A DNA stretch of 64,000 nucleotides, from positions 1 to 64,000 of the forward strand of contig JAAYVD010000112.1 of assembly GCA_012517355.1 (NCBI GenBank), given 5' to 3'. The stretch is from Candidatus Rifleibacteriota bacterium. GTDB taxonomy: Bacteria; Muiribacteriota; Ozemobacteria; Ozemobacterales; Ozemobacteraceae. Position numbers and translations under genes: made by a program. The notes beneath the pieces are model-generated. The model was given only the letters and a program-made list of their open reading frames with translations. It had not been told where the DNA came from and ran no database searches. Shown here piece after piece: positions 1 to 64,000 of this stretch (position 1 is the first letter of the stretch; every line of letters starts with the position of its first letter).

Positions 1-1155
1 CCCGCCCGGTCCGGCCCCGGCAGCGCCGACCCCCGGCTTCCCTGGCTGCGCCTGGCGAACCTCGGGTGGCTCGGCGACACCATCAAGGCCGGCCTGGTCA
101 AGGAATTCGGCACCGCCGCCCGCGCCCTGGCCGCCCGGCGCGAGGAACTGTCCCGCGTCAAGGGCTGGACGGCCGCCCGCCTCGACCGGTTCCTGGCCCA
201 GGCCCCGCACGCCACCCCGCTCTGCCCGCCCGAACTGCTCGATGCCAAGGGCGTGCGCCTGGTCACCTTCCAGGACCCCGACTACCCGCCGTTGTTACGG
301 CAGATTCCCGACTCGCCGGTGGTGCTGTTCGCCCTGGGCACCCTGCCCCCGCCCGACCGGCCGGCCATCGCCATCGTCGGGTCCCGGCAGGGCACCCAGC
401 TCGGGTTCGACATCGCCCGCGATTTCGCGCGGGAGCTGGCCGCGGCGGGTTTCGTCATCGTCAGCGGCCTGGCGCTGGGCATCGACACTTTCGCCCATCT
501 CGGCGCCCTCGATGCCGACGGCCTGACCGTGGGCGTGTTGGGCAACGGCCCCGACGTCGTCTACCCGGCCGGCAACCGCCGCATCCGCGAGCGGCTCCTG
601 GTTCGCGGCTGCGTCCTCTCCGAATACCCGCCCGGCACCATCGCCCGGCCCTGGCATTTCCCGGTGCGCAACCGCGTCATCGCCGGCCTCTGCCACGGCA
701 CGCTGGTGGTCGAAGCCAGCGCCCGCAGCGGCTCGCTGATCACCGCCCGCCTGGCCGCCGACCAGAACCGCGAGGTGTTCGCCATTCCCGGCTCCATCCG
801 GTCCCGGGCCGCCGAAGGGACGATCGCCCTCCTGCAGGAGGGAGCCCAGGTCGTGGCCCGCCCCCAGGACCTCATCGACTACTACGCCCACCTGCTGCCG
901 CCGCCGGCTGCTGCCGCCCACGCCCCGGACGACCCCGCCGACGACGACGGGTTCGACGCCGAGGAGACCGCCCTGCTCGATGCCATGGCCGACGACCCCG
1001 TCCCGCTCGACCGCCTGCTCGTCGACGGACGCTGGTCGCGCGACCGGCTGTTTTCGCTGCTCCTCTCGCTCGAGATGCGCGACGCCCTGGTCAAGCTCCC
1101 GGGCAACCATTTCCAGTCCAAGCTCAAGACCCCTCCGGGGAGGTTACGACCATGA
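1..1155 (+). CDS. dprA: DprA/Smf DNA-processing protein, 5'-truncated by the window edge
   Basis: DprA loads RecA on incoming single-stranded DNA during transformation. The frame is open from base 1, so the N-terminus is missing. The visible N-terminal part is a helical SAM-like segment. The Rossmann core follows from about residue 120, with the family signatures AIVGSRQGT, SGLALGIDT and the later ARSGSLITARLAA segment. The last ~65 residues look like the C-terminal winged-helix (DML1-like) domain. The TGA stop overlaps the ATG of the next gene (ATGA), so translation is coupled. The dprA-smg-topA order matches the dprA-smg-yrdD arrangement of proteobacteria, which supports the call. Confidence 0.95.
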   Translation, partial: PARSGPGSADPRLPWLRLANLGWLGDTIKAGLVKEFGTAARALAARREELSRVKGWTAARLDRFLAQAPHATPLCPPELLDAKGVRLVTFQDPDYPPLLRQIPDSPVVLFALGTLPPPDRPAIAIVGSRQGTQLGFDIARDFARELAAAGFVIVSGLALGIDTFAHLGALDADGLTVGVLGNGPDVVYPAGNRRIRERLLVRGCVLSEYPPGTIARPWHFPVRNRVIAGLCHGTLVVEASARSGSLITARLAADQNREVFAIPGSIRSRAAEGTIALLQEGAQVVARPQDLIDYYAHLLPPPAAAAHAPDDPADDDGFDAEETALLDAMADDPVPLDRLLVDGRWSRDRLFSLLLSLEMRDALVKLPGNHFQSKLKTPPGRLRP

Positions 1156-1754
1156 ACGATCACAACCCGCTCGCCACGATCCTCAAGATCATGAACCACT
1201 TCGTCAAGGACATGGGGGACACCGCCGAACTGCGCCTGCAGGGCTCGCCCCTCGTCGACAAGCTGGTCAAGAAGGGCTTCCGGCCCGAGGACATCGCCAC
1301 CGCCATGCGTTGCCTGGGCGTGATGGCCGTCCAGTCCGGCCAGGGGAACCCGGCCCGCCCCGGCGCCGACCCCATCGCCACCGGCCCCCTCACCGCCCAT
1401 CCCACCGCCGCCACCACCACCGACCCCCGCGAAACCCCCGTCCCCGGCGCCGCCCCTTCCCCCACCCCGACCGACCCCGGCGAATTGCGGGCCGCCGGCC
1501 TGCGCCAGCTCCACGCCGCCGAGGCGATCCGCCTCAGCCCCGAAGCGCAGCAACTGCTCCTCGGCCTCCTCGAGGCCGGCCAGATCAGCCCCCTGCACTT
1601 CGAGAAGACCATCGAGTACATCTGGAAGAGCGACCTGCGCGAGGTCACCGCCTCCCGCCTGCAGCTGCTCCTCTACATGAACGATCCCAATCCCAACCGC
1701 GGCGGCGCCCCCTTCCTCAGCGACCGCGTCACCAAACCCGATTTCATCAACTGA
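1152..1754 (+). CDS. smg: Smg/DUF494 family protein
   Basis: A 200-residue member of the Smg (DUF494) family, whose function is unknown and whose gene usually sits next to dprA. The N-terminal half matches the family start (MNDHNP... then a helical segment ending in a KKGF.PEDI-type motif). A ~50-residue Pro/Ala/Thr-rich linker (about residues 75-115) separates it from a C-terminal helical part with the family's LEAGQISPLHFEKTIEYI-like segment. The linker is longer than in most relatives. The start is the ATG overlapping the dprA stop, preceded by GGGGAGG. It probably belongs to one transcript with dprA and topA. Confidence 0.85.
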   Translation: MNDHNPLATILKIMNHFVKDMGDTAELRLQGSPLVDKLVKKGFRPEDIATAMRCLGVMAVQSGQGNPARPGADPIATGPLTAHPTAATTTDPRETPVPGAAPSPTPTDPGELRAAGLRQLHAAEAIRLSPEAQQLLLGLLEAGQISPLHFEKTIEYIWKSDLREVTASRLQLLLYMNDPNPNRGGAPFLSDRVTKPDFIN

Positions 1755-1785
1755 CCCCCGCCCGTCCCGCCACGCAGGAGCCGCC

Positions 1786-4137
1786 ATGTCAGCCAAGAAC
1801 CTTCTGATCGTCGAGTCGCCAGGAAAGATCAAGACCCTGTCGAAATTCCTGGGCAAGGATTTCGTCGTCGAAGCCAGCAAAGGACACGTCATCGACCTGA
1901 TGGAGACCCGCCTGGGCGTCGATTCCGAGAACGGGTTCATCCCCGCCTTCCACCTGGTGAAGGACCGCGAGGACGTCATCCACCGCCTGCGCCAGGTGGC
2001 CCGCCACGCCGAGCGCATCTACCTCGCCCCCGACCCCGACCGCGAGGGGGAGGCGATCAGCTGGCACCTGGCCAACGTGCTCAACATCGACCCGATGAGC
2101 CCCTGCCGGGTGACCTTCAACTCGATCACCCGCGACGACGTGTTGCAGGCCCTCGAGCATCCCCGCTGCATCAACCTCAACCTGGTCAACGCCCAGCAGT
2201 CGCGCCGCATCCTCGACCGCCTGGTCGGCTACCGCCTCTCCCCCCTGCTGTGGAAGAAGGTCAGCCTGGGCCTGTCGGCCGGCCGCGTCCAGTCGGTCGC
2301 GGTGCTGTTCATCTGCGACCGCGAGCGCGAAATCCTCGCCTTCACCCCCGAGGAGTTCTGGACGATCACCACCCAGATCAAGGCCGGGCCGAAGAAAACC
2401 TTCACCGCCCGCCTGGTCAAGAGCCACGGCAAGAAGACCCAGCTCGGCGACGCCGCCGCCTCCCAGCGGGCCACCGACGAGATCCAGGCCGCCGACCTGC
2501 GCGTGGCCGCGGTCACCAAGAAGGCCCGCAAGCAGTCGCCCCCCCCGCCCTTCATCACCAGCACCCTCCAGCAGGAGGCCGCCCAGCGGTTCTCGTTCAC
2601 CTCGAAGCGCACCATGTCGATCGCCCAGCGCCTCTACGAAGGCGTCGAGATCGGCTCGGAAGGCCCGGTCGGCCTGATCACCTACATGCGGACCGACTCG
2701 GTGCGCATCGCCCCGGAAGGGCTGGATGACGCGCGCGACTACATCCGCCAGACCTTCGAGCCGGCCTACTGCCTGGCCCAGCCCCGGCATTTCAAGACCA
2801 AGAAGGGGGCCCAGGACGCCCACGAGGCGATCCGGCCCACCTCGGTCGAACGCACTCCCGAACGCATGGCCGCCTTCCTGAAGCCCGAGGCCCTCAAGCT
2901 CTACACCCTGATCTGGAAACGCTTCGTCGCCACCCAGATGGCCGAGGCCCAGTTCGAGGTGGTGACCATCGACCTCGCCGCCGGGCCGCACGTGCTGCAG
3001 GCCACCGGCACCACCCAGTTGTTCGACGGGTTCACCCGCCTCTACTCGGAAGCCCACAGCGACGAGGAACCCGCCCCCGACGCCGGGGTGGAGCCGGCCG
3101 AGGACGGCCGCCAGCGCCTGCCCGAGCTGACCGAGGGCGCCGGCGTCGAGCTCGCCGGTCTCGACCAGAAGCAGAACTTCACCGCCCCGCCGCCGCGCTA
3201 CTCCGAGTCGAGCCTGATCAAGACCCTCGAGAAGGAAGGCATCGGCCGCCCGAGCACCTACGCCACCATCATCGAGACGATCCAGCAGCGCGGCTACGTG
3301 AAGAAGGTGGAAGGCCGCTTCCGGCCGTCCGATGCCGCCTTCCTCGCCCTGCAGGTGCTGACCGGCAGTTTCGGCGACATCATCAACCCCGGGTTCACCG
3401 CCCGCATGGAAGGCGAGCTCGACGACGTCGAGGACGGCAAGAAGCAGTGGGTCCAGATCCTGCAGGAGTTCTACGACCCGTTCCTCTCCGACCTGAAGAA
3501 GGTCGATTCCGAGATGCAGCGGGCCCAGGTGCTGTCCGACTGCGTCTGCGAGAAGTGCGGCAAGCCGATGCTGGTCAAGCTGGGCCGCACCGGGAAGTTC
3601 CTGGCCTGCTCCGGATACCCGGAATGCCGGTCGACCGAGAACATCCCCGAAGACCTGCTGCTGTTCGCGGGCGGCAGCCCGACCGGCCCGGTCGCCCTGC
3701 GCAAGATCCTCGACGAGTACAAGGAGAAGGCGGGCCCCGCCGTCGAGGCCACCGACCAGGTCTGCGAGACCTGCGGGGCGCCGATGGTCATCCGCAACGG
3801 CCGGTTCGGCAAGTTCATGGCCTGTTCGAAATACCCCGAATGCAAGACCACCCGGCGCATCGTGCAGGAGGCCGGCGTCGCCTGCCCCCTGCCCGGCTGC
3901 GGCGGCCAGGTCGTCATCAAGAAGTCGCGCAACCGGCGCGTGTTCTACGGCTGCTCGAAGTACCCCGAATGCCGGCTGACCACCTGGGAAAAGCCGACCG
4001 GCGAGCTCTGCCCCGAATGCCAGGCCCCCCTGGTCTGGCATACCACCAAGAAACTGGGGCAGCACGCGCGGTGCTCGGGCAAGACCTGCAAGTTCCGCCG
4101 GGCGGCGGAAGGAGGTCCGGGTGCCAAAGAAGAATAA
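1786..4137 (+). CDS. topA: DNA topoisomerase I (type IA)
   Basis: Relaxes negatively supercoiled DNA by single-strand passage. The 783-residue protein opens with a TOPRIM domain (LIVESPGK near residue 5, acidic DPDREGE near residue 85). The catalytic tyrosine is Y300 in the TYMRTDS motif. The C-terminus carries four zinc ribbons from about residue 583 onward (three CxxC...CSxYPEC units and a last, diverged one). The start ATG at 1786 follows CAGGAG. The gene overlaps trmFO by 17 bases. All catalytic motifs are intact. Confidence 0.97.
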   Translation: MSAKNLLIVESPGKIKTLSKFLGKDFVVEASKGHVIDLMETRLGVDSENGFIPAFHLVKDREDVIHRLRQVARHAERIYLAPDPDREGEAISWHLANVLNIDPMSPCRVTFNSITRDDVLQALEHPRCINLNLVNAQQSRRILDRLVGYRLSPLLWKKVSLGLSAGRVQSVAVLFICDREREILAFTPEEFWTITTQIKAGPKKTFTARLVKSHGKKTQLGDAAASQRATDEIQAADLRVAAVTKKARKQSPPPPFITSTLQQEAAQRFSFTSKRTMSIAQRLYEGVEIGSEGPVGLITYMRTDSVRIAPEGLDDARDYIRQTFEPAYCLAQPRHFKTKKGAQDAHEAIRPTSVERTPERMAAFLKPEALKLYTLIWKRFVATQMAEAQFEVVTIDLAAGPHVLQATGTTQLFDGFTRLYSEAHSDEEPAPDAGVEPAEDGRQRLPELTEGAGVELAGLDQKQNFTAPPPRYSESSLIKTLEKEGIGRPSTYATIIETIQQRGYVKKVEGRFRPSDAAFLALQVLTGSFGDIINPGFTARMEGELDDVEDGKKQWVQILQEFYDPFLSDLKKVDSEMQRAQVLSDCVCEKCGKPMLVKLGRTGKFLACSGYPECRSTENIPEDLLLFAGGSPTGPVALRKILDEYKEKAGPAVEATDQVCETCGAPMVIRNGRFGKFMACSKYPECKTTRRIVQEAGVACPLPGCGGQVVIKKSRNRRVFYGCSKYPECRLTTWEKPTGELCPECQAPLVWHTTKKLGQHARCSGKTCKFRRAAEGGPGAKEE

Positions 4138-5449
4138 CCCCGCTCCCGTCACCATCATCGGCGGCGGGCTGGCCGGCACGGAGGCCACCTACCAGCTGGT
4201 GCGCCGGGGGATCCCGGTCAAGCTGTTCGAGATGCGCCCCCGCGTCGAGACCGGGGCCCACCAGACCGACCTGCTGGGCGAGCTGGTCTGCAGCAATTCG
4301 CTGGGCAGCAACCTGCCCGACCGGGCCTCGGGCCTGTTGAAGGAGGAACTGCGCGCCTTCGGCAGCTACATCCTCGACACGGCGTACAAGTACCGGGTGC
4401 CGGCCGGCAACGCGCTGGCCGTCGACCGCGACGCGTTCGCCCGCGAGATCACCCGCTACGTCAAGGGCCACAGCATGGTCGAGTTCGTCAACGAGGAGGC
4501 GACCGACATCCCCGAGGAGGGTCTGGTCATCGTGGCCTCCGGGCCCCTCACCTCGAAGCGCCTGCTCGACCACCTGGTGAAGCGCTTCGGCCAGAAATCG
4601 TTGTCGTTCTTCGACGCCATCGCCCCGATCGTCGAGGCCGAGAGCATCGACATGACCCGCGCCTACCGGGGTGACCGGTACAGTCTCGAACCCAAGGGCG
4701 ATTACATCAACTGCCCGATGACACGGGAGGAATACGAGACCTTCGTCGACGCCCTGCTGAAGGCGAAGAAGATCGATCTGCCGGCCTTCGAGAAGGAGGC
4801 GAAGAAGAAGTTCTTCAGCGCCTGCCAGCCGGTCGAACAGATCGCCGCATCCGGCCGCGAGGCGCTGCGGTTCGGCCCCCTCAAGCCGGTGGGCCTGGTC
4901 GATCCGGTGTCAAAGCACCGCTCCTATGCCGTGTTGCAACTGCGGCAGGACAACCTGCTGTCGAGCCTGTACAACCTGGTGGGCTGCCAGACCAACCTCG
5001 TGCACGGGGAGCAGGAGCGGGTCTTCCGGCTGATCCCGGCGCTGCGCAACGCGAAGTTCGTGCGCCTCGGCCAGATGCACCGCAACTCGTACTTGTACTC
5101 GCCGAAATTTCTTACCACGACCCTGCAGGTCAAGGACCACCCCAACTGGTTCCTGGCCGGACAGATCACCGGGGTCGAGGGCTACACCGAGTCGACCGGC
5201 ACCGGCCTGCTGGCCGGCCTCAATGCCGCCCGCATCACCCTCGGCAAGACGCTCGTCGATCCGCCCCCCGCTACCATGCTGGGCGCCCTGCTGCGCTACA
5301 TCACCTTCCCCGGCCACAAGCAGTTCACCCCGATGAACGCCAACTTCGGCCTGTTCGGCGACGACAAGGCCGAGACTGCCGACGACCGGCGCGCCGCCAT
5401 CATCACCGAGGCGCGCCGCGCTTTCCGGGCCTACTTCCAGGAGTTGTAG
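4121..5449 (+). CDS. trmFO: Methylenetetrahydrofolate--tRNA-(uracil-5-)-methyltransferase TrmFO
   Basis: FAD- and folate-dependent enzyme that makes ribothymidine at tRNA position 54. The 442-residue length is normal. The N-terminal dinucleotide-binding motif IIGGGLAGTEA and the following LFEMRP and CSNSLGSN segments are hallmarks of the GidA-like TrmFO family. The C-terminal GVEGYTES motif, contacting FAD in relatives, is present. The start is a GTG at 4121 behind a strong AAGGAGGT inside the end of topA; the two genes overlap by 17 bases and are surely co-transcribed. Confidence 0.96.
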   Translation: MPKKNNPAPVTIIGGGLAGTEATYQLVRRGIPVKLFEMRPRVETGAHQTDLLGELVCSNSLGSNLPDRASGLLKEELRAFGSYILDTAYKYRVPAGNALAVDRDAFAREITRYVKGHSMVEFVNEEATDIPEEGLVIVASGPLTSKRLLDHLVKRFGQKSLSFFDAIAPIVEAESIDMTRAYRGDRYSLEPKGDYINCPMTREEYETFVDALLKAKKIDLPAFEKEAKKKFFSACQPVEQIAASGREALRFGPLKPVGLVDPVSKHRSYAVLQLRQDNLLSSLYNLVGCQTNLVHGEQERVFRLIPALRNAKFVRLGQMHRNSYLYSPKFLTTTLQVKDHPNWFLAGQITGVEGYTESTGTGLLAGLNAARITLGKTLVDPPPATMLGALLRYITFPGHKQFTPMNANFGLFGDDKAETADDRRAAIITEARRAFRAYFQEL

Positions 5450-5896
5450 GCGACCGCCCCTCCACACCCACCGCGGGGCAGCCCCGCCCAACGCCAGAGG
5501 TTCCCCTCCCAGGCCCTGCCATGACGGCGGGGCCTGGTCGCCTTTCCCCCCGAAGGGGCTCCGTCCGTGGAAAGGCGCGACGGGGCACGACAACCGCCAG
5601 GGAAGGAGGGGAAGCCCGGAATCGAAATCCGGAGGAAAGGGGAAGGGGGGGAAGCGGGAGAAGGGGCGAGGGTGGAAAGGCCGATCTGGCGATGGCTCAC
5701 CAGCCAGGCGGGGAGGAGCAGAAAAGACCGGGATGGAAGGGACAAACCCCGTGCGTTGAGCGAGCCGGGCGTTTCGCCCCACCATCCCGACGAAGGGGCC
5801 CTTCCGACGTCGTGTCGGGTTCGAAGGAGGGGAAAAAGAACCCCCGGGGCGAGGCTCGGTCTTCCTCGCACCCGGGGTTGGGCAAACCGGAGAGGG
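5450..5896. other. Intergenic stretch with hairpins and one dispersed-repeat copy
   Basis: No convincing gene lies here between the convergent trmFO and the giant lipoprotein gene. A perfect hairpin GCGGGGC-A-GCCCCGC at 5472-5486 is 23 bases after the trmFO stop. A nested inverted repeat GCCTTTCC...GGAAAGGC spans 5540-5576. A copy of the dispersed palindromic repeat occupies 5742-5819. Short frames on both strands lack family resemblance or ribosome-binding sites. Confidence 0.6.
5742..5819 (+). repeat. Dispersed palindromic repeat, copy A (diverged 5' half)
   Basis: The 3' half matches the family consensus closely: GGGCGTTTCGCC, then AAGGGGCCCTTCCGAC and the terminal hairpin CCGACG-TCG-TGTCGG. 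The 5' arm is degenerate. It lies in non-coding DNA. Confidence 0.7.
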
Positions 5897-8800
5897 CTAC
5901 TGCGACCAGGAACTGTCGCCGGCGTTGATCCGAACGATACGGTCGTTGCCGTAGTCGGCGATGAACAGGTAGGTGCCGTCGGCGGTGATCCCACGGGGGG
6001 TCGCGAATTCCCCGATCCCGCCACCGCTGGCGCCGAACGAGACCAGGACCTTCTCGCCCGTGTTCACCTTGTAGACGACGACCACCCGGTTGTTGGCCGG
6101 ATCGGCCACGTACAGGTTGTTCCCGTCCGCTTCGAGGGCGAGCAGACTCCCGAAGCCGTAGGAAAGGGTGCCGGCGGTGAACCAGGCATTGTCGATGGCC
6201 TGCAGGTTATAGCGGCTGATGAACCCGTTGGTGCCGTTGTCCTGGGCGATGTAATACTCCGTGTTATTGAGGGCGAATCCCGTGGGGGAGGCCAGGCCGA
6301 TAATATAGGCAGAGTTGCTCGCCCCGCCTGACAGGTCGAACTGGCCTAGGGTCTGCACGGTGTTGTTGGCCACAAACACGTTGGTGGTGTTGGCTCCGAT
6401 GCCTCCGAGGGCGCCGGAAGTCCACTGCGAAACGTAGCTCGCCACCCCGTTCACATTGCCCAACTGGAAAATGGTGCCGGGGACATCGTGAACGTAGAGG
6501 GTATTGCTGGGCCCCGCCGCGAGGTCCAGGACGGTGGTGCTGAGGGTCCCGACCCCGCCCCAGGTGTTTTCCGACGCGAGGGTGGTGGAATTGTAACCCG
6601 TCACCGAGGTGGAACCGGCGGCGGCGACCCACAACCGCCCGCCGGCGATCGCCAGGCTGATCGGGTTGGTCACCGAATAGGTCTGCCAGTACCACAGGTG
6701 GAAGGTCTTGAAGATCTGGGCGAGACTGCCGTGGCTGTCGTGATAATCGATCCGGACCGTGTAGGACCCTGGCCCAGGGAAGGGGTGGGTCCAGACCCCG
6801 TTGTTGATCGCCGTGCCTGAGCCGATCTGGATGAACTGGGGATCCGAGGGACCCTTGAGCCAGAAGCCGATGCTGGCCGGATCGACATTCCCCTGGTCCT
6901 CATGATCCGTGACCGTCACCGCCAGGTCCACCTGGTTTCCTGTCGGGCTGGGGGTCGGCGGAGGAGAGATCAGGTACACAGGAATGCTGGCGGTCGTCGT
7001 GGCGAACTGAGCCGCGGAATAGTCGGGGGTGATGGTCAGAGACAACGTGGCCAACCGGTTCACCAGGATGGTGCGGGTGGCTTGGGACGCCACGCCGTGG
7101 TTGTCGGTGACCCGGTACGTGATCTGGTGATACCCCGCGGAAGGGGATGCATACGTCGTCGTGGATCCCGTGGCAACCGACCCGTCGATGCTCGAGAACC
7201 AGCTGTGGATGAGGGTATCACCGGTTTGGTCGAGACCGGTTCCGCCAAGGGTGATGGGCATTCCGGTGTCAAAGCGACCGACGTCAGGCGAGGTCGAGGT
7301 GGCAGGATTTGCTCCGATGTAACACGTCGGTGTGGCGTTGACGAAGAGGTAGTGCGAGGTCGATCCGACCGCAAGAGCCGAATCCTTCCCGTTCAGGCAG
7401 ATGACGTGGGTGCCCAGCGCCGAGATCGAGTGGTCGAAGGTGCTGGTGCCCACCCCTGCGGGGATGCTCACGCCGTTGTCCATCCAGGTCAGGGTGCTGG
7501 TCGCCACCGGGCCGTCCTCGGGATCGGTGCCGTAGCCTGAGATGGTGAACTGGGCGTATTGGAACACCCACGCGTTGTTGGTGGGGGTAGCGATGGTCAT
7601 GGTCGGCGTCGAGTTGCCGGCAATGGTGAAGTCGAACTGGACCGTCGTGGAGGCACCCAGGGTGTCGGAGGCGATGATGGTGACGGTCTGGGCCCCCGTC
7701 GTCGTGTAGGTGAAGGTCGCCGCCGTGGCCGAGGCCACGAAGGTGTTGCCCGGGGTCTTCCAGAATCCGATCGACAGGGGCTGTCCGTCGGGCTCGGTGG
7801 CCGAGGCGACGACCGTAAAGGTGGCCCCGTAAGCGAAGGTGGTGGAAGAAGGAATCACGCTGTAGGACAGCAGGGGCGACCGGTTCATGAAGAAGCTGGT
7901 CGTGGCCGTTCCTGAGGCGCCGTAGACATCGATGCCCCCCACCATGAGGGAATGGGAGCCAGGCGAGAAGGCCATCGTGAGAGTCGAGTTCGTCTGGCCC
8001 GGGATCTGGAAAGTGCCGGTCCCGGTATTGTCGAACCACTGGAAACTGCCGGCTGGCAGGCTGCCTTGCTCGAGGTCGGTGGCGTTGGCCACCACGGTGA
8101 GGTTCGAACCGTACGGGTAGACCTGGCCGGAGCTGCTCGGGCTGGCGATCGAGAGGACCGGCGGCCGGTTGACCAGGTAGGTGAACTGGGCGGTGGTCGA
8201 GGCCCCCAGGCTGTCGGTGGCGACGATGGTGAGCGTGCTGGTGCCGGCAATGGTGCAGGAGATGGTCTGCGCGGTCGCCGAGGCGAAGTAACTGGCGCCA
8301 CCGTTGTTTGACCACCCAATGGACAGCGGCTGCCCATCAGGCTCGGCCGCGGTGGCGGTCACCGTGAACGTGGCGCCGAAGGTGAACACCGTCTGGCTGG
8401 CCGCCACCGTATAGGACAAGGTGGGCGGGCGGTTCACATAGAAGCTGGTGGTCGCTGTGCTGGAGGCGCTATAGGAGTCGATACCCACGACGGTGATGGA
8501 ATGTGACCCCGGCGAGAAGACCTGGGTCAGGGTGGGGTTGGTCTGACCCGTGATCTGGAATTGGCCGGTTCCCGTGTTGTCATACCAGGCGTAGCTGCCG
8601 TTGGGCAGGGACCCCTGCTCGAAATCGGCTGAGGTGGCCACCAGGGTGAGGTTGGCCCCGGTCATGTAGACCTGGTTGGGAAGGGCGGGGCTGGCGATGG
8701 TCACCACCGGGGGCATGTCGATGAAGATCGGCCGGGTGACCGACCCGACCAGGCCCAGGCGGTCGGTGTAGGTCAGCATCACGGTGTGGGTGCCCTGGGG

Positions 8801-10585
8801 GATGCTGCGGGTCGAGGTGGAAGGCCCGTTGAACAGGGGGGTCGAGGTGGACGACCAGTCGATGTACCAGTTGTAGTGGTTGGCGGCAAGGACCCCGTCG
8901 TCGATGTCTTCGTCCCAGACGACGTTGCCCACCAGGGTGACCGGGGCGCTGGCGTAATAGTAGGAGGTGGTCGGGGCCATGTAGAGGGTGGCCGGCCCGT
9001 TGACCCGGAAGGTCAGCGTGGCCCCGCCCCGCGCCCCCTCGGCATCGGTCACCCACAGGGAAACCGCGTAGGTGCCGGGGTTGTTCGGGGTCCCGTAGGC
9101 GCTCCAGGTGCCGGAGGCCGCCAGGAAGGGGGTGGAAGACCCCGGCGGCAACACGTACCACTCGGGCTTGGCGACGGCCAGGGACAGGCTGGTGGTCGCG
9201 CCCCCGACGAGATCATATCCGGCACCCGAGATAATGATCGGGGTCAGGGTGACGGAATACGGGTTGAACAGTTCGTTGTAGACCGGCGCGGTGATGGACG
9301 CCGTCGGCGGGGTGTTGGTGCCGGTCGCCCCGGGAGTGACGATGATCGCTTTGCTCGTCGAACCCGAGGCACCACTGGCATCTTTGACCGTGACGGTGAT
9401 GGTCACCGAACTGGTGGCGGCTACGTCCGGAGAGGTCCAGACGACCGACTGGGTATTGGTCGCGTTGAACGTGCCTCCCGTTGCCATCCACGAATAGGAA
9501 AGGGTGTCACCGGCATCGACATCGGTCGCGCTCGCGGTCAGCGGCAACGGATAGTTCTTGGTCACCGTGGCAACGCTGCTGATGATGCCGAAGACCGTGG
9601 GGGGGTGGTTGGTGCCGGTGGCCAGGCCGCTGCCGTAGCCGATGTATACTTTGACCGAGGCTCCCAGCGTCGAATCGGAAGCGGTGCAGACGATGGTGGC
9701 AGTGCCCGCGCCGGAGGGTGGGGCCTGCCAGGTTGCGTACGCGTCGGTTGTGCTGGTGGAGATCGTCCCGTAGTCCTTCATCCAGGTGATCGTGAGGGTG
9801 TTCGCATCGGGGTCGGTGGCCGAGGCGGTCAGGTTGACATACCCGCTGTTGGAAACCCCGGAGTACTGCGATGCCTTCAATTCCAGCATGGGAGCCCGGT
9901 TGGTGTCTCCCGTGGGGGCGAGGGTGGTCTGAATGAAGGTCGGAGGAGCGGCGAAGTTCACCGGGATCGTCGTGGTCTGGAATCCGGTCGCCGTCACGGT
10001 GAGCCCCTCGCTGACCGGGGGCATCGGATAAGGCAGGGAGAATGACCCGGTGGACGTGGTGGTGATGGTCTCACCCCAGATCGAGATGGTCGCGTTCGCC
10101 ACGGGGGCCCCGCTTTTGTCGAGGAGCACCCCGCTGACCGTGCCAGTGGCCAGCTGCACGCCGATGTTGCCGGTGCCGTTCGTCGGCGAACTTTGCGAAA
10201 TGGTCACCGGGCTGGAGCGCCACTTGTAGACCTTGCCGGTCGTCGGATTGGTGAACGAGGCCACCACGCGGTGCGACCCGAAGGGAGCGGGGGTGATGTC
10301 GAAGGAGCCGCTGCTGGTTGTGAACGCCCGATACTGGGTGCGGTAGTTCTCGAGCCAGACCTCGGCCGAGGCCAGCCCGGCCCCGGTGGTGAGGGCCATG
10401 ATCGACGGGTCGACCTCGCGCAAAGAGGCGATTCCCGCGAGGGTCACCTGCCCGGTCACGTGCCCCTGCGTGGTGACCGCGGAGATCGGGTCGTCGCCGG
10501 TCCCTCCGCAGCCGTAAAACATCATGGCCGCGAACAGGACGGGAATCAGATACCACCAGGACGCGAAACGCCGCATCGACGTCAT
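5897..10585 (-). CDS. Giant secreted lipoprotein-like protein with Ig-like repeats and C-terminal NHL propeller
   Basis: 1562 residues. The N-terminus is a signal sequence (basic MTSMRRF, hydrophobic stretch) ending in FYGCGG, a loose lipobox, so it is probably an outer-surface lipoprotein. Next come carboxypeptidase-regulatory-like and many PKD/Ig-like beta-sandwich domains, recognisable by repeated NRPP/NHPP linkers and DxD/TDxxGA motifs. Two central domain pairs form a direct repeat with a period of 549 bp (183 residues). The last ~270 residues resemble an NHL/six-bladed propeller (final blade FATPRGITADGTYLFIADYG). Roles of such proteins include surface adhesion and carbohydrate binding; the specific role is unknown. 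The start ATG follows GGGGGAG, and a near-consensus promoter lies upstream. Confidence 0.85.
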   Translation of the reverse strand: MTSMRRFASWWYLIPVLFAAMMFYGCGGTGDDPISAVTTQGHVTGQVTLAGIASLREVDPSIMALTTGAGLASAEVWLENYRTQYRAFTTSSGSFDITPAPFGSHRVVASFTNPTTGKVYKWRSSPVTISQSSPTNGTGNIGVQLATGTVSGVLLDKSGAPVANATISIWGETITTTSTGSFSLPYPMPPVSEGLTVTATGFQTTTIPVNFAAPPTFIQTTLAPTGDTNRAPMLELKASQYSGVSNSGYVNLTASATDPDANTLTITWMKDYGTISTSTTDAYATWQAPPSGAGTATIVCTASDSTLGASVKVYIGYGSGLATGTNHPPTVFGIISSVATVTKNYPLPLTASATDVDAGDTLSYSWMATGGTFNATNTQSVVWTSPDVAATSSVTITVTVKDASGASGSTSKAIIVTPGATGTNTPPTASITAPVYNELFNPYSVTLTPIIISGAGYDLVGGATTSLSLAVAKPEWYVLPPGSSTPFLAASGTWSAYGTPNNPGTYAVSLWVTDAEGARGGATLTFRVNGPATLYMAPTTSYYYASAPVTLVGNVVWDEDIDDGVLAANHYNWYIDWSSTSTPLFNGPSTSTRSIPQGTHTVMLTYTDRLGLVGSVTRPIFIDMPPVVTIASPALPNQVYMTGANLTLVATSADFEQGSLPNGSYAWYDNTGTGQFQITGQTNPTLTQVFSPGSHSITVVGIDSYSASSTATTSFYVNRPPTLSYTVAASQTVFTFGATFTVTATAAEPDGQPLSIGWSNNGGASYFASATAQTISCTIAGTSTLTIVATDSLGASTTAQFTYLVNRPPVLSIASPSSSGQVYPYGSNLTVVANATDLEQGSLPAGSFQWFDNTGTGTFQIPGQTNSTLTMAFSPGSHSLMVGGIDVYGASGTATTSFFMNRSPLLSYSVIPSSTTFAYGATFTVVASATEPDGQPLSIGFWKTPGNTFVASATAATFTYTTTGAQTVTIIASDTLGASTTVQFDFTIAGNSTPTMTIATPTNNAWVFQYAQFTISGYGTDPEDGPVATSTLTWMDNGVSIPAGVGTSTFDHSISALGTHVICLNGKDSALAVGSTSHYLFVNATPTCYIGANPATSTSPDVGRFDTGMPITLGGTGLDQTGDTLIHSWFSSIDGSVATGSTTTYASPSAGYHQITYRVTDNHGVASQATRTILVNRLATLSLTITPDYSAAQFATTTASIPVYLISPPPTPSPTGNQVDLAVTVTDHEDQGNVDPASIGFWLKGPSDPQFIQIGSGTAINNGVWTHPFPGPGSYTVRIDYHDSHGSLAQIFKTFHLWYWQTYSVTNPISLAIAGGRLWVAAAGSTSVTGYNSTTLASENTWGGVGTLSTTVLDLAAGPSNTLYVHDVPGTIFQLGNVNGVASYVSQWTSGALGGIGANTTNVFVANNTVQTLGQFDLSGGASNSAYIIGLASPTGFALNNTEYYIAQDNGTNGFISRYNLQAIDNAWFTAGTLSYGFGSLLALEADGNNLYVADPANNRVVVVYKVNTGEKVLVSFGASGGGIGEFATPRGITADGTYLFIADYGNDRIVRINAGDSSWSQ

Positions 10586-10629
10586 AGGCTCCCCCTCATA
10601 CTTCAGAAAAAATCGTGTGCACCACGGAC

Positions 10630-10659
10630 ATTATGGATTCCCTTCCCTTCCCCTGTCAA
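10630..10659 (-). promoter_or_regulatory. Sigma70-like promoter of the giant lipoprotein gene
   Basis: On the minus strand TTGACA (10654-10659) is followed after 18 bases by CATAAT (10630-10635). This is close to consensus and lies about 45 bases upstream of the ATG at 10585. Confidence 0.7.
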
Positions 10660-11001
10660 CAGAGGAGAATGACAATTTTCCAGGACCTGTCCGAGTATGA
10701 CCCCGCGGAATGGGTAAGCACGATGAAACGTCTCCCAAATAGCGAGACTTCAGCATTTCGACAGAAACCTCCAAGGGCGGCAGGGGAAAGGGAGAAAGGG
10801 GGGAAATGGCGAAGGGAGTCGCCAGCAAGATCTGCGCAGTCAGCATTGATGGGTGGATGAAGAACGTGGATTGATGCGTCAGTCGGAATGCTGGAGTGTC
10901 CACAAAGCCCTGATACCGCCAGAATTGCCCCAGAATGGCAGGTGAGGATTCAGGCAAGGAGATCGGGCAGAGGAACCGGCCAGGGAGGGGTTTGCGGCCG
11001 G
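10660..11001. other. Intergenic, no gene seen
   Basis: Purine-rich on the plus strand. The only structure seen is GGCCGG-TCAA-CGGCCGG around 10994-11010 at the end of the next minus-strand gene, which could act as a weak terminator. No ORF has family resemblance. Confidence 0.5.
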
Positions 11002-11826
11002 TCAACGGCCGGTGCAGGCGAGCGACGCGGCGACCGCGGGACGGTCGAGCAGGGCGTCGTAGAACACCGAGAAGGCACCCTCGAGCGCCAGTCGGAACCC
11101 CGGGCCGGCCTCGACCAGTTCCGCCCGCACGAGATCGAGGGCACGGTCCACGTCCTCGCCGGTCGGGGCGGAGCGCCCCGCGGCCACCGCCGAGGCCCGG
11201 GTGAACCATTGCAACAGGCCGACCTCCATCAACAGCAGGCTGGCCCCCAGAAAGACCGACCCGTAGCGCACCAGCCACCCGTTGGCCAGCTGCTGCCGGA
11301 GGAGGGCTTCCCAGGCCCGGTCGGCCTCCGCCTGGATCTCCCGCATGGGAACCGCCTGCACCGCGTTGACCCCGACCGTGACCTCCCAGCGCGGGATGCG
11401 CAGCGAGCCGAACCCGCCGACCTGCTTGGCCAGGCCGAACAGCAGGGAGACCATCAGCCCCACCCCGCCCCGGACAGGCGCCTGCCCGTCGGTCTGCAGC
11501 AGCGAGTTCAAAAAGACCCCCAGGATCAGCCGGGCCTTGGTGTCGTCATGGCCAGGGCCGGCCGCGCGGGCCGCCGCCACCGCCTCCTCCGCGCCGGGCA
11601 GGGACTCCCCCCGCGATTCGCGGGAGACCATCTGGTGGAGGGCCAGCACCTTCTCGGGCAGCGGCAGGTCGGCCCGCCCGAACAGGGCTTCCCCGGCCGC
11701 CTGCAGGGCGAAGTAGCGGTCGCGCGGGAAGGTCAGCGACCCGCGGAGGGGCAGCCGCTCGGGAACCGGGGATCCGGCCATCGGGCCGCCGGACGGCGCC
11801 TGGCCGACAGCAAGGGGGTCTGTCAC
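11002..11826 (-). CDS. Hypothetical protein of unknown family
   Basis: 274 residues, not recognised. Mostly helical, with an Ala/Gly-rich central part (FLNSLLQTD... then GLMVSLLFGLAKQVGGFGSLRIPRWEVT) and a hydrophobic stretch LGASLLLMEVGLLQWF that could be amphipathic rather than transmembrane. No signal peptide. The start is a GTG at 11826. The gene begins 8 bases after the STAS gene stop on the same strand, so the two are co-transcribed; this hints at a partner-switching or regulatory role, but that is inference only. Confidence 0.7.
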   Translation of the reverse strand: MTDPLAVGQAPSGGPMAGSPVPERLPLRGSLTFPRDRYFALQAAGEALFGRADLPLPEKVLALHQMVSRESRGESLPGAEEAVAAARAAGPGHDDTKARLILGVFLNSLLQTDGQAPVRGGVGLMVSLLFGLAKQVGGFGSLRIPRWEVTVGVNAVQAVPMREIQAEADRAWEALLRQQLANGWLVRYGSVFLGASLLLMEVGLLQWFTRASAVAAGRSAPTGEDVDRALDLVRAELVEAGPGFRLALEGAFSVFYDALLDRPAVAASLACTGR

Positions 11827-11834
11827 GGGACGAC

Positions 11835-12188
11835 CTACTCCTTGACCGCGGCCACGGCGTCGGGCTCGCTGGAGGCCTGGGTGGCCAGGAAGAACAGCCC
11901 CGACATCTCGAGCACCGCCAGGTGGTGACCGTCGAGGCCGAAGACCGCCAGGTGCCCGGCGAAATCGTCGATGACCTTGCTGGAGATGTCGAGCAGGGCT
12001 GCCACGCCCGGGCTGCTGATCAGCTCGATGGCCTGGAAGTTCAGGACGAACCGCAGGCCCCCCTCCTGCAGACGGGCCTCGACGAACTCCCGCAAGGCCG
12101 CCCCGCCGGTCTGCTCGAGATACCCGGAGAGGGCGATGTGGGTGATCTCCCCCTCCTGCCGGTGGGTGAACGAAAATTTCTTGTACAT
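11835..12188 (-). CDS. STAS-domain protein (anti-sigma factor antagonist-like)
   Basis: 117 residues forming one STAS domain: beta strand ITHIALSGYLEQ, then VLNFQAIELISSPGVAALLDI, in which the Ser pair occupies the usual phosphorylation site of anti-anti-sigma factors. Such proteins bind or release a HPK-type anti-sigma kinase depending on phosphorylation. No kinase is next to it. It heads a two-gene transcript with the unknown protein downstream. The start ATG at 12188 is preceded by a TTGCAT-17-TAGAAT promoter. Confidence 0.85.
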   Translation of the reverse strand: MYKKFSFTHRQEGEITHIALSGYLEQTGGAALREFVEARLQEGGLRFVLNFQAIELISSPGVAALLDISSKVIDDFAGHLAVFGLDGHHLAVLEMSGLFFLATQASSEPDAVAAVKE

Positions 12189-12216
12189 GGGGCCCTCACT
12201 GCGCTAGGAATGCCCC

Positions 12217-12245
12217 ATTCTACCCGCCTCCCGGATGGGATGCAA
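12217..12245 (-). promoter_or_regulatory. Sigma70-like promoter for the STAS gene
   Basis: Minus strand TTGCAT (12240-12245), 17-base spacer, TAGAAT (12217-12222), 29 bases before the ATG. Confidence 0.6.
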
Positions 12246-12673
12246 ACACCGGGTCGGCATCCGGCACCACGTCATCCCTGAACTCCCTGTCCAAGGCGAG
12301 CACCTGCCAGGCTAAAATAAAAAATGTGCCGGGGTTAGCGACACATTGAAAGGGAGTTAGGGATTTGGTTGTCCATTCGGTTCCGCCCACTTCGGAGTTG
12401 AAGTGGAACTTCACCTGAACTTCAACAAGACCATCGGCGCGATCGATGGGGAAGTTTAGCCCCTTTTTTCTTTTCCTGGATTTTCTTGACCGAACCCTTC
12501 GGCGGAAGCATGGAAACCCTTTGGGGGTGGGCATTCCGAAAGGTCAACAGCGACGAGGGTGCCCGTTCGGCAAATTTCCCGGGAAGCCGGCATGGGGGGG
12601 GCTCAACATCCGCCCGCCGGGTGACGATATCTGAAATACCAACGTTCATGCCCCACAACGGGAGGTTCACGCG
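12246..12673. other. Lower-GC intergenic segment with inverted repeats
   Basis: The DNA around 12300-12500 is clearly less GC-rich than its surroundings, with AT tracts. It holds an inverted repeat built on GTTGAAG...CTTCAAC (about 12398-12427) and a GGGG-AAGTTTA-gCCCC hairpin followed by TTTTTTCTTTT (about 12450-12475), which looks like a rho-independent terminator on the plus strand. No upstream plus-strand gene needs this terminator, so the segment may be a remnant of an inserted element. Confidence 0.45.
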
Positions 12674-12898
12674 ATGAAGACCGACAGCCTCATGACGATT
12701 CCCGAACTCATGGAGTTCCTGCAGGTGAAGCGAAACACCATCTACACCCTCCGCCGGCTGGGCCTGCCCACCGTGAAGATCGGCCGCTCGGTCCGGTTCC
12801 GGGCGGACAGCATCCGCAAGTGGCTGGAAGAGATGGAACAGCGGAACCCCGGCGCCATGAACCCGTTGCTGGAGCCGGAGAGCGCCCACCTCCTCTGA
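12674..12898 (+). CDS. AlpA/excisionase-like helix-turn-helix DNA-binding protein
   Basis: 74 residues. The pattern MTIPELMEFLQVKRNTIYTLRRLGLPTVKIGRSVRFRADSI... is the HTH_17/MerR-type excisionase fold: helix-turn-helix, then the K-IG-S-RF-R wing. Such small proteins act as excisionases of integrative elements or as minimal regulators. It sits at the edge of a lower-GC pocket without an integrase nearby. The ATG follows CGGGAGG. Confidence 0.85.
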   Translation: MKTDSLMTIPELMEFLQVKRNTIYTLRRLGLPTVKIGRSVRFRADSIRKWLEEMEQRNPGAMNPLLEPESAHLL

Positions 12899-12918
12899 CC
12901 CGGGAGCACCATCCACCC

Positions 12919-13059
12919 ATGGGCCCCGGCGCGGAATTCTTCGGACTGCTGCTCTTTTCCCTCTTCACGGGATTGTGCCTCACCCGCACCTGCTTCTCCC
13001 TCCTGGAATCCGCCAAAGCGGAAACCCTCCCCCGGCCGGGCCGGCGGGAGAAATGGTGA
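12919..13059 (+). CDS. Possible small single-pass membrane protein
   Basis: A 46-residue frame with one hydrophobic segment (FFGLLLFSLFTGLCL) and a charged tail. It follows the HTH gene by 20 bases, with GGGAGC upstream of the ATG. No family is recognised; it could be spurious. Confidence 0.3.
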   Translation: MGPGAEFFGLLLFSLFTGLCLTRTCFSLLESAKAETLPRPGRREKW

Positions 13060-13229
13060 CCCCATCCACTTTTACACTCCTCTCTGGATGAGGGTTTCAA
13101 CGAAGCAAAGCGTCCCCATTCTTCACCGAAAGGCATTCCTGAAAAAGAGGAACACCTTGCCAGAAGGGAACCCTGGTTCCGCAAGGGTCGGAAAAATCGT
13201 CTGATCGCACCCATCCCGGGCGCGGCCGG

Positions 13230-15293
13230 TCAGTCGTAGAGGCGGTGGTAGTTCCACCAGCTGCCCATGACCTTCTTGTAGTAGTCGCGGGTCTCGGGCA
13301 GCGGCACCCGGTCGAGGCGGTCGAGCACCGGCAGGCGGGCGTGCGGGCCCTGTTCCACCTTGCGCTGGATGTTGCCCTGCCCGCCGTTGTAGGAAGCGGC
13401 CGCCAGGAACAGGTCGCCGTTGAACAGGTCGCGCAGGTAGCCGAGATACCAGGCCCCGAAGGCGATGTTGCGATCGGTGTTCCACAGGCTGCTCTTGTCG
13501 AACCGGCCCTTGATCCCCAGTTTGCCGGCGATCCATTTCCCCGTCGAGGGCAGGATCTGCATCAGGCCGTGGGCATCGCTGCGCGACAGGATGGTCGGGT
13601 TGAAGTGGCTCTCCTCACGCATGATGGACAGCACCCAGTACGGGTCGAGCCGGTATTTGCGCGCCTCCAGCTGCACCTTGGCCCAGAACGGCCGCGGGTA
13701 GTAGACCTGCCAGGCCCAGGCGGGCAGCTGGCCCCCGGTCTTGCCGGCCTCGAGCATGCCCTTCAGGAACCGCTCGCCGATGGCCGTGACCAGGAAGAAA
13801 TCCTGGGCTGCCTCCGCCGCCTCGAAGGCGGCGCGGGTCAGGGCGGCGTCGGCCGGGGCGGCATCGAGCCGGAAAAAGATCTCGTCCTTGGCGAACTTCG
13901 CGAACGGGCTCTGCAGCAGCGCCCGCCAGGCCGGCACCCGTTTCTTCAGGGCGGCGGGCAGGACCGGGGGCTTGCCGGCCACGGTGGGCAGGGGCCGGCG
14001 CTGGGCGGCGGGGTCGAGCCAGTAGTTGAAGAACGAATGGGGGTAGACCTTGGCCAGCACGGCCAGCAGGTCGCGGCCGTCCTTGCTGGACAGGCCGAAG
14101 GCCAGGGCGGCGTAGCCCAGGGCATCATCGGCGCGATAGTTGCCGGGGAAGGTGCGGGCCAGCAGCAGCAGGAACGGGGTGGCGAGGGCGGCCTTCCCCG
14201 CGTCGTAGCGCTGCAGGCCCATCTCGTAGAGGTGGGCGGGCAGCAGCGGGATGTCGCGTGCCTCGCGGCACAGGATCTCGGCCTCGCGCAGCGCCTCCGG
14301 GTCGAAGCCGGCGGCGGCGGCCGACCGCATCAGGCGATAGCGGGCGGCGACGACGTCGACGGGGGGCTTGCCGTGGGCCAGGGCCAGGGCGAACTCGGCG
14401 ATGGCCGGAGCGTGGCGGTCGGCGAAATGCAGGGCATCGCCCTTGACCTGGTGGGCCAGGCCGGCGAGCCCCCGGTCGAGGCGGGGGGTGGCCAACAGCC
14501 GGTCGAGCACGGCCAGGGCGGGGGCCAGCTGCTTGCGCAGCCGCAGGGACTCGGCCTGGACCAGCATCGTCACGGCCGGTCCGTCGGCCCCCAGGCCGGG
14601 GGAGATGGCGGCGGCGGCCCGCTCGGCGGTCGTCCCCAGGCCCTCGCGGCAGGCGCGCAGGAGGATCTCGAGCCATTCGTCGCGGCCGAACCGGAACCCG
14701 TAGGACTCGGCCAGCAGTTTCTTCAGCACGCCCTGCGACTCGGCGACGTCCTGGTAGAACTGGCTTCCCGAGCGGTAGGCCCGCAGGGCGTTGAGGAGCT
14801 GCCGGCCACGGATCTGGGAGGCGGAGGGGTGCAGGTCGGCCAGGGCTTCGGTGGCCCGGCCGCGCTGGTAGGGGGTCGGCAGGTCGGCGATCAGGGGCAT
14901 CAGGCGGTCGAGGGCGGCCGGCCCCTCCACCCGCGCGGCGAGCAGCAGGTAGGGGAAGGCGCCGGTGCGACTCAGCCAGGAACCGGGAAAGGAGGCCAAC
15001 AGCTTGCGGAAGGTGGTCAGGGCCTCGCCCTCGCGGTTGGCTTGGCGGAGCGACTCGGCCAGCAGGTACAGGCGGACGTCCTCGAGCAGCGGCGAGGTTC
15101 CCATCTTCTGCAGCACCGGCACCAGTTCGGCGAAACGGCTCTTCGCCCACAGGGCATGGACCTGGTGCAGGCGGCCCTCCAGGGGTTGGGCCGTGGCGGG
15201 TTGGGTCGCCCAGGCGGCCAGGACGACGAGGCAGGAGAAGGCGAACAACGGGATTCGCCTGGCAGGCCGGCGAAACGGGACGAGCGTAACCAT
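13230..15293 (-). CDS. Soluble lytic murein transglycosylase (Slt70-like)
   Basis: 687 residues. A Sec signal (MVTLVPFRRPARRIPLFAF... ending ATA-QP) is followed by a long helical superhelix of ~500 residues, as in Slt70. The C-terminal SLT domain carries the catalytic glutamate in the MREESHFNP motif and the later GLMQILPST and AAASYNGG motifs. The enzyme cleaves peptidoglycan with formation of 1,6-anhydromuramic ends in the periplasm. I chose the ATG at 15293 because it has GGAGG seven bases upstream and starts the signal peptide; the open frame runs 56 codons further upstream without one. Confidence 0.93.
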   Translation of the reverse strand: MVTLVPFRRPARRIPLFAFSCLVVLAAWATQPATAQPLEGRLHQVHALWAKSRFAELVPVLQKMGTSPLLEDVRLYLLAESLRQANREGEALTTFRKLLASFPGSWLSRTGAFPYLLLAARVEGPAALDRLMPLIADLPTPYQRGRATEALADLHPSASQIRGRQLLNALRAYRSGSQFYQDVAESQGVLKKLLAESYGFRFGRDEWLEILLRACREGLGTTAERAAAAISPGLGADGPAVTMLVQAESLRLRKQLAPALAVLDRLLATPRLDRGLAGLAHQVKGDALHFADRHAPAIAEFALALAHGKPPVDVVAARYRLMRSAAAAGFDPEALREAEILCREARDIPLLPAHLYEMGLQRYDAGKAALATPFLLLLARTFPGNYRADDALGYAALAFGLSSKDGRDLLAVLAKVYPHSFFNYWLDPAAQRRPLPTVAGKPPVLPAALKKRVPAWRALLQSPFAKFAKDEIFFRLDAAPADAALTRAAFEAAEAAQDFFLVTAIGERFLKGMLEAGKTGGQLPAWAWQVYYPRPFWAKVQLEARKYRLDPYWVLSIMREESHFNPTILSRSDAHGLMQILPSTGKWIAGKLGIKGRFDKSSLWNTDRNIAFGAWYLGYLRDLFNGDLFLAAASYNGGQGNIQRKVEQGPHARLPVLDRLDRVPLPETRDYYKKVMGSWWNYHRLYD

Positions 15294-15327
15294 GTGGGAA
15301 CCTCCGTGTCTGGGGGTGCGTGGCATG

Positions 15328-15356
15328 GTTGTACCGCAAATGCCTGCCATGTTCAA
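15328..15356 (-). promoter_or_regulatory. Promoter of the lytic transglycosylase gene
   Basis: Minus strand TTGAAC (15351-15356), 17-base spacer, TACAAC (15328-15333), 35 bases before the chosen ATG; this supports the internal start. Confidence 0.5.
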
Positions 15357-15460
15357 GGGACCGACGGCGTTTGAAGACCCGGACCCGCTTGGGGGGACGG
15401 AATTGGGCGCGGGAAGCCAGCATCGCCGCTCCATCGCGGATCCCGGGCGGGAGGTTCCCA

Positions 15461-15489
15461 TTGCATTCGGGCCGGAATTCTAGTATATG
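15461..15489 (+). promoter_or_regulatory. Promoter of the EF-G-like gene
   Basis: TTGCAT (15461-15466), 17-base spacer, TATATG (15484-15489), about 55 bases before the ATG. Confidence 0.55.
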
Positions 15490-15543
15490 TACTGGACTTC
15501 CACCGATCATCACCGGTTTTGATACCGCACCGAGGAGAAAACC

Positions 15544-17631
15544 ATGAAGCTCTACACCCCCGACAAGATCCGGAACATCGGCCTGGTGTCGCACGGCGGC
15601 GCCGGCAAGACCACCCTGGCCGAGGCGATGCTGTTCCACACGGGCGCCAACACCCGGATCGGGAAGGTCGACGACGGCACCTCCCTGATGAACTACGACC
15701 CCGAAGAAATCAAACGGAAGGCGACGGTGGGCACCTCGCTGGCCGCCCTCGAGTGGAAGGATCACAAGATCAACCTGCTGGACACCCCGGGCTTCGACGA
15801 TTTCGTCGGCGAGGTCTACAAGGTCCTGCTGGCCATGGACGTCGCCATCATGGTGGTCAACGCCAGCGCCGGGGTCGAGGTGGGCACCGAGAAGAACTGG
15901 AAGGTGCTCAACACCCACAACGTGCCGCGCATCGTCTTTTTGAGCAAGCTCGACAAGGAGAACCTGAACGTCGCCAAGATCCTCGACGATCTGGCCGCCT
16001 TCGACAAGAAGATCGTCCCCCTGCAGATCCCGTGGGGAACGGCCGCCAACCTGAAGGGCGTCATCGACCTGCTCGAGATGAAGGCCTACGCCTACACCGA
16101 CGACACCGGCAAGAAGGTCGAACAGAAGGAGATCCCCGCCGAGCTGAAGGATCTCGCCACCAAGCTGCACGACAGCATGGTCGAGTCGATCGTCGAGTGC
16201 GACGACGCCCTCATGGAGAAGTTCTTCGGCGGCGAGACGATCGCCCTGCCCGACCTGAAGGCCGCCCTCAAGAAGGGCCTGGCCGCCAACACGATCAAGC
16301 CCCTGCTGTGCGGCATGTCCCTCAAGAACATCGGCACCGACCGCCTCCTCGATTTCCTGATCGAGAGCGTCCCCTCCCCGCTCGAGCGGGCCCCCATCCC
16401 CGCCCACGAGCCCGGCAAGCCCGACGCCAAGGTGGCTCTCGAGGCGAAGGAGAACGGCCCGGCCGTCGCCTTCATCTTCAAGAAGATCAACGAGCAGGCC
16501 GGCGACATGATCTTCCTGCGCGCCGTCAGCGGGAAGCTGACCGGCGGCACCGACCTGTTCAACCCCGCCCGCGACCAGAGCGAGCGCATCGGCAACTTCT
16601 TCACCCTGCGCGGCAAGAACCGCCTCGACCTCGACGCCCTGGTCGCCGGCGACATCGCCCTGCTGGTCAAGCCGAAGGTCTCCCTGCGCGGCGACACCCT
16701 GTGCGACAAGGCGAAGCCGGTGGTCATCCCGGTTCCCGAGCTGCCCGCCCCCAAGCTGACCTACGCGGTGAACCCCCGCACCAAGCAGGACCAGGAGAAG
16801 ATGGGAACGGGCCTGAACATGCTGTGCGCCGACGACGGCGTGCTCAAGTACGAGTTCGACCCCGAGCTCGGCCAGGGCCTGATCTCCGGCATGGGCGACA
16901 CCCACATCGACGTGGCCGTTTCCCGCCTGAAGGCCCGCTGGAACGTCGACGTCGACATCGCCAAGCCCAAGATCCCCTACCGCGAGACGATCAAGGGCAA
17001 GTCCCGCGTCCAGGGCAAGCACAAGAAGCAATCGGGCGGCCGCGGTCAGTACGGCGACGTCTGGCTGGCCTTCGAACCCCTGCCCGGTGGCGACTTCGAG
17101 TTCGTCGATGCCATCGTCGGCGGCACGGTCCCCAAGAACTTCATCCCCGCCGTCGAGAAGGGCCTGCAGGAGGCCCGCAAGCGCGGCCCCATCGCCGGGT
17201 TCCACACCATCGGCTTCAAGGCCACCCTCGACTTCGGCTCCTACCACGACGTCGACTCTTCGGAACTGGCGTTCAAACTGGCCGCCACCATCGCCTTCAA
17301 GAAGGGCATCGCCGAAGCCAAGCCGATCCTGCTCGAGCCCATCTACGAGGTCGCGGTCATGACCCCCGACTCCTACATGGGTACCGTCATCGGTGACCTC
17401 AACAGCCGCCGCGGCCGCATCCTGGGCATGGAACCCACCGGCGACCAGCAACTGGTCAAGGCCCACGTGCCCCTGGCCGAGATGTACAAGTATGCCACCG
17501 ACCTCAAGTCGATGACCCAGTCCCGCGCCGACTTCGTCATGAAGTTCGACCACTACGAGGAAGTCCCGGGCAACGTCACCGAAAGCATCGTCAAGGAATA
17601 CGGCCGCAAGGAGGCCGAGGAGGAGGAGTAA
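15544..17631 (+). CDS. Elongation factor G-like translational GTPase (EF-G2 type)
   Basis: 695 residues, with the five-domain layout of EF-G. The P-loop is SHGGAGKTTL (residues 16-25), the G3 motif DTPGFDDF, and G4 is SKLD instead of the usual NKxD. That variant, with the short effector region, is typical of the FusA2/EF-G2 subfamily rather than the canonical elongation factor, so the precise role (translocation backup, ribosome recycling) is uncertain. The C-terminal GIxEAKPILLEPI motif of domain V is intact. GAGGAG lies upstream of the ATG and a hairpin terminator follows the stop, so it is monocistronic. Confidence 0.9.
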   Translation: MKLYTPDKIRNIGLVSHGGAGKTTLAEAMLFHTGANTRIGKVDDGTSLMNYDPEEIKRKATVGTSLAALEWKDHKINLLDTPGFDDFVGEVYKVLLAMDVAIMVVNASAGVEVGTEKNWKVLNTHNVPRIVFLSKLDKENLNVAKILDDLAAFDKKIVPLQIPWGTAANLKGVIDLLEMKAYAYTDDTGKKVEQKEIPAELKDLATKLHDSMVESIVECDDALMEKFFGGETIALPDLKAALKKGLAANTIKPLLCGMSLKNIGTDRLLDFLIESVPSPLERAPIPAHEPGKPDAKVALEAKENGPAVAFIFKKINEQAGDMIFLRAVSGKLTGGTDLFNPARDQSERIGNFFTLRGKNRLDLDALVAGDIALLVKPKVSLRGDTLCDKAKPVVIPVPELPAPKLTYAVNPRTKQDQEKMGTGLNMLCADDGVLKYEFDPELGQGLISGMGDTHIDVAVSRLKARWNVDVDIAKPKIPYRETIKGKSRVQGKHKKQSGGRGQYGDVWLAFEPLPGGDFEFVDAIVGGTVPKNFIPAVEKGLQEARKRGPIAGFHTIGFKATLDFGSYHDVDSSELAFKLAATIAFKKGIAEAKPILLEPIYEVAVMTPDSYMGTVIGDLNSRRGRILGMEPTGDQQLVKAHVPLAEMYKYATDLKSMTQSRADFVMKFDHYEEVPGNVTESIVKEYGRKEAEEEE

Positions 17632-17650
17632 CCCCCCGCCCGCCCATCCA

Positions 17651-17678
17651 CACCCCGCCCCACCCGGGCGGGGTGTTT
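17651..17678 (+). terminator. Rho-independent-like terminator after the EF-G-like gene
   Basis: Ten-base stem CACCCCGCCC / GGGCGGGGTG with a five-base loop (17651-17675), followed by a short T run (TTTGCTGT), 20 bases after the stop. Confidence 0.6.
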
Positions 17679-17743
17679 GCTGTGGGGGCCGCCATCAGGA
17701 CCACCATCGGGCGACCGGCCCCGCCGGCCAAGGAGAGCAGATC

Positions 17744-18214
17744 ATGGAAGACCAGACCACCGCCATCGCCGGGCAGCTGCTCGGAATCGCCCTCGCCGCC
17801 GGCGACCCCGCCGATCTCGAGGCCGCCTTCGCCAACGCCCCCCACCTGCGGGAAGGCACCCGCCGGGGTCTGGCCAACGGATCGGACGAGATGGCCGCCT
17901 TCCGGATCGCCGCGGCGGCCGCCTTCATCGCCCGCCACACCCGCCCCGACCGGCAGGAACCCCTGCTGGACGCCTTCATCGCCCAGGCCCGCGACCGGCT
18001 GCCCCGGGCCTGGCCCCTGCTGACCGACCAGCGCCTGGGGATCATCCTGGCCAAGGCCCGGATGAAGACCCGCCCCGACCTCCTGGCCGCCGAGATCGCC
18101 GCCCTCCTCAAGCCGGGCGATGTCCCGTTCCGCGAGGATGGCGCCGCCGTCGGCCCGTTCCTCGAAGGCCAGTGGACCGGGGTCCTGGTCGCCGTCCAAT
18201 GGTACCAGCCGTAA
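17744..18214 (+). CDS. Hypothetical protein
   Basis: 156 residues, not recognised. Predicted to be mainly helical and cytoplasmic, with Ala/Leu-rich helices reminiscent of helical repeats and a C-terminal strand-rich tail (FLEGQWTGVLVAVQWYQP). AAGGAG precedes the ATG by eight bases. It stands between a terminator and a ~180-base GC-extreme gap before the kinase-like gene. Confidence 0.65.
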   Translation: MEDQTTAIAGQLLGIALAAGDPADLEAAFANAPHLREGTRRGLANGSDEMAAFRIAAAAAFIARHTRPDRQEPLLDAFIAQARDRLPRAWPLLTDQRLGIILAKARMKTRPDLLAAEIAALLKPGDVPFREDGAAVGPFLEGQWTGVLVAVQWYQP

Positions 18215-18394
18215 GGCCGACGGGACCCGCGCCCACGGGCGCGGCGACCCGCGCCACCCCGCGGCCAGCCGCCGGGGCCGTGACCACCGCGACACGACCC
18301 ACGGCCGGGCCCGTCGCAACCGGCGCCGGGGACGGGGCCCGGTGACCCGGAGACGCAGCGGCGTCAGCCGCCGCCGGCGCTGGGGCGGCGCGGC

Positions 18395-19804
18395 ATGAAC
18401 CTCCTGGCCCGCCTCCCGCCGGGACTGCTGGCCGACGTCGGGCCGGCGCTGATGGTCAGCGCCGTGTTCATGGCCATCTTCGGCCTCGCCGAGCTGCTGC
18501 GCGGCTTCAACCTCTGCTCGAAGGAGATGAGCCGCAAGTTCGTCCACCTGGCGGCCGGGGTGGTGGCCACCACCTTCGCCTACGTCTTCACCTCGCACTG
18601 GACGCTGCTGGTCATGTGCGCGGCCTTCGTCGTGCTGGTCAAGGCGGGGAAGGCTTTCGACCTGCTGCCCTCCATCCACGGGGTGAGCCGGCAGTCCTGG
18701 GGCGCGGTGCTGCACCCGGTGGCGATCTACCTCACCTTCGTGACCTGCGCCGCGATGCGGCGGCCCGAATACTACGTCATCGCCACCCTGGTGCTGTCCG
18801 TCTCGGACGCTCTGGCTGCCCTGATCGGCAAGGCCTACGGGTTCAAGATCTACGAGGTCGAGACGGAGGAGGGGAGGAAGAGCGTCGAGGGCTCGGTCAT
18901 CTTCCTGCTGTCGACCTTCATCATCGTCCACCTCGGGCTGCTGCTGCTCACCGACACCGGTCGCCTCGAATGCGTGCTGTCGGCGATCGTCATCGCCATC
19001 CTGGTCACCATCTTCGAAGCGCTGTCGCTGGGCGGGGCGGACAACTTCTTCATCCCCTTCGGCACCCTGTTCGTGCTGATGAAACTGGCCCACGCCCCGG
19101 TCGCCATGCTGGCCTTCCGGGTCGGCCTGATCCTCTTCACGATGGGCTCGACCCTGCTGTTCGCGGTCGTCTCGGGGAAGTTCGGCACCTCGGGCGTCAT
19201 CGGCATCGGCCTGGTCGGCTACGGCTGCTGGATCCTCGTCGCCTGGCACTGGTACATCCCCATCCTGATCACCACCCTGCTGCTGGCCTTCACCGACCTC
19301 TTCATCGAGACCCGCGACGACGAGGAACCGGACCAGGTCCGCGTCCGGCCCGTCTTCTACATGTTCATCGTCTCGTTCGCCTGGCTGCTGGTGGGCAGCT
19401 TCTTCCAGCACCTGGTGCGGCCCCTGACCGTTCCTTTTTTGATCACCATCACGGCCGCCCTCAGCGTGCGGTGGGCCTGGCAGATCCGCAGCCAACGCCC
19501 CGACCCCGCCGACACCCGGCCCCGCTGGCTGGTCCGCCCCGGCTTCGTCGGCCGCGCCTTCCTGCTGACCGTCATCTACCTGGCCTTCCACCTGGCGATA
19601 CGGGATTTCGGCCTGGAACCGGTCTTCTCGTTCCTCTCCCTCTGGATCGGAACGATGCTCGGCGACCGGCTCTACTGGGCCATCGGCGGCCGGCACCTGG
19701 GCCAATGGGCCCGTGTCGACTTCCTGCGGATGGGGATGGTCGTGATCCTGTTCACCTCGGCCCTGGTGTTCTGGGCGAACCTGGCCTACTACCAGGCCCG
19801 CTGA
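18395..19804 (+). CDS. Membrane-bound polyprenol/phytol kinase-like (CTP:lipid kinase) protein
   Basis: 469 residues with about 12 hydrophobic segments. The motif SVSDALAALIGKAYG followed by GRKSVEGSVIFL is that of the SEC59/dolichol kinase, phytol kinase and CDP-diglyceride synthase superfamily, where Asp and Lys/Glu bind the nucleotide. These enzymes phosphorylate isoprenoid alcohols or diacylglycerol at the membrane using CTP. The protein is about twice the size of typical bacterial members; the extra C-terminal half also carries a GDRLYW segment. The substrate cannot be told from sequence. The ATG has no strong ribosome-binding site. Confidence 0.75.
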   Translation: MNLLARLPPGLLADVGPALMVSAVFMAIFGLAELLRGFNLCSKEMSRKFVHLAAGVVATTFAYVFTSHWTLLVMCAAFVVLVKAGKAFDLLPSIHGVSRQSWGAVLHPVAIYLTFVTCAAMRRPEYYVIATLVLSVSDALAALIGKAYGFKIYEVETEEGRKSVEGSVIFLLSTFIIVHLGLLLLTDTGRLECVLSAIVIAILVTIFEALSLGGADNFFIPFGTLFVLMKLAHAPVAMLAFRVGLILFTMGSTLLFAVVSGKFGTSGVIGIGLVGYGCWILVAWHWYIPILITTLLLAFTDLFIETRDDEEPDQVRVRPVFYMFIVSFAWLLVGSFFQHLVRPLTVPFLITITAALSVRWAWQIRSQRPDPADTRPRWLVRPGFVGRAFLLTVIYLAFHLAIRDFGLEPVFSFLSLWIGTMLGDRLYWAIGGRHLGQWARVDFLRMGMVVILFTSALVFWANLAYYQAR

Positions 19805-19829
19805 GCGGGCGAGGCCACCAGAGCTCGGT

Positions 19830-21944
19830 TCAGGGGGCCGCGGGGGCCGTGGCAGCGTCTGCGGCTGCGTCGCGAGGGGCCACCGGGGCGGTGGCAGAGG
19901 CTGGGGCGGCCGGGACGGCCGCCGAAGCGGTGGGCAGGGCGGGCGGGCCGACGAAGGTGATGAGGCCGGCGGGCGGCGGGGAGATCCGTTCGTGGCGCTT
20001 CAGCCAGGCCAGGAGGGCATCGCGCATCAGGAATCCGGTCTCCTGGCGGCGGGCCGCTTCCCGAAAGAGTTCGCGGCCGTTCTGGTTGCCGTCGGCCAGG
20101 TAGTTGATGGTGACGACCCGATAGTCCTTCGCCGCTTCCAGCGGCCGGCCGCCGACGCGGATGTCGCGCACCTCGCGCCGGTCGAGATCGTAGGTGGCAG
20201 TGAGGCCGGCGTATTGGTAGCCGGTGATCTGCCCGTAGTTGGCGCAGATGAACTGCAGCATCGCCTGCACCGCCGCCCCGTTCATCGTGAGGACGACCAG
20301 CGTGTTGTCGAAGGGCAGCACCTGGAACACCCGGCCCATGGTGACCGGGCCGGCAGGAATGGCGTCGCGGATCGAGCCCGAATTCATGATGGCCAGGTCG
20401 GCCCCGGTGAATTCACGCATCGTCTCGCAGATGAAGGTGCCCAGGGGCAGGTCGCGCTCGTGCTTCTCCACCTCGGGGTAGGGCAGGTCCTCCAGGCAGG
20501 TGCCGACGATCTGGGTGGTCTGGGCGCGGATCCGTTCCTCGTATTTCGAAACCAGGCGGGCCACGGGGGAGTCGAGCGGCACCGTGACCGAGGCGTCGAT
20601 CGGGACCAGGCGGCCGGACCAGGCCTGCAGACCGGCGGGGCCGAACCCCAGGTCGAGCCGGCCAAGGTAGTAGCCCCATTTGAACGCCTGCACCACCAGG
20701 GTACCCACGGGGCGGGAGCCGCCGGCCGGTCGCGGCCCGCCCACCACCACGGTGGGTTCGGCCTTCACCAGCACCGGGCTCTCGAGATAGGTGTTGGTGT
20801 GACCGCCGATGATCACGTCGAGGCCGGGCAGGTCGGCGGCCAACTGCTGGTCGCCCTCGTAGCCGGAATGGGAAAGGAGGACGACGAGGTCGGCGGACGG
20901 CCGCAGCCTGGCCAGCAAAGGGGCCAGAGCCTCCCGGGGTTCGACGAACTCGTACCCCTGCCGGCGGTTCTCGGGGATGACCGACCAGGCCTCGCTGCCG
21001 ATGCAGCCCAGGACGGCGATCTGGCGGCCGGCCCGCTCGAACAGGCGGTAGGTGGGGAAGACCGGCCGGCGGGTGTCGGCGTGCAGGATGTTGGCGCACA
21101 GCAGGGGGAACCCGGCAGTCTTGTACTTTTCTATCAGATGTGTCATGCCATCGTCGAGTTCGTGGTTGCCCATGGTGGTGGCATCGTAGCCCATGAGAGC
21201 GAATGCGGCGAGGTCGACCTCCCCCTTGAAGAAGGTGTAGAACGAGGTGCCCTGGAAGATGTCGCCCCCGTCGAACAGCAGCACGTGGGGCTCGGCGGCG
21301 CGGATGGCGCGGATGACCTCGGCGCGGCGGGCGATGCCGCCCAGGTCCTTGCCGAAGGCGGGCATGTCGAAGGGAAGGAGGTGGGCGTGGGTGTCGTTGG
21401 TGTAGAGGATGGTCAGGGTGGCGACGTCAGGCCGCGGCACCGCGGTGGGGCTGGCCACGGCGGCGGCGGAACCCGGCCCCCTGGCGGTGCTGCCGGGCGG
21501 CGGGGCGGGCAGGGGCGGCGGCACCGGGACACCGGGCGCGGCGGGGACCGCTTCCGGGCCGGCGGAAGAGCCGGTCGGCCCTCTGGCGAGGCGCGTAGCG
21601 GGCAGTCCGGGCCGGCCCTCGCGGAGGCCTGGGGCTCTCTCCGACCACACATCGGTCGGGGCGGGGAAGGGAATGCCGGAGGCCGCGACGACAGCAGGAG
21701 GAATGGCGGCTCCCGCGAGGGGAGGGGCGGGCTGATCGGCGGCCAGCAGGCCGGCCAGGAGGACGAGGGGCAGGAGGGTCGTCAGGAGGATGGGCAGGGC
21801 GGGTCGCGCCACCCGGCGGGGGCGGCCGCCGGGGAACCCACTGGTGATGAGCGGAACGGACGTTTCGCGCCGGCCTTCGCGGCGGCCAAGGGGCCCTTCC
21901 GACATCGTGCCGGTCGGGGGGGCAGACGGGCGGCGGCACACCAT
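19830..21944 (-). CDS. 5'-nucleotidase / UshA-like metallophosphoesterase, with two repeat-derived inserts near the N-terminus
   Basis: 704 residues. The calcineurin-like domain has ILYTNDTHAHL, FDGGDIFQG, GNHELDDG and GGHTNTYL, all metal-ligand motifs. The C-terminal nucleotidase domain has MNSGSIRD and FDNTLVVL. It hydrolyses nucleotides or UDP-sugars in the periplasm. The membrane-export segment (PILLTTLLPLVLLAGLLAA) begins only after ~48 residues, because a dispersed palindromic repeat is inserted just after the start codon (residues ~9-32). A second, diverged copy encodes residues ~95-123. The ATG at 21944 has GGAGGTGA upstream, overlapping the end of the S9 peptidase gene. The C-terminus is an Ala/Pro-rich tail. 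Confidence 0.88.
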   Translation of the reverse strand: MVCRRPSAPPTGTMSEGPLGRREGRRETSVPLITSGFPGGRPRRVARPALPILLTTLLPLVLLAGLLAADQPAPPLAGAAIPPAVVAASGIPFPAPTDVWSERAPGLREGRPGLPATRLARGPTGSSAGPEAVPAAPGVPVPPPLPAPPPGSTARGPGSAAAVASPTAVPRPDVATLTILYTNDTHAHLLPFDMPAFGKDLGGIARRAEVIRAIRAAEPHVLLFDGGDIFQGTSFYTFFKGEVDLAAFALMGYDATTMGNHELDDGMTHLIEKYKTAGFPLLCANILHADTRRPVFPTYRLFERAGRQIAVLGCIGSEAWSVIPENRRQGYEFVEPREALAPLLARLRPSADLVVLLSHSGYEGDQQLAADLPGLDVIIGGHTNTYLESPVLVKAEPTVVVGGPRPAGGSRPVGTLVVQAFKWGYYLGRLDLGFGPAGLQAWSGRLVPIDASVTVPLDSPVARLVSKYEERIRAQTTQIVGTCLEDLPYPEVEKHERDLPLGTFICETMREFTGADLAIMNSGSIRDAIPAGPVTMGRVFQVLPFDNTLVVLTMNGAAVQAMLQFICANYGQITGYQYAGLTATYDLDRREVRDIRVGGRPLEAAKDYRVVTINYLADGNQNGRELFREAARRQETGFLMRDALLAWLKRHERISPPPAGLITFVGPPALPTASAAVPAAPASATAPVAPRDAAADAATAPAAP
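21577..21660 (+). repeat. Dispersed palindromic repeat, copy C (diverged, inside CDS)
   Basis: Matches copy B most closely: GGCCGGCCCTCGCGGAGGCC and CTCTCCGACCACACATCGGTCGG correspond to the consensus middle and 3' hairpin. It lies in frame in the minus-strand nucleotidase gene and encodes a peptide aligning with that of copy B (PTDVWSERAPGLREGRPG). Confidence 0.55.
21849..21917 (+). repeat. Dispersed palindromic repeat, copy B (inside CDS)
   Basis: Core CGTTTCGCGCCGGCCTTCGC, then AAGGGGCCCTTCCGACATCG matches the consensus. It occupies codons right after the start of the minus-strand nucleotidase gene, encoding PTGTMSEGPLGRREGRRE, upstream of the hydrophobic export segment. Confidence 0.8.
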
Positions 21945-21949
21945 GGGGG

Positions 21950-24139
21950 TCACCTCCTCCGACGGGCCCGGGCGGGCGGGGCGGGGGGCCGGCCGGACGG
22001 ACGCAGGTAGCGGCCCAGCCAGTCGAGGATCTGGCCCAGGCGGTGGATGCGCAAATCGGCGGGGCCGCCGCGGGAGAGGCCATGGCTGGTCGAGGCCGGG
22101 TAGCGGACGAACCGGGTGGGGACTCCGCGCACCTGCAGGCAGGAGTAGATCTGCTCGGCCTGTTCGACGTTGCAGCGCAGGTCGCCCTCGCTGTGGATGA
22201 TCAGGGTGGGCGTGGCGACCTTCCCGAACAGCCGCAGGGGGCTCTGCCGCCACAGGGTTTCGGGGCGGTCCCAGGCGTTGCCGGCCCAGTAGGTGTCGGG
22301 AAGGATGGGCGCATCGGAGGTTCCGGCCATGCTGACCAGGTTGCTGACGCACCGGTCGGTGACGGCCGCCGCGAACCGGTCGGTGTGGCCGATGATCCAG
22401 TTGGTCATGAAGCCGCCGTAGCTGCCGCCCATGACGGCCATCCGGCGGGGGTCGACCTCGGGGCGGCCCTCCATGAAGGCGATGACCGCCTGCAGGTCGG
22501 TCCAGTCGTGCCGTCCCCAATCGCCTTTGATCGCCTCGCAGAACGCCTCGCCGTAGCCCTTGCTGCCGCGGGGGTTGGCGTAGAAGACGGTGTAGCCCTG
22601 GGCGGCCAGGACCTGGAACTCGTGGAAGAAACACGCGCCGTACTGGGCGTGCGGGCCGCCGTGGATCTCGAGGACCGCCGGCCCGCGCGGGGTCTTCCCG
22701 GCCACCGACGCGGCCTTGCCCCGCGAACGGGGAACGGCCGGGGGACGCATCATCCAGAGCTGCACCCGGGTTCCGTCGGCGGCGGTCACGAAGTGGGTCT
22801 CGGGTTCGGAGAGGGCCAGCCCCTCGAACAGGGGCACGTTGAACCCGGTGACGGTGGCCAGTTCGAGGCGGCGGCGGGCGAGGCTTCCGGCGGCGATCTC
22901 GTCGAGGCGGGTGGGGGAACCCAGGCGCAGGGCGAAGGTGCGCCCGTCGCGGCTCAGGTTCCCGAGGCAGACCTGGCCGGCCTTGACGTCGGTCAGGTCC
23001 TGCAGGGCGCCGGTGGCGGCGTCGAACCGGCCGATGTTGGTGACGCCGGCACGGCGGATCTCGGCGAACAGGTGCCGGCCGTCGGGGCTCCAGTGGACGG
23101 GGGACAGCCACTCGACCTCGCGACAGTCGCTGAGGATGGCCGCCTCGAGGCAGAGGTCGTGCCCGCCGGTCAGGTTGCGGGTGTGGCCGGTGGCGAGGTC
23201 GACGACGTGGAGGTCCTGGTTGCGGGCACCCCACAGGACGTCGCGGCCGAGGACGCCGGCGAAGGCCAGGCGGGTGCCGTCCGGCGACCAGGCGACGGAC
23301 GATCGGGAGCCGTCGGCCTGGCCGGGAACGGCGGTCAGGCGGGCGTCGGCGAGGCGGAACCGGTAAAGCCGGCTGCGCCAGGGTTTCTTCCAGGCGTCGG
23401 GGTCGAGGTTGGCGGCGAGCGCCAGTTCCGCACCGTCGGGCGACCAGGCGAAGGCGAACCCGCCGTCGCGGAACCGGTCGAAGATCCGGCAGGTCCGGCC
23501 GGTGGCCACCTCGACCAGGAAGAGGGCGTGGCGCTGGCGGTTGAAATACCCGTCGCCGTCGAGGCGGAAGAGCGGTTCCTCGATGACCCGGGGGGGCTCG
23601 CTGAGGCCCTTCTCCTCGCGCCGCTTGCGCGCCTCCTCGGTGAAGTCGGGGTCGGCCGGCCGGAAGGAGACGGCCAGGCGGGTCCCGTCGGGGGACCATT
23701 TGAACTCGCCGATCGAGCCCTCGGGAAACTGGGTGAGGGGCCGCGCCTCGCCGCCGCCGACCGGCAGCAGGAAGATCTGCGACTTCGGCTTCTGGCGCCC
23801 GCTCAGGAAGGCGATCTGGCGGCCGTCGGGGGACCAGCGGCCCATCGCGTCCTTCCCCCCCGAGGAGAACTGGCGCGGCTCCCCGCCGGGGGCCTCGACG
23901 ATCCAGAGGTTGCTGACGGTCTGGTGGCGGTCGTCGGTGTGCCGGCGGGTGAACAGGATGGTGCGCCCGTCCGGTGAGACCTGGGGGTCGGCCACGAGAA
24001 CGAACTTCTGCAGGTCACCGGCCGTGATCGGGCGGGGGGCCGGGCGCACGGCGTCAGGAGCGGCCGGGTGGGCGGCACGGCAAGCGGCGGAAGAAGCCGG
24101 CGGGCGGGCGGAGCAGGGGCGGCGGGTCGTCGGCGGCAT
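21950..24139 (-). CDS. S9 family prolyl oligopeptidase-like serine peptidase
   Basis: 729 residues: an N-terminal TolB-like beta-propeller (repeats of SPDG(R/T) from ~residue 55 to 440) and a C-terminal alpha/beta-hydrolase. The catalytic serine is in MGGSYGGFMT, the aspartate in IHSEGDLR and the histidine in STSHGLSR. It cleaves short peptides, often after proline or as an acylaminoacyl peptidase. The N-terminus is Ala/Arg/Pro-rich without an obvious signal peptide. I chose the ATG at 24139 because GGAAGGA lies upstream; the open frame extends further. The nucleotidase gene starts six bases after its stop. Confidence 0.92.
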   Translation of the reverse strand: MPPTTRRPCSARPPASSAACRAAHPAAPDAVRPAPRPITAGDLQKFVLVADPQVSPDGRTILFTRRHTDDRHQTVSNLWIVEAPGGEPRQFSSGGKDAMGRWSPDGRQIAFLSGRQKPKSQIFLLPVGGGEARPLTQFPEGSIGEFKWSPDGTRLAVSFRPADPDFTEEARKRREEKGLSEPPRVIEEPLFRLDGDGYFNRQRHALFLVEVATGRTCRIFDRFRDGGFAFAWSPDGAELALAANLDPDAWKKPWRSRLYRFRLADARLTAVPGQADGSRSSVAWSPDGTRLAFAGVLGRDVLWGARNQDLHVVDLATGHTRNLTGGHDLCLEAAILSDCREVEWLSPVHWSPDGRHLFAEIRRAGVTNIGRFDAATGALQDLTDVKAGQVCLGNLSRDGRTFALRLGSPTRLDEIAAGSLARRRLELATVTGFNVPLFEGLALSEPETHFVTAADGTRVQLWMMRPPAVPRSRGKAASVAGKTPRGPAVLEIHGGPHAQYGACFFHEFQVLAAQGYTVFYANPRGSKGYGEAFCEAIKGDWGRHDWTDLQAVIAFMEGRPEVDPRRMAVMGGSYGGFMTNWIIGHTDRFAAAVTDRCVSNLVSMAGTSDAPILPDTYWAGNAWDRPETLWRQSPLRLFGKVATPTLIIHSEGDLRCNVEQAEQIYSCLQVRGVPTRFVRYPASTSHGLSRGGPADLRIHRLGQILDWLGRYLRPSGRPPAPPARARRRR

Positions 24140-24373
24140 GGGCGGATCCTTCCACAACAGGGATTCGGGGGGGGCACGGCAAGCGCCCCCGCGACCGGGC
24201 TCGCCACAGGCCCGCCGAACCCGGCGCCTCCAGGATACCACACCGCCGGCCACCGGTGCCGGCGATCCTGGCCTGGCCGGCTCCGACGGTTCGTGGCCGG
24301 ACATGCCCCGGCCAGACGGAACCAGGCCCTGGACTGCGATTGGCTCCAGGACCCGGCGATCAGTCCGTCATCC

Positions 24374-25255
24374 CTACTGGCGACGCCCCGTTCGGTAGAC
24401 CCTTCCGTCCTTGAAGGCAGTCATGCTCTTCCCGTCGGGAGCGAACTTCACCGTGAAGCGGTCGGTGATGCCCTGATGGACGATGGTGACGGTATAGGTA
24501 TCCCCGGAAACCGTCCATTTTCCCGTCCAGAGGCCTTCTGCACCCACCGTGCCATCGGGTCTGAACACCCATGGCACTGGATGACCGACATTCCAGCTCG
24601 TGTTGTCGGTATGGCGATCCGGGGCCCCTTCAGTCTTCCCCCCTGATCCTCCCCCCGGAGTTCCTCCGGAAGGCATCCACTGATAGGTATACTCGATGCC
24701 GAGCGGCCCTGAGGTCGAGCCAGTGACGCGGAACACCATCTTTCCGGATTCGCCGCCAAACCCGGCATTGGGAATCTTCATTTTTCCGGTGGCCGAGCGG
24801 ACGACTCCTGCCCCCGCCGATACGGGAACCTCGACGCGTGGACCATCGATCGAACCCCCACTGGTCCGGTCGAAATTCAGCCCGAAGCGGTCGAAGTAGC
24901 AGTACCCGATGGCTGCATGGTTCCAGGGGAAGGGAAAAGGTTTGACGACAGGGTTGCTCGCGGAAATCGTCACGGAGATCTCCGTGTCAGGAACCAACCG
25001 CGCGGGGGGAGGAGTCCAGGCAACATCGACCTCCTGGATATTCCCGTCGTACACCGTGGAAAACTGGAAGCTTCCGCTCTCCAGTTTTTTGACGGTGATC
25101 TGCCACCCTCCGGGATTTGACACCGTCCCATTGACAGGCTTGGTCTGGACCAGTTCCCACACCCCAGACTCGGCGAAGACGGGAAGAGTTCCCAAAGCCG
25201 CCAGCAGAAGATACCCGAACAGGAATGTTCCAAAACGGCCCACCAGGCGATTCAT
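24374..25255 (-). CDS. Secreted protein of unknown function
   Basis: 293 residues with a clean Sec signal (MNRLVGRFGTFLFGYLLLAA ... VFA-ES). The mature part is beta-rich. A Gly/Ser-rich linker (residues ~210-222) separates it from a C-terminal ~70-residue domain with the lipocalin/META-like pattern WTGKWTVSGDTYTVTIVHQG, ending in FKDGRVYRTGRRQ. No family was recognised. The ATG at 25255 agrees with an upstream promoter whose start point would lie inside the longer frame. Codon use is slightly less GC-biased than in neighbouring genes. Confidence 0.75.
   Translation of the reverse strand: MNRLVGRFGTFLFGYLLLAALGTLPVFAESGVWELVQTKPVNGTVSNPGGWQITVKKLESGSFQFSTVYDGNIQEVDVAWTPPPARLVPDTEISVTISASNPVVKPFPFPWNHAAIGYCYFDRFGLNFDRTSGGSIDGPRVEVPVSAGAGVVRSATGKMKIPNAGFGGESGKMVFRVTGSTSGPLGIEYTYQWMPSGGTPGGGSGGKTEGAPDRHTDNTSWNVGHPVPWVFRPDGTVGAEGLWTGKWTVSGDTYTVTIVHQGITDRFTVKFAPDGKSMTAFKDGRVYRTGRRQ
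24905..24940 (+). repeat. Duplicated tract, copy 1 (in coding sequence)
   Basis: The tract around GCATGGTTCCAGGGGAAGGG recurs at 25638-25673 with few differences over ~36 bases. Here it encodes PFPFPWNHAAI on the minus strand in the secreted unknown protein. Confidence 0.55.
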
Positions 25256-25299
25256 GCACGACCCCCCCACAAGTTCCTTTTTCAGGTCACAGTGGGTGA

Positions 25300-25328
25300 A
25301 TCGTAGCTTCGCCAAAAAATCTTGTCAA
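25300..25328 (-). promoter_or_regulatory. Promoter of the secreted unknown protein gene
   Basis: Minus strand TTGACA (25323-25328), 17-base spacer, TACGAT (25300-25305). The inferred start point near 25293 lies downstream of a possible longer start at 25315, which supports the ATG at 25255. Confidence 0.7.
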
Positions 25329-25637
25329 GCGCGCTTCTCAATGAGGTTTTGCCGAGTCCTCGGTTTCGCCAGGCTGGATACGTTGGGGAATGTCCTGTCC
25401 CTCCTCGCCATCAGGATTGACGGGCCGGTCCAGGTCGGTGCCTGGGTCAAGATCGACGGTCTCTCCGGGCGGATGACCGAGACGACCTGGCGACACACCG
25501 TCATCGAGACCCTCAAGTCCTCGCCATTCGCAGGCCCCGCGCCCCAGTCACACCGCGGAAGCCCGTCAGACCAGGATCTTGCCCACCTGGGATTCCCGAT
25601 GGGAGTGGGGGCCCGAAACCCCCGGGCCCGGGAAAAC

Positions 25638-25673
25638 GAGCGATGGCGGCATGGTTCCAGGGGAAGGGAATCG
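25638..25673 (+). repeat. Duplicated tract, copy 2 (non-coding)
   Basis: Same tract as at 24905-24940 (core GCATGGTTCCAGGGGAAGGG), about 0.73 kb away in the same orientation. Confidence 0.55.
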
Positions 25674-25692
25674 GCTTGGCGAGGCAAACCGG

Positions 25693-25724
25693 ACCCCCCA
25701 GCCCCTGGGACCGGGCTGGGGGGT
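25693..25724 (-). terminator. Strong hairpin after the OmpA-like gene
   Basis: Perfect 12-base stem ACCCCCCAGCCC / GGGCTGGGGGGT with an eight-base loop, about 40 bases after the minus-strand stop. There is no T-run, so intrinsic termination is uncertain. Confidence 0.4.
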
Positions 25725-25762
25725 GGTTCACCTGTGAAAGGGCCGGATTGGTCAGCGTTTGG

Positions 25763-26869
25763 TCATTGCACGAGGGTTTCGAACAGCACCCTCATGTTGG
25801 CATGGGCCGCCTTGGAATAGAGATCCTTCGGGGCCGCCTCGTGCGCCGCCGGCCGGTGTTCCCCGTAGCCGATGGTGGAGAGACGGTCGGCCGCCACGAG
25901 GCCCGTCCGGACGAGATAGTCCTCAACGGCGCGGGCCCGTCTCTCACTCAGGCTTTGGTTGTAGGCATCCGATCCGGAGGCGGAGGTATAGCCGGCGATG
26001 TTGACCTTGATGTCCGGATTGGCTTGGAGGATCCGGATACTCCGGTCCAGGATCGCCTTCGCCTCCTTGTTCAGGGAGGACTGATCGAAGGCGAAATGCA
26101 CGTCTTCAAAGGCCAGGACGAGCACCCTGGGTTCCGTTCTCGGGGTTTTCACCACCCGCCTGACCTTGTTCTCGACTTCCGGCAGCGGCCATTCCGACAC
26201 GAGAATGACCTCCTGCTCCGGCACGGGAGGGGGCGGTGCCGCTGGAGCCTTCGACGGGCCACCGAAAGCGAAGACGAGTTCGACGGTTGCGCTGTAGTTG
26301 TGAAAGCCGTTTTGAAAGACCTCCGAGACCATGTGATCCCTGAGATCGGCCCGGAGGGCCAAATCTCTGGAGAGCCAGTATTTGGCCCCCACCCCGAAAT
26401 CGACGGTGGCCATGTCCTTGTTGGAAAGGCTGGGACGAAAGTGGGTCGCGCCGACCCCGGCCACGACATAGGGTGCGAGTTTCCGGCCAGGCTGCAGATG
26501 GTAGAGGACGTCCAGATGATACAGGGTGAGATCGACCCGGTCGGTGGGACTCCGATACTGGCCTTTCCCGGTCCCGGTCCGGAGCTTGTCGTCAACCCGG
26601 CTCTTGATCTTCTCCACGGTCCCTTCGACGGTGATCCTTTTCGAAACGTTGTATCCCAGCCGGCCTCCATAGACCGAGCTGTCCTCCAGGTTGTGCTTCT
26701 TGTCGAAGAAGGCGCGGCCCACGAACGGGCTCACCTCCCAGGCTTTTTCCCGGCCATACTGCCTCGCCGGGTCCTCGGATGGATCCGTCCCGGCGGCCCA
26801 TACGGGCCCTCCTGGCACCAGCAGAGCGATGACGGCGATCAGCAGAACGTCCCATTTCGTGAGTTTCAT
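25763..26869 (-). CDS. OmpA-family outer-membrane protein (beta-barrel plus peptidoglycan-binding domain)
   Basis: 368 residues. Signal peptide (MKLTKWDVLLIAVIALL...VWA-AG), then an ~180-residue OMP beta-barrel (starts EVSPFVGRAFFDKK, ends VELVFAFG), a Pro-rich hinge and a C-terminal OmpA domain with NIAGYTSASGSDAYNQSLSERRA, where relatives bind diaminopimelate via the Asp and Arg. It should tether the outer membrane to peptidoglycan. The start at 26869 is preferred over 26893 because GAGGAAAC precedes it and the longer form adds a non-signal extension. Confidence 0.88.
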   Translation of the reverse strand: MKLTKWDVLLIAVIALLVPGGPVWAAGTDPSEDPARQYGREKAWEVSPFVGRAFFDKKHNLEDSSVYGGRLGYNVSKRITVEGTVEKIKSRVDDKLRTGTGKGQYRSPTDRVDLTLYHLDVLYHLQPGRKLAPYVVAGVGATHFRPSLSNKDMATVDFGVGAKYWLSRDLALRADLRDHMVSEVFQNGFHNYSATVELVFAFGGPSKAPAAPPPPVPEQEVILVSEWPLPEVENKVRRVVKTPRTEPRVLVLAFEDVHFAFDQSSLNKEAKAILDRSIRILQANPDIKVNIAGYTSASGSDAYNQSLSERRARAVEDYLVRTGLVAADRLSTIGYGEHRPAAHEAAPKDLYSKAAHANMRVLFETLVQ

Positions 26870-27782
26870 GCGTTGGATGTTTCCTCGTTTCATGATGGCG
26901 GTTTTTTTCTACCGTCCGGTCCAGGGCAAACGGACCGCAAAGCGGAGCTTCCGCGAGGTGAACGCGTCAGCGTTCACCTCGCCAGCAGAAAGGGTCCAGG
27001 GCCATCGGCCCTGGTGGGGTGAAGGGGCAAAGCCCCTTCGGCAAGCCTTTTTGCGGATCATTGTTTTTTTGGGGGCGGAGGAGCCGACCGTTCTGGTCCG
27101 CTGATCGCTCATGGTTGGGTGGACCCCTGCCGTGAATGAGGACGAAGTGAGGGAAGGGCTTCCCTGCCTGGGCCCGGGAGCGCGACGATCCTTGGCAGAA
27201 AGCCTCCTTTGTTGGGAGAGTGCGTGCCGCTCGGGGATACCCGTCAGGAAACGACCGGAACTTTCATCGGGCCATTGGATGGCAGGCCCACGATACCCAA
27301 TGGCGCCGCCATCGAGAAATCCCCGGTTGTTCCCGGTAAACTGCTGAGAAGTGACCAGTCGCGCTTCCTGGTGCCCGGGACCCGTTTCGCCCCAGAGGCG
27401 CAAGGATGCGGAAGGCGGACGGCCGGCGACTCCGGCCGAAAACCGCTCGAGAGGGAACCAGGGGCAAAGGGAAAACACCCGAACCCGTGGTTGCCCTCTT
27501 GCGGAACGTCAGGGGATGCGTCATTTCCCGCTGCCAGCCATGCTGGGAGCCGGAAGGGATGCATCCCCTGTTCCCGCATCGCTGAGCCGTGGTGAGGAGG
27601 CGTGCCGTCGTTTCCGGTTCTCTCTTTCCTCGCGTTTCGACGGTCGATCGGGAAAGGGCGGGAGGGAGGGAGCTCTGCCCGCCGGATCAGTCGTCCGCAG
27701 CCCGCTCGCCCGATCGGCCCGGCGGGCCATCGAGCGGGACCCGGGCCGGTCGGCAGGAGGCGGTTCGTGCTATCATCACGGT
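26870..27782. other. Hairpin-rich non-coding region (~0.9 kb)
   Basis: At least four consecutive hairpins lie within 26940-27030: GCGGA-GCT-TCCGC; a 13-base perfect stem at 26954-26983; CCAGGGCC-ATC-GGCCCTGG; GGGGC-AAA-GCCCC. T-rich runs follow (27045-27075). Further partial inverted repeats occur at 27410-27600. ORFs across the region on both strands look spurious. A TGC-TATCAT extended -10 at 27768-27776 may start transcription of the yihY-like gene directly at its ATG. Confidence 0.55.
26954..26983. repeat. Perfect 13-bp inverted repeat
   Basis: GCGAGGTGAACGC-GTCA-GCGTTCACCTCGC. It is the largest of a run of hairpins downstream of nothing coding on the plus strand and upstream of the minus-strand OmpA gene. 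Confidence 0.8.
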
Positions 27783-28700
27783 ATGAACACCCCCGACCAG
27801 GGCGCGAAAGGGTTCTTCCGGATTCCTGCCTGGGTCCGCGAGGCCTGGGCCATCGTCGAGCTGTTCGTCCGGCGGTTCAACGAAGCCTCGGCGATGGACG
27901 CCGCCGCCGCCATCGCCTACTACGCCATCTTTTCCCTGTTCCCGCTGCTGCTGCTCCTGTTGGCCCTGCACGGCTCGGTGCTGCAGAACATCGACGTCCA
28001 GAAACAGATCGTGGAGGCCGCCGACCATTTCTTCCCCGGTTCGCGCAACCTGGTCACCGAGAACCTGAACCAGATCGTGGTGCTGCGGGGGACGGTCGGG
28101 CTGATCGGCATGTTGACCCTCATCTGGTCGGCCACCAGCGTGTTCGCCGGCATCTCCCAGAACGTCAACCTGGCCTGGGCGCACGCCCCGCCCCGCCATT
28201 TCCTCATCGAGCGGCTTCTCGCCCTGGTGATGATCGCCAGTGTGGTGGTGTTCATGATCCTGTCGGTCGTCGTGTCGGCCGGGCTCCAGATCCTGACCGT
28301 CTTCTTCCCCGAGCCGGGCTCCGTTCTCGACGGCCCCTCCCGGGCCATGTACGGCCTTTTGCTGAAATCCACCTCGGTGTTCCTCCTGTTCCTCGCCTTC
28401 CTGGTCCTCTACAAATGGATCCCCAACACCGAGGTGCGCTGGCGCGAGGCCGCGGTGGGCGCGGTCGCCGCCACCCTCGCCTGGGAACTGACGAAGGCCG
28501 GCTTCATCTGGTATCTGAGCAGCGGCTGGTGCAGCTACCAGGTGGTCTACGGCTCGCTCGCGGCGGTCGTCGCCTTCCTGCTCTGGCTGTATCTCAGCAA
28601 CCTGATCGTGCTGGCCGGGGCCCACCTGTCGGCCGTCTGGGCCCGCCGCACCGCCCCCCCGCCCCTCTTCGGGGAGCCGCCGGACGAACCTGGCGATTAG
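27783..28700 (+). CDS. YihY/BrkB family inner-membrane protein
   Basis: 305 residues with six hydrophobic segments and the family motif AAAIAYYAIFSLFPLLLLLLA near residue 40, plus the later LWLYLSNLIVLAGAHLSA. YihY (once called RNase BN) proteins are widespread membrane proteins of unclear function; relatives have been linked to serum resistance. The start ATG has no near ribosome-binding site (AGGAGG is 21 bases upstream). The extended -10 just before it suggests a leaderless or very short-leader transcript. Confidence 0.9.
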   Translation: MNTPDQGAKGFFRIPAWVREAWAIVELFVRRFNEASAMDAAAAIAYYAIFSLFPLLLLLLALHGSVLQNIDVQKQIVEAADHFFPGSRNLVTENLNQIVVLRGTVGLIGMLTLIWSATSVFAGISQNVNLAWAHAPPRHFLIERLLALVMIASVVVFMILSVVVSAGLQILTVFFPEPGSVLDGPSRAMYGLLLKSTSVFLLFLAFLVLYKWIPNTEVRWREAAVGAVAATLAWELTKAGFIWYLSSGWCSYQVVYGSLAAVVAFLLWLYLSNLIVLAGAHLSAVWARRTAPPPLFGEPPDEPGD

Positions 28701-28728
28701 TCCTCTCGCAGGGATGGATCCACAGGAC

Positions 28729-28753
28729 GGTGGAAGGCAGGCCCCCTTCCACC
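28729..28753. terminator. Hairpin between convergent genes, possible bidirectional terminator
   Basis: Nine-base stem GGTGGAAGG (28729-28737) / CCTTCCACC (28745-28753) with a seven-base loop, between convergent genes ending at 28700 and 28880. No T-run. Confidence 0.4.
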
Positions 28754-28879
28754 CGAAGGTGGAACGGAGATGTTCACCGGAACCTGCGGAACCGATTCGA
28801 CCTCGTCCGCGGCCACCCGCGTGCCCCCGAGGGCATCCTTTTCCCGTCCGATGTCCCAGGTGCCAGGCTGGTCAGGGGT

Positions 28880-29992
28880 CTACGAGGGGTCCGGGGCTGG
28901 GTCCTGCCGCCAGAAGGCGGCGTAGCGACCGGCCACGAAGGCGGCCGACAGTTCGAGCAGGACGAGCAGGCGCAGGCTCGGCGGCGCCGCCGTCGCCGTC
29001 CACCACGATCCGGCGAGCAGCAGGGTGGACCAGGCGGGCAAGGCCAGATCGGCGACCACCGAGGGGGAAGGGGGCAAAAAGGCGGAAGCGACTCCGCAGG
29101 CCACCGACCCCAGCAGGAGCAGGGTCTCGGCCAGGGTGAGGCCACGCGGCACGTGCAACCACGCCCCCAGCAGACAGGCCGCCACCAGCAGGATGGCGAG
29201 GACGGCCGTCACCAGGGCGGCCTCACCGGCGGCGGACGGTACCGGTGGGAATCCGACCCGGTCCGGGGCCGGCTCCAGGAACGATGCGGCTTCGGCCGAG
29301 GCCGGGCCCCGGGGTGAGGCGGTTCCGGTCGAGGGCGGCCCCAGGAACGAGGCGGCCTCGGCCAAGACCGGGACCTGGGGTGAGGGGGCTCCGTTCGATG
29401 CAGATGTCAGGGGCGATCCGACCCGCTCGGAGCCCGGTGCCAGGATTGATGCCGCCCCACCCGAGACAGGCGGTACTGCCTGGACGCCACACTGTCCAGG
29501 ATGCTCCGGTCTCTGGCCGGGCTCCACCCCGCCCAGAGCCGGGGTTTCCGGCATGAGGGCGGGTCGGCCGGCCGCGCGGCCTTCTCCCCCCGGTCCCTGG
29601 CCGCGGGACGTTTCCGACCCGGCCCCTGGCCGACGGCCCACGAACGCGCACAGCCAGAGGCCGGTGATGGCGGCGAGGAGGGTGGGTCCGGAGCCGTCGG
29701 AGAGGGCGAACACCGCCAGCACGAGCAGGCTGCCGGCCCGGCCAGGCCCGGCCGGTGCGATGCCCGGCCGGACCCGCCGGAGGATGGTCCAGGTCGCGAT
29801 GGTCGCGGCGGCCACGAGCAGGGGCAGGAACGGCCAGTCGAGCAGGGCCGGCCGCCAGTCCACCGGGCCGGGAGTCCCCAGCCAGTCGGTCAACCACCCT
29901 CCCGGCTCGCCGGAATAGCGGAAGACGGAGGCCAGGCCCAGCAGCCCGGCCTGGGCCGGCCAGGCCGCCAGTCCGAGCACCTGCCGTTCCAT
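28880..29992 (-). CDS. Multi-pass membrane protein with a repetitive central linker
   Basis: 370 residues, unknown family. About four hydrophobic segments lie in the first ~125 residues and about five in the last ~120. The middle (~residues 125-245) is a low-complexity Pro/Gly/Ala/Ser-rich linker. It contains a degenerate repeat around EAASFLGPPSTGTASPRGPA, with spacings of 66 and 99 bp (multiples of 11 codons). I chose the ATG at 29992; the ribosome-binding site is weak and the frame is open upstream. The gene follows IDH on the same strand after 89 bases. Confidence 0.65.
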   Translation of the reverse strand: MERQVLGLAAWPAQAGLLGLASVFRYSGEPGGWLTDWLGTPGPVDWRPALLDWPFLPLLVAAATIATWTILRRVRPGIAPAGPGRAGSLLVLAVFALSDGSGPTLLAAITGLWLCAFVGRRPGAGSETSRGQGPGGEGRAAGRPALMPETPALGGVEPGQRPEHPGQCGVQAVPPVSGGAASILAPGSERVGSPLTSASNGAPSPQVPVLAEAASFLGPPSTGTASPRGPASAEAASFLEPAPDRVGFPPVPSAAGEAALVTAVLAILLVAACLLGAWLHVPRGLTLAETLLLLGSVACGVASAFLPPSPSVVADLALPAWSTLLLAGSWWTATAAPPSLRLLVLLELSAAFVAGRYAAFWRQDPAPDPS

Positions 29993-30081
29993 GCTGCCCA
30001 CGTCGCCCCCCCCTTCTCGCCGGCCGGGGGTGGAGCCGGTCGGCCCCACCCCCGTGGCATGGTCAGGACTGAGGTTCCCGG

Positions 30082-32806
<2,725 letters not shown>

Positions 32807-32840
32807 GGGGTTCCTCCGGGTGGATCGTTGGTCGGAGGGC

Positions 32841-32869
32841 ACCTTAGCACGAAAACGGCCAGACGTCAA
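32841..32869 (-). promoter_or_regulatory. Promoter of the HTH-IDH transcript
   Basis: Minus strand TTGACG (32864-32869), 17-base spacer, TAAGGT (32841-32846) with an upstream TGC (extended -10). Confidence 0.65.
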
Positions 32870-32870
32870 T

Positions 32871-32888
32871 TGCAATTCACAAATTGCA
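32871..32888. promoter_or_regulatory. Inverted repeat, candidate operator
   Basis: TGCAATT-CACA-AATTGCA, two seven-base arms, abutting the -35 box of the HTH-IDH promoter. It lies in an AT-rich spot amid very GC-rich DNA. The likely ligand is the winged-helix protein encoded downstream. Confidence 0.5.
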
Positions 32889-33075
32889 GTTCGTCAAAAA
32901 AAAGGACCTCCCCGACACCGGTTCGGGCCGGTTTCCCGGGAAACGGGAGCACCGGGGCGACGCCGAGGGCCGGTCGGCCCCAAGCCCAGGCCGGGTTGCC
33001 AGAGATTCTGACCGCTGGCCAGGCACCGCCCGACGGCAGGGAAAACGGGAAAGGCGGGGGAAGGGGCGACGGGGG

Positions 33076-33444
33076 TCACTCCCCTTTCTGCCGCTTGTAC
33101 CCGCACTTGCAGAGTTTCTTCGTGCCGAGGTGGCGGGCGCAGTTGGGGCAGAACTCGCTGAGCCGCTTTTTGGCCGCCTCGCGGGCTTCGAGCTCCTTCG
33201 CCTTTTTGAGGAACTCCTCGGGCGACATGGGGGAAAGAGGCTTGGCGGAAGGGGGTTCCTTCAGGTCCTCGACCTTTTCCGCATAGTCGGGGTTCTCCTT
33301 GAGGTAGGCCTTGACCGCGTCGGCCGGAGACAGCCCCTTCTTGTAGAGATGGATATAATCATAAAGGGGTTCCTCTTCGACCGTCTCGTTGAACAGGCGG
33401 ACGAACTCCGCCTCCCAGGCATCGATGTCCATGCGCTTGGCCAT
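33076..33444 (-). CDS. Small protein with C-terminal zinc ribbon
   Basis: 122 residues, no known family recognised. The first ~95 residues are acidic and helical (DAWEAEFVRLFNETVEEE..., PADAVKAYLKENPDYAEKVEDL). The C-terminus is a four-cysteine zinc ribbon (CPNCARHLGTKKLCKCGYK). It is divergently transcribed from the signalling operon, and both promoters sit in the 180-base gap. GAGGAGG precedes the ATG. Confidence 0.75.
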   Translation of the reverse strand: MAKRMDIDAWEAEFVRLFNETVEEEPLYDYIHLYKKGLSPADAVKAYLKENPDYAEKVEDLKEPPSAKPLSPMSPEEFLKKAKELEAREAAKKRLSEFCPNCARHLGTKKLCKCGYKRQKGE

Positions 33445-33523
33445 GCCAGGCCTCCTCGTTCCTGAACTGCCGTCCCCGGCCCGGTGACCGGCCCAGTCGG
33501 CGATGGGGTGCGATCCCGCAGGC

Positions 33524-33552
33524 AGGCTACCATCGCCGGAAGCGAGAGTAAA
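33524..33552 (-). promoter_or_regulatory. Promoter of the zinc-ribbon protein gene
   Basis: Minus strand TTTACT (33547-33552), 17-base spacer, TAGCCT (33524-33529). Confidence 0.5.
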
Positions 33553-33562
33553 GAAGGGTTTG

Positions 33563-33592
33563 GTGACATCGTCGGCAGGGTTCTGGTATGAT
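33563..33592 (+). promoter_or_regulatory. Promoter of the six-gene signalling operon
   Basis: GTGACA (33563-33568), 18-base spacer, TATGAT (33587-33592) with an extended -10 TGG. It lies about 30 bases before the first ATG, and no other promoter-sized gap is seen before 47216. Confidence 0.6.
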
Positions 33593-33624
33593 GCTGCCAA
33601 CCAATGATTGCCAAGGAGGCCGCC

Positions 33625-33954
33625 ATGGAATTCGAGGTCACGACCACCGAGGGACGCCGGATCATCGCCAGCAAGGGTGATGTGCTGCACACCTGCGCCG
33701 AGGAGTTCGCGCGCGTGATCCGCGAGCAGGTCGAGGAAGGCCACCAGGTGATCGTGCTCGATTTCAGCAAGGCCAGCATGATCGACAGCGCGGGCATCAG
33801 TTCCATCGTGGCCAACATCGGCCTGGTCAAGGAACGGAACGCCCGCATCATCCTCGGCGGCTGCAATCCGACCATCCAGAAGGTGTTCCAGTTGATCGGG
33901 TTCAAGCAGCATTTCGCCGTGACCGGTACCCTGGCCGAGGCCCTGAAGGCCTGA
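33625..33954 (+). CDS. STAS-domain anti-anti-sigma factor
   Basis: 109 residues, a single STAS domain. The canonical phospho-acceptor motif MIDSAGISSI is present (serine in DSAG). When dephosphorylated, such proteins bind an anti-sigma kinase and free its target. The RsbU-like phosphatase three genes downstream is the obvious activator; no kinase/anti-sigma gene is in the window. The start ATG at 33625 follows AAGGAGG; an in-frame ATG at 33604 lacks one. First gene of the operon. Confidence 0.93.
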   Translation: MEFEVTTTEGRRIIASKGDVLHTCAEEFARVIREQVEEGHQVIVLDFSKASMIDSAGISSIVANIGLVKERNARIILGGCNPTIQKVFQLIGFKQHFAVTGTLAEALKA

Positions 33955-33975
33955 CCGGAACGGAGGAGAAGCCGC

Positions 33976-35172
33976 ATGTTCGCCCTCAAAGGATTTTCCG
34001 AATCGGATTTCGAGGTGCTGCGCCGGTATCTGACCCGGCAGACGGCGACCAAGAACCAGGTGTTGATGGAGGCGGGGAAACCCGCGTTGCAGATGTTCCT
34101 CATCGAGGAAGGCTCGGTGAAGATCGTGCAGCGCCCGGCGAAGGATGCCGGCGACGACGTGGTGCTGGGGGCGGTGAAGGCCGGCGGTTTCTTCGGCGAG
34201 GAGGCGCTGCTCGGCGAGCAGCAGATCTACGCCAACACGGCGGTTTCCATGGAGAACACCACCCTGTTCACCCTGGGCAAGGAAGGCCTGCAGAAGCTGA
34301 TGGTCGAGGCGATGGGGGTCGGCACCAAGTTGCTGCTGGCGTTGACCAAGTCCTACCGCGAGGCCCTGGCCACCCCGGAGCAGATGGCGAAGGTGCTGAC
34401 CTTCTACAGCCCCAAAGGCGGAACCGGCTGCACCACGTTGGCGGTCAGCTTCGCGTGCCAACTGGCCCGGCTGCGCAAACGGGTGGCCTACATCGACGCC
34501 GACCTGCAGTTCGGCAACGTGTCGCTGCTGATCGGGGCCCCACCCGCGCTGCACCTGGCCCGCCTGATCCAGAAGGAGACCTCGCTGACCTTCGATCGCA
34601 TCAAGGGGTACCTCCATCGGAAGCACGAAGTCGACTTCCTCTTTTCCCCCGACCAGCCCCAGGAAGCCGAGATGATCTCGCGTTCCAACCTCAACCAGGT
34701 GCTGCAGGCGATCGGGCGCCAGTATGACTTCATCGTCGTCGACACCTCCTCCCAGATCGACGACCACACCCTCCTGCTGTGGGACATGGCCGACGTGCTG
34801 GCCCTCGTCACCAACGCCGACCTGCCGGGGCTGACCCGCATGCACCGGCTGTTCAAGGTGATGGGCCGGTTGAACTATCCCAAGGCCAAGTTCGCCTTGC
34901 TGGCCAACCGGTTCGGCGATGGCCAGGAGGCCTGCCTGGCGGAACTGCGCAAGCTGCCGGTGGGCCACGTGCAGACCCTGCAGGCAGACCACGCCAACGC
35001 CCAGGCGGCCGTCATCGCCGGCGTGCCGCTGGCCCTGCAGGCCCCGGCGTCGCCCGTCACCAAGGCCCTGGAGGAACTCCTCCGCTACCTGCTGGGCGAG
35101 GAGGCGATCGCCCGCTCGCAACAGAAGGGCGGCATCTTCTCGCGGCTGAAAACCCTGATCGCCGGCGCCTGA
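33976..35172 (+). CDS. cNMP-binding-like domain fused to a TadZ/CpaE-type ATPase
   Basis: 398 residues. Residues ~1-130 form a Crp-like cyclic-nucleotide domain (LIEEGSVKIV, GGFFGEEALLG). The usual phosphate-binding arginine is absent: the segment reads QQIYANTAV where RxA is expected. Residues ~138-380 form a ParA/MinD-superfamily domain with the deviant Walker A SPKGGTGCTTLA. The second lysine is replaced by Cys, as in TadZ/CpaE-type proteins that position pili or other machines at the pole. FIVVDTSS is the switch II region. It may link a cyclic-nucleotide-like signal to localisation. It starts 21 bases after the STAS gene behind GGAGGAG. Confidence 0.85.
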   Translation: MFALKGFSESDFEVLRRYLTRQTATKNQVLMEAGKPALQMFLIEEGSVKIVQRPAKDAGDDVVLGAVKAGGFFGEEALLGEQQIYANTAVSMENTTLFTLGKEGLQKLMVEAMGVGTKLLLALTKSYREALATPEQMAKVLTFYSPKGGTGCTTLAVSFACQLARLRKRVAYIDADLQFGNVSLLIGAPPALHLARLIQKETSLTFDRIKGYLHRKHEVDFLFSPDQPQEAEMISRSNLNQVLQAIGRQYDFIVVDTSSQIDDHTLLLWDMADVLALVTNADLPGLTRMHRLFKVMGRLNYPKAKFALLANRFGDGQEACLAELRKLPVGHVQTLQADHANAQAAVIAGVPLALQAPASPVTKALEELLRYLLGEEAIARSQQKGGIFSRLKTLIAGA

Positions 35173-35186
35173 GCTGAGGAACCACG

Positions 35187-36035
35187 ATGAACAAACAGCC
35201 GGAGGCGGTCGGGACGGCCGATCGGCCTCTGTCGCTCGGGCAGGGGGTCACCTGGGTCGGCTTCTGGGACTCCGAGGCCGGCCTGCGCTGCAATCCCTAC
35301 CTGGTCTGCGACGGGGACGAGGCGGTCCTGATCGACGGCGGCAGCCGCCCCGACTTCTCGACGGTGATGATGAAGGTCTTGCAGGCGGGGGTTTCGCCCC
35401 ACCAGATCAAGGCCCTCGTCTATTCGCATTTCGACCCCGACCTGTGCGGCAGCCTCCCCAACCTCGAGGACATGATTCGGCGCCCCGACCTGGTGCTGAT
35501 CTCGGCCGCTCCCAACCACATGTTCATCCGCCACTACTCGACCACCTCCCGGATGGTCTCCCTGGCGGAAACCGGGTTCCGGTTCCGGTTCGCCAGCGGG
35601 CGGGAACTGCGGTTCACCCCCACCCCGTTCGCCCACGCGCCGGGCAGCTTCGTCACCTTCGACACCGCCACGGCGATCCTGTTCACCGGTGATCTGTTCG
35701 GCAGCCCGGGAGCGGGCGACAGCATCTTCCTGTCCCTGACCCCCACCTGTCACACCGACCACGACCGGGCCCATTGCCCCGAAGGGCGGGGAACCTGCCC
35801 CCTCCATGACCTCGCCCGGTTCCACAAGCAGGTGATGCCTTCGACCCTGGCTTTGCGGCACGCGATGGCCACGGTGCGCACCATCCCCTTCAAGGCCCTG
35901 GCCCCCCAGCACGGGGCGGTCATCCGCGAGGAGAAGGACGCCGAACTGGCGATCCGGACCCTGGAGACGCTCGAGAACGTCGGGATCGACGGGGTGGTCG
36001 CGCAGGACCCGCAGTTGACCGACCGGAGTTACTGA
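35187..36035 (+). CDS. Metallo-beta-lactamase-fold protein of the diiron (ODP/flavodiiron-like) type
   Basis: 282 residues. Candidate metal ligands are H81, D83 and D85 (SHFDPDLCG), H150 (FAHAPG), D169 (FTGDLFGS) and H242 (PQHGAV). The HxDxD core with distal H/D/H resembles the diiron oxygen-binding ODP and flavodiiron families, but Asp replaces the usual Glu and Leu follows where His is common. A Cys-rich loop (residues 188-205: CHTDHDRAHCPEGRGTC) is unusual. ODP relatives sense oxygen or NO for chemotaxis or signalling, so this may be the redox sensor of the operon. It starts 14 bases after the ATPase gene. Confidence 0.82.
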   Translation: MNKQPEAVGTADRPLSLGQGVTWVGFWDSEAGLRCNPYLVCDGDEAVLIDGGSRPDFSTVMMKVLQAGVSPHQIKALVYSHFDPDLCGSLPNLEDMIRRPDLVLISAAPNHMFIRHYSTTSRMVSLAETGFRFRFASGRELRFTPTPFAHAPGSFVTFDTATAILFTGDLFGSPGAGDSIFLSLTPTCHTDHDRAHCPEGRGTCPLHDLARFHKQVMPSTLALRHAMATVRTIPFKALAPQHGAVIREEKDAELAIRTLETLENVGIDGVVAQDPQLTDRSY

Positions 36036-36037
36036 CC

Positions 36038-37027
36038 GTGACCGGCCCGATCGACTTCGACGAGATGCTGGCGAAGGTCGCCCCCGACAACCCGAATCGT
36101 TCCTTTCTGCTCAAGAGCCTGATCGAGATCCGCGCGGGCCAGGACGACCAGGCCCTGATGACCAGGCTGATGACCGGCCTCGTGATGAAATACGCCGAGA
36201 GCGAGCGGCAGCTGAACCGGCTCAACGCCGAACTGCGCGAGAAACAGGAGCACCTCGACGCCGACCTCAAGGCCGCCGCGGTCATCCAGACGGCGCTGCT
36301 GCCCAAGCCCCTGCCCGCCGCCTCGAACGTGCGCGCCGCCTGGAAGTTCGTTCCCTGCCAGAGCATCGGCGGCGACGTGTTCCTGCTCACGCCGCTGGGC
36401 AAGCGGTATCTGATGGTGGCCGTCGTCGACATCAGCGGTCACGGGGTACCCTCGGCCATGGTGACCGTCTCGGTCTGCCAGTTCCTGCAGCCCCAGGCGG
36501 GAACGGTCTTCCAGCCCGGGGCCGGCCCCGACGGCGCGGTGGTGCCACCCGGCCAGGTGCTGGCCTCGCTCGACCGCGAGTTTCCCTATTTCCGTTTCAA
36601 GAAGACCTTTTCGATCTTCTACGGCGTGCTCGACCGCGTCACCGGCCGGTTCACCTTCGCCAACGGCGGGCACCCGCAACCCTTCCTGCAGACCCCCGAC
36701 GGCGCCCTCACCACCCTCGAGGAGCACGGCCCCATCATCGGCATGGGCCTGGGCTCGACCTTCCCGGAAGGGTCGCTCACCCTCTCCCCCGGCAGCCGCC
36801 TGACCTTCTACTCCGACGGCCTGACCGAATGCCGCAACCCCTCAGGGGAGCTGTTCGGTGACGACCGGGTGCGCGACCTGCTCGCCGCGCACCACGCCCT
36901 GCCCCTCCCCGACCTCGCCGCCGCGATCCATGCCGGGGCCAGCAGATTCGTGGCGGGAGCGGGTTTTCCCGATGACTTCACCCTCGTCCACCTGGAGTTC
37001 GCCGGCCCGCCCGCCTCCCCCGCTTGA
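36038..37027 (+). CDS. RsbU-like PP2C/SpoIIE serine phosphatase
   Basis: 329 residues. Residues ~1-85 are helical and may form a dimerisation stalk. The rest is a SpoIIE-type PP2C domain: SIGGDVFLL and VVDISGHG give the first metal ligands, YSDGLTE and DDFTLVHLEF the last. It should dephosphorylate the STAS protein encoded three genes upstream. There is no sensory domain of its own, so input may come from the neighbouring metallo-beta-lactamase-fold protein (inference). The start is a GTG two bases after the previous stop. Confidence 0.93.
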   Translation: MTGPIDFDEMLAKVAPDNPNRSFLLKSLIEIRAGQDDQALMTRLMTGLVMKYAESERQLNRLNAELREKQEHLDADLKAAAVIQTALLPKPLPAASNVRAAWKFVPCQSIGGDVFLLTPLGKRYLMVAVVDISGHGVPSAMVTVSVCQFLQPQAGTVFQPGAGPDGAVVPPGQVLASLDREFPYFRFKKTFSIFYGVLDRVTGRFTFANGGHPQPFLQTPDGALTTLEEHGPIIGMGLGSTFPEGSLTLSPGSRLTFYSDGLTECRNPSGELFGDDRVRDLLAAHHALPLPDLAAAIHAGASRFVAGAGFPDDFTLVHLEFAGPPASPA

Positions 37028-39909
37028 GGGACGGCGACCAGCAGCACGTCCCCGCCATGGTCACCGCCACGCCAGCGGCATCGCCGGGGATGTTTCCTCA
37101 GACGGCCTTCCCCCACCCCTCCGGCACGGTTCGGCAGTTCGTCGCCGCCCGGTGGGAGTTGCAGGGAACCGGTGGGAAACCGCCCCAACACCCGCGAGAT
37201 CCGGGCCGCCCGGCGACCCGGGTCAGTGGCCCCGGCCGGCCGTGGCCGGAAGCGGGTTTATGGCGTGCGGGCTGGCTGGCCTTGTCACTGGTGTGCCTGA
37301 TCCTGCTGGCCGACCCCGCCCTCGTCGCGGCTGCCGAAGGCCGGGGAACGGAGGGGGACCAACTGCAGACCGGTCCCTGGTGGGGCATCGGGCCGCTGGC
37401 GGCGACCGCCTCGCCGGCCGGTCTGCTCTCTTCAGCGGGCAGGCCAGACCCGGGGCGTGATCATCCCGGCCGGGACGGCCCGACGCGCTGGCGCGAGGTT
37501 CCCGCCTGGGCCGACCCCGGGGAGATCCACGACGTGGCCGGAGAACTGGCCACGGGCAACGGCCCCGCCTCGGCCGCGGCTTTCCAGGTTCTCTCCAGCC
37601 CGGCCGGCGGCGAGGCCTGGTGGTATGTCAGCGCGGACGACCTGTTCGAAGGCTGGGTGAACGGGGAACGGGTGGCCTGGCAGGACCGGCCCCTGGACTG
37701 CCGGCCCCGGCGACGGGCGATCCGGATCCGCTTGCGCCCGGGGGCCAACACGGTCTTCCTGGCCCTGGCGAACGTCGATGGGCGTTTCTGCTTCGCCAGC
37801 ACGTTCGAGGCCATCCCCGACCTCCCCGGGGAGGTGGTCCGGCTGCGGCGGACCATCGGGCGGTGGCCCCGCGTGTTCGACCGCGAGGCCGCCCTGGCAC
37901 TGCTCGGGTATCTGCGGGGAACCCCTCTGCCGGAGTCGGCCTTTCCCTATTACGATTCGGAGTTCATGCGGTCGATGACCGAACCCGGCGAAGAGATCGG
38001 GCGGCTGCAGGACGACCTGGACCAGCCGGGGACCGGGGCCCTGCGTCCGTCGAGGTTGTTCCGGCTGGCGGAGGTCATTCGCGACGCCGGGTTGGCGGAA
38101 GAGGCGTCGACCTGGCTGCTCCACCTTCTGGCCGGGCGATTCGCGGCCTCTCTCGCGGGCGTGGCCGGGGGGACGGTCCCAGGCAGGGATCCGGCGGGGA
38201 AGGCCGTGGGGGCGGACGGCCCCTCGGCGGGGCGCGAAACGGATGATTCGCGCCGCCATCCGTGGGGGCAAAGGGGCCCTTCCGACATCGGGCCGGTCGA
38301 CCCCCTGGTTGGGCGTGAGCGGGGTGGCACGCCCCGCCAACCGGGGCGCGGAGGGGACCCGGACGAGATGGGGCCGGACCGGACGGCGGCGGATTTCGGC
38401 CCGGTCGTACAGCAGACGCCCTGGCTGCTGGCGGGACCGGGGGCCGACCTGACGCGGGCGGTGGCCGCCAGTCTGCTGGGGCCGGACGGCACCGTCGACT
38501 GCCGCCGCCCCCTGCCGGGTCTCGCCGGCCAGAGGTCAGACTCCCTTCCCGACCCTCGACCGGATCGGCCCCTTCGCGATGCCCGAAGCGGGCGTTTCGC
38601 GCCGCCATCCGTGGCGACCAAGGGGCCCTTCCGACATCGTGTCGGTCGGCCCCTTTGCGGTGCGCGAAACTGGCGTTTCGCGCCGCCATCCGTGGCGGCA
38701 AAGGGGCCCTTCCGACATCGTGTCGGTCGGGACGAGGGAACGGAGCCGGGGGCGGGCGCCGAACGCGCCCGGGGTGCGGATTCCTGGCGGTTGGTGGCCT
38801 CCTGGACGACGGAGACGGGGCCCCACGACATCGCCGACGTGGTAGCCGGGCCGACCGACGGGCAGGCGGTCCTGCTCACGCGGACGCTCTTCGCCTCCGC
38901 CGAGGTGGACGCCTGGGTCTTCCTGGCCGCCGACGACTGGCTGGACGTCTGGCTCAACGGCCGCCACCTGTTCGCCCCCAACGGGCGGCCCAGCGCCTTC
39001 CTCCCCCGCCAGCAGGTGGTGAAGGTGCGTTTGCGGCGGGGGGTGAACCCTTTGCTCCTGCGGGTCGAGAACCATGCGGGGGCCTGCGCCTTCGCCCTGG
39101 AGGTGCATCCGCTGGCCGACTGGCCGGCGCGGAGCGCTCGGCTGGTCCGGCTCATCCGGTCGTTTCCGCCCGCCTTCGACCCGGACCTGACCGCCGGGGT
39201 GCTCCCCTTTCTCGCCTGGCCGCGTCTTCCCCGTCGCCTGGCGGACGCCTATCGCGAGCTGACCTTCCACCCGATCGCCGACCCCGAGGCGGAGATCCGG
39301 TTCCTGCAGCAGGCGCTGCGCACCGCGACCGAGCCGATAGCCCTCGATGCCGCCCGGTTCCGCCTGGCCGAACTCTGCGGGCAACTCGGACTGGGTGGGA
39401 TCCTGGGGCGGCACCTGCGGTCCCAGCGGGACCGGGCCGGACTCGACGGGCCCCGCCTGTGGCGCGGGGCGCTGGCGGTGTTCCACTCCGGCCGGTTCGC
39501 CGAGGGGATCGGGGAGCTCCAGCGGGTGGCGGACCTGTTCCCGGAACTGGGGGCCGCCCGCCTGGGCCTGGCCGAGGTGCTCTCCTGGAGGGCCTGGCAG
39601 ACGCTGGATTACCGGGTGCGGGACCAGGCCTGGGAGGCCTGGCAGCGGGTGGACCGGGCGGACCGCGCCCGACCGGCCGCCCTGGCCGCCCAGGCCGGCC
39701 TGTGGTACCTGTTCGCCCGGAAGGACACGGCCAACCGGTGGTTCGAAGCCGCCCTGCGGGCTGACCCGCGGAACCTGTCCGCCTGGCTGACCCGGTGGGA
39801 GGTCCGCTCACCCTTTCCCGACCAGGCGGCGGAAGGGGCCTATCTGCGGGAGTTCGCGGTCTGGGACGACCGGACCGCCCGCGAATGGTACCGGGAGATC
39901 GAACCGTGA
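37024..39909 (+). CDS. Secreted, internally duplicated beta-sandwich/helical repeat protein carrying three palindromic-repeat inserts
   Basis: Up to 961 residues. The start is uncertain: TTG at 37024 overlaps the phosphatase stop; ATGs at 37057 and 37090 are alternatives. An export segment lies at residues ~79-103 (WLALSLVCLILLADPALVAA). Two copies of one module follow. Each has a beta-sandwich with the pattern ...DLFEGWVNG... / ...DWLDVWLNG..., then VR(I/V)RLR.G.N. Each then has a ~100-residue helical part (RLxRxI...PxxFD ... EIxxLQ ... RLAE). The C-terminus (~815-961) is TPR-like. Dispersed repeats insert at residues ~399-426 and ~515-569 between the modules. Its stop overlaps the cyclase GTG, so it is probably the periplasmic partner of the cyclase. 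Confidence 0.75.
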   Translation: MRDGDQQHVPAMVTATPAASPGMFPQTAFPHPSGTVRQFVAARWELQGTGGKPPQHPRDPGRPATRVSGPGRPWPEAGLWRAGWLALSLVCLILLADPALVAAAEGRGTEGDQLQTGPWWGIGPLAATASPAGLLSSAGRPDPGRDHPGRDGPTRWREVPAWADPGEIHDVAGELATGNGPASAAAFQVLSSPAGGEAWWYVSADDLFEGWVNGERVAWQDRPLDCRPRRRAIRIRLRPGANTVFLALANVDGRFCFASTFEAIPDLPGEVVRLRRTIGRWPRVFDREAALALLGYLRGTPLPESAFPYYDSEFMRSMTEPGEEIGRLQDDLDQPGTGALRPSRLFRLAEVIRDAGLAEEASTWLLHLLAGRFAASLAGVAGGTVPGRDPAGKAVGADGPSAGRETDDSRRHPWGQRGPSDIGPVDPLVGRERGGTPRQPGRGGDPDEMGPDRTAADFGPVVQQTPWLLAGPGADLTRAVAASLLGPDGTVDCRRPLPGLAGQRSDSLPDPRPDRPLRDARSGRFAPPSVATKGPFRHRVGRPLCGARNWRFAPPSVAAKGPFRHRVGRDEGTEPGAGAERARGADSWRLVASWTTETGPHDIADVVAGPTDGQAVLLTRTLFASAEVDAWVFLAADDWLDVWLNGRHLFAPNGRPSAFLPRQQVVKVRLRRGVNPLLLRVENHAGACAFALEVHPLADWPARSARLVRLIRSFPPAFDPDLTAGVLPFLAWPRLPRRLADAYRELTFHPIADPEAEIRFLQQALRTATEPIALDAARFRLAELCGQLGLGGILGRHLRSQRDRAGLDGPRLWRGALAVFHSGRFAEGIGELQRVADLFPELGAARLGLAEVLSWRAWQTLDYRVRDQAWEAWQRVDRADRARPAALAAQAGLWYLFARKDTANRWFEAALRADPRNLSAWLTRWEVRSPFPDQAAEGAYLREFAVWDDRTAREWYREIEP
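38219..38299 (+). repeat. Dispersed palindromic repeat, copy D (inside CDS, in frame)
   Basis: About 81 bases. GCGCGAAACGGATGATTCGC then GCCGCCATCCGTGG and AAAGGGGCCCTTCCGACATC match the consensus. Read in the host gene's frame it gives SRRHPWGQRGPSDIG. Confidence 0.85.
38567..38649 (+). repeat. Dispersed palindromic repeat, copy E (inside CDS, first of a tandem pair)
   Basis: Begins GGCCCCTTCGCGATGCCCGA and ends with the perfect hairpin CCGACA-TCG-TGTCGG. Copy F follows head-to-tail with a period of 81 bases. Confidence 0.92.
38648..38730 (+). repeat. Dispersed palindromic repeat, copy F (best-structured copy)
   Basis: GGCCCCTTTGC (38648-38658) pairs perfectly with GCAAAGGGGCC (38698-38708). 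Inside are stem GCGCGAAAC/GTTTCGCGC with loop TGGC (38662-38683) and stem CGCCA/TGGCG with loop TCCG (38684-38697). A 3' hairpin CCGACA-TCG-TGTCGG follows at 38712-38726. The whole is a three-way junction plus hairpin. Confidence 0.95.
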
Positions 39910-42900
39910 CCCGCGCGGCTCCCCCGGGCACCGCCCCGGTCGTTCCCCCGGTCGCTTCCCCGGTCGCTTCCCCGGTCGTGTCGCCTTCCGCTTCCCCGGA
40001 CACGCGCCTGGGCGTTTCCCCGGCCGACTCCCCGGCCCCCCTCCAAGCGCCCACCGCTGTGGACGCCCCCGCCGCGTTCCCGGCGGACCTGTCCCCGCTC
40101 CCGACCGACCCGTCGTCGGCCGGCGCCCCGGGCGGCCCGGGGCGGGGGAACGGGCCGCCGGTTGCGGACCGGGCCCAGGGGTCCCCGCCCCGCGGGCCGC
40201 GCGCCGCCTGGATCTCACTGGTCATGAACTGGGGGGTCCCGTTCCTGCTGAGTCTGCTGCCGCTGGTGGTCCTGCACCTCGCGGCCGGAGAGGAGCAGGC
40301 CAGGCGCGGAGCGGATGCGCGCCGGGAGCGGCGGGAACGGGTCCGCCTCCAGGCCGACCATCTGCGCCGGGCCTCGTCCTTCCCGTTCTGGGCCGAGCGG
40401 GCCGCCCGCCTGCTCAAGCGGGGCGCCCTGGCCGGGCTGGCCGGGACCCAAAGCCGGGGGCAGAACCCCGGCCACGCCGCCGCCCCGCCCCACACCGGGG
40501 ACGTCTCCGGAATCGGCCCACCCCCAGCCAAGGGCGAAGCGGCCGTGCCGATCCGTCATCCGTGGCCCCCACCAGGAGATCCTTCAGACATCGGGTCGGG
40601 TGGGACGGGCCATTTCGGCGGACCGCGGTCGCCCCCTTCCCCAACCGGAACCGCCGCCACTCCCGACCCCTCATCGGCCGAAATCGGGAGGCCGGTCGGG
40701 GTGCCGTTTTCCGGCGGGCGGCCAGGCCGGTTCCTCGTGCCCACCCCCGCCCCGGGAGGCGGGCCGGCAACCAACCGCGCCGGGGTGGCGGAAGCTCTGG
40801 CCAGGGGCCTGGGGACGGCCCTGCGTCGCCTGCAGAGATCGGAACCCCGGCCAGGGGCGGCCACGCCGTTTCGCGGCAGGCGGGGCGGCCAGGGCATCCT
40901 GCCGACCTCTGAGCGGTCGAACCTGGCGGGGTGCCAGGTATGGGCCGTTGCCTTTCCCACCGGGAATCCGGCCGAGGGGGTGGAACCCTGCCGGGCCCCT
41001 CCCCTCCGCCAGGATTTCTCCGCCCTGATGACCGGCCTGTTGCAGGACATCGGCCGGCAGCAGGCGATCGAGGCGGAGGAGGGAAAGGCGGCGCGCCACG
41101 CCGGGGGGGGCAAGAATGACGAGAGCGGTGGGGGAAGCGAGAGGCCGGCCGGGCCGTTCGACGCCACCCGGCTGCGGAGGCTGGAGGCAGGCTTCGGTGA
41201 GGGGTTGTCCGCCGACCTGTTCACCGGCAGCCACCGCGGAACCGGCTTTCCCGTGCTGTTCCGCGGAATTCCCCACATCATGGTCTGGGACCTCGTCTTC
41301 TTCCGGGAACGGACGGTCGGGGCCTTCCTGGTGCTGCTGCCGCTGCCCGACGAGGCCGGCCACGCCGCGCTGCAGTTGACCCTGCGGTACTGGCCGAAAG
41401 GCGGGTTCCGGCCGGCGTTTCTGCCCATGCCGACCGAGCGGCGGGGGATCCTGCCTCCCCCCCTGCTCCACCCCGACCTGGTCCGGGCCCCCGTCCTGGC
41501 CGACATCGAGCGGCTTCGTCGCCAGATGCGGATCTGGCAGCCGGCCGGCACCCGGTTCGAGGGCACCCGGGTGGGGCTGCTGGCCCCCTTCACCGGCCGG
41601 CTGGTCCGGTTGCCGGCCGCCGCGGGATGGTGGGGCATGGTCACCCCCCTCGATCCGCTGACGGGACACCTGGGACTGCTGGTCGGACGCTTTCCCGACC
41701 TGCCCCCCTCCGCCCTGGATCTGTTCCGCGGGATGGCCGACATGGCCTGGATCTTCGTCTGGATCATGGTCGCCATCCGGGCCGCCCTGGTGGGGACGCG
41801 CCCGGCCGGCGTCCGGCGTCAGGCCACCCTGTGGCTGCTCGGCGTCACCGGCATGCCGGTGGTGCTGGGGATCATGGTCGGCGTCCAGCTGAACGGAGAC
41901 CTGCGTTCCAACCGGCTCGAGCAGCTCGAACGCGACCTGGAACGGGCGATGGGCGACCTGGAGACCGGCGCCAACCGGCTCAACGACCGCATCGTCCAGC
42001 AGTGCAAGGAGCGGTTCCATGAGGGGGGGTTCCGGGCGGCCCTGCGGCAGGCCATCGCCAACCCAGCCGCCCGGGAAGGGTTCCTGCGCGACCTGGCCGC
42101 GGGCTTCCGGCGGCACGGGCTGCCCATCTCGGGCCTCCGGGTGATGGGACGGGACGGCCAGGCCATGGAATCCTTCGCGCCCTGGCTGCGGCAATTGTCC
42201 ATCCGGCAGCTGCAGGCAAGCCTGCAGGATGCCTGGGACCTGTATCTCGCCGGGCCCGATGGGGGCCGGAAAAGGCCGACCACCACCCTCGCCAGGTGGC
42301 AGCAGAACGTCTTTGCCGTCAAGGGGGCCGAGGAACAGCCGCTCGCCTGGCAGTCGGGCAACCGCAAGTTCTTCCTCTGGCGGATGATCATACAGGAGAA
42401 GGGCCGGCCGTTCTGCCAGGTGGCGGTGGTCTGGAGCCACGAGAAGCTGTACCGGGCCTACCTCGAGCGGGCGGTGCAGGGACCGGGGCTGTTCTCCGGC
42501 CGGACCGACCTCTCCCTGTCGGTCTATCTGCCGCAGGGGGACGACCTCGAGGAGGTTGGTGCCTCCGCCAATCTGGTGGCCGGGCGCGAGGATCTGCGGC
42601 GAGTGGCCCGGGCAGCGGTGCGGGCGAAGATGCGCCGGATCACGGAGGATGCCCTGACGGTGGGTTTCCCGAGCGAGCGCCTGCCGGGCTACGTCTTCCT
42701 GGGCCAGGCGTCGCTCGCGCCCCTGCGGGCGGAGCTGTGGCGGGAATGGCTCGGCATCGGCATCGTCACCCTCGGGCTGTTCGCCCTCGTGCTCGCGGCG
42801 GCGCGGCTGCTGGGGTTCCGGCTGGCCGCGCCGGTGGTGCGCATGACCGCGGAACTGCGGCGGGTGGCCGCCGGAGACTACGCGGCCCGGGTCGGCGACG

Positions 42901-45900
42901 ACCGCCGGGACGAGCTGGGACAGGCCGGCCGGGCGCTGGACCGCATGACCGGCTGGCTGGCCGAGCGGCAGGAGATGAGCCGGTTCGTCTCCTCCCAGGT
43001 GCTGGACGTGGTGGCCGCCGGGGACTACCGGGGGGCCATGGCCGGCACCCAGCGCGAGGTGGCGATCCTGATCTCGGACATCCGGTCGTTCACCACCCTG
43101 TCGGAGGAGCATCCGGCCCGGGATATCTTCGCCCTGGTGAACGGGCACATGGAGGCCATGACCCGCGCCATCCAGGCGGAAGGCGGGATGATCGACCGGT
43201 TCGTCGGGGACGCCGTGCAGGCGGTCTTCTACGCGGCCGAGGCCGGAACGCCGGGGGTGGGCGGCCCCGCCGACCGCGCGATCCGGGCGGCCCGGGCGAT
43301 GCGCAAAGCGCATCTGGCCAGGATCGAGGCCCGCCGGCGGGAAGGGTTGTTCCCCTACGAGATCGGCATCGGCATCGAGCAGGGAACGGTGGTGGCCGGC
43401 GTCATGGGCGACGGGCAGGCCCGGCTGGACTTCACGGTGCTGGGAGAGCCGGTACAGGCCGCGGCCGAACTGGAAGCCGGCTCGAAGCACGGCACCGCCA
43501 CGAAGATCATCGTCTCCGACCTGGTCAGGCAGACCGTTGGCGAGAGTGTCCCGTGCCGCCGCCTGCCCGACGGCCACCCCGGCTGGGAACTCGCTTCGCT
43601 CGAGGAGGGCGCTCCCCCCGCCTCCCCCGCCTCCCCCGCCGTCCCCCTTCCCGATCCCGCCCCCATCACGCCAGCCCGGCCTCCCCGCCTCCCCCGCCCT
43701 GATCCCCCCACCTTCCCATCCGCCCACCACCGCACCTCCCACCTTCCCTCCCTCGCAAGGCCATCATCTCCCCAACCCGCCACGCTCCCCGCGCCTCACC
43801 CCCCGCCTCCCCACCTCGCCGCCTCCCCCTTTCCCTCCTACGGCGGCCTGCTTCCCCTGCTGGTTCTGTGGCTGGTGCCCGCCGGCCTCCTCTTTCTCGG
43901 GGCGGCGGCCCTGCGACAGGCGGGAATCCGCCAGGCGATCGGCGAGGCGAGGGACCAGGTGCGGGAACGCCTCGGCCGGCTGGAGGGGGAGATGCGGCCG
44001 GAAACCCTGGCGGCAAGGCTGCTCGCCGGAATCGTCATCGGGGCCGGCCACCCTCGCCGGGGAACGCCGGCCGGCCCTCTGAACCCGGAGGAAGCCAACC
44101 GCCTCGGACGGGCGTTGGCCAGCGCCAACGCGAAATCTGCCGGCGCGGCGACGACGGCCAGGCCGGGGAGGCCGTCATCCGGCCGCTTTTTCGTCCTCTC
44201 CGCCCCCGCCGACATCGATCCGGGATCGGCGTGGGGGACCGAATACATGCCCAGGATCCGGCCCGCCCAGGTGCGGCTCCTGTTCCAACGCGCCCGGGGC
44301 GACTTCCCCCTGAGCCTCGACGAGGTCCGCCGATTCGCCACGATCCTCCTCATGATGGAGATCGACCCCCTGTTCACCCCCAATCGCTCCTATTTCCGCC
44401 TGTCCGACTGGTTCTACCGGTGGTTCCAGCGCTTCTTCGTCGGGCCTCGCGGGGGAGCCATCGGCCACCACGGGTTCATCCGCAACGCCCTGCTGTCCCG
44501 CGGCAACCTGCTGCCGATGCGCTTTTGCGAAAGCGACTGGCTGATGTTCTGGCTGCCGGTCAGGCGGCAGCCCGGTGCCGGTGATGGCGGAAACCGGACC
44601 GCCCAGGAGGGGCCGGGAACGGACCGGGGACTCCCGAGAACCGGCGGCACTGGCCTCTCAGCCCGTTCAAGCCGGGATGAGGGGGATCCTGACGGGGACG
44701 GGCCCCGCCCGGAGGAAGCCCGCCAGGGGGGCATCAGCCAGGCCACGGTCATCGGAAGCGGATCGCCCGGGGCAATCCCCGCCGGCACCCCGCCAGGGCC
44801 GTACTCCCCGCCAGCCGGGGACCGGGCGGCTGCCGCGGAGGGGCCGGTGGCGGGGCTGGTATTGGCTTTCCTGCCCGGCAAGGGGCTGGCACCCGAGGCC
44901 GGCTACCGATTCCTGGCCCAGGACCTGGCCCGCCAGGGGTTTCCCGCCGCGATCGCCTGGAAGGCCGGTCGGAGACGCCGCCTCGTCCGCACGGGGGCCT
45001 TCCGGAAAGCAGGGCTGTCCGCACAAGAACCGGGCGACGCACCATTCACGCTCGAGGAGCGGGCGGGGTGGGTGGTCGGGTCGCAGGTGTCGGGGGGGCT
45101 CCGCCCCGCCCGGGTGTTCCTGGCCCGGGATTGGCACCGGCACCTGCCGTGGTCGGCACACCTGGGGACAGCGGGGATCCTGGCCGCCGGGGGTTGGCTG
45201 CTGCTCGGGGGCTGGACGGTCTGGCGGCTGGGCCGTGGCGAACGCGGGGCCCCGGCCTCGTTGCGGGGCCTGCTGATGGGAACCTTCGCCCTGGTGGTGG
45301 TTCCCACCCTGGCCGTCGGGTTCTTCGGGGTCGAGCGGTCGCTGCTGGAGCGGGCCACCCGGCTGCGGGCCGACCGGGCCCGCGACCTGACCGACCTCCT
45401 GGCGGCGGTCGACCGCAGCCAGGACCTGGCCCTCACCTTCGCCTGCAACCTTGTGGCGACCCAGCTCGACCGGCCGGAGTTCCTGGCCGACCTGGCCCGG
45501 TTCGAGAAAGGATGGCCACCACCCGACCGCCCCGATGCCCCGCCTCCGATGCGCTCCCTCCTGGTGGCCTGCCAGTTCCTGGGGCTGTGGCCGCGGGCCG
45601 CCGAACTGGTGTCGGTCACCGGCCTGACCGGCGGCAGCGGGCACGACCAGCGGTTTTTGGAAGCCCTGCGGTGGTTGTGGAACCGCAACCTGTCCGCCCG
45701 GCACGCCGCGGCGGGGGCCGACCTTCCCGTCTCGCAGCGGCGCGCGAACCTGGTGGTGGGGACCCAGGTGGAGGAGTTCGGAACGATCCTCCGCAGCCTG
45801 ATGCCTCCCGCGGGTCTCGCGGCCTGGATGAGCGCGCCCCGCGCGGTGGTGTCGGTCAGCTCCTCTCTGGAGGAGCCCCAGTTCTTCTCGACCCACCACC

Positions 45901-47216
45901 TGCGCCGGGACGGCATCCCCACCTGGATCGCCGAGGTACAGTTCTCCCAGGGGCCTCTCCTGCGGCTCGCCCTCGAAGACTGGGACCGGTATCTGGCCCT
46001 GGCCCCCCACCCCGGATGGCGGATCGGCGTCTCCAAGCGGACGTTTCCCGGATGGCGGCTGGTCTCCCCCTTCGTATCGACCGACTGGGAACCGGGTCCG
46101 AAACCGGCCGACCCAGGCTTCTACCGGCAGACCCCGACCGTTCGGGGCGAGGAACCCCGAACGACCCTGCTCTGCCGGATGGCCGCCGAGGGCGGGCGGC
46201 CCGCCATCGTCCTTCCCGAGAGACGGGCGACCGGTCGGCTGTTCGCCGCCACGCCGGGTGGGGGGCCCGGCAACCTGCTGTTCTACGGCTCCCTGCCGGC
46301 GGCGGCCATCTTCGACGAGGCCGAAACCCAGGCCGCCGGCCAGCGCGGGCTCCTGCTGGCGCTGGCCGTCCTGGCCGCCCTGCTGGCCGCCGGCGTGGCC
46401 GAGGCCTTCCTGCAGCCGCTGCTCGCCCTGGCCGCGGCCGCCCGCCGCCTGATGGGGCGCGAGTTCACCGCCCGCGTGCCCCAGGACCGGGACGACGAGT
46501 TCGGCCACCTGGCCACCGCCTTCAACGAGATGGCGGCCGGGGTCGAACAGGGGCGGCGGCTCCGGCGGTTCGTCTCCGACTCGGTCCGCGTCGCGGCCGG
46601 GAACCGCGACCGCGCCGCCGCCGCCCGGGCCGGTGAGCACCGGGAGGCGGTCGTCCTGTTCGCCGGCCTCGGAGGGTTCAAGCCCCTGCTGCACACCGTG
46701 CCGCCCACCGCACTGGTCGCCGACCTCAACCGGTTCCTGGCGGGCGCGGCGGCCGCGGTGCGGGCCGAGGGCGGCGAGATCGACAAGTTCATCGGCGAAA
46801 AGGTGCTGGCCGTCTTCCACCCCGACCGCTTCGGGTCGGCCACCGCCGCCCTGGCCGCCGCCCTGCGCGCGGCGACCCGTCTGGCCGAAGACACCCGCGC
46901 CCTGCCGGCCTGGCGCGACCACCCGGTAGGCATGGGCCTGGTGGCGGGGAAGGTCCTGGCCGGCATCCTGGGCACGGCCGAGGTGCGCCTGGAATACACC
47001 GTCCTCGGCGATACCGTCAATCTCGCCGCCCGACTGTGCGACCTCGCGCTCCGGGAGGGCGGCGGCCTGGCCGTCGAGCAGGAGTCGCTGGCGCGGGCGG
47101 ACGCCCTGGCCGACCCCCGGTTCCGACGGCTGGGCGGGATCGCCCTCAAGGGCAAGACCCGCACCGTCGACTGCTGGCTGGCCCCGTCCCTCGGCCGGCC
47201 GGCCGGAACCAGGTGA
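39906..47216 (+). CDS. Two-headed transmembrane class III adenylate cyclase with complementary C1/C2 domains
   Basis: 2436 residues from a GTG overlapping the previous stop (GTGA). Two halves share one plan: TM, large outer domain, TM-TM, outer domain, TM, HAMP, cyclase. TM segments lie at about 102-125, 608-632, 639-665, 949-972 and 1315-1337, 1752-1775, 1789-1810, 2149-2170. Cyclase 1 (~1050-1200) has metal ligands D1058 and D1102 but Q1184 and E1188 where Asn/Arg should stabilise the transition state, and R1098 for the purine Lys. Cyclase 2 (~2245-2400) has G2254 and E2298 in place of the aspartates but keeps K2294, T2365, N2372 and R2376. One composite active site for ATP is inferred. The N-terminus and inter-half linker are Pro-rich. 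Confidence 0.88.
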   Translation: MTRAAPPGTAPVVPPVASPVASPVVSPSASPDTRLGVSPADSPAPLQAPTAVDAPAAFPADLSPLPTDPSSAGAPGGPGRGNGPPVADRAQGSPPRGPRAAWISLVMNWGVPFLLSLLPLVVLHLAAGEEQARRGADARRERRERVRLQADHLRRASSFPFWAERAARLLKRGALAGLAGTQSRGQNPGHAAAPPHTGDVSGIGPPPAKGEAAVPIRHPWPPPGDPSDIGSGGTGHFGGPRSPPSPTGTAATPDPSSAEIGRPVGVPFSGGRPGRFLVPTPAPGGGPATNRAGVAEALARGLGTALRRLQRSEPRPGAATPFRGRRGGQGILPTSERSNLAGCQVWAVAFPTGNPAEGVEPCRAPPLRQDFSALMTGLLQDIGRQQAIEAEEGKAARHAGGGKNDESGGGSERPAGPFDATRLRRLEAGFGEGLSADLFTGSHRGTGFPVLFRGIPHIMVWDLVFFRERTVGAFLVLLPLPDEAGHAALQLTLRYWPKGGFRPAFLPMPTERRGILPPPLLHPDLVRAPVLADIERLRRQMRIWQPAGTRFEGTRVGLLAPFTGRLVRLPAAAGWWGMVTPLDPLTGHLGLLVGRFPDLPPSALDLFRGMADMAWIFVWIMVAIRAALVGTRPAGVRRQATLWLLGVTGMPVVLGIMVGVQLNGDLRSNRLEQLERDLERAMGDLETGANRLNDRIVQQCKERFHEGGFRAALRQAIANPAAREGFLRDLAAGFRRHGLPISGLRVMGRDGQAMESFAPWLRQLSIRQLQASLQDAWDLYLAGPDGGRKRPTTTLARWQQNVFAVKGAEEQPLAWQSGNRKFFLWRMIIQEKGRPFCQVAVVWSHEKLYRAYLERAVQGPGLFSGRTDLSLSVYLPQGDDLEEVGASANLVAGREDLRRVARAAVRAKMRRITEDALTVGFPSERLPGYVFLGQASLAPLRAELWREWLGIGIVTLGLFALVLAAARLLGFRLAAPVVRMTAELRRVAAGDYAARVGDDRRDELGQAGRALDRMTGWLAERQEMSRFVSSQVLDVVAAGDYRGAMAGTQREVAILISDIRSFTTLSEEHPARDIFALVNGHMEAMTRAIQAEGGMIDRFVGDAVQAVFYAAEAGTPGVGGPADRAIRAARAMRKAHLARIEARRREGLFPYEIGIGIEQGTVVAGVMGDGQARLDFTVLGEPVQAAAELEAGSKHGTATKIIVSDLVRQTVGESVPCRRLPDGHPGWELASLEEGAPPASPASPAVPLPDPAPITPARPPRLPRPDPPTFPSAHHRTSHLPSLARPSSPQPATLPAPHPPPPHLAASPFPSYGGLLPLLVLWLVPAGLLFLGAAALRQAGIRQAIGEARDQVRERLGRLEGEMRPETLAARLLAGIVIGAGHPRRGTPAGPLNPEEANRLGRALASANAKSAGAATTARPGRPSSGRFFVLSAPADIDPGSAWGTEYMPRIRPAQVRLLFQRARGDFPLSLDEVRRFATILLMMEIDPLFTPNRSYFRLSDWFYRWFQRFFVGPRGGAIGHHGFIRNALLSRGNLLPMRFCESDWLMFWLPVRRQPGAGDGGNRTAQEGPGTDRGLPRTGGTGLSARSSRDEGDPDGDGPRPEEARQGGISQATVIGSGSPGAIPAGTPPGPYSPPAGDRAAAAEGPVAGLVLAFLPGKGLAPEAGYRFLAQDLARQGFPAAIAWKAGRRRRLVRTGAFRKAGLSAQEPGDAPFTLEERAGWVVGSQVSGGLRPARVFLARDWHRHLPWSAHLGTAGILAAGGWLLLGGWTVWRLGRGERGAPASLRGLLMGTFALVVVPTLAVGFFGVERSLLERATRLRADRARDLTDLLAAVDRSQDLALTFACNLVATQLDRPEFLADLARFEKGWPPPDRPDAPPPMRSLLVACQFLGLWPRAAELVSVTGLTGGSGHDQRFLEALRWLWNRNLSARHAAAGADLPVSQRRANLVVGTQVEEFGTILRSLMPPAGLAAWMSAPRAVVSVSSSLEEPQFFSTHHLRRDGIPTWIAEVQFSQGPLLRLALEDWDRYLALAPHPGWRIGVSKRTFPGWRLVSPFVSTDWEPGPKPADPGFYRQTPTVRGEEPRTTLLCRMAAEGGRPAIVLPERRATGRLFAATPGGGPGNLLFYGSLPAAAIFDEAETQAAGQRGLLLALAVLAALLAAGVAEAFLQPLLALAAAARRLMGREFTARVPQDRDDEFGHLATAFNEMAAGVEQGRRLRRFVSDSVRVAAGNRDRAAAARAGEHREAVVLFAGLGGFKPLLHTVPPTALVADLNRFLAGAAAAVRAEGGEIDKFIGEKVLAVFHPDRFGSATAALAAALRAATRLAEDTRALPAWRDHPVGMGLVAGKVLAGILGTAEVRLEYTVLGDTVNLAARLCDLALREGGGLAVEQESLARADALADPRFRRLGGIALKGKTRTVDCWLAPSLGRPAGTR
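40516..40602 (+). repeat. Dispersed palindromic repeat, copy G (diverged, inside the cyclase CDS)
   Basis: GATCCGTCATCCGTGG and CCTTCAGACATCGGGTCGGG match the consensus; the 5' arm is degenerate. It encodes IRHPWPPPGDPSDIG, in the same frame as the peptide of copy D, in outer domain 1 of the cyclase. Confidence 0.6.
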
Positions 47217-47461
47217 CGAAGGCGGCGCCGGAAGCCATCTTTCCCGCCTGGGGCAAGGTGGCTGCACTGGCCATCGGCGCCTGCTGGCGGCGGAGGGCAT
47301 CCTGCCCTCTTGCCCCGCCTTGCCCCCATGGAGCCCGGGAGCGCGCCACGGCGGAGATCCTGCCGCCGGGGATTCACAGCGGCAGAACCGTCAGACCTCC
47401 GGTTCCAGAAGGTCCGTGAATCCGCCTGGCCGTGAAGACAGGATTCCGGAGCCCGACCCGT

Positions 47462-47692
47462 TCAGGGTGCCGCCGGGGCGGGAAGGTTCGACCGACCGGC
47501 CTCGGCGCTCGCCGCCGGGACCGGCGCGGGGCTGGGGGCCTGCCCATTCCGGGCCGTGATCGACCACAGCGTCTGGGTGACCACCGCCAGGCTGCTCTGG
47601 GAAAGAACAATCGACAGGACGAAGGCGAACACGAAGCACCAGAACGCCTGCCCGATCAGGATCAACCGACGGTACCGTTCCAACTGGCTCAT
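47462..47692 (-). CDS. Small single-pass membrane protein
   Basis: 76 residues. A basic N-terminus (MSQLERYRRL), one transmembrane helix (LIGQAFWCFVFAFVLSIVL) and a Pro/Ala-rich tail. GAGAGGA precedes the ATG. No family is recognised; it faces the end of the cyclase gene. Confidence 0.6.
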   Translation of the reverse strand: MSQLERYRRLILIGQAFWCFVFAFVLSIVLSQSSLAVVTQTLWSITARNGQAPSPAPVPAASAEAGRSNLPAPAAP

Positions 47693-47882
47693 GCAGTCCT
47701 CTCATGCGGCCGCCAAGGCCGGATTCCCGCGACACGCAGCCTTCCGCCCCGCTGGCGCGAAGCCGGAAAGGTGGCCCGGGGTCGCGGTCCGGACCATCGG
47801 CTTCCCTCATCGGCAGGTTTCCACGTTCATCCAACCCCCTCCGCCCCGATGGGCCCGCAACTACCCGATTCCACCGGGCAAA

Positions 47883-47964
47883 GGGCCCTTTGCATGGCGC
47901 AAACGGGTGGTTCCCGCCGCCATCCATGGCGACGAGTGGGAATGGCCGGTCTCGCGTCGGTCGG
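47883..47964 (+). repeat. Dispersed palindromic repeat, copy H (non-coding)
   Basis: GGGCCCTTTGCATGGCGCAAAC then GCCGCCATCCATGGCGAC keeps the 5' arm and second hairpin of the consensus; the 3' part is diverged (CTCGCGTCGGTCGG). Its left edge lies in a perfect 16-base palindrome, GCAAAGGGCCCTTTGC (47878-47893). Confidence 0.7.
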
Positions 47965-47996
47965 TGCAAGTGGCCGGTCGGGGGGACCCGGGGTGG

Positions 47997-49202
47997 TCAG
48001 TAGGGCGGCAGCAGGCGCCGGAATCCGTGGGCGAGGACCACGGCCAGGAAGAAGAGGTTGCGGGCCAGCCGCGCTCCCCACCAGGGCCACTGCACGGTGG
48101 TCGCTCCCGGTTCGCCGGCGACGGAGGCGGCGACCTCTTCCAGGTAGGCCGGTGAGCACGGCCAATCCGCCAGGCCTGCCACCCAGTCGGCGGGAAACCC
48201 TGCCGGGCCGACGCCCGCCCCCAGGATGCCGCCCAGGATGGCACCGGTCGTGTCGGCATCCCCGCCGGCGCCGATCATGGCGGAGAGGGCGGTCCGGGGG
48301 TCGTCGCCCCAGCGGAACCAGCACAGGCAGACGGCAGGCACCGTATGCAGGATGTAGCCCGACACTCCATGCGGCGACCCCAGATCCGCCGCAAAAGCGG
48401 CCACCGTGGCGGCGGGGGAGTCGGCTTCCCTCGTCGCGTTGGGAGCGACCGGGAATTCCCCTGAACCGGAGAACGAAGCCGGCGATACCGCCGGGCCGGA
48501 GGCCGGAACCTGGGGGCCGCCCGGTGCAGGTGGGGGAAGGGAGGCCCCGGCGGCCGCGGCCTGGCGAAGGGCCTCCAACAGCGTGGGACCCGCCGGGTGG
48601 CCGGCCAGGGCGGCCGCCACTTCGTCCACGAAGGCGGCGGGATCGGGCCGGCCCCCGCCCTGGCGCATGGCCTGACGGGCCGCCAGGGCGATGACCAGGG
48701 CCCCGGCCTCGGCCCGGGGATCGGTGTGGGTCAGGCGAGTCGACACCCGCACCAGCTCGGCAAGGCGGGCGGGGTCGTCGCCGGCCACCACCCCGAGGAC
48801 GGTGGCCCGCATGGCCGGCCCGTTCCCGGCCGAGACGACCCCGGCGGTGGCCGGCGACCAGCCCAGCCAGAGTTTTCCCAGGGCCCGCAGAGTGGCCCAG
48901 CCCACCCCGGCGGGCAGGGCGGCCACCCACCAGCGCAGGTAGCCGGCCAGGGCCAGGCCGAAGGCGGCCGGCTCGCCGCCGCTGTCCCGACAGGCGAGGG
49001 CGGTCAGCACGGCATGCTCGGTGTCGTCGGACACCATGCCCCGGCCGAACAGGAACCGGTGGCGGAGGGGCGGCGGGAACAGGCGGGCCAGGCGCCGGGG
49101 CGACAGGTTCTCGCAGGGCAGGCCCAGGCTGTCGCCGAGAGCCTGTCCGAGAAGGCAGCCGGCCAGGGCGCGGCGACGATGGTCGCTGGCCGGGAGGCTC
49201 AC
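47997..49202 (-). CDS. ADP-ribosylglycohydrolase (DraG-like) family protein
   Basis: 401 residues. Helical ARH fold with the paired metal sites: SDDTEHAVL near the N-terminus and GGDADTTGAILGG near residue 315, plus GALLG-type N-terminus (GCLLGQALGDSLGLP). Such enzymes remove ADP-ribose from arginine, serine or small molecules. A Pro/Ser-rich insert (residues ~225-265) is not typical. The start is a GTG at 49202 that overlaps the previous gene's stop by four bases (GTGA). Confidence 0.88.
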   Translation of the reverse strand: MSLPASDHRRRALAGCLLGQALGDSLGLPCENLSPRRLARLFPPPLRHRFLFGRGMVSDDTEHAVLTALACRDSGGEPAAFGLALAGYLRWWVAALPAGVGWATLRALGKLWLGWSPATAGVVSAGNGPAMRATVLGVVAGDDPARLAELVRVSTRLTHTDPRAEAGALVIALAARQAMRQGGGRPDPAAFVDEVAAALAGHPAGPTLLEALRQAAAAGASLPPPAPGGPQVPASGPAVSPASFSGSGEFPVAPNATREADSPAATVAAFAADLGSPHGVSGYILHTVPAVCLCWFRWGDDPRTALSAMIGAGGDADTTGAILGGILGAGVGPAGFPADWVAGLADWPCSPAYLEEVAASVAGEPGATTVQWPWWGARLARNLFFLAVVLAHGFRRLLPPY

Positions 49203-50443
49203 CGGGGGGGACCCGGCGGAGCGGCGGGGCCTTCCATTTCCTTGGCCAGGATCCGGGCCACGCTGTGGATATGGCTCAGCAACGAGGTGTAGCGGTTCAA
49301 AAACGGCAGGGACAACACCTCGTCAAACATCTTGCGGGCCTGGGCCGGCTGGCCGAGGCGGCGGTGGAGTTCCCCCACCAGGAAGCCGGTGACGATCACC
49401 CCCCGTTCGCTGAGGGGTTCCTGATTGGTCTCCATGCGCGAGGTGCGGATCGTCGCCGAGGGATACCTGCCGTCGGTCATGAAATAGGGGTTGTAGGCGC
49501 GCTGGAGGCAGGCGAGGGCCCGCTCCTGGGCGAGCCGCTCCTGCACCGGGTGGCCGGCCCGGCGACAGAGCCAGGAACATTTCAGGAAGAACTCTCCGGC
49601 CAGCTTGAGGGAACCCCGCAGCCGCAGCGCCTCGGCCGCCACCGCCGCCAGTTCGAAACTCTTGACCCCGTGCAGGATGGTGCGCTCCCCCTGAAAACTG
49701 AGATTGAATGCCAGTTTCCGGCGGTCCTCGATGGCGGGGGGGGCCAGGAACTGGTGCCGGGGGCCGTCCTGGCAGGAGGCCTTGTCGAACATGCCGACGT
49801 AGTGCGCAAACAGGCAGCCCGGGCAGACCATCACCGTATACAGCTCGGGGTGGACGCTTCCCGGACAGATGGGGCAGAAATCGGTGTCGGTGTCGCTGAT
49901 GGGCACCGTCCACAACTTGAAGCGCAGCCCCTCGAACGCCTTCCCGCACACCGGGCAGGTCAGGGGGACGACCCGCAGATAGGGATGCTCGTCGAAACGG
50001 GGAGCCGCCTCCCGGGTGTCGGTCTCCGGGGCGGCGGCCTCGGGCGAGGGAAGGACCTCGTCGTGCTCGACCAGTTCCAGCTCCTGCCGGAGACAGTTCA
50101 GGATCTGGATCAGGCGGGGGATGACGAGGGGTTTGACCAGAAGCCCCAGCGCCCCCTGGCGGATGCACGACTGGGCGAGGCTCCCATCGAAGCGGGAACT
50201 CAGGAACACCAGCTTGGCATCGGGGGCGTTGGCCCGGGCCCGGGCCGAGACCTCTTCCACGGTCAGCTGCTGCTGGTCGAGGTCGATGAACCAGGCCACG
50301 GTCAGGGCGGTGGTCGACCACTTCTCGACAAGGTCCATGGTGGCGGCGAGCCGCGGGGAAAAGCCGTGCTCCCGGATGGTGAGTTCCAGCAGGACGGAAT
50401 AGATCGGGTCCCGGCAGAGGATGATGACCTGCAACCGACGCAT
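49199..50443 (-). CDS. Receiver-like domain fused to a DUF2225 zinc-containing domain
   Basis: 414 residues. Residues ~1-125 look like a response-regulator receiver fold (VIILCRDPIYSVLLELTIREHG..., FLSSRF.., LVKPL), with FIDLD supplying a possible phospho-Asp. A linker follows, then DUF2225 (~155-400) with cysteine pairs CPVCGKAF, CPICPGS and CPGCLFAHY and a helical C-terminus. DUF2225 function is unknown. It is translationally coupled to the ADP-ribosylglycohydrolase gene. Confidence 0.8.
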   Translation of the reverse strand: MRRLQVIILCRDPIYSVLLELTIREHGFSPRLAATMDLVEKWSTTALTVAWFIDLDQQQLTVEEVSARARANAPDAKLVFLSSRFDGSLAQSCIRQGALGLLVKPLVIPRLIQILNCLRQELELVEHDEVLPSPEAAAPETDTREAAPRFDEHPYLRVVPLTCPVCGKAFEGLRFKLWTVPISDTDTDFCPICPGSVHPELYTVMVCPGCLFAHYVGMFDKASCQDGPRHQFLAPPAIEDRRKLAFNLSFQGERTILHGVKSFELAAVAAEALRLRGSLKLAGEFFLKCSWLCRRAGHPVQERLAQERALACLQRAYNPYFMTDGRYPSATIRTSRMETNQEPLSERGVIVTGFLVGELHRRLGQPAQARKMFDEVLSLPFLNRYTSLLSHIHSVARILAKEMEGPAAPPGPPR

Positions 50444-50525
50444 GCCGATATCAGCTTCCGGTGCGGGTTACATCGGGACTGGACGCCATGGTTCCGGCCG
50501 CCTCCTCGGGAAGTGCATCCCCCTG

Positions 50526-50555
50526 TTGCCAAAAGGGGATGGATCTATGTACTAT
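50526..50555 (+). promoter_or_regulatory. Promoter before the zinc-ribbon membrane protein gene
   Basis: TTGCCA (50526-50531), 18-base spacer, TACTAT (50550-50555), about 105 bases before the ATG. Confidence 0.45.
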
Positions 50556-50659
50556 ATACCTGTCGGGTGACCGGCGCGTCCAGTTTAGCCTGGCCGGCCA
50601 CCATGAAGGCCAAGAGGACCAGGTCACCCCCGACAGAGGCGGGGAAAGGAAGACACGGA

Positions 50660-51157
50660 ATGGCGAACGAGAAACCGGCGGGCGTTTCGTCTCCCCTCCC
50701 GCGGAGCGTCTGCCCGACCTGCAAAACGCCCAACGATCTCGGAGCCCTGACCTGCAAGAAATGCGGCGAGATCATCAAGAAGGGCGCCAAAGGCGGCGGC
50801 AAGTCCGCTCCCGAGTATGACGCCACCGAAGGCAGTTTCTCGCCGGCCTGCGTGGTCATTCCCGCCGTCCTCATCCTCGCCGCGGTCGTGTTCTTCCTGC
50901 TGGCGGTGGGGCGCGGGCCCAAACCCGGCACCTGCGAGTACAACCAGGCCCAGCTGGCCAAGGCGGTCTGGCGGTACAACAAGGCGAACCCCGACCGCCA
51001 CATGACCACCCTCGACCAGGATGCCCTGACCCGGCCGGGCAAAGGGGGCAAGCCCATCATCAAGGACAAGATGGTCTGCCCCGTCAACCCCGACGCCACC
51101 TACCGTCTGGAGAGCGACGGCTCGGTCTCCTGTTCCCGCTGCACGAAGAAGCGCTGA
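50660..51157 (+). CDS. Zinc-ribbon, single-pass membrane protein with pilin-like C-terminal segment
   Basis: 165 residues. A double-Cys zinc ribbon (CPTCKTPNDLGALTCKKCGEI, residues 17-37) is followed by one TM helix (ACVVIPAVLILAAVVFFLLAV). The outer domain has NQAQLAKAVWRYNKANPD... and ends in CPVNPDATYRL..GSVSCSRC. That outer domain resembles the minor pseudopilin-type 'competence-like' repeats found after a zinc ribbon in some phyla. GGAAAGGA precedes the ATG. Confidence 0.7.
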   Translation: MANEKPAGVSSPLPRSVCPTCKTPNDLGALTCKKCGEIIKKGAKGGGKSAPEYDATEGSFSPACVVIPAVLILAAVVFFLLAVGRGPKPGTCEYNQAQLAKAVWRYNKANPDRHMTTLDQDALTRPGKGGKPIIKDKMVCPVNPDATYRLESDGSVSCSRCTKKR

Positions 51158-51171
51158 CCCGGCGGGCCGCA

Positions 51172-51200
51172 TTGACGGCCACCCCCCTGGTTGCTATCCT
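51172..51200 (+). promoter_or_regulatory. Promoter of the TPR protein gene
   Basis: TTGACG (51172-51177), 17-base spacer, TATCCT (51195-51200) with TGC before it (extended -10), 75 bases upstream of the ATG. Confidence 0.6.
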
Positions 51201-51274
51201 GGGCCGGAGTCCTCCTGCCGATGGTAGGAAGAGAACACGGGGATTCCCGTGAATTCGTTCGTTCCCGGGAGGGC

Positions 51275-52924
51275 ATGATGAATCGATGTTCCCGCCTCCA
51301 GATCCTGGTTCCCCTGGTCCTGCTGCTGGCGACCTCCGCCTCCGGCCAGGATCTGACCGGCGCGCTCCTGGACCAGGGAATGCGCCATTACGCCCAGCAG
51401 AACTGGGCGGGGGCGGCCGACTACCTCGGCCAGGTCTGTGACATGGCCCCCGACCAGCACACGGCCCGCTACTACCTGGTCTACAGCCTGCTGATGATGC
51501 GGAAATTCCCCGAAGCCCTCTCCCACGCGAACATCCTGGTCCAGCGCAACCCCGGCCAGCCCGCCTACCTCCAGTTGCAGGCGCAGATCCAGCAGGCCAT
51601 CGCCGCCCAGGCCGCCCCCCGGCCCGACGGCGGGGGCGGCAGCCGCCCCGGGGTCCCGCCCAAGGAGGTCGTCCTGGGCGGCTACGAGCCGGCCTCCGGC
51701 AAAGGGGTGCTCATCGAGCCGAAGATGCCGACCGGCCCCCGCCCGTCCAAGCCGAAACCGCCCAAGGCCGATACCCCGCTCGACACGGCGATCGCCCACA
51801 TCGACGCCGAGGAGTATCCCCAGGCGGTCGCCATCCTCGACGACCTCCTGAAGAAGGATCCCAAGAACGCCAAGGCCCTGCACTACCGCGGAGTGGTCGA
51901 GTTCAACCAGCGCCAGTATGGGGCCGCCCGCGACTGGTTCAAAAAGGCGGTGGCCGTCGATCCCAAGGGGTTCGAGACCTGGTTTCTGATGGGCGACGCG
52001 GCCAACCGCGAGTCGAAGTTCGGGGAGGCCCGTGACGCCTTCGCCAAGGCGGTCGCCATCAAGGAGGACGTGTTCGCCCTGCTGAACCTCGCCGACGCGC
52101 AGCGCAAGCTGGGCAAGGCCAAGGAGGCCGAGGAGATCTACAAAAAGATCGTCAAGATCGATTCCAACGTGGTCGAGGCCAAGGTCAACCTGGCCGACGC
52201 CCAGCTCGAGCAGGGTCGCGTCGACGACGCCGCGGTGTTGATCAACGACGTCCTGTCGATCAACCCGACGAACGGGTTCGCCCATTACGTCAAGGGAAAG
52301 ATCCTGTTCCGCAGCGACCTGAACGAGGATGCCATCAGCGAGCTCAAGCTCGCCCTCTCCACCTCTCCCGACAACGACCTCTACCGTCTGGCCATGGCCA
52401 AGGCCCTGTTGAAGGGCTTCCGGACCGGAGAGGCCACCGAGCTGGGCGGGGCGGTCCTGCGCGACAACCCCAACAGCTACGAGGCCCGCCTCATCCTGGC
52501 CGAGGCCCTCCTGATGGAGGGACAGACCGGCGACGCCGAGGAACACGTCGACCAGGCCGAGAAGATCATGGCCGGGCCCGAATTGAACCGGCTGCGCGGC
52601 CTGATCGCCCTCCGCAACGGCGACCAGGAGAAGGCCAAAACCATGTTCCAGACCTACATCTCCCAGGATTCCACCAACGGCTTCGCCTACCTCGAATACG
52701 CCGACGTACTCGAAAAGGCCGGCGACGTGCCTTCCGCCCTCGAGGTCTACAAGCTGATCAAGTCCCGCTTCGGCGGCACCGCCCTGGAGGCCCAGGCCGA
52801 CGCCAAGCTGACCGCCCTGGGCGGCGCGGCCGCGGCCGGTGAGGCCGCCCCCCCCGCCGGGGCCGAGGCTCCGCCTGCCACCCCGGCCACGCCCCCCCCC
52901 GCTCCCGGCAAGGTGCGCTACTGA
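51275..52924 (+). CDS. Exported TPR-repeat protein
   Basis: 549 residues with a Sec signal (MMNRCSRLQILVPLVLLLATSASG-QD) and about ten tetratricopeptide repeats (for example AKALHYRGVVEFNQRQYGAARDWF, NLADAQLEQGRVDDAAVLINDVL). The C-terminus is an Ala/Pro-rich tail. TPR arrays scaffold protein complexes; the partner is unknown. GGGAGGG precedes the start. glmS begins 31 bases after its stop. Confidence 0.85.
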   Translation: MMNRCSRLQILVPLVLLLATSASGQDLTGALLDQGMRHYAQQNWAGAADYLGQVCDMAPDQHTARYYLVYSLLMMRKFPEALSHANILVQRNPGQPAYLQLQAQIQQAIAAQAAPRPDGGGGSRPGVPPKEVVLGGYEPASGKGVLIEPKMPTGPRPSKPKPPKADTPLDTAIAHIDAEEYPQAVAILDDLLKKDPKNAKALHYRGVVEFNQRQYGAARDWFKKAVAVDPKGFETWFLMGDAANRESKFGEARDAFAKAVAIKEDVFALLNLADAQRKLGKAKEAEEIYKKIVKIDSNVVEAKVNLADAQLEQGRVDDAAVLINDVLSINPTNGFAHYVKGKILFRSDLNEDAISELKLALSTSPDNDLYRLAMAKALLKGFRTGEATELGGAVLRDNPNSYEARLILAEALLMEGQTGDAEEHVDQAEKIMAGPELNRLRGLIALRNGDQEKAKTMFQTYISQDSTNGFAYLEYADVLEKAGDVPSALEVYKLIKSRFGGTALEAQADAKLTALGGAAAAGEAAPPAGAEAPPATPATPPPAPGKVRY

Positions 52925-52955
52925 CCATCCTCCCCCACGAAAGGACCCCCACCCC

Positions 52956-54788
52956 ATGTGCGGCATCATCGGATACATCGGCGACAAGCCGGCCAACGAG
53001 GTCATCTTCGACGGGCTGACCCGCCTGGAATACCGCGGGTACGACAGCGCCGGCATCGCCGTCCTCGAGGAGGGCCGGATCATCCTGGCCAAGGACATGG
53101 GGAAACTGCGCAATCTGCGCGAGATCCTGGTGACCAACTTCCCCTCCCGGTCGTCGCAGGGCATCGGCCACACCCGCTGGGCCACGCACGGCCGGCCCAG
53201 TTCGTTCAACGCCCACCCGCACGGCGACTGCCGCGGCGACCTGATGGTGGCCCACAACGGCATCATCGAGAACTACATGAAGCTGAAGCAGGCCCTGGTC
53301 GCCGCCGGCCACCGCTTCCAGAGCGAGACCGACACCGAGGTGCTCGCCCACCTGATCGAATCGCACTACCACGGCGACCTCGAGGCGGCCGTCCTCAAGG
53401 CCCTGTCGGAGGTCGAGGGCGCCTTCGCCATCGCCGTCCTGCACCGCGCCCACCCCGACCAGCTCGTCTGCTTCCGCAAGGAGAGCCCGCTGATCGTCGG
53501 CCTCGGCACCGGCGAGAACTTCATCGCCTCCGACGTCACCGCCATCCTGCAGCACACCCGCCAGGTCGTCTACCTGGAGAACGGCGAGGGCGCCGTCATC
53601 CGCCGCGACGGGGTCCGGTTCCTCGACCTCCGGGGCCAGCCCCTCGAGAAGAAACCCGTCGTCGTCGACTGGAACCCGGTCGCCGCCGAGAAGGGCGGCT
53701 TCTCGCACTTCATGCTGAAGGAGATCCACGAGCAGCCCCAGGTGATCCGCAACACCATCGGCGGCCGTACCTCCGAAGAGGAGGGGAAGATCTACCTGAC
53801 CGAACTGGGCCTCAGCGGGCCCGACATCTTCCGCACCCAGCGCATCGTCATGGTCGCCTGCGGCACCGCCTACTACGCCGGCTGCGTCGGGAAATACCTG
53901 ATCGAGCAGATGGTGCGCGTTCCCGTCGAATGCGACCTGGCCAGCGAGTTCCGCTACCGGCAGCCCCTCGTCGACCAGAACACGCTGGTGGTGGCCATCA
54001 GCCAGTCGGGCGAGACGGCCGACACTCTCGCCGCCGTGCGCGAGGCCCGCTCCCGCGGGGCCAAGGTGCTGGGCATCGTCAACGCCAAGGAGTCGTCGCT
54101 GACCCGCGAGGTCGATGGGCTGGTCTACATCCATGCCGGGCCCGAGATCGGCGTCGCCTCGACCAAAGCCTACATCGCCATGCTGACCGCCCAGGTGCTT
54201 CTGGCCCTGCTGCTGGGCAAGATCCGTGGCGTGCTGCACACCTCCTTCGTGCAGGAGACGATCCGCGACCTGAAGGTGCTGCCCCAGCTGATCGAGCGGC
54301 TGCTGGCCAATCCCGAGCCGATCCGCGCCCTCGCCGAAAAGTTCAAGGACGCCCACAACTTCCTCTACCTGGGACGCGGCATCAACTTCCCCACCGCCAT
54401 GGAAGGGGCGCTGAAGTTGAAGGAGATCAGCTACATCCACGCCGAGGCCTACGCGGCCGGGGAAATGAAGCACGGCCCGATCGCCCTGATCGACAAGGAC
54501 CTGCCGGTCATGGCCATCGCCACCAACCACGACGTCTACGACAAGCTGGTCAGCAACCTGAAGGAAGTGCAGGCCCGCTCCGGCACGGTCATCGCCATCG
54601 CCAGCGAAAAGAACGCCGAGATCCGGCAGGTGACCGAGCACGTCATCGAGATCCCCGACTGCCCCGAGATCCTGACCCCGATCCTGAGCGTCATCCCGCT
54701 GCAGCTGTTCGCCTACTACATGGCCGACCTGCGCGGCCTTGACGTCGACCAGCCCCGCAACCTCGCCAAGTCGGTGACCGTCGAGTGA
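52956..54788 (+). CDS. glmS: Glutamine--fructose-6-phosphate aminotransferase (isomerising)
   Basis: 610 residues, the normal size. The nucleophilic Cys2 (MCGIIGYIG) heads the N-terminal glutaminase domain (HTRWATHG, HNGIIENY). Two SIS domains follow (CGTAYYAG; SQSGETADTLAA; TKAYIAMLTAQV), and the C-terminus ends in LAKSVTVE. It makes glucosamine-6-phosphate for peptidoglycan and LPS. No glmS ribozyme is possible in the 31-base gap upstream. Confidence 0.98.
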   Translation: MCGIIGYIGDKPANEVIFDGLTRLEYRGYDSAGIAVLEEGRIILAKDMGKLRNLREILVTNFPSRSSQGIGHTRWATHGRPSSFNAHPHGDCRGDLMVAHNGIIENYMKLKQALVAAGHRFQSETDTEVLAHLIESHYHGDLEAAVLKALSEVEGAFAIAVLHRAHPDQLVCFRKESPLIVGLGTGENFIASDVTAILQHTRQVVYLENGEGAVIRRDGVRFLDLRGQPLEKKPVVVDWNPVAAEKGGFSHFMLKEIHEQPQVIRNTIGGRTSEEEGKIYLTELGLSGPDIFRTQRIVMVACGTAYYAGCVGKYLIEQMVRVPVECDLASEFRYRQPLVDQNTLVVAISQSGETADTLAAVREARSRGAKVLGIVNAKESSLTREVDGLVYIHAGPEIGVASTKAYIAMLTAQVLLALLLGKIRGVLHTSFVQETIRDLKVLPQLIERLLANPEPIRALAEKFKDAHNFLYLGRGINFPTAMEGALKLKEISYIHAEAYAAGEMKHGPIALIDKDLPVMAIATNHDVYDKLVSNLKEVQARSGTVIAIASEKNAEIRQVTEHVIEIPDCPEILTPILSVIPLQLFAYYMADLRGLDVDQPRNLAKSVTVE

Positions 54789-54801
54789 ACTTGGGGTGAC
54801 G

Positions 54802-54826
54802 TTGTTGCCCGATGAGTGGGCAACAA
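54802..54826. promoter_or_regulatory. Inverted repeat between glmS and mutS2
   Basis: TTGTTGCCC-GATGAGT-GGGCAACAA, a perfect nine-base stem 13 bases after the glmS stop. No T-run follows; it could be a weak terminator or an operator for mutS2. Confidence 0.45.
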
Positions 54827-54914
54827 AGTCATGTGTCCCCGGATTCTCCAGGTGTGGTTTAATGTCCCGGGCACCCACGAGAGGCCCGTAGTCACGCCAG
54901 GAGTCGAACCCGCC

Positions 54915-57416
54915 ATGGAAGCCAAGACCCTCGACAACCTCGAGTTTCCCAAGATCCTCGCCCTGGTCGCCGAACAGGCCGGCTCCCAGGCCGCCAAGGA
55001 CGGCATCCTCGCCCTGACCCCGTCGACCGACCGGGGGGGCATCGAGACCGCCCTGCGCGACCTCGACGAGCTGGTCGGGTTCCGCGAGGCGGGAGGCCGC
55101 CTGCCGGTCAGTGGCCTGCGCGACCTGCGCGGCATCCTGGCCCGGTTGCGCACCGGAGGGGAAAGCCTGACCGGCGAGGAACTGCTCGCCGTGCGCGCCG
55201 ACCTCGAGGTGCTGCACGCCCTGAAGAAGGCCTTCCGCCGCGAGGAACAGCCGCGCGAGCTGCGCACCCCGCGTGGGCGGCTCGACGAACGGGTCGACGC
55301 CCTTCCCGGCCTCGAGGGCATCCACCAGCGCATCCTGGTCTCGATCAACGAGAAGGGCGAGGTGCGCGACGAGGCCTCGGGCCGGCTGGGCAGCCTGCGC
55401 CGCGAGCTGCAACAGACGCGCGCCGAGCTCGAGCGGCGGCTGTCCGAGCTGGTCAACACGCAGACCGAGGTGGTGCAGGACCGCTTCTTCACCATCCGCA
55501 ACGACCGCTACGTGGTGCCGGTCAAGTCGTCGAGCCAGAGCCTGCTGGAAGGGATCGTCCACGACCAGTCGGGCTCCGGACAGACCCTCTACGTCGAGCC
55601 CCTCGCCTTCCTGGGCCTGAACAACCGGCTGGTCCGGCTGCGCTCCGAGGAACGCGAAGAGGTCATGCGGGTGCTGCGCGAGCTGACCGCCCTGCTGTCC
55701 GGCGCGCTCGCCGACCTGACGCTGGTCTTCGAGAGCCTCGTGTTCTTCGACATCCTGAACGCCAAGGCCCGGTTCGCCGAGAAGTTCGGGGCAAAGCGGC
55801 CGGAGATCGCGCCCGACGGCCGCCTCGAGCTGGTGAACGCCCGGCACCCCCTGATCCATCCGGACTGCGTGCCGATGGACATCACCCTCGAACCGTCGCG
55901 GTCGTGCGTGGTGATCACCGGCCCCAACGGCGGCGGCAAGACGGTGGCCCTGAAGATCGTCGGCGTCAACGCCCTGCTGATGCAGACCGGGTGCTACGTG
56001 CTGGCCGGGTGCCGATCCGCGCTGCCCATCTTCCACGAAGTGCTGGCCGACATCGGCGAGTCGCAGAGCATCGAAAACCACCTGTCGACCTTCACTTCCC
56101 ACCTCAAGCGGCTGAAGGAGATCCTCGACACCTGCGACGCGCACACGCTGGTGCTGATCGACGAGATCGGCACCGGCACCGACCCCGAGGAGGGCGCGAT
56201 GCTGGCCTACGGGATCCTGCAGGAGATCCGGCGGCGCGGCGCGCTGTCGCTGGTCACCTCGCACTACGAGGCGCTCAAACAGCTGGCCTTCACCACGGCG
56301 GGCTTCGTCAACGCCGCCATGGAGTTCGACTACCAGACCTTCCGGCCCACCTTCAAGTTCATGATGGGGGTGCCCGGCCGCAGCAACGCCCTGGCCATCG
56401 CCCGGCTGTTCGGCCTGCCCGAGGTGGTGCTGGGCGACCTGGTCAAGAGCCGCGAGGGGAAGAACGTGCGCGAGCGCGAGCTGCTCGAGGCCCTCGAGGG
56501 GGAACGGTCGCGCATCGAGGCGATGCGCCGTGCCTGGGAGGAGAAGACCCGCGAGATCGAGGTCAAGGACCGCGAAGCCGACCAGCTGCTGGCCCAGCTC
56601 AAGGAGTTCCGGCGGAAGCGGCGCGACGAGGTTTCCGAGGCCTTCGAGGCCCGGTTCCGCGCCGCGCAGAAGGAGCTCGAGGCCCTCATCAACCGCCTCA
56701 AAGCCAGGGCCGCCGCGCCCGTCCGGCCGGTTCCCGCCGGGGGGGCCGGCGATGAACCCACCCCGGCCGCCGACCTGGCCGAGGCCCGGGAGGGCCTGCA
56801 GTCGGTGCGGGCCACCCTCGACGACCTGGCGTCGCCCGCCGACGAGGAGCCGGAAAGCGCCGACCAGAGCCCCCTGCGGGTCGGGGACCGCGTCATCTGG
56901 GGCCGGCTGCTGCAGCGCGGGGTGCTGCAGGCGGTCGAGGAGGCACGGGGCCGGGCCGTCGTCGACTTCGACGGCAAGCGGATGACCATTCCCCTGGCCG
57001 AATTGCGCCGGGCCGAGGCGCCGATCGGCAAGACCGCCCCGCCACCGTCGCAGGTGGTGATCACCGCTCCCACCGCCCAGGTGGCCGAGGAGATCGACCT
57101 GCGCGGGCTGCGGGTCGAGGAGGCGCTCGAGAAGGTCGAGTCCTTTCTCAAGCTGGCCCAGGCCCAGCAGCGGGGGCGGGTCTTTTTGATCCACGGGAAG
57201 GGGACCGGGGCGCTGCAGCGGGCGATCCGCGAGTTCCTCGACCGCAGCCCCTGGCGCAGCAAGCACCGGCCCGGGCGGTACGGCGAGGGCGACCTCGGGG
57301 TCACGGTAGTGGTCTTCGATCCCGCCGCCGACAAGGCGCCCGAGGGATACGACACCAGCGGCCGGCCCGATGGGCGCCCCAAGCGCAAGAAAGGCGACCG
57401 TGACCGCCCCGTCTAG
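54915..57416 (+). CDS. mutS2: MutS2 family ATPase/endonuclease
   Basis: 833 residues. The core and clamp regions are followed by Walker A GPNGGGKTVALK (from residue 336), LIDEIGTGTDPEEG (Walker B) and SHYEALKQLA. A coiled-coil/KOW-like middle part follows, then a C-terminal Smr nuclease domain (~725-803) with EIDLRGLRVEEALEKV and IHGKGTGALQ. MutS2 suppresses recombination and rescues collided ribosomes in other bacteria. I chose the ATG at 54915 where family similarity begins; 33 codons of open frame precede it. Confidence 0.96.
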   Translation: MEAKTLDNLEFPKILALVAEQAGSQAAKDGILALTPSTDRGGIETALRDLDELVGFREAGGRLPVSGLRDLRGILARLRTGGESLTGEELLAVRADLEVLHALKKAFRREEQPRELRTPRGRLDERVDALPGLEGIHQRILVSINEKGEVRDEASGRLGSLRRELQQTRAELERRLSELVNTQTEVVQDRFFTIRNDRYVVPVKSSSQSLLEGIVHDQSGSGQTLYVEPLAFLGLNNRLVRLRSEEREEVMRVLRELTALLSGALADLTLVFESLVFFDILNAKARFAEKFGAKRPEIAPDGRLELVNARHPLIHPDCVPMDITLEPSRSCVVITGPNGGGKTVALKIVGVNALLMQTGCYVLAGCRSALPIFHEVLADIGESQSIENHLSTFTSHLKRLKEILDTCDAHTLVLIDEIGTGTDPEEGAMLAYGILQEIRRRGALSLVTSHYEALKQLAFTTAGFVNAAMEFDYQTFRPTFKFMMGVPGRSNALAIARLFGLPEVVLGDLVKSREGKNVRERELLEALEGERSRIEAMRRAWEEKTREIEVKDREADQLLAQLKEFRRKRRDEVSEAFEARFRAAQKELEALINRLKARAAAPVRPVPAGGAGDEPTPAADLAEAREGLQSVRATLDDLASPADEEPESADQSPLRVGDRVIWGRLLQRGVLQAVEEARGRAVVDFDGKRMTIPLAELRRAEAPIGKTAPPPSQVVITAPTAQVAEEIDLRGLRVEEALEKVESFLKLAQAQQRGRVFLIHGKGTGALQRAIREFLDRSPWRSKHRPGRYGEGDLGVTVVVFDPAADKAPEGYDTSGRPDGRPKRKKGDRDRPV

Positions 57417-57435
57417 AGCAGGAGAACGGTTCCCC

Positions 57436-57933
57436 ATGGAAAAACAACGGATGGTCTTCGTCCAGGTCGTCGAGAAGCCCGCCCGCAAGCTCATCCTCAA
57501 GCGAGGGCGGCAGGCGACGGAGTATTTCGAATACTGCGAGGAGGTCGGGTGCGAGGTCTGGGGGGTCCTCAGCAGCCTCAAGGGCGCGCTGTACGAGCCC
57601 CTCGGCCTGTGGCTGCCGGCCGGCCTGCGCCCCCCGGGCACCTCGGAATACGCCCAGGGGGTGGAGGTCCCTGGTGACTACGCGGGCCCCATCCCGGAAG
57701 GAATGGAGCTGATCGGGCTGCCCCCCTGCCGGATGATGGTGTTCCAGAGCCAGCCGTATCGTGACGAGGAGATGGGGGTGGTGATCACCTCCCTGCAAGA
57801 GGCGATCGAGACCTATCGCCCGGAGATCTACGGCGACGAGTGGGCCGACGAGGAAGCCCCGCGGTATCAGCTGATACCGCTCCCTGAGCGTGGCTACATC
57901 GAAGCCCGGCCGGTACGGAAGAAAAAGTCCTAA
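57436..57933 (+). CDS. GyrI-like / effector-binding domain protein
   Basis: 165 residues. The pattern KLILKRGRQATEYFEYCEEVGCEVWGVLSS..., PPGTSEYAQGVEVPGDYAGPIPEGMELIGLP and FQSQPYRDEE matches the GyrI-like small-molecule-binding fold without a DNA-binding part. Members bind hydrophobic drugs or hydrolyse cyclopropanes. GGAGAACGG precedes the ATG, 19 bases after mutS2, so the two are probably co-transcribed. Confidence 0.8.
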   Translation: MEKQRMVFVQVVEKPARKLILKRGRQATEYFEYCEEVGCEVWGVLSSLKGALYEPLGLWLPAGLRPPGTSEYAQGVEVPGDYAGPIPEGMELIGLPPCRMMVFQSQPYRDEEMGVVITSLQEAIETYRPEIYGDEWADEEAPRYQLIPLPERGYIEARPVRKKKS

Positions 57934-58089
57934 CCCGCTGACACGCCATTCCCTGCCTGTCCCGAGGGTGCCCGGTTGCGCGCGCCATCCCGAGGCATAT
58001 CCGCCAGTCTTCATCGGAGATCCCGGCCGCCTACAGGTGGTGGCGCCGCCCGGACGACCATGATAGGATGGAAACAGGAGATGGTCACC

Positions 58090-59013
58090 ATGGCTCGTCG
58101 CTGTCGACACTCGTTTCCCCGGTGGTGGGTCCTGTTGGCGGTCTGGCTGGTTCCGATGGCCCTGGGGGCCGTCCAGACCCTTCCGCTTCCCGAGGGAGTG
58201 CTCCTCTTTTCCGGCGAGCGTGACGGCCAATGGGACCTCTATCTCTGGAACCCCGAACCCGCTCCGGAAGGCACGGTCACGGCCATCACGCGGACGAAGG
58301 AACCGGAAGGCAACCCCGTGTGGTGGGCCCGCCACCGGATGGTCCTCTGCTCGCAGCAATGGGCCGACGGGCGCTGGGCCCTGATGGGGTTCTCCCTCGA
58401 CGGCACCGAGGTCTGGCACCAGGCCACGCCGCGCGCCAATCTCGGCTGGCCGCAACCCTCCCCCTGGGACAACCGCGTCCTGGCCGTGCGGGAAGACCCC
58501 GCCACCGGCGAGACACAGCCCGGCATGTGCGAGTTTCCGCGGCTCGGGTTCAAGCCGTTCCCGCCTGCCGGAGCCCCCGGCGGCCAGATGGCCTGGGTCT
58601 CCCCCGAAGAGATCCTCGTCACCCGGCAGTCCGGCGAAGGGTTCGACCTCTGCCACCGCGCAATGGTGGGCGGGGAGGAGCGGGTCCTCGTGCACGGCGG
58701 CCGCAACTGGCTGCCCGCCGCGGCCCCCGCCGGCGGGGCACCCCTGCTGTTCACCCGGCGGGTCGGGCAGACGGGCAGCGTGTTCCGCCTGCTGCCGCGC
58801 CCCGACGCCCCCTGGGAATACGAGGACTGCACCCTCGCCCGCACCTACGACTGGCAGCCGGCGGTCACCCCCGACGGCGAGGGCGTGGTTTTCCTTTCCC
58901 TGCGCGAGGGCCGGTTCCGCGTGGTCTACCGCCGGCTCGACGGAACGGGCGAACGCGAGATCCCCCTGCCGGGGTTCACGGCGGTCTACCACCCCTCCTG
59001 GATCCGCCCCTGA
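58090..59013 (+). CDS. Exported TolB-like beta-propeller protein
   Basis: 307 residues. Signal peptide (MARRCRHSFPRWWVLLAVWLV...ALG-AV) followed by propeller blades of the TolB/WD40-like type (LLFSGERDGQWDLYLWN, PAVTPDGEGVVFLS, REGRFRVVY). Function unknown; perhaps periplasmic. The ATG at 58090 has GGAG eight bases upstream; ATGs at 58060 and 58081 are less well placed. Confidence 0.75.
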   Translation: MARRCRHSFPRWWVLLAVWLVPMALGAVQTLPLPEGVLLFSGERDGQWDLYLWNPEPAPEGTVTAITRTKEPEGNPVWWARHRMVLCSQQWADGRWALMGFSLDGTEVWHQATPRANLGWPQPSPWDNRVLAVREDPATGETQPGMCEFPRLGFKPFPPAGAPGGQMAWVSPEEILVTRQSGEGFDLCHRAMVGGEERVLVHGGRNWLPAAAPAGGAPLLFTRRVGQTGSVFRLLPRPDAPWEYEDCTLARTYDWQPAVTPDGEGVVFLSLREGRFRVVYRRLDGTGEREIPLPGFTAVYHPSWIRP

Positions 59014-59184
59014 TCGGCGGTTTCGCCCTGTCTGCCATCGCCTCCCCAGCCGTGATTCCGTTCCCCGGCACACCGCAGTTGCCCCTCCGATGGCGGCCCA
59101 AGGGTCGACCGGTTGGTGTCCGCCACGCCCTTTTGCCCTCTCCAATCGGGGCGTCCGCCGCGAATGTGCCGCGCAACACAGGTG

Positions 59185-59267
59185 CCGACCGCCACGAGAT
59201 CGGTCGTCCCCCCATGCCGTTCCGGGTGGCGACGCGAACCCTCCGTTCCGCGCCCGGCACGGGGGCC
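59185..59267 (-). repeat. Dispersed palindromic repeat, copy I (minus orientation, diverged)
   Basis: Read on the minus strand it runs GGCCCCCGTGCCGGGCGCGG, then GGGTTCGCGTCGCCACCC and a 3' hairpin built on CCGATCTCGTGGCGGTCGG. It has the consensus length (83 bases) with many substitutions, several paired in stems. Confidence 0.6.
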
Positions 59268-59281
59268 CTCCCCCCCTGCCC

Positions 59282-59644
59282 ATGCGGCGGCTGAAGCAGG
59301 TCTACCTGGGCCTGGCGGTCGGTCTGCTGGCGGCCCAGGCGATCATGATCCCTGGCGCCCTGTTCAGCTGGGTGCTGGCCAAGGCCTCCCTGCTCAGCCT
59401 CGGCATCAGTGCCAGCGCCCTGCTGATCCTGAATTCCCGGGAACGGGACGGCTTGCGGGAAACGGTCCGGCGGGCCATCGAAGGGGACCTCTGGGTGCAG
59501 CTGTCCTACCTGCCGATCTCGAAACGCGGCGTCGAGTTCTTCGCCGTTTTGTACGTGGTGCTGGTGTTGATGTCCGCCTACTTCGCCGAGACCATTCCCG
59601 TCATCATGCGCTTCTGGCGGGCCTGGTTCGGTGCGGAACCCTGA
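59282..59644 (+). CDS. Small membrane protein
   Basis: 120 residues with three hydrophobic segments (VYLGLAVGLLAAQAIMIPG; SLLSLGISASALLIL; FFAVLYVVLVLMSAYFA). No family recognised. It starts at an ATG just after repeat copy I. The open frame runs upstream through the repeat but carries no signal there. Confidence 0.6.
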   Translation: MRRLKQVYLGLAVGLLAAQAIMIPGALFSWVLAKASLLSLGISASALLILNSRERDGLRETVRRAIEGDLWVQLSYLPISKRGVEFFAVLYVVLVLMSAYFAETIPVIMRFWRAWFGAEP

Positions 59645-59777
59645 CGGGGCCAGAAAGACCAGGAAGGCCAGGAACCCACGCAAAGGCTGCGGGCCGCCGG
59701 CATGGCGGGGGAGAAGGGCGGGAGCCACTCGACGCCCGGATGGCCAGGGAGCCGGCGAGGGCCCCGCCGGCCCGGCC

Positions 59778-60239
59778 TCAGCTGCCGGGCGGGCCGTTGT
59801 CCCAGAAGGTCTGCAAACGGGCTACCAGCAGAAGGGCCAAGACTCCGGACAGGCTGATCAGAAGACTCTTGACGATGTCGAACAGACGGGAACCGCCCGC
59901 GAGTCCGTTCCAGGTCGGCTGGAACGACAGGTAGCGGATCTCGACCGTCTTGGGATCGGTTCCCCAGGCAAGATCCGGGCCCGCACTCTGGATGGTCCGG
60001 CCGTCCGGCAGGGGGAAGCGATAATGGATGACCCGGTACTTGGAACGGAAGCCCTCGATGGAGATCCCGACCACCTCGGCGGTCGCCGACCGCCCCAGCA
60101 GGGCCAGGACGAGGCCTTCCCCCCCGAACCAGAGCCCCAGCGCCAGGGCGAGAAGGCCGCCTGCCCACAGCGCGAGGGAGTTGAGAATGGGCGTGTCCGG
60201 ACGACGGGAATCGGCGGCGAGTTCTTCGAGAAGTCCCAT
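59778..60239 (-). CDS. DUF3592-like membrane protein
   Basis: 153 residues. Two TM helices flank a beta-rich outer domain with ATAEVVGISIEGFRSKYRVI, YRFPLPDGRTIQS and VEIRYLSFQPTW; this is the pattern of DUF3592 proteins. AAAGAGGA precedes the ATG. Function unknown. Confidence 0.75.
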   Translation of the reverse strand: MGLLEELAADSRRPDTPILNSLALWAGGLLALALGLWFGGEGLVLALLGRSATAEVVGISIEGFRSKYRVIHYRFPLPDGRTIQSAGPDLAWGTDPKTVEIRYLSFQPTWNGLAGGSRLFDIVKSLLISLSGVLALLLVARLQTFWDNGPPGS

Positions 60240-60534
60240 GGGTCCTCTTTCAGGAAGATGTTCGCCGGTTGGCGGAAGGGAAGACCTGATTCACAGCGGG
60301 GTCCTATCGGCCGGCATCCGACTCCATCCGCGGCGACTCCTTTCCCGCCCGGGATCTCCAGAGCCAAGGCCGACCAAGGGCTGGTTCATCCTTGCCAGCC
60401 AAGGCAACCATCCGCGTCGAGAGCAGATGAAGGGACATGCCAACCAGGCGACGGATGGCCCGGCACGCCTTCGGCCCCTCCCCGGTTTCCCACCGGCCGC
60501 GGGCGGTCCCGGGCCGGCGGGGAGGGTCGGCCGA

Positions 60535-60987
60535 TCAGAGGATCTGGCCGAGGATGGCGTCGAGTTTCTGGTTGAGGGCGCGGTATTTGCCGGCCAGCAG
60601 CTTCGACAACTGCAGCAGGAACTTCATCCCGAACACGGGGTCCTGCTTCTTGATGACCTCGAAGTGCTGGTAGTCGAACTTCCCGATCTCGGTCTCGCCC
60701 ACCGCCATGGCGTGGGCGGTGCGGCCCTGCTGGTCGGCGAAGGCGACCTCGCCGAACATCTCGTTGGGCTCGACGAACGAGGCGAAGGTGCCGCCGTTGG
60801 GGAAGGTGCGGTAGATCTTCACGCGGCCGGAGAAGACCAGCTTCAGCGAGGATCCGGTGGCATCGGCCAGGACCTCCTCACCATCCTTGTAGGTTCGGAA
60901 GGAGAGGAAGGTCGCCAACAGTTTCAACTCGTCCTGGGACAGGTCGCTCAGGCCTTTGAACCGGGCCAGTCTGAACTCTTCGGACAT
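60535..60987 (-). CDS. Stand-alone cyclic-nucleotide-binding domain protein
   Basis: 150 residues: a Crp-like cNMP domain with a complete phosphate-binding cassette (FGEVAFADQQGRTAHAM, Glu and Arg present) and a C-terminal helix, without a HTH. Unlike the fusion protein in the signalling operon, this one looks able to bind cAMP or cGMP and could report the product of the tandem cyclase. AAAGGAGG lies just upstream of the ATG at 60987. Confidence 0.85.
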   Translation of the reverse strand: MSEEFRLARFKGLSDLSQDELKLLATFLSFRTYKDGEEVLADATGSSLKLVFSGRVKIYRTFPNGGTFASFVEPNEMFGEVAFADQQGRTAHAMAVGETEIGKFDYQHFEVIKKQDPVFGMKFLLQLSKLLAGKYRALNQKLDAILGQIL

Positions 60988-61080
60988 GGGTATCCTCCTT
61001 TGTCGGATCTTGCCTGCCAAGGGTATCACAGAATCGCCCGGGTTGCCCGCCCTCGGCAAAAACCGGCCTGGGCGGATGGA

Positions 61081-61140
61081 GGCCACGCGGGAAGGCCACG
61101 CGGGGAGGCCGCGCGAGGAGGCCGCGCGAGGAGGCGGCCC
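61081..61140 (+). repeat. 13-bp tandem repeat, about 4.6 copies
   Basis: Units GGCCACGCGGGAA, GGCCACGCGGGGA, GGCCGCGCGAGGA, GGCCGCGCGAGGA and a partial GGCGGCCC. Confidence 0.8.
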
Positions 61141-61146
61141 GGGGGA

Positions 61147-61232
61147 CAGCCCGCGCGCAGGGGGCGAACCGGATGCTTCGCTCCGCCCGTCGTGGCGGCC
61201 AGAGGGGGAAGACCGCCAGGCCGGCGGTCGGC
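61147..61232 (+). repeat. Dispersed palindromic repeat, copy J (strongly diverged)
   Basis: GGGGGCGAACCGGATGCTTC then CCGTCGTGGCGGCCAGAGGGG, and a 3' hairpin ACCGCC-AGGCC-GGCGGT. Bases differ from the consensus but the hairpin order is kept. Confidence 0.45.
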
Positions 61233-61315
61233 GGCCCGCCGGGGACCCGCCAGCCACCCGGGTCCATCCGGAGCGGGTCCGTGGTCACCCGGCCGCCGAC
61301 GGGTGCTCCCCCGGG

Positions 61316-62284
61316 TCAGGCCTGGAAGAAGCCTTCCAGGAAATGGACGACGGCGGCGACGTGGTTTCCGATCGCCGTCTCGTCGGACAGCACGATCCCG
61401 TCGAAGCCGGCCTGGGCGACGTCATACAGGTGGACGATCTCGCTGCGCGAGGGGAGCGGCGCCCGCACCATCGACCCCAGCACCTCGCCGGCCAGGAGCT
61501 TCGGCCCACGCAGCCGCGGGAAGGCCGCCACGAATTCCGCCTGCAGCCGGCCCAGGTCGCGCAGCTCGGCCTCCGCCCCCAGGTCGCCGCGACAGAGCCA
61601 GAGTTCGTCGAAGGCGGCATCGAGGGCGGGCAGGGCGGCGAGCGCGGCCGGCCGTTCGACCTTGGCGATCAGCCGCCGGCCCGCGGTCAGGGGCCGGAAC
61701 AGGGCCGCTTCGCGGCCGTCCTGGACGAAGGAGACGGCGAACTCCACGCCGGGGAAGGCCATTCCCGCGGCGATGGCGGCCGCGTCGCGGGCGGTGACGC
61801 GCGGCAGCTCGTAGGCCCGGTGCGGGCAGTTCAGCCCCTTCCCCGGCCCCAGCGGCCCGGTCACCAGGCAGTCGGCCAGCAGGCGGTCGGGGCCGGGCCG
61901 GGCGGTCACCCGCAGCACCACCCGCCGGTCGTTGAGATGCAGTTCGTCGCCGACCCCGGTCAGGGCGAACACCGCCTCGTGCGGCACGGGGATGACCGCG
62001 GGGTCGCGGGAAGCCGCCGCCAGGCGCAGTTCGACGCGGGCGGGCACCGCCTCCACGACCGGGCAGTCGCCGACGCGCACCTTGGCGCCCTGCAGGTCGA
62101 GCACGACCGGCAGCGGCCGGCCGAGCTCGCGGCTGAGGTCTGCCACCTGGCCCAGGTGGCCGGTGATCTGGTCGGGGGTCAGGTGCGAAGCATTGAGCCG
62201 GAACCGGGTGGCGACGCGCGCCATCTCCCGGATGGTCTCCCGGCCCGCCGAGGCCGGTCCGATGGTCAGGACGAAATCCCGCAT
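61316..62284 (-). CDS. Minimal pyruvate kinase (barrel and B domain, no C-terminal regulatory domain)
   Basis: 322 residues against ~470 in ordinary pyruvate kinases. It begins at the TIGPAS strand and ends after the barrel. Active-site features kept: RLNASH (for RxNxSH), LDLQGAKVRV (for GPKIR), SFVQDG, AKVERP, LCRGDLGAEA and GSMVRAPLPSRSEI, then LSDETAIG. The whole C domain that binds effectors and forms tetramers is missing. It should convert phosphoenolpyruvate and ADP to pyruvate and ATP if active; some substitutions leave room for another role. AAGGAG precedes the ATG. Confidence 0.8.
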   Translation of the reverse strand: MRDFVLTIGPASAGRETIREMARVATRFRLNASHLTPDQITGHLGQVADLSRELGRPLPVVLDLQGAKVRVGDCPVVEAVPARVELRLAAASRDPAVIPVPHEAVFALTGVGDELHLNDRRVVLRVTARPGPDRLLADCLVTGPLGPGKGLNCPHRAYELPRVTARDAAAIAAGMAFPGVEFAVSFVQDGREAALFRPLTAGRRLIAKVERPAALAALPALDAAFDELWLCRGDLGAEAELRDLGRLQAEFVAAFPRLRGPKLLAGEVLGSMVRAPLPSRSEIVHLYDVAQAGFDGIVLSDETAIGNHVAAVVHFLEGFFQA

Positions 62285-62327
62285 GTGCGACTCCTTGGCC
62301 GGGGGCAGGCCGCCCCCGGGCGGTCGG

Positions 62328-62747
62328 TCAGGTGGCCCAGATCAGGCGGACGGCGGCCGCGCCCAGGGCGAAGAGGAAGCCGCCCGTGAACCCGTCGAGC
62401 CGGAGGGTGGGCTGGCCCTTCTCCAGGCGCCATTTTCCCATCCGGTCCAGGACCAGTCCGGCGATGGTGGGCGCCAGCAGCAGGTTGACGAGCCGGAGGT
62501 CAGGGGTCCGGAAGACCGCGATGGGAAAGAGCGAAAGGCTGGCCAGGCCGGCAACCAGGCCCATGCCCAGCCAGGGAAGGGCGGGGGCGCGCGGCACCTG
62601 TGCCTCCAGCCACTGCATGGGTCGCAGGAACCCGTGGGCCACGATTTCGGCCAGGACGGGGACGAGGATCGTGAACAGCAGTTCCCCGAACAGGTCCAGC
62701 AGGATCTCGGCCAGGAATCCGACCACCGCTTCGAGCACGCGTACCAC
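62328..62747 (-). CDS. Hydrophobic membrane protein of unknown family
   Basis: 139 residues with about four hydrophobic segments (ILLDLFGELLFTILVPVLAEIV; LPWLGMGLVAGLASLSLF; GGFLFALGAAAVRLIWA). The start is probably the GTG at 62747 (GGGGA upstream); the frame upstream is repeat-derived. It lies just upstream of the pyruvate-kinase gene on the same strand (43-base gap). Confidence 0.6.
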   Translation of the reverse strand: MVRVLEAVVGFLAEILLDLFGELLFTILVPVLAEIVAHGFLRPMQWLEAQVPRAPALPWLGMGLVAGLASLSLFPIAVFRTPDLRLVNLLLAPTIAGLVLDRMGKWRLEKGQPTLRLDGFTGGFLFALGAAAVRLIWAT

Positions 62748-62819
62748 TCCCCGGAAGGGTGGCCGGCGCCAGCGGCACCGGCCGCCCCCGCCGCCGTCCC
62801 TCCCCGTTGTCATGGGGAG

Positions 62820-62904
62820 GGCCCCTTTGCCGTGCACGAAACAGGCGTTTCGCGCCGCCATCCGTGGCGGCAAAGGGGGGCCCTTCCGGCATCGCGTCGT
62901 TCGG
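62820..62904 (+). repeat. Dispersed palindromic repeat, copy K (well conserved)
   Basis: GGCCCCTTTGCCGTGCACGA, then GGCGTTTCGCGCCGCCATCC and GTGGCGGCAAAGGGG keep the outer stem and both inner hairpins; the 3' hairpin is altered. Confidence 0.9.
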
Positions 62905-63194
62905 GACCTCTGCGAGGTCGGGAACCATCCGGACCTCGTTCCGCGACCGGCGCCATAAGCCACCAGGTTCCTGGGAGACACCGGGCGGTATCCCCACAGC
63001 GGGAGCGACCACATGATACCCCATTCCGGGGCCTCGTACAAGGGCCACCCGGCAATTCTCCCCAAGGGAACTGGAGCGGCTTTCCCGTTTGCTTCGGTCT
63101 GCCCTTCTGATGGGGACCGAGTCTGACGAACCCGCCATCCATCAGGAAAACCACGGATTCCTGAGCGGGAAAGGCCGAATGCCACCCGGCCGGA

Positions 63195-63223
63195 TTGCGC
63201 CCGTCCGCCACGGATGCTAGACT
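63195..63223 (+). promoter_or_regulatory. Promoter of the exonuclease gene
   Basis: TTGCGC (63195-63200), 17-base spacer, TAGACT (63218-63223) with extended -10 TGC; 47 bases before the ATG at 63271. Confidence 0.55.
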
Positions 63224-63270
63224 CCCCGGCAGGGTGGCCGGACGGCTGCCCGACCAGGAGGACCCGTGTG

Positions 63271-64000
63271 ATGCCCTTCCTGACCGACCGACCGTCTCTC
63301 CTCCGGCTCCGGTGGTGGCGACGAGTGCTGTTGCTGTTGTCGGGCCTGGCCGCCCTGGCCGCCTGTCCACCGCGCCTTCCCGCCGCCTCCCCGGCCTCCG
63401 CGCCGGCGGGCGCGGCTTCCCCGACCCCCACCCTGGAGGAACCCATGTCGTTCATCATGGTCGATATCGAATCCGACGGACCCATCCCGGGGGACTACTC
63501 GATGATCTCCCTGGGCGCCGTCCTGGTGGACGCGAACCTGGACAAGACCTTCACCACGCGCTTCCGGCCGATCTCCGACCGGTGGGTCCCCGAAGCGCTG
63601 GCCATCTCCGGGTTCAGCCGCGAGGCGACGCTCGCCTTCCCCGACCCCCGGGGGGAGATGGAACGGTTCGCCGCCTGGATCAGGTCGGTCTGTCCGGGGA
63701 AACCGGTGTTCGTCTCGGACAACAACGGCTACGACTGGCAGTTCGTCAACTGGTACTTCCATCATTTTCTTGGTGACAACCCGTTCGGCTACTCGTCGCA
63801 GAACATGGGTTCCTTGTACAAAGGCATGGTCAAGGACATGGGCCGGAACTTCAAGCACCTGCGAAAGACGGTCCACACGCACGACCCCCTCGACGACGCA
63901 CGGGGCAACGCCGAAGCCCTGCTGCACATGATCCGGGAGATGGGCCTGGTCGTGCCGGGATGGCCTTCGAGCCCGGAGCCCACACCAGCGCCTGGGCCAG
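63271..64000 (+). CDS. DEDDh 3'-5' exonuclease with a lipoprotein-type leader, 3'-truncated
   Basis: Open to the window end (243 residues seen). The exonuclease domain starts at an internal ATG (63445) with MSFIMVDIESDG: acidic DxE motif, then YDWQF (second Asp motif) and HTHDPLDDA (His and last Asp), so DEDDh chemistry is intact. The longer form, from ATG 63271 with AGGAGGA upstream, adds a basic leader, a hydrophobic stretch and LAALAAC, a textbook lipobox. The internal ATG also has GGAGG six bases upstream. Both starts are in one frame, so two forms (lipoprotein and cytoplasmic) are possible. The domain resembles RNase T/Rv2179c-type exoribonucleases. Confidence 0.8.
   Translation, partial: MPFLTDRPSLLRLRWWRRVLLLLSGLAALAACPPRLPAASPASAPAGAASPTPTLEEPMSFIMVDIESDGPIPGDYSMISLGAVLVDANLDKTFTTRFRPISDRWVPEALAISGFSREATLAFPDPRGEMERFAAWIRSVCPGKPVFVSDNNGYDWQFVNWYFHHFLGDNPFGYSSQNMGSLYKGMVKDMGRNFKHLRKTVHTHDPLDDARGNAEALLHMIREMGLVVPGWPSSPEPTPAPGP

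Follow-up and report, generated by a model that had tools for sequence, protein, structure and literature searches.

How is a protein to be read in which a cNMP-binding fold is fused to a MinD/CpaE-type ATPase, and in which both domains depart from the expected residue at a key position? Such a fusion is encoded in the window (the whole stretch of DNA analysed here, 64,000 nucleotides long), which corresponds to contig C8 of a 7.1 Mb bacterial genome in 184 contigs (G000). A first-pass annotation, made from the letters of the DNA, described the protein as a degenerate sensor joined to a TadZ/CpaE-type localisation ATPase, rather than a classic cAMP-activated ATPase, and proposed a search for tad or pilus genes elsewhere in the genome. 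The fusion is a new form of the CpaE/MinD-type ATPases, and the more interesting part is its operon, together with an N-terminal domain linked to ODP-family proteins (Table 1). Throughout, G, C and L denote genomes, contigs and fetched loci, respectively; genes at the compared loci were called with a home-made codon-usage finder, and names given without a Pfam match were assigned by eye.

Table 1. The four genes of the operon and the features within them (positions in the window).
Feature	Position	Strand	Evidence
STAS-domain protein, anti-anti-sigma type, Ser in MIDSAG	33604..33954	+	Pfam STAS E 3.4e-15
cNMP-fold / MinD-CpaE-type ATPase fusion	33976..35172	+	ORF, Pfam, NCBIfam, PDB matches
cNMP-binding fold, residues 23-109	34042..34302	+	Pfam PF00027 E 7.4e-14
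Phosphate-binding cassette, residues 70-100, with Gly74-Glu75 and Tyr85 (codon 34228-34230) for Arg	34183..34275	+	Alignments
AAA_31 core of MinD/CpaE-type ATPase, residues 139-295	34390..34860	+	Pfam E 3.6e-12; PDB matches
Deviant P-loop KGGTGCTT, residues 147-154	34414..34437	+	Sequence; comparison with relatives
C-terminal tail ending GGIFSRLKTLIAGA	35125..35169	+	Conserved; likeness to MinD/FlhG membrane targeting inferred
Stand-alone protein of the ODP family with a beta-lactamase fold; putative di-iron ligands intact	35187..36035	+	Pfam ODP E 1.8e-50
SpoIIE-type PP2C phosphatase, metal-site Asp residues intact	36038..37027	+	Pfam SpoIIE E 4.7e-40
Phosphatase N-terminal domain, helical-looking, common to ODP-linked class III cyclases	36038..36262	+	Profile comparisons

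The ATPase fusion and its relatives

The open reading frame (ORF) encodes 398 amino acids, with an AGGAG-type site preceding its ATG. Both Pfam domains score above their cut-offs (cNMP_binding, 51.9 bits vs. 27.5; AAA_31, 47 bits vs. 27), which confirms the location and the fusion given by the first-pass annotation. No NCBIfam model reaches its cut-off among the best 25 of 31 matched; the top-ranking models are those for MinD, archaeal (70.7 bits) and bacterial, and for the CpaE-like Ssd of actinobacteria (52.7 bits vs. a cut-off of 154.45). The solved chains ranking highest for the ATPase are the ‘site-determining’ proteins 4rz2/4rz3, the ParA-family protein 3ea0, FleN and MinD, and matches to solved chains extend to about residue 370-390. 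AlphaFold2, run on the window protein with two relatives (a three-sequence alignment), gave a pLDDT of 33.5 and a pTM of 0.21.

The nearest named relatives of the fusion are those from ‘Candidatus Ozemobacter sibiricus’, 70% identical over residues 1-398, and from another Ozemobacteraceae MAG, 74% identical over the 264 residues present on its contig. Among the matches listed, at least 38 of the 39 genomes of the phylum contain one at E <= 1e-10, most of these being weaker and paralogue-like. Alignment and tree comprise 81 rows from fetched loci (window protein included), chosen as all listed cNMP-like matches placeable by match start plus part of the others; rows at contig ends, L017 and L040 among them, are fragments.

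Group A, to which the window protein belongs, comprises 12 of the 81 rows, from 11 genomes, has the cNMP fold, and forms one clade in the tree, which covers the ATPase domain alone (support 100/99); two of its members, L002 and L019, have long end branches. Its sister is an FHA-fused group (6 rows, second P-loop Lys in 0/6), with support of 82/88, a join that is not starred and that the tree program flags as long-branch and maybe false. Group B (12 rows) has the cNMP fold with a GEVE cassette that lacks Arg, and both P-loop lysines in 12/12; group C (16 rows) has the cassette Arg in 16/16 and both lysines in 16/16; group D (20 rows; mostly longer proteins, TPR-like by eye) has the Arg in 20/20, the second Lys in 19/20 and the signature Lys in 5/20. 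Six Tad-type rows (second Lys in 3/6) and nine ‘other’ rows, including the genome's FlhG, were set aside from these groups.

Three further observations concern the paralogues. The signature/second Lys pattern of group D (L007, L008, L009 and L010, with 16 relatives) is the reverse of that in group A. In the same genome as the window, contig C96 carries an FHA-CpaE, a Ser/Thr kinase, a PP2C-like phosphatase (kinase and phosphatase by eye) and a divergent cNMP-CpaE together (L057 6944-11989), and contig C22 encodes a very divergent cNMP/MinD-like protein of 481 amino acids with the P-loop DTGSGKS and a very long branch (L054 5896-7341).

The P-loop reads KGGTGCTT, as the first-pass annotation had it, with Lys147 kept and Cys at residue 152, the site of the second lysine in MinD. 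This second lysine is missing from all 12 group-A rows (Arg in eight, Cys in three, Asn in one); the signature Lys is retained in 11/12, D174 in 12/12 and the Walker B Asp in 10/12. The reading of the P-loop as broken was rejected in view of this conservation across the group.

Nor is the reading of Cys152 as loss of function supported: in excerpts of published work, E. rectale TadZ is reported to have ATPase activity despite loss of both lysines (PMC10482377), and the CpaE of Liberibacter is printed with the deviant Walker A KGGVGSS (PMC8513845). The former excerpt also reports that the ATPase activity of a mycobacterial MinD homologue was not significantly altered by K-to-A substitution of one or the other lysine, and McdA of one type is described as having no signature lysine (excerpt of PMC8262871). 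Among the solved chains, the alignment of 3ea0 likewise shows no Lys at the second site of the P-loop. A plasmid control of six regions (two annotated Tad loci, two ParA-ParB pairs and two unannotated regions) was of little use, one CpaE of the two annotated Tad loci having the second Lys and the other lacking it. By analogy with these proteins, the P-loop change appears ordinary for CpaE/TadZ and is compatible with retained ATPase activity.

Loss of the second lysine throughout group A and of the Walker B Asp in 2/12 members, such that hydrolysis may be dispensable, would suit a pseudo-ATPase scaffold, in which nucleotide is at most structural and the protein only bridges STAS and the membrane. 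We consider this unlikely, since most or all members keep the signature Lys, D174 and the Walker B Asp, and a TadZ with neither lysine is reported active (excerpt of PMC10482377).

The likeness to CpaE/TadZ is that of a MinD/ParA-superfamily ATPase of about 250 residues, with a deviant Walker A, behind an N-terminal regulatory domain. The window protein differs in having a cNMP_binding domain in place of the receiver-like domain, a STAS partner, and IDH, STAS, ODP and SpoIIE genes as neighbours instead of a Tad/Flp pilus locus. The proposed search for tad genes elsewhere in the genome did find a Tad locus, on contig C13, where a separate CpaE with a receiver-like N-terminus is encoded beside a TadA-type ATPase and RcpC matches; the window protein is thus not the CpaE of that locus. 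The term localisation-type ATPase survives in the wider sense of MinD-superfamily likeness (PDB matches), while the strict assignment to TadZ/CpaE does not.

If the protein were nonetheless TadZ/CpaE proper, a Tad pilus localisation ATPase moved from its locus, this would accord with its CpaE-like sequence and with the Flp pilin genes near the copy in G010, where the two Flp-pilin matches, the only ones in that genome, are about 1.9 kb away from the STAS gene and 2.3 kb from the ATPase gene; G010 is the only one of the group-A loci looked at with Flp matches close by. Such a relocation is highly improbable, given the separate receiver-type CpaE on C13, the substitution of a cNMP fold for the receiver-like domain, and a tree that separates group A from the Tad-type CpaEs. 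In G036, a cNMP/CpaE outside groups A-D occurs amid Tad-like genes (by eye); the stretch (L063 2761-9176) includes a receiver-type CpaE, and the cNMP-CpaE has the canonical Arg and the P-loop KGGSGCST.

A similar C-terminal tail occurs in 11/11 full-length group-A proteins, and we infer from its sequence a resemblance to the membrane-targeting tail of MinD/FlhG. Its hydrophobic moment exceeds that of shuffled tails in 0/11 (54 to 352 of 500 shuffles reach it; 310/500 for the window tail vs. 15/500 for the tail of the same genome's FlhG, the positive control). For the 9-mer tail cores of 10/11 proteins, the figure is 639/5000 shuffles, the window's own core falling outside this set because a Thr breaks the search pattern. 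MinD and FlhG (FleN), which are among the closest solved sequences and which the conserved tail recalls, differ from the window protein in their second P-loop Lys, and neither MinC/MinE nor flagellar neighbours are found at the fusion. The genome has a separate FlhG amid flagellar genes (by eye).

The cNMP pocket

Of the two cAMP/cGMP-receptor features checked, the cNMP fold is present in the window protein and the phosphate-binding Arg is absent, as the first-pass annotation had noted: the cassette (GGFFGEEALLGEQQIYANTAV) keeps Gly74-Glu75 and has Tyr85 where same-length group-D cassettes have Arg. The PDB chains ranking highest in a search with the cNMP profile are the Toxoplasma protein PCR12, followed mostly by PKA/PKG-type chains. 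Across the 12 group-A cNMP domains 13 columns are invariant, among them Gly74, Glu75 (12/12) and Tyr85 (12/12), whereas position 77 is Ala in 11/12 and Val in 1/12; the domains of the 12 aligned group-A relatives are 35-77% identical to that of the window protein.

The invariant Tyr and the retained Gly-Glu across 12 relatives mark the pocket as constrained, not decayed. The earlier description of a ‘degenerate’ sensor is therefore not supported, Tyr85 remaining among the 13 invariant columns although members drop to 35% identity, and the reading of the pocket as degenerate was rejected in view of the conservation of Gly74, Glu75 and Tyr85. Its other half, that the protein is no classic cAMP-activated sensor, fares better: with the phosphate Arg missing, the fold is unlikely to serve as a classic cAMP receptor, and whatever constrains the group-A pocket is probably not cAMP.

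The position of the swap can be specified to within one residue. Group-D cassettes align ungapped to those of group A and place their Arg exactly at the group-A Tyr; groups B and C have cassettes shorter by one residue, and HMMER alignments of the group-A profile to PKA/PKG chains mostly put a gap at the Tyr, which leaves the Arg/Tyr register uncertain by one. Two group-A members (G012:C134 and G000:C22) have Arg at 84, one residue ahead of the Tyr, the place where the shorter group-C cassettes have theirs; ‘no Arg at either place’ therefore describes 10/12 members, the window protein included.

Could cAMP or cGMP still control the ATPase, bound through Glu75 and other contacts and supplied by the genome's many cyclases? 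The cNMP fold stands above its Pfam cut-off, the genome contains 87 class III cyclase-domain matches as well as an ODP-cyclase pair, and two group-A members have the Arg just described. We judge such a receptor improbable, because ten of the 12 members have Arg at neither 84 nor 85, and because Arg is kept throughout groups C and D, so that cAMP-type pockets are retained elsewhere and the group-A pocket is changed. The 87 matches are to family PF00211, and some giant frames account for two of them each. One protein in the window (40059-47216; 2385 amino acids) has a HAMP and two cyclase domains, the second site being without the first metal Asp. This giant double-cyclase gene was rejected as a cognate cyclase: tblastn gave no match in the fetched stretches of 11 loci (L012, L044-L052 and L063) and only one weak partial match (L054), and its cyclase sites look incomplete.

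It is also conceivable, if rather doubtful, that the altered pocket takes another small ligand (a nucleoside, another nucleotide or a lipid), with Tyr85 stacking or hydrogen-bonding. The invariance of Tyr85 and Gly74-Glu75 would fit, and there is a precedent in the trypanosomatid PKA regulatory subunit (PKAR), whose cNMP fold lacks the Arg and yet is able to bind purine nucleosides according to an excerpt of PMC10959531. In the nucleoside-binding cassette described there, Ala is replaced by Glu and Arg by a small or polar residue; in group A, by contrast, Arg is replaced by Tyr and Ala77 is kept, so that the second Glu of the trypanosomatid GExE is absent. A nucleoside pocket in the window protein was demoted on this ground and fits paralogue group B better.

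Group B, the nearer match to the GExE cassette, has A, S, C or T at the Arg position in 12/12, a pair of swaps like that described for PKAR (excerpt of PMC10959531). By this analogy its members (L006 1444-2655 on C96 of the same genome, L076, L078, L080, L081, L084, L085, L089, L090, L092, L093 and L098) are possible bacterial nucleoside sensors joined to a MinD/CpaE ATPase in which both lysines of the P-loop are present.

The operon and the ODP-linked domain

The operon says more about the ATPase fusion than its two altered residues do. Four genes on the same strand, separated by 21, 14 and 2 bp, encode the STAS protein, the ATPase fusion, the ODP and the SpoIIE-type phosphatase. A STAS gene lies directly upstream in 12/12 group-A loci, including the second copy of the window's own genome, on C22, whose STAS is also matched by Pfam. 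Most STAS relatives begin at a Met corresponding to that at 33625, which may be the true start. A profile of the 12 STAS proteins, searched against six-frame ORFs of 21 context loci, returned the 11 expected (all of the seeds present among those loci) and one further STAS in L053, with 0 matches in L054-L063, ten loci with other CpaE-type paralogues.

Downstream of group A, an ODP-SpoIIE pair is found in 6/10 loci with a visible flank (the window, G016, G027, G024, G026 and G006) and is absent from 4/10 (G013, G012, G010 and G000:C22); the group-A loci of G017 and G025, at contig edges, are outside this count. The four-gene array is kept in part or whole within one bacterial family. Key residues are conserved in the STAS Ser (12/12), in the ODP motif HxDxD followed by H, D and H (6/6), and in the SpoIIE motifs GGD, Dx[SA]GHG and DD (6/6). 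We take the Ser to be the usual phosphorylation place, as in SpoIIAA, and HxDxD, H, D and H to be di-iron ligands, as in flavodiiron proteins.

A STAS protein with a conserved Ser and a SpoIIE-type phosphatase are also the components of STAS/PP2C partner switches (SpoIIAA-SpoIIE, RsbV-RsbU type). Here, however, they share the operon with a cNMP/CpaE ATPase instead of an anti-sigma kinase, and the phosphatase comes after an ODP. The operon contains no HATPase_c_2 kinase, and 14 matches above cut-off occur elsewhere in the genome. Among open-licence PMC papers, nothing was found on this operon arrangement. Two observations concern other genes in or near these loci: the window encodes a lone cNMP-domain protein of 150 amino acids (60535-60987) near a pyruvate-kinase-barrel protein (61316-62284, minus strand), and pyruvate-kinase-barrel look-alikes (by eye) directly follow SpoIIE in G027, G024, G026, G025 and G023.

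The 39 genomes contain 12 stand-alone ODPs (E < 1e-35), spread over eight genomes that all have group A, one of the 12 (G025:C81) being cut by a contig end; other ODP-family matches are mostly frames of ~400 amino acids, read as flavodiiron proteins. Within the family (24 genomes), the stand-alone form occurs in 8/11 group-A genomes vs. 0/13 others (Fisher p 0.0002, uncorrected for relatedness), or in 8/11 vs. 1/13 if a contig-end fragment in G023 is counted (Fisher p 0.002, also uncorrected for relatedness).

In a second arrangement, a class III cyclase is paired with the ODP, and a ferritin/rubrerythrin-like gene (by eye) adjoins; this is found at G000:C6, G024:C27 and G013:C444, and in G025 it seems to be divided between the contig ends of C185 and C81. 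In the four ODP-linked cyclases, the metal Asp pair of class III enzymes is retained, as are the Lys/Asp and Asn/Arg positions. With its ferritin/rubrerythrin-like neighbour, the cyclase-ODP pair is an apparent oxygen-gated cyclase module. The pairs lie at L110 3539-5776 (C6 of the window's own genome), L112 4071-6168 and L113 3489-5616, and also in L129 and L130.

Phosphatases and cyclases share an N-terminal domain. When eight SpoIIE N-termini, and no cyclases, were made into a profile and searched with filters off against 1193 ORFs of chosen loci, three ODP-linked cyclases were matched (E 1.4e-8, 4.4e-8 and 1.3e-6), the next match being another SpoIIE (E 0.0018). In reverse, a cyclase profile matched 7/8 SpoIIEs (E 1.2e-5 to 0.0017), and hhalign of the SpoIIE against the cyclase N-termini gave a probability of 95% (E 2.3e-8, 58 columns). 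When the joint alignment (A4) was searched against the 39 genomes, 13 matches were obtained in nine genomes, 11 of them its own seed and the other two the SpoIIE adjoining the ODP fragment of G023 and the cyclase of G025:C185. All A4 matches are on SpoIIE phosphatases or class III cyclases, and 12/13 adjoin an ODP, the 13th reaching a contig end.

In an excerpt of PMC7666581, the ODP of Treponema denticola is described as sensing oxygen and as being coupled to a protein that resembles a receptor but has no membrane and sensing modules, so that the pairing of ODPs with soluble signalling proteins is already known. That system is similar to ours in its stand-alone ODP adjoining a cytosolic signalling protein; its partner is a chemoreceptor, whereas here the partner is a SpoIIE phosphatase or a class III cyclase with a common N-terminal domain. 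Among open-licence PMC papers, none was found in which an ODP is paired through this domain with phosphatases and cyclases.

A candidate oxygen-gated partner switch

The reading that we tentatively prefer, though with slightly less than even confidence, is an O2- or redox-gated partner switch in which a MinD/CpaE-type ATPase is the effector. The ODP would bind iron and signal the presence of O2 (alternatively, of peroxide or NO) to the phosphatase via the SpoIIE N-terminal domain, a step suggested by the occurrence of this domain beside ODPs (12/13 matches). The phosphatase would then set STAS phosphorylation against a kinase encoded elsewhere, and unphosphorylated STAS would dock on the cNMP/CpaE protein, as its position upstream in 12/12 group-A loci suggests. 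The latter may be an ATP-sandwich dimer of the MinD/CpaE type, with the C-terminal tail keeping it at the membrane; the membrane step draws on the conservation of this tail, the amphipathicity of which is not significant beside the better FlhG control. Docking of STAS would cause the cNMP/CpaE protein to release or recruit its cargo, and the cNMP fold would act as a protein-binding or other-ligand module and not as a cAMP switch.

As to the cargo, the Flp-pilin matches of G010 and the cNMP/CpaE amid Tad-like genes in G036 point to a Tad/Flp-type pilus, which is our best guess and a thin one. Of the group-A loci looked at, only that of G010 has Flp matches close by, and the Tad locus of the window's own genome has another CpaE.

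More speculatively, and with less confidence than we place in the switch itself, the two ODP arrangements might be uses of one portable oxygen cassette. In it, stand-alone ODPs would act on a dedicated helical domain of ~60 residues, grafted onto output enzymes of two kinds, SpoIIE phosphatases and class III cyclases. The phosphatase branch would act through STAS on a MinD/CpaE-type ATPase, the cNMP fold of which would have changed from a cAMP pocket to a conserved Tyr-based docking or ligand site.

The ODP-linked domain offers a concrete route by which a di-iron oxygen sensor may address a phosphatase or a cyclase, and the invariant Arg-to-Tyr swap bears on the extent to which the cNMP fold is used for things other than cyclic nucleotides. 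Many ParA/MinD-family ATPases are described as ‘orphans’ whose partner protein has not been identified (excerpt of PMC10241942), and control of such an ATPase by the phosphorylation state of a STAS protein would be an unusual kind of input. If the cassette reading is true, oxygen would determine where a membrane machine is placed or how it is assembled, and would do so through the phospho-state of a ParA/MinD-family protein's partner.

Follow-up and report, generated by a model that had tools for sequence, protein, structure and literature searches.

A putative membrane-bound class III adenylate cyclase with two complementary catalytic heads in Candidatus Riflebacteria

Results

Gene organization and domain architecture

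The window, a stretch of 64,000 nucleotides of contig JAAYVD010000112.1 (assembly GCA_012517355.1), comes from a Candidatus Riflebacteria MAG. On its forward strand a single open frame runs from a GTG start to a stop codon and encodes a predicted two-headed adenylate cyclase (Table 1). The stop of the upstream ORF overlaps the cyclase start by 4 nt (GTGA). An alternative in-frame GTG start at 39795 is possible and would give a protein of 2473 aa. Pfam assigns HAMP and Guanylate_cyc to the protein, each twice, and no other domain. The Guanylate_cyc (PF00211) test returned two stretches (E 2.2e-19), and both heads have cyclase matches in the PDB. In each half a large loop separates TM1 from a TM2-TM3 hairpin and another separates the hairpin from TM4, which is followed by HAMP and the cyclase head. 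Most halves in the family, including both halves here, have TM1, the hairpin and a TM4 before HAMP by hydropathy, with one TM segment of half 2 falling below the cut-off and read by eye. The linker from head 1 to half 2 is rich in proline and alanine. The first-pass annotation of this DNA had described one 2436-residue frame with two copies of four TM helices, HAMP and a class III cyclase, and this description is borne out by the open frame, Pfam and hydropathy.

P2 of half 1 and P2 of half 2 are homologous (hhalign, 98.8% probability) yet strongly diverged, and the halves of a single molecule therefore probably respond to different signals. Neither Pfam nor PDB sequence searches matched P2, and Pfam had no match for P1. 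An AlphaFold2 model of half-1 P2 is of medium confidence (mean pLDDT 69.8, pTM 0.61). Among its Foldseek matches, almost all to dCache ligand-binding domains, probabilities are near 1 and TM-scores only 0.2-0.4; on this model we tentatively call the region dCache-like.

Upstream of the cyclase (33976-39909), genes for a cNMP-binding/MinD-like ATPase, an ODP metallo-beta-lactamase-fold protein, a SpoIIE-type phosphatase and a 961-aa ORF lie head-to-tail. The fusion of a cyclic-nucleotide-binding domain to a MinD-type ATPase looks unusual. As this gene set was not found beside the other two-headed cyclases in the relatives fetched, we take the cNMP-binding neighbor as just a hint. The genome has 48 matches to a dispersed GC-rich repeat of about 80-170 nt, which is found in the window at 38217-38734, 40539-40565 and 47903-47929. 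Its copies fall within coding frames, and the part of the cyclase gene for the extracytoplasmic loop seems to contain a partial one.

Table 1. Features of the predicted cyclase gene, with coordinates in the window.
Feature	Coordinates	Strand	Basis or remark
Two-headed adenylate cyclase CDS (predicted)	39906..47216	+	2436 aa, GTG start, 4-nt overlap with upstream stop
TM1, half 1 (aa 105-126)	40218..40283	+	hydropathy
TM2-TM3 hairpin, half 1 (aa 610-659)	41733..41882	+	hydropathy
Extracytoplasmic region P2, half 1 (aa 660-947), tentatively dCache-like	41883..42746	+	AlphaFold2 model, Foldseek
TM4, half 1 (aa 948-971)	42747..42818	+	hydropathy
HAMP 1	42819..42947	+	Pfam PF00672, 2 stretches in protein
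Cyclase head 1, C1-like (aa 1041-1234)	43026..43607	+	Pfam PF00211, family profile, PDB profile search
D1058, first metal aspartate (Me1), head 1	43077..43079	+	alignment
R1098 replacing adenine-binding Lys, head 1	43197..43199	+	alignment
D1102, second metal aspartate (Me2), head 1	43209..43211	+	alignment
R1173, phosphate-binding Arg position, head 1	43422..43424	+	alignment
Q1184 replacing catalytic Asn, head 1	43455..43457	+	alignment
E1188 replacing transition-state Arg, head 1	43467..43469	+	alignment
Pro/Ala-rich linker, head 1 to half 2	43608..43838	+	
TM1, half 2 (aa 1312-1336)	43839..43913	+	hydropathy
TM2-TM3 hairpin, half 2 (aa 1753-1809)	45162..45332	+	hydropathy
Extracytoplasmic region P2, half 2, homologous to half-1 P2	45333..46343	+	hhalign 98.8% probability
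TM4, half 2 (aa 2147-2169)	46344..46412	+	hydropathy
HAMP 2 (aa 2167-2214)	46404..46547	+	Pfam
Cyclase head 2, C2-like (aa 2237-2428)	46614..47189	+	Pfam, family profile, PDB profile search
G2254 replacing first metal Asp, head 2	46665..46667	+	alignment
K2294, adenine-binding Lys, head 2	46785..46787	+	alignment
E2298 replacing second metal Asp, head 2	46797..46799	+	alignment
T2365, adenine-binding Thr, head 2	46998..47000	+	alignment
N2372, catalytic Asn, head 2	47019..47021	+	alignment
R2376, transition-state Arg, head 2	47031..47033	+	alignment
K2417, KGK loop Lys, head 2	47154..47156	+	alignment

The catalytic residues are divided between the heads

The catalytic columns were read in the order Me1, adenine Lys, Me2, phosphate Arg, adenine Thr, Asn, Arg and KGK Lys. 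Head 1 has D R D R T Q E in these columns and is without the KGK Lys, while head 2 has G K E R T N R K. The set of two metal Asp, Lys/Thr, Asn and Arg is complete only with both heads pooled. All ten residues named in the first-pass annotation (D1058, D1102, Q1184, E1188, G2254, K2294, E2298, T2365, N2372 and R2376) are as it had claimed. The complementarity extends beyond them to R1098 at the adenine Lys position and to the phosphate-binding KGK Lys, which head 2 has (K2417) and head 1 lacks. R1173 is taken to match R484 of AC5, the phosphate-binding Arg in C1, and K2417 presumably corresponds to C2 K1065. Displacement of the catalytic residues, which the annotation had said would remove the asymmetry, was rejected; the motifs align without a gap to solved bacterial cyclases and the groups are thus substituted in place.

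The split is conserved in a family of two-headed proteins

Domain searches for cyclases in the protein's own genome gave about 89 matches; because these count domains, the number of enzymes is lower. Bacterial strains have been cited with up to 30 cyclase isozymes (PMC9552081). Across 57 related and control genomes, many cyclase matches lie in frames of about 2000-2600 aa. We read 63 distinct two-headed proteins encoded in 21 genomes from nine genera of one family. They are diverse, with heads 33-61% identical to head 1 of the window. The annotation had presented the design as a feature of one gene. It is in fact that of a large family, which has two-gene versions too, and an oddity confined to the window was rejected given frames of the same design in related genomes.

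The annotation had also proposed looking for homologues with the same complementary losses, and the split does recur in these 63 proteins, so it is not due to chance. Both metal Asp are present in every head 1 that could be read there (62/62 for each, one copy being cut by the end of its locus). The Asn is lost from 61 of 63 head 1 domains and present in the other two. Every head 2 (63/63) has the Lys, Thr, Asn, Arg and KGK Lys. Loss of both metal Asp from head 2, as first claimed, holds across the family for Me1, which is lost in 62/63, but not for Me2, where Asp is kept in 35/63, replaced by Glu in 26/63 and by another residue in 2/63. The sole head 2 with the Me1 Asp, in the L071 protein, has lost Me2 instead. 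Head 1 sometimes retains the pocket Thr or the Arg. With these groups and the Me2 Asp of head 2 variably kept, the second site is unequally degenerate across the members. Positions invariant in one head vary in the other, and at Me1 and Asn the entropy is 0 in one head versus 1.5-3 bits in the other. These invariance counts are of related sequences and not of independent events.

Homologues with both heads complete, the finding that the annotation had set against its own claim, number 0 among the 63. The nearest is the protein encoded at L098:5380-11541, whose head 1 lacks the Thr and KGK Lys and whose head 2 lacks the first Asp. Its head 1 (DKDRSNRE) keeps D, D, K, Asn and Arg, possibly an intermediate state. 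At L094/L095 (G015:C314), at least five two-headed cyclase genes lie in a row on one contig. One cyclase, from a MAG labeled "Erysipelotrichia bacterium" (L033, SABV01000032.1), is identical to one in G023, a member of the host family, and the label is probably wrong.

Split-gene versions and homodimer-type relatives

Cyclases of about 1000 aa with one head, fetched from the same family, are mostly encoded by adjacent co-directional gene pairs. In 18 pairs a C1-like gene is followed by a C2-like gene with the same division of roles as in the fused heads. The open frames of C1-like/C2-like pairs touch or overlap in nearly all cases. Two pairs (L045 and L090) have the reverse order with the C2-like gene first. 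These two fall outside the main clades, and a second, independent origin is possible for them. At L047:3647-13526 three cyclase genes are adjacent: a C1-like, a C1-like that has lost only the Asn, and a C2-like. Complete sets (DKDRTNRK or close) are a minority among the one-headed cyclases of the host family. Only complete sets were found in other families of the phylum, where nine domains from five families were sampled (L018-L020, L024, L027, L030 and L111-L113). Genes of homodimer, split-heterodimer and fused pseudo-heterodimer type coexist in one genome, with many paralogues.

Phylogeny of the heads

A tree in which the catalytic columns were masked placed 37 C1-like domains in one group and 37 C2-like domains in another, both apart from the complete domains. 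Support was moderate, with SH-aLRT values of 90 for the C1-like and 82 for the C2-like group in a quick search. A larger quick tree had the same cores with a few one-headed cyclases outside. The head trees show at least 4-5 changes between the fused and split states. For 60 two-headed proteins the tree of head 1 mirrors that of head 2 (r = 0.89, reached in 0 of 2000 permutations). The simplest reading is that one duplication of a homodimeric cyclase gave rise to C1-like and C2-like partners that have stayed together since, with repeated fusion and some fission.

Comparison with mammalian C1 and C2 domains

Profiles were built from 20 head 1 and 20 head 2 domains. As the annotation's comparison with mammalian cyclases predicted, the head 1 profile matches C1 and the head 2 profile C2 of AC5, AC8 and sAC (40-177 for sAC C1 and 321-418 for sAC C2). 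Head 1 also matches the alpha chain of sGC, while for head 2 the better-matched sGC chain is beta1. AC9 is the exception, with its first domain the best match for the head 1 and head 2 profiles alike. The top scores of both profiles are to bacterial homodimers. Given those scores and the Thr at the adenine site, the likeness to the animal enzymes is functional and not one of close descent.

Discussion

We propose that the protein is a membrane-bound pseudo-heterodimeric class III adenylate cyclase whose heads dimerize to form one productive site at their interface, and that its heads arose by a C1/C2 duplication. On sequence evidence we put the probability of this reading at about 0.84. Each half would be a receptor unit in which four TM helices and two extracytoplasmic sensor regions, of which the second is probably dCache-like, connect through a HAMP relay to a cyclase head. 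The two heads would dimerize, most likely within one polypeptide. Head 1 would contribute both metal aspartates with their ions and the phosphate-binding Arg. From head 2 would come the adenine-binding Lys and Thr, the Asn and Arg acting at the transition state, and the KGK-loop Lys. The pseudo-symmetric second site should be dead or regulatory since it is without most catalytic groups. Inputs to two different sensor halves may in this way be combined at one catalytic site. Dimer formation, pairing in cis, cAMP production and sensing are all predicted from the sequences. cAMP is the expected product because Lys and Thr favor ATP. The host genome encodes 24 cNMP-binding domains, plausible receivers of cAMP, and one of the 24 belongs to the gene run directly upstream of the cyclase.

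The heads could instead pair in trans, with head 1 and head 2 of two chains forming a dimer with two complete C1/C2 sites. Receptors with HAMP and dCache domains are usually parallel homodimers, and the split-gene versions imply that covalent linkage is dispensable. However, the repeated change between fused and split states is most readily understood if the two halves function as a unit, and the long linker and second TM set permit pairing in cis, as in the animal enzymes. We consider trans pairing unlikely, though it is the alternative to be taken most seriously. A product other than cAMP, such as cGMP, is improbable. Class III includes guanylate cyclases, and the adenine-pocket positions of head 1 do vary, but the pocket expected to be productive has the Lys and Thr that are invariant in head 2. 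Bacterial class IIIb enzymes use this pair for adenine, and in guanylate cyclases the same positions hold Glu and Cys or similar residues. We give slightly less credence still to the proteins being mostly degenerate pseudo-cyclases that act as receptors or scaffolds, with complete homodimeric cyclases making all the cAMP. Either head alone is indeed without essential groups. Yet in essentially all 63 proteins each required group survives in at least one of the two heads, most of these groups with zero variation, and decay would not leave complementary sets intact. An assembly or sequencing artefact that fused two genes, the frameshift between the halves against which the annotation had cautioned, was rejected and has a negligible chance of being correct: the same genome does hold adjacent separate genes of like kind, but the 63 frames are uninterrupted in 21 assemblies, many independent assemblies have unbroken frames of this design (about 1880-2680 aa), and the fused type forms its own clades.

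The best reading of these sequences is thus an obligate pseudo-heterodimer, predicted in bacteria and convergent with the animal cyclases. The annotation had called it probably convergent, which fits the Thr in place of Asp at the adenine site, the 4 TM plus HAMP design versus 6 TM, and the grouping of the clades with the homodimer-type cyclases of the phylum. A wider picture is conceivable but speculative: a bacterial network independent of eukaryotes and built on C1/C2 cyclases, with dozens of split and fused pairs per genome that have different sensors on their halves and act as two-input gates, perhaps cross-pairing between paralogues, and a degenerate site that is allosteric like the forskolin pocket of animals.

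According to a 2022 review, fused two-headed class III enzymes are unknown in bacteria. We likewise found no bacterial two-headed class III cyclase described in the literature searched, outside of which lay subscription papers and unannotated database entries. No frame longer than 1250 aa was among the best 150 matches listed for 120 genomes of one cyclase-rich phylum, nor among the best 150 listed for 14 genomes of two other phyla, and these three phyla make up a limited control for two-headed cyclases elsewhere. The family would alter the accepted account of the fusion as a eukaryotic invention. It makes the step from a homodimer to an animal-type enzyme testable in living sequences and provides a receptor design with two inputs from which cAMP tools could be built.

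Among known systems, the bacterial homodimers CyaC, CyaB, OaPAC and Rv1625c are the best sequence matches of both heads. They have the full residue set in each monomer and two sites, whereas here neither head is complete, and none of the 63 two-headed proteins has the full set in both heads. Soluble guanylate cyclase shares with the split gene pairs the use of two chains, alpha and beta, with complementary roles, but is a eukaryotic cGMP enzyme with a haem sensor and other pocket residues. The soluble adenylate cyclase ADCY10 also has tandem heads with divided roles. It is cytosolic with its heads close together, while in the bacterial protein a complete receptor module lies between them. Like the mammalian AC1-AC9 (class IIIa), the bacterial protein is one polypeptide with C1 followed by C2, the metal Asp in C1 and the Asn, Arg and Lys in C2, and one productive and one degenerate site are expected in both. 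It lacks their metazoan-type traits: two membrane domains of six helices are replaced by 2 x 4 TM with large predicted extracytoplasmic sensors and HAMP, and the class IIIa Asp at the adenine position is Thr, as in all 63 head 2 domains.

Follow-up and report, generated by a model that had tools for sequence, protein, structure and literature searches.

A family of short structured DNA repeats with features of site-specific mobile elements in an Ozemobacter genome

Results

The window, i.e. the whole stretch of 64,000 nucleotides that was analysed, belongs to contig C8 of a draft genome of 7.11 Mb (184 contigs, 96% complete; G000) and carries eleven copies of a short structured repeat. One hundred and forty-seven copies were counted in 813,606 bases of this genome, taken in stretches (18 per 100 kb), and the repeats probably constitute a REP/RPE-like family of non-autonomous, site-specific mobile DNA, the mobilising enzyme of which would act in trans. 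The observations behind this reading are the abundance, structure and covariation of the units, a target motif, no detectable target duplication, presence/absence differences between relatives, mostly independent array mates and insertion into genes in frame. The first-pass annotation of the window had proposed that these structured mobile repeats form a genome-wide family, and the number of copies, the covariation and the orthologous sites empty in relatives bear this out.

From its sequence, the host was assigned to a species of the genus Ozemobacter, phylum Riflebacteria; its topA was 87-88% identical to those of Candidatus Ozemobacter sibiricus BY5 and of another Ozemobacteraceae bin. Comparisons were made with O. 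sibiricus (G001, a non-carrier), a further Ozemobacter genome which carries the repeats (G002), and carriers outside Ozemobacter, from two further genera of its family (G004, 79% complete, and G010, 67% complete). The genomes were drafts, one per species, and gene calls were our own, made with a simple hexamer model.

Copies in the window and folding of the type A unit

The type A unit is 81 bp long (GGCCCC...TCGGTC) and consists of a three-way-junction head followed by a 3' hairpin. Copy F (type A, 38648..38728, + strand), which is near the consensus, folded as had been described from its sequence, either as RNA or as DNA: a stem of 10-11 bp closes the structure, arms of 9 and 5 bp meet with three bases unpaired, and a 6-bp hairpin follows. 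No shuffled sequence folded equally well, neither for the 121-nt RNA segment around copy F (z -5.3) nor for the consensus unit folded as DNA (z -8.0). Copy F is the second unit of a head-to-tail pair and is directly abutted by copy E (type A, 38567..38647, +), with a period of 81; copy D (type A, 38218..38298, +) is in the same open reading frame (961 aa, 37024..39909, +). This frame stays open through the three copies and had no Pfam match; it was left out of the firm in-frame cases described below because the coding signal between copies D-F was weak. About 12 kb of the window (37000-49228) was missing from the syntenic site of O. sibiricus (C36:163186-163311); it includes a HAMP/adenylate-cyclase open reading frame of 2,473 codons (39795-47216), to which many stretches are paralogous in each of the three Ozemobacter genomes.

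Seven copies were intergenic: A (5746..5819, +, decayed, downstream of the topA-side genes), B (21578..21658, +, decayed), C (21836..21916, +), G (40520..40602, +, decayed, nhmmer E 3.4e-7), H (47884..47963, +, decayed), I (59186..59266, -), and K (62821..62903, +, near consensus, with a 2-bp insertion in the linker). The spacer holding copy I measured 268 bp, vs. 57 bp and no copy in O. sibiricus. Copy J (61149..61231, +), also decayed, retained its 3' hairpin with a different sequence, in agreement with the compensating change previously noted there. A profile made from 32 copies recovered all eleven copies of the first-pass annotation, with E-values between 9.5e-24 and 1.4e-5; those listed at 40516 and 61147 gave the poorest matches, and a covariance model agreed for most of the eleven. 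The positions given earlier were right within a few bases, except that the copy placed at 21849 is better located at 21836. Only D, E, F, K and C were near the consensus; the remaining copies were decayed, and several of these did not form the full structure when folded alone. Type A copies in G000 fell into at least four subfamilies according to the linker between the head and the tail hairpin (CACTT, CCCTT, TATGG and AAGCCCTT, the last of which adds exactly 3 bp).

Abundance and placement in the genome

The further copies that a genome-wide search had been expected to reveal were indeed found: at least 126 strong copies in G000, with 126 of 126 scored candidates matched. Extrapolation from the sampled bases gave some 1,285 copies in the genome, an upper-side estimate, as the sampled contigs were picked for holding strong copies; the genome-wide total is thus about 10^3 in order of magnitude. 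The commonest 16-mers in G000 came from the repeat family (up to 32 occurrences), and no 16-mer exceeded 4 occurrences in 340 kb of O. sibiricus.

Sixty-three of the 82 copies located in 456 kb of G000 were intergenic, though intergenic DNA accounted for only 15.6%; an early reading prompted by positions 37024-39909 of the window, according to which copies would be mainly within genes, was ruled out by these figures. Adjacent copies were co-oriented slightly above chance (59/100, p 0.04, in 108 clusters from 813 kb of G000), with no tie to GC skew. When named GTDB genomes, plasmids and viral contigs were scanned for exact type A motifs, none was found; one viral contig matching a loose tail pattern was discarded as a chance match, its flanks being AT-rich and unrelated.

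A second type of unit and covariation of the stems

A second unit, type B, is 60 bp long and has a two-hairpin layout: its head is unlike that of type A, and the 3' module CACTT-CCGAC-NTCGT-GTCGG-TCGG is common to both. Type B was rare in G000, outnumbered type A in G002, and joined type A in mixed arrays. Type B, and with it the shared 3' hairpin, was present in four genomes of three genera (G000, G002, G004 and G010); the other genomes among the 39 of the phylum did not have it, except for one 23-base match. The tail stem read CCCGC/GCGGG in G004 and CCCCC/GGGGG in G010, with loop and flanks as elsewhere. Together with CCGAC/GTCGG, this makes three distinct states of the stem in different genera, which is direct evidence of maintained pairing.

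Counts of paired substitutions, which are inflated by the relatedness of the units, pointed the same way: the two stems of 15 type B units gave 21 compensated double-change cells vs. 6.5 +/- 1.7 expected (0 of 500 shuffles as high), and the signal was lost when the partners were slid by 1-3 columns. The excess was modest for type A in G000 (76 compensated double changes vs. 57.5 +/- 6.4, reached by 2 of 500 shuffles); it was evident in the 9-bp arm, and the 3' hairpin by itself did not reach significance. The covariation anticipated for this family was therefore seen above shuffles, modestly within G000 and strongly between genomes. Other 16-mers (GCCTCGCAGATCGCCA and GAGGGGAGGGCCGGAC) were present 5-6 times in stretches L137-L156 and L178-L180 of G002, and possibly correspond to a further repeat family or to paralogous genes.

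Presence and absence in relatives and insertions in frame

Spacers lacking the copies were found in relatives when orthologous sites were compared, as had been suggested: 6-7 sites were empty in O. sibiricus and one in G002. Spacers in O. sibiricus and G000 measured, respectively, 24 vs. 294 bp at C34:209787, and 115 vs. 425 bp at C34:45744.

The clearest case of putative mobility is nadB (L-aspartate oxidase, L047:12803-14665; TIGR00551, 498.9 bits), in which an antisense B-A-A array sits in frame between the FAD_binding_2 (9-379) and Succ_DH_flav_C (525-599) domains. The insert is made of repeat units and amounts to roughly 90-120 codons; nadB was uninterrupted at that point in G002, and the insert was absent from the aligned part of Escherichia coli NadB. 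This gene is a rare example of a core enzyme with a predicted mobile-repeat peptide. Three more genes hold copies in frame and have coding signal to either side of them: one resembling GlcNAc 2-epimerase, with a single copy in addition to a triple array, one for an ABC1 kinase, and one of 2,252 codons (kinase/AAA/GAF/HisKA). Insertions in frame had not been noted for the window, nor had the type B head, the target motif or the proposed growth of arrays by target regeneration presented below.

Borders, target and arrays

First units were preceded by GG[A/T][C/G] (third base A in 21 and T in 7 of 34; fourth base C in 20 and G in 9), followed by GGCCCC, whereas the sequence upstream of this motif was unconstrained. 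At the right end, all units finished in TCGGTC and were followed by GG. Insertion into GG[A/T][C/G]|GG is the simplest reading; the spacers of the relatives, which are 70-85% identical, allowed no exact alignment of an empty site, so this target model rests on flank statistics. A target site duplication was considered for the conserved left flank and ruled out, as left and right flanks were uncorrelated.

The 108 clusters in 813 kb of G000 comprised 78 single, 22 double, 7 triple and 1 quadruple. Arrays were head-to-tail, with periods of 81/84 or 60 (junction spacing of 81 in 21 of 39 junctions and of 84 in 8 of 39). For 18 of the 22 array units tested, the closest relative was elsewhere and not the array neighbour. 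Identical units occurred at unrelated sites of G000; the unit at C34:22898, for instance, was identical to that at C153:19772 and only 90% identical to its own neighbour, an identity that points to recent activity. Since array mates were usually not nearest relatives, most arrays grew by separate insertions; simple tandem duplication was rejected for most of them (18/22 units) and kept for a few (e.g. C77:41114-41355). With GGTC as the last bases of the unit and GG next to them, the junction is again a target, and growth by separate insertions is what a regenerated target predicts.

Discussion

The observations can be assembled into a mechanism in which a trans-acting enzyme would recognise the folded single strand, chiefly the covarying 3' hairpin (CACTT-stem-[A/C/G]TCGT-stem-TCGG), and would join the unit behind GG[A/T][C/G]|GG without duplicating the target, as HUH-type IS200/IS605 and REP transposases do. 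Every insertion would leave a fresh target at the junction (the unit end GGTC plus GG), where later copies could land alongside, giving head-to-tail arrays of exact period. Intergenic insertions would survive most often, and stop-free units of 81/84 bp may persist in genes, as in nadB. We infer from the analysis that mobilisation is probably through a single strand, that the 3' hairpin is recognised, and that such an enzyme exists. Four observations speak against this explanation. Lagging-strand single-strand transposition predicts an orientation bias, and copy orientation did not correlate with GC skew in the draft G000 (p 0.38); no precise empty site was alignable in spacers; both ends of the arrays looked equally young (19 vs. 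11, p 0.2); and no candidate mobilising enzyme was found among the Y1, Y2 and RT genes searched, the one Y1 transposase being apart from the copies and mismatched in distribution.

A bolder reading is less likely, and we propose it tentatively: the repeats would form a hitherto undescribed kind of minimal, site-specific mobile DNA in the Ozemobacteraceae, made of swappable heads and one covarying 3' hairpin, whose enzyme would not be a relative of Y1, Y2 or DDE transposases and whose insertion would recreate the target and thereby generate arrays.

A classical REP/REPIN family, moved in trans by the single Y1_Tnp gene of G000 (RAYT, TnpA-REP), is unlikely. A link to a REP-associated tyrosine transposase had been suggested in the first-pass annotation, and several features agree with it: Y1_Tnp was found once each in the carriers G000 (L055:1118-2082, contig C109) and G002 (L204) and not in the non-carrier G001, the gene is named REP-associated tyrosine transposase by NCBIfam, though below the cut-off (64 vs. 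80 bits), and a short left motif with no target duplication suits this enzyme class. The suggestion is not supported by the surroundings of the gene and its distribution. The G000 gene is single-copy and flanked by its own 27-bp inverted repeats (TTCCGGGGACATGATACCGAA), its G002 relative has similar repeats of its own (22-27 bp, TTCCGGGGACRTGATACSGAA, in the two genomes), and no copy of the family was within about 1.5 kb of either. The Y1 gene was not found in the carriers G004 and G010, both incomplete, and it was present in 21 of the 39 genomes of the phylum, many of them non-carriers; moreover, the untagged 60-84 bp units and head-to-tail arrays are unlike REPs (PMC3733652). Neither a cognate Y1 transposase nor a full-length parent element was found in the draft G000 (96% complete), and there was no Y2 (IS91) match (PF04986) in this genome. 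Further copies of the TTCCGGGGACATGATACCGAA repeat were observed on C127, at 28228 (-) and 30387 (+) as numbered within the stretch taken from that contig.

An internally deleted derivative of a DDE-transposase insertion sequence, i.e. a MITE moved by that transposase, is improbable. Small, non-coding, intergenic, high-copy and structured units fit the general description of MITEs, but the ends of the consensus are not complementary (GGCCCCTTTG vs. GACCGACACG, the reverse complement of the 3' end), so that there are no terminal inverted repeats, and no target duplication was detectable in 39 clusters (left and right 3-mers matched in 1, vs. 0.6 expected; p 0.49). In addition, DDE insertion seldom gives exact head-to-tail arrays of independent copies, and no long relative with both ends was found in 813 kb, nearly all orphan tails being type A or B.

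That the repeats are regulatory or RNA elements (terminators or mRNA stabilisers), multiplied for their function, is very unlikely. Stems kept by covariation and a mostly intergenic location would be expected of such elements; however, the copies in G000 showed no preferred orientation relative to genes and no preference for convergent, divergent or tandem spacers, many were decayed, orthologous sites were empty and a sister species had none, nadB was invaded, and an Rfam scan of the window returned no match of any kind. Finally, spread of RNA copies by a reverse transcriptase, such as those of resident group II introns, would suit the stable RNA-like fold, the short-motif insertion and the four RVT_1 matches in G000, and is highly improbable given that these reverse transcriptases resemble those of ordinary group II introns and are also present in the non-carrier G001.

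The preferred reading, a mobile family served in trans, bears on an old open question, namely how short palindromic repeats without genes of their own (REPs, RPEs) spread. The family offers a clean comparative system, with a definable target and arrays that record successive insertions; its hairpin is constant but for the stem variants GAC/GTC, CGC/GCG and CCC/GGG, for each of which a matching enzyme is expected, and in-frame insertions are predicted to add new segments to the core enzyme NadB. No earlier description of such a family in the phylum Riflebacteria was found in the literature searched.

Comparison with known systems

REPs are single palindromes of 20-50 bp, present in high copy and mainly extragenic, often arranged as inverted (HH/TT) dimers, with an unpaired GTAG or CGTC at one foot in the REP superfamilies and a RAYT gene flanked by repeats (PMC3733652); they are moved by TnpA-REP (PMC8266576, PMC3733652). 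The Ozemobacter repeats resemble REPs and BIMEs in being high-copy, mostly intergenic and species-specific palindromic DNA, with a short motif at one foot, no target duplication and occasional intragenic copies. They differ in their length (60-84 bp), their three-way-junction head, their head-to-tail rather than inverted arrangement, and the lack of an adjacent RAYT gene, and neither the type A nor the type B consensus contains the GTAG/CGTC tetranucleotide. By the tests made (tag, unit length, array form and adjacent RAYT), they are outside the REP superfamilies; they also lack the inverted ends and the target duplication expected of a MITE, and are placed among the small structured non-autonomous mobile repeats.

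Rickettsia palindromic elements also enter genes in frame (PMC10969869). Like them, the Ozemobacter repeats are palindromic, stop-free, a multiple of three in length and found in frame in metabolic genes, but they belong to another phylum, are mainly intergenic, and have regular head-to-tail arrays and a GG[A/T][C/G]|GG target. We know of no sequence common to both, and the two are likened by description only. With the IS200/IS605 (IS608-like) elements the Ozemobacter repeats share subterminal hairpins, insertion on the 3' side of a short motif, the lack of duplication and a motif-like right end; they differ in that no cognate TnpA and no clear target-matching guide sequence were found, and that orientation did not follow GC skew in the draft G000. 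Pneumococcal BOX and other mosaic repeats are likewise modular, with alternative modules joined to a shared one, a likeness of description; modules, target and host are different, and BOX elements repeat boxB internally, whereas the Ozemobacter arrays are made of whole units.

Follow-up and report, generated by a model that had tools for sequence, protein, structure and literature searches.

How can a gene take up several copies of a palindromic repeat and still be read from end to end? Palindromes that invade proteins have been described above all in Rickettsia and Wolbachia; for the Rickettsia palindromic elements (RPEs), the source is reportedly Ogata et al. 2000. The same question is raised by a 64,000-nucleotide stretch of DNA (the window) from a bacterium of the Ozemobacteraceae, where a single open reading frame holds three 81-bp repeat units. 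The window is contig C8 of genome G000, an assembly of 7.11 Mb in 184 contigs. Our best reading, to which we assign a probability of about 0.8, is that the unit is a non-autonomous mobile palindrome of the MITE/REP kind, present in part of one Ozemobacteraceae genus, and that its insertions into genes add 27 codons.

Repeat copies in the window and their host genes

The copies in the window and the genes around them are as follows.

37024..39909, + strand: host open reading frame of copies D, E, and F; 961 aa from the first TTG (a later start may be the true one); without Pfam match
37447..38073, + strand: the first of two duplicated modules in the host protein, aligning with its partner at 29% identity over 210 aa (E=4e-22)
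38743..39372, + strand: the partner module in that protein, defined by the same module-module alignment
38218..38298, + strand: copy D, 81 bp; 68-71 bits; sense frame 0, peptide RHPWGQRGPSDIG
38297..38376, + strand: decayed copy in tandem after D; 12 bits, E=0.066; 169-nt direct repeat D4
38567..38647, + strand: copy E, 81 bp; 70-73 bits; sense frame 2
38648..38728, + strand: copy F, 81 bp; 81-83 bits; in exact tandem with E; frame 2; RNA fold z=-4.3
19830..21812, - strand: 5'-nucleotidase/metallophosphoesterase gene holding copy B; Pfam PF02872, PF00149
21577..21657, + strand: copy B; 28-32 bits; antisense to the nucleotidase, in an N-terminal linker after a hydrophobic segment
21837..21915, + strand: copy C; 60 bits; lies beyond the predicted gene, probably a short way upstream of where the nucleotidase starts
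39906..47216, + strand: HAMP/adenylate-guanylate cyclase gene holding copy G; PF00211, PF00672
about 40522..40599, + strand: copy G, old and weak; 27-28 bits, E=7.8e-7; sense frame 0
5746..5818, + strand: intergenic copy; 43 bits
47884..47962, + strand: intergenic copy; 45 bits
59187..59267, - strand: intergenic copy; 46 bits
61150..61206, + strand: partial intergenic copy; 26 bits
62820..62901, + strand: young intergenic copy; 66 bits

A preliminary description of this DNA placed D, E, and F, open and in frame, between the two duplicated modules, and the unbroken frame at 37024-39909 bears this out. The units are clearly related (an nhmmer search with F recovers copy D at E=7.5e-13 and copy E at E=5.4e-15), and the G+C content by codon position identifies the same coding frame on either side of the inserts. 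The frames proposed for them also hold: D is read in frame 0, and E and F in frame 2 (RFAPPSVA.KGPFRH). The host protein had been called secreted on the strength of a signal-peptide-like segment seen by eye (...LALSLVCLILLADPALVAAAEG), and putatively secreted is the fitting term. An AlphaFold model from its one sequence reached a mean pLDDT of 38 and was not used.

Pfam matches uphold the placement of G in the cyclase gene. B and C had both been assigned to the nucleotidase gene; B does lie there, and C falls upstream of the best predicted start (21812) and may be extragenic. In the antisense reading, copy C (21837-21915) has an ATG (MSEGPLG...) whose frame is that of the nucleotidase signal segment; copies located ahead of genes could be a source of start codons.

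Copy number, spread, and structure of the family

Iterated profile searches of G000 retrieved 136 copies from a sample of 801 kb and 249 from one of 1.55 Mb. This density, approximately 161-170 copies per Mb of sampled sequence, extrapolates to a family of approximately 1,140-1,210 copies genome-wide. Some dispersed copies are 96-98% identical to each other, and neighbors in tandem are more alike than random pairs (88% versus 81%, p=0.001). The family has relatives of other lengths. The 84-bp members of one subfamily have 3 nt added between their stem and final hairpin, and a second type of 60 bp, which has its 3' tail (CACTTCCGAC.TCGTGTCGGTCGG) in common with the 81-bp type, forms mixed arrays with it. 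Arrays of 60-bp and 81-bp units often sit at contig ends (L034, L114, G000:C168:1-164, C29:1-85, C30:10-173); the assemblies are thus probably broken there, and the copy numbers may be underestimates. The amplified length classes, 81, 84, and 60 bp, are all multiples of three, and variants of +1, +2, or -1 occur only as scattered single copies.

The distribution is narrow. Among the relatives searched by BLAST, only G002, of the same genus, has the element besides G000; G001, also of that genus, and all the others have no copy. The 60-bp type follows suit, being present in G000 and G002 and absent from G001. An exact scan for the shared tail across 84,980 genomes, which may omit records of the window's own genome, returned only the Candidatus Ozemobacteraceae MAG N1_Bin_METABAT__69_1; the contigs of this MAG and of G002 appear to be the same. 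Phages, plasmids, and viral contigs gave no match, and neither did Rfam, which is not an RPE library.

In the consensus fold, which is of the cruciform type, an outer stem (CCCCTTTGC/GCAAAGGGG, positions 3-11/51-59) encloses two hairpins and does not reach position 81; outside it lies a 3' hairpin (CCGAC..GTCGG, positions 65-79) ending in GGTC. Covariation in the outer stem shows that the palindrome is conserved. Across 50 non-redundant copies there are 33 double-changed Watson-Crick cells (pair 7-55 is TA in 22 copies and CG in 13; pair 9-53 is TA in 13 and GC in 12), several pairs stand above shuffled controls (z up to 3.9), and pairing is seen in 1154 of 1400 cells, a number that falls to 635 or fewer once the partner is slid. 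Since the peptide varies with the frame, the palindrome rather than the peptide would be what the sequence conserves.

A conserved hairpin invites a reading as transcription terminator or mRNA stabilizer, with the genic copies accidental. Good copies do fold strongly (z -3.5 to -6.2), and intergenic copies are more often closer to a gene's 3' end (64) than to its 5' end (34). Against this, the way copies divide among gap classes is not significantly different from each class's share of intergenic base pairs (p=0.09), orientation relative to the neighboring gene is random (27 same, 31 opposite), and G001, of the same genus, does without the element. We regard this explanation as improbable.

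The ends of isolated copies are sharp. Their left flank is GG[AT][CG] and their right flank GG[GA][AT]CC, which places the insertion point at GGWS|GG for an element that runs from GGCCCC to GGTC. In 50 isolated copies we detected no target-site duplication except a weak -3/+1 match (z=2.8), and the G-rich ends could mask a duplication of 1-2 nt. Palindromic (hairpin) target sites were considered and rejected, as complementarity between flanks is no better than in mismatched pairs (p 0.73-0.82). Orientation shows no bias with GC skew (48/93) and so gives no support for lagging-strand insertion.

Insertions within genes

Orthologues lacking the inserts, the comparison proposed in the preliminary description, were found for an AGE-like enzyme and not for the host protein of D, E, and F, which has no detected orthologue in G001-G003; in-frame insertion is therefore proven on other genes. 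The AGE-like enzyme (C127:123490-125844; PF07221) carries three tandem 81-bp units at a site that spans 84-89 aa in G000 versus 4-10 aa in four orthologues from other genera. Without the three 27-aa units, 13 aa remain, and the orthologues have 14-15 aa. Judged from these alignments, the case is a precise in-frame insertion; the same protein holds a further copy at a second site. In L-aspartate oxidase (NadB), an 81-bp, a 60-bp, and a decayed copy lie between the FAD domain and the C-terminal domain; the corresponding linker of same-genus orthologues is short. Two copies also occupy a linker of a UbiB-like kinase.

The G002 orthologue of the UbiB-like kinase (L093, G002:C260) has long extra stretches of its own in the same linker, and one further on; they match neither profile, and another repeat type may be involved. 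In a kinase-like protein of G000 (L148, G000:C153:63258-64973), a linker of 81-bp and 60-bp copies is followed by diverged repeats (HRRPERQGGPSDTVS).

In the 1.55-Mb sample, 73 of the 249 copies (29%) fall in predicted genes, and 53 of these are at least 30 codons from both ends, with most genic calls depending on a home-made gene finder. The coding share of the same sample is 85%, and copies are thus depleted from genes. Since 80% of occurrences of the core motif GG[AT][CG]GG are in coding sequence, the supply of targets cannot explain this scarcity; selection presumably does. Genic and intergenic copies do not differ in age (p=0.57).

The copies that do reside in genes keep the frame. All 63 near-full genic copies have a net length change of 0 or +3, compared with 103 of 131 intergenic copies that are a multiple of three (Fisher p=1.1e-5); this multiple-of-three bias, which the preliminary description had proposed testing, is partly built in because a called ORF must be open. 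A second count, based on the coding signal in 450-bp flanks (150-bp flanks proved too insensitive), is free of this dependence on called ORFs: where both flanks are coding on one strand, ten clusters are read through in frame and two are frameshift candidates. Genic copies use all six frames, departing mildly from the expectation set by the target motif (p=0.007 for all loci, 0.03 for internal loci). The original claim of palindromic repeats lying in frame in the linkers of real genes, in several frames and orientations, is in this manner supported.

Could the insert-bearing genes instead be pseudogenes or mispredictions? Within the inserts the coding signal is weak, and for some N-terminal copies the true start probably lies downstream. 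The NadB, UbiB-like, and AGE-like proteins, however, align with intact orthologues on both sides of open inserts, and the frame-keeping of all 63 near-full copies and the excess of read-through clusters over frameshift candidates likewise speak against disabled genes. We consider this explanation very improbable.

The preliminary description went further and suggested that the element is selected for translatability in several frames. This part is not supported, given how common openness is by chance and how depleted the copies are from genes. The consensus has no stop in any of the six frames, a state that dinucleotide shuffling reaches with P=0.19 and that 14-17% of random genomic 81-mers share; 74% of intergenic copies are still open in all six. 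In our view frame-safety is what allows insertions to persist, and we do not regard it as an established adaptation. Selection could alternatively act at the level of the element itself, favoring a multiple-of-three length and freedom from stops that make it harmless in genes and spacers alike. The three amplified lengths are suggestive here, as are the open consensus, the persistence of openness between genes, the use of all six frames, and the youth of genic copies. Three related length classes of common descent are nevertheless weak evidence, openness comes readily by chance, and genes are depleted of copies; selection at this level is an unlikely explanation. Similarly doubtful is the stronger form, a selected element translatable in any frame or orientation that adds 27-residue steps at approximately 240 genic sites in one genome. 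If true, those sites would constitute a natural genome-wide experiment in protein linker insertion.

Known elements and the question of a mover

RPEs and Wolbachia palindromic elements are dispersed palindromes found in frame in unrelated conserved genes (PMC10969869, PMC2229807, PMC3767692). The 81-bp family resembles them in being a dispersed palindrome in frame in protein genes. It differs in length (81, 84, or 60 bp, as opposed to 105-150 bp), in its more than 1,000 copies and tandem arrays, and in its host, of a high-GC uncultured phylum. RPEs of R. conorii are reported with a CGTC terminal tetranucleotide (PMC3733652), which is absent from the element ends here. The label RPE-like, given in the preliminary description, is thus apt as an analogy and does not imply membership, the elements having been compared by description rather than by alignment.

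Other palindromes offer partial parallels. GTAG/CGTC-tagged REPs reach up to thousands of copies, mostly intergenic and often near gene 3' ends; intragenic ones add 20-30 aa, and clusters 43-82 aa (PMC3733652). The 81-bp family shares the abundance, the mostly intergenic location, and the presence of some copies within genes. REP units, however, are 20-40 bp long and mostly form inverted dimers (PMC3733652), whereas the present unit is 81 bp, forms direct tandem arrays, and bears neither tag, GTAG being absent from the foot of the consensus stem. Correia/NEMIS and ERIC MITEs are likewise small, palindromic, and non-autonomous, and a 107-bp open-frame form of Correia/NEMIS enters ORFs, while a 155-bp form with stops does not (PMC2229807). 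These elements have TA ends and target-site duplications, neither of which was found for the 81-bp element.

In-frame RPEs and intragenic REPs are therefore already known, and the 81-bp family is of the same kind, with another length, other ends, and another host phylum. What it adds is an apparently unrelated family from an uncultured, high-GC phylum; its copies are far more numerous, there are young ones in genes, and orthologues free of the insert exist. Two questions can therefore be put to the test: whether insertions of this kind are neutral passengers, and whether frame-safety belongs to the element itself or reflects which insertions survived.

Under our preferred reading, a mobile palindrome, the element would insert 3' of GG[AT][CG] and before GG, apparently without target-site duplication, and its own end (GGTC|GG) would recreate the target. 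Local duplication would then build arrays with a period of 81 (60 for the sister type). As the 81/84-nt unit is usually open in six frames, a genic insertion would add 27 or 28 hydrophilic residues without truncation, and insertions would survive because each adds 27 codons. Purifying selection would purge most genic insertions, leaving those in linkers and loops. We infer mobility itself, single-strand (HUH-type) transposition in trans by a separate enzyme, and neutrality to the host.

IS608-like elements combine a left tetranucleotide target, a similar right-end tetranucleotide, a subterminal hairpin, and no duplication. The element matches this IS200/IS605-type pattern: GG[AT][CG]| precedes it, GGTC closes its right end, and the hairpin occupies positions 65-79. 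No transposase flanked by the 81-bp element was found. Reverse transcriptase loci were tested and rejected for want of an element copy, as was IS110, whose one marginal match in G000 has no copy at the locus. Group II intron-type reverse transcriptases occur in L156 (G000:C69) and L155 (G002:C284), with no copies nearby.

One candidate is mobilization, as a REP/REPIN-type repeat, by a RAYT-like Y1 transposase, the only one in the genome (C109:4057-4848). G000 and G002 each have one Y1_Tnp and G001 has none, which is the distribution of the element itself, and the tetranucleotide flank, terminal hairpin, right-end GGTC, and lack of visible duplication fit IS200/IS605. Y1_Tnp is, however, found in 18 of 32 relatives, while only G000 and G002 carry the element; the GTAG tag is absent; and the nearest element array is approximately 6.5 kb away on the same contig. 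The gene is flanked by a different palindrome, GGGGACATGATACC, and we accordingly rejected it as the element's own mover; trans-mobilization of this kind is unlikely.

REPtrons and TIRtrons are RAYT transposases flanked by REPs or TIRs (PMC3733652), and the RAYT-like gene of G000, with repeats of its own that are not the 81-bp element, resembles a TIRtron. At this locus (L061:4057-4848, G000:C109), the inverted repeats lie near 4012 and 4948, and the motif has 5 copies in 801 kb.
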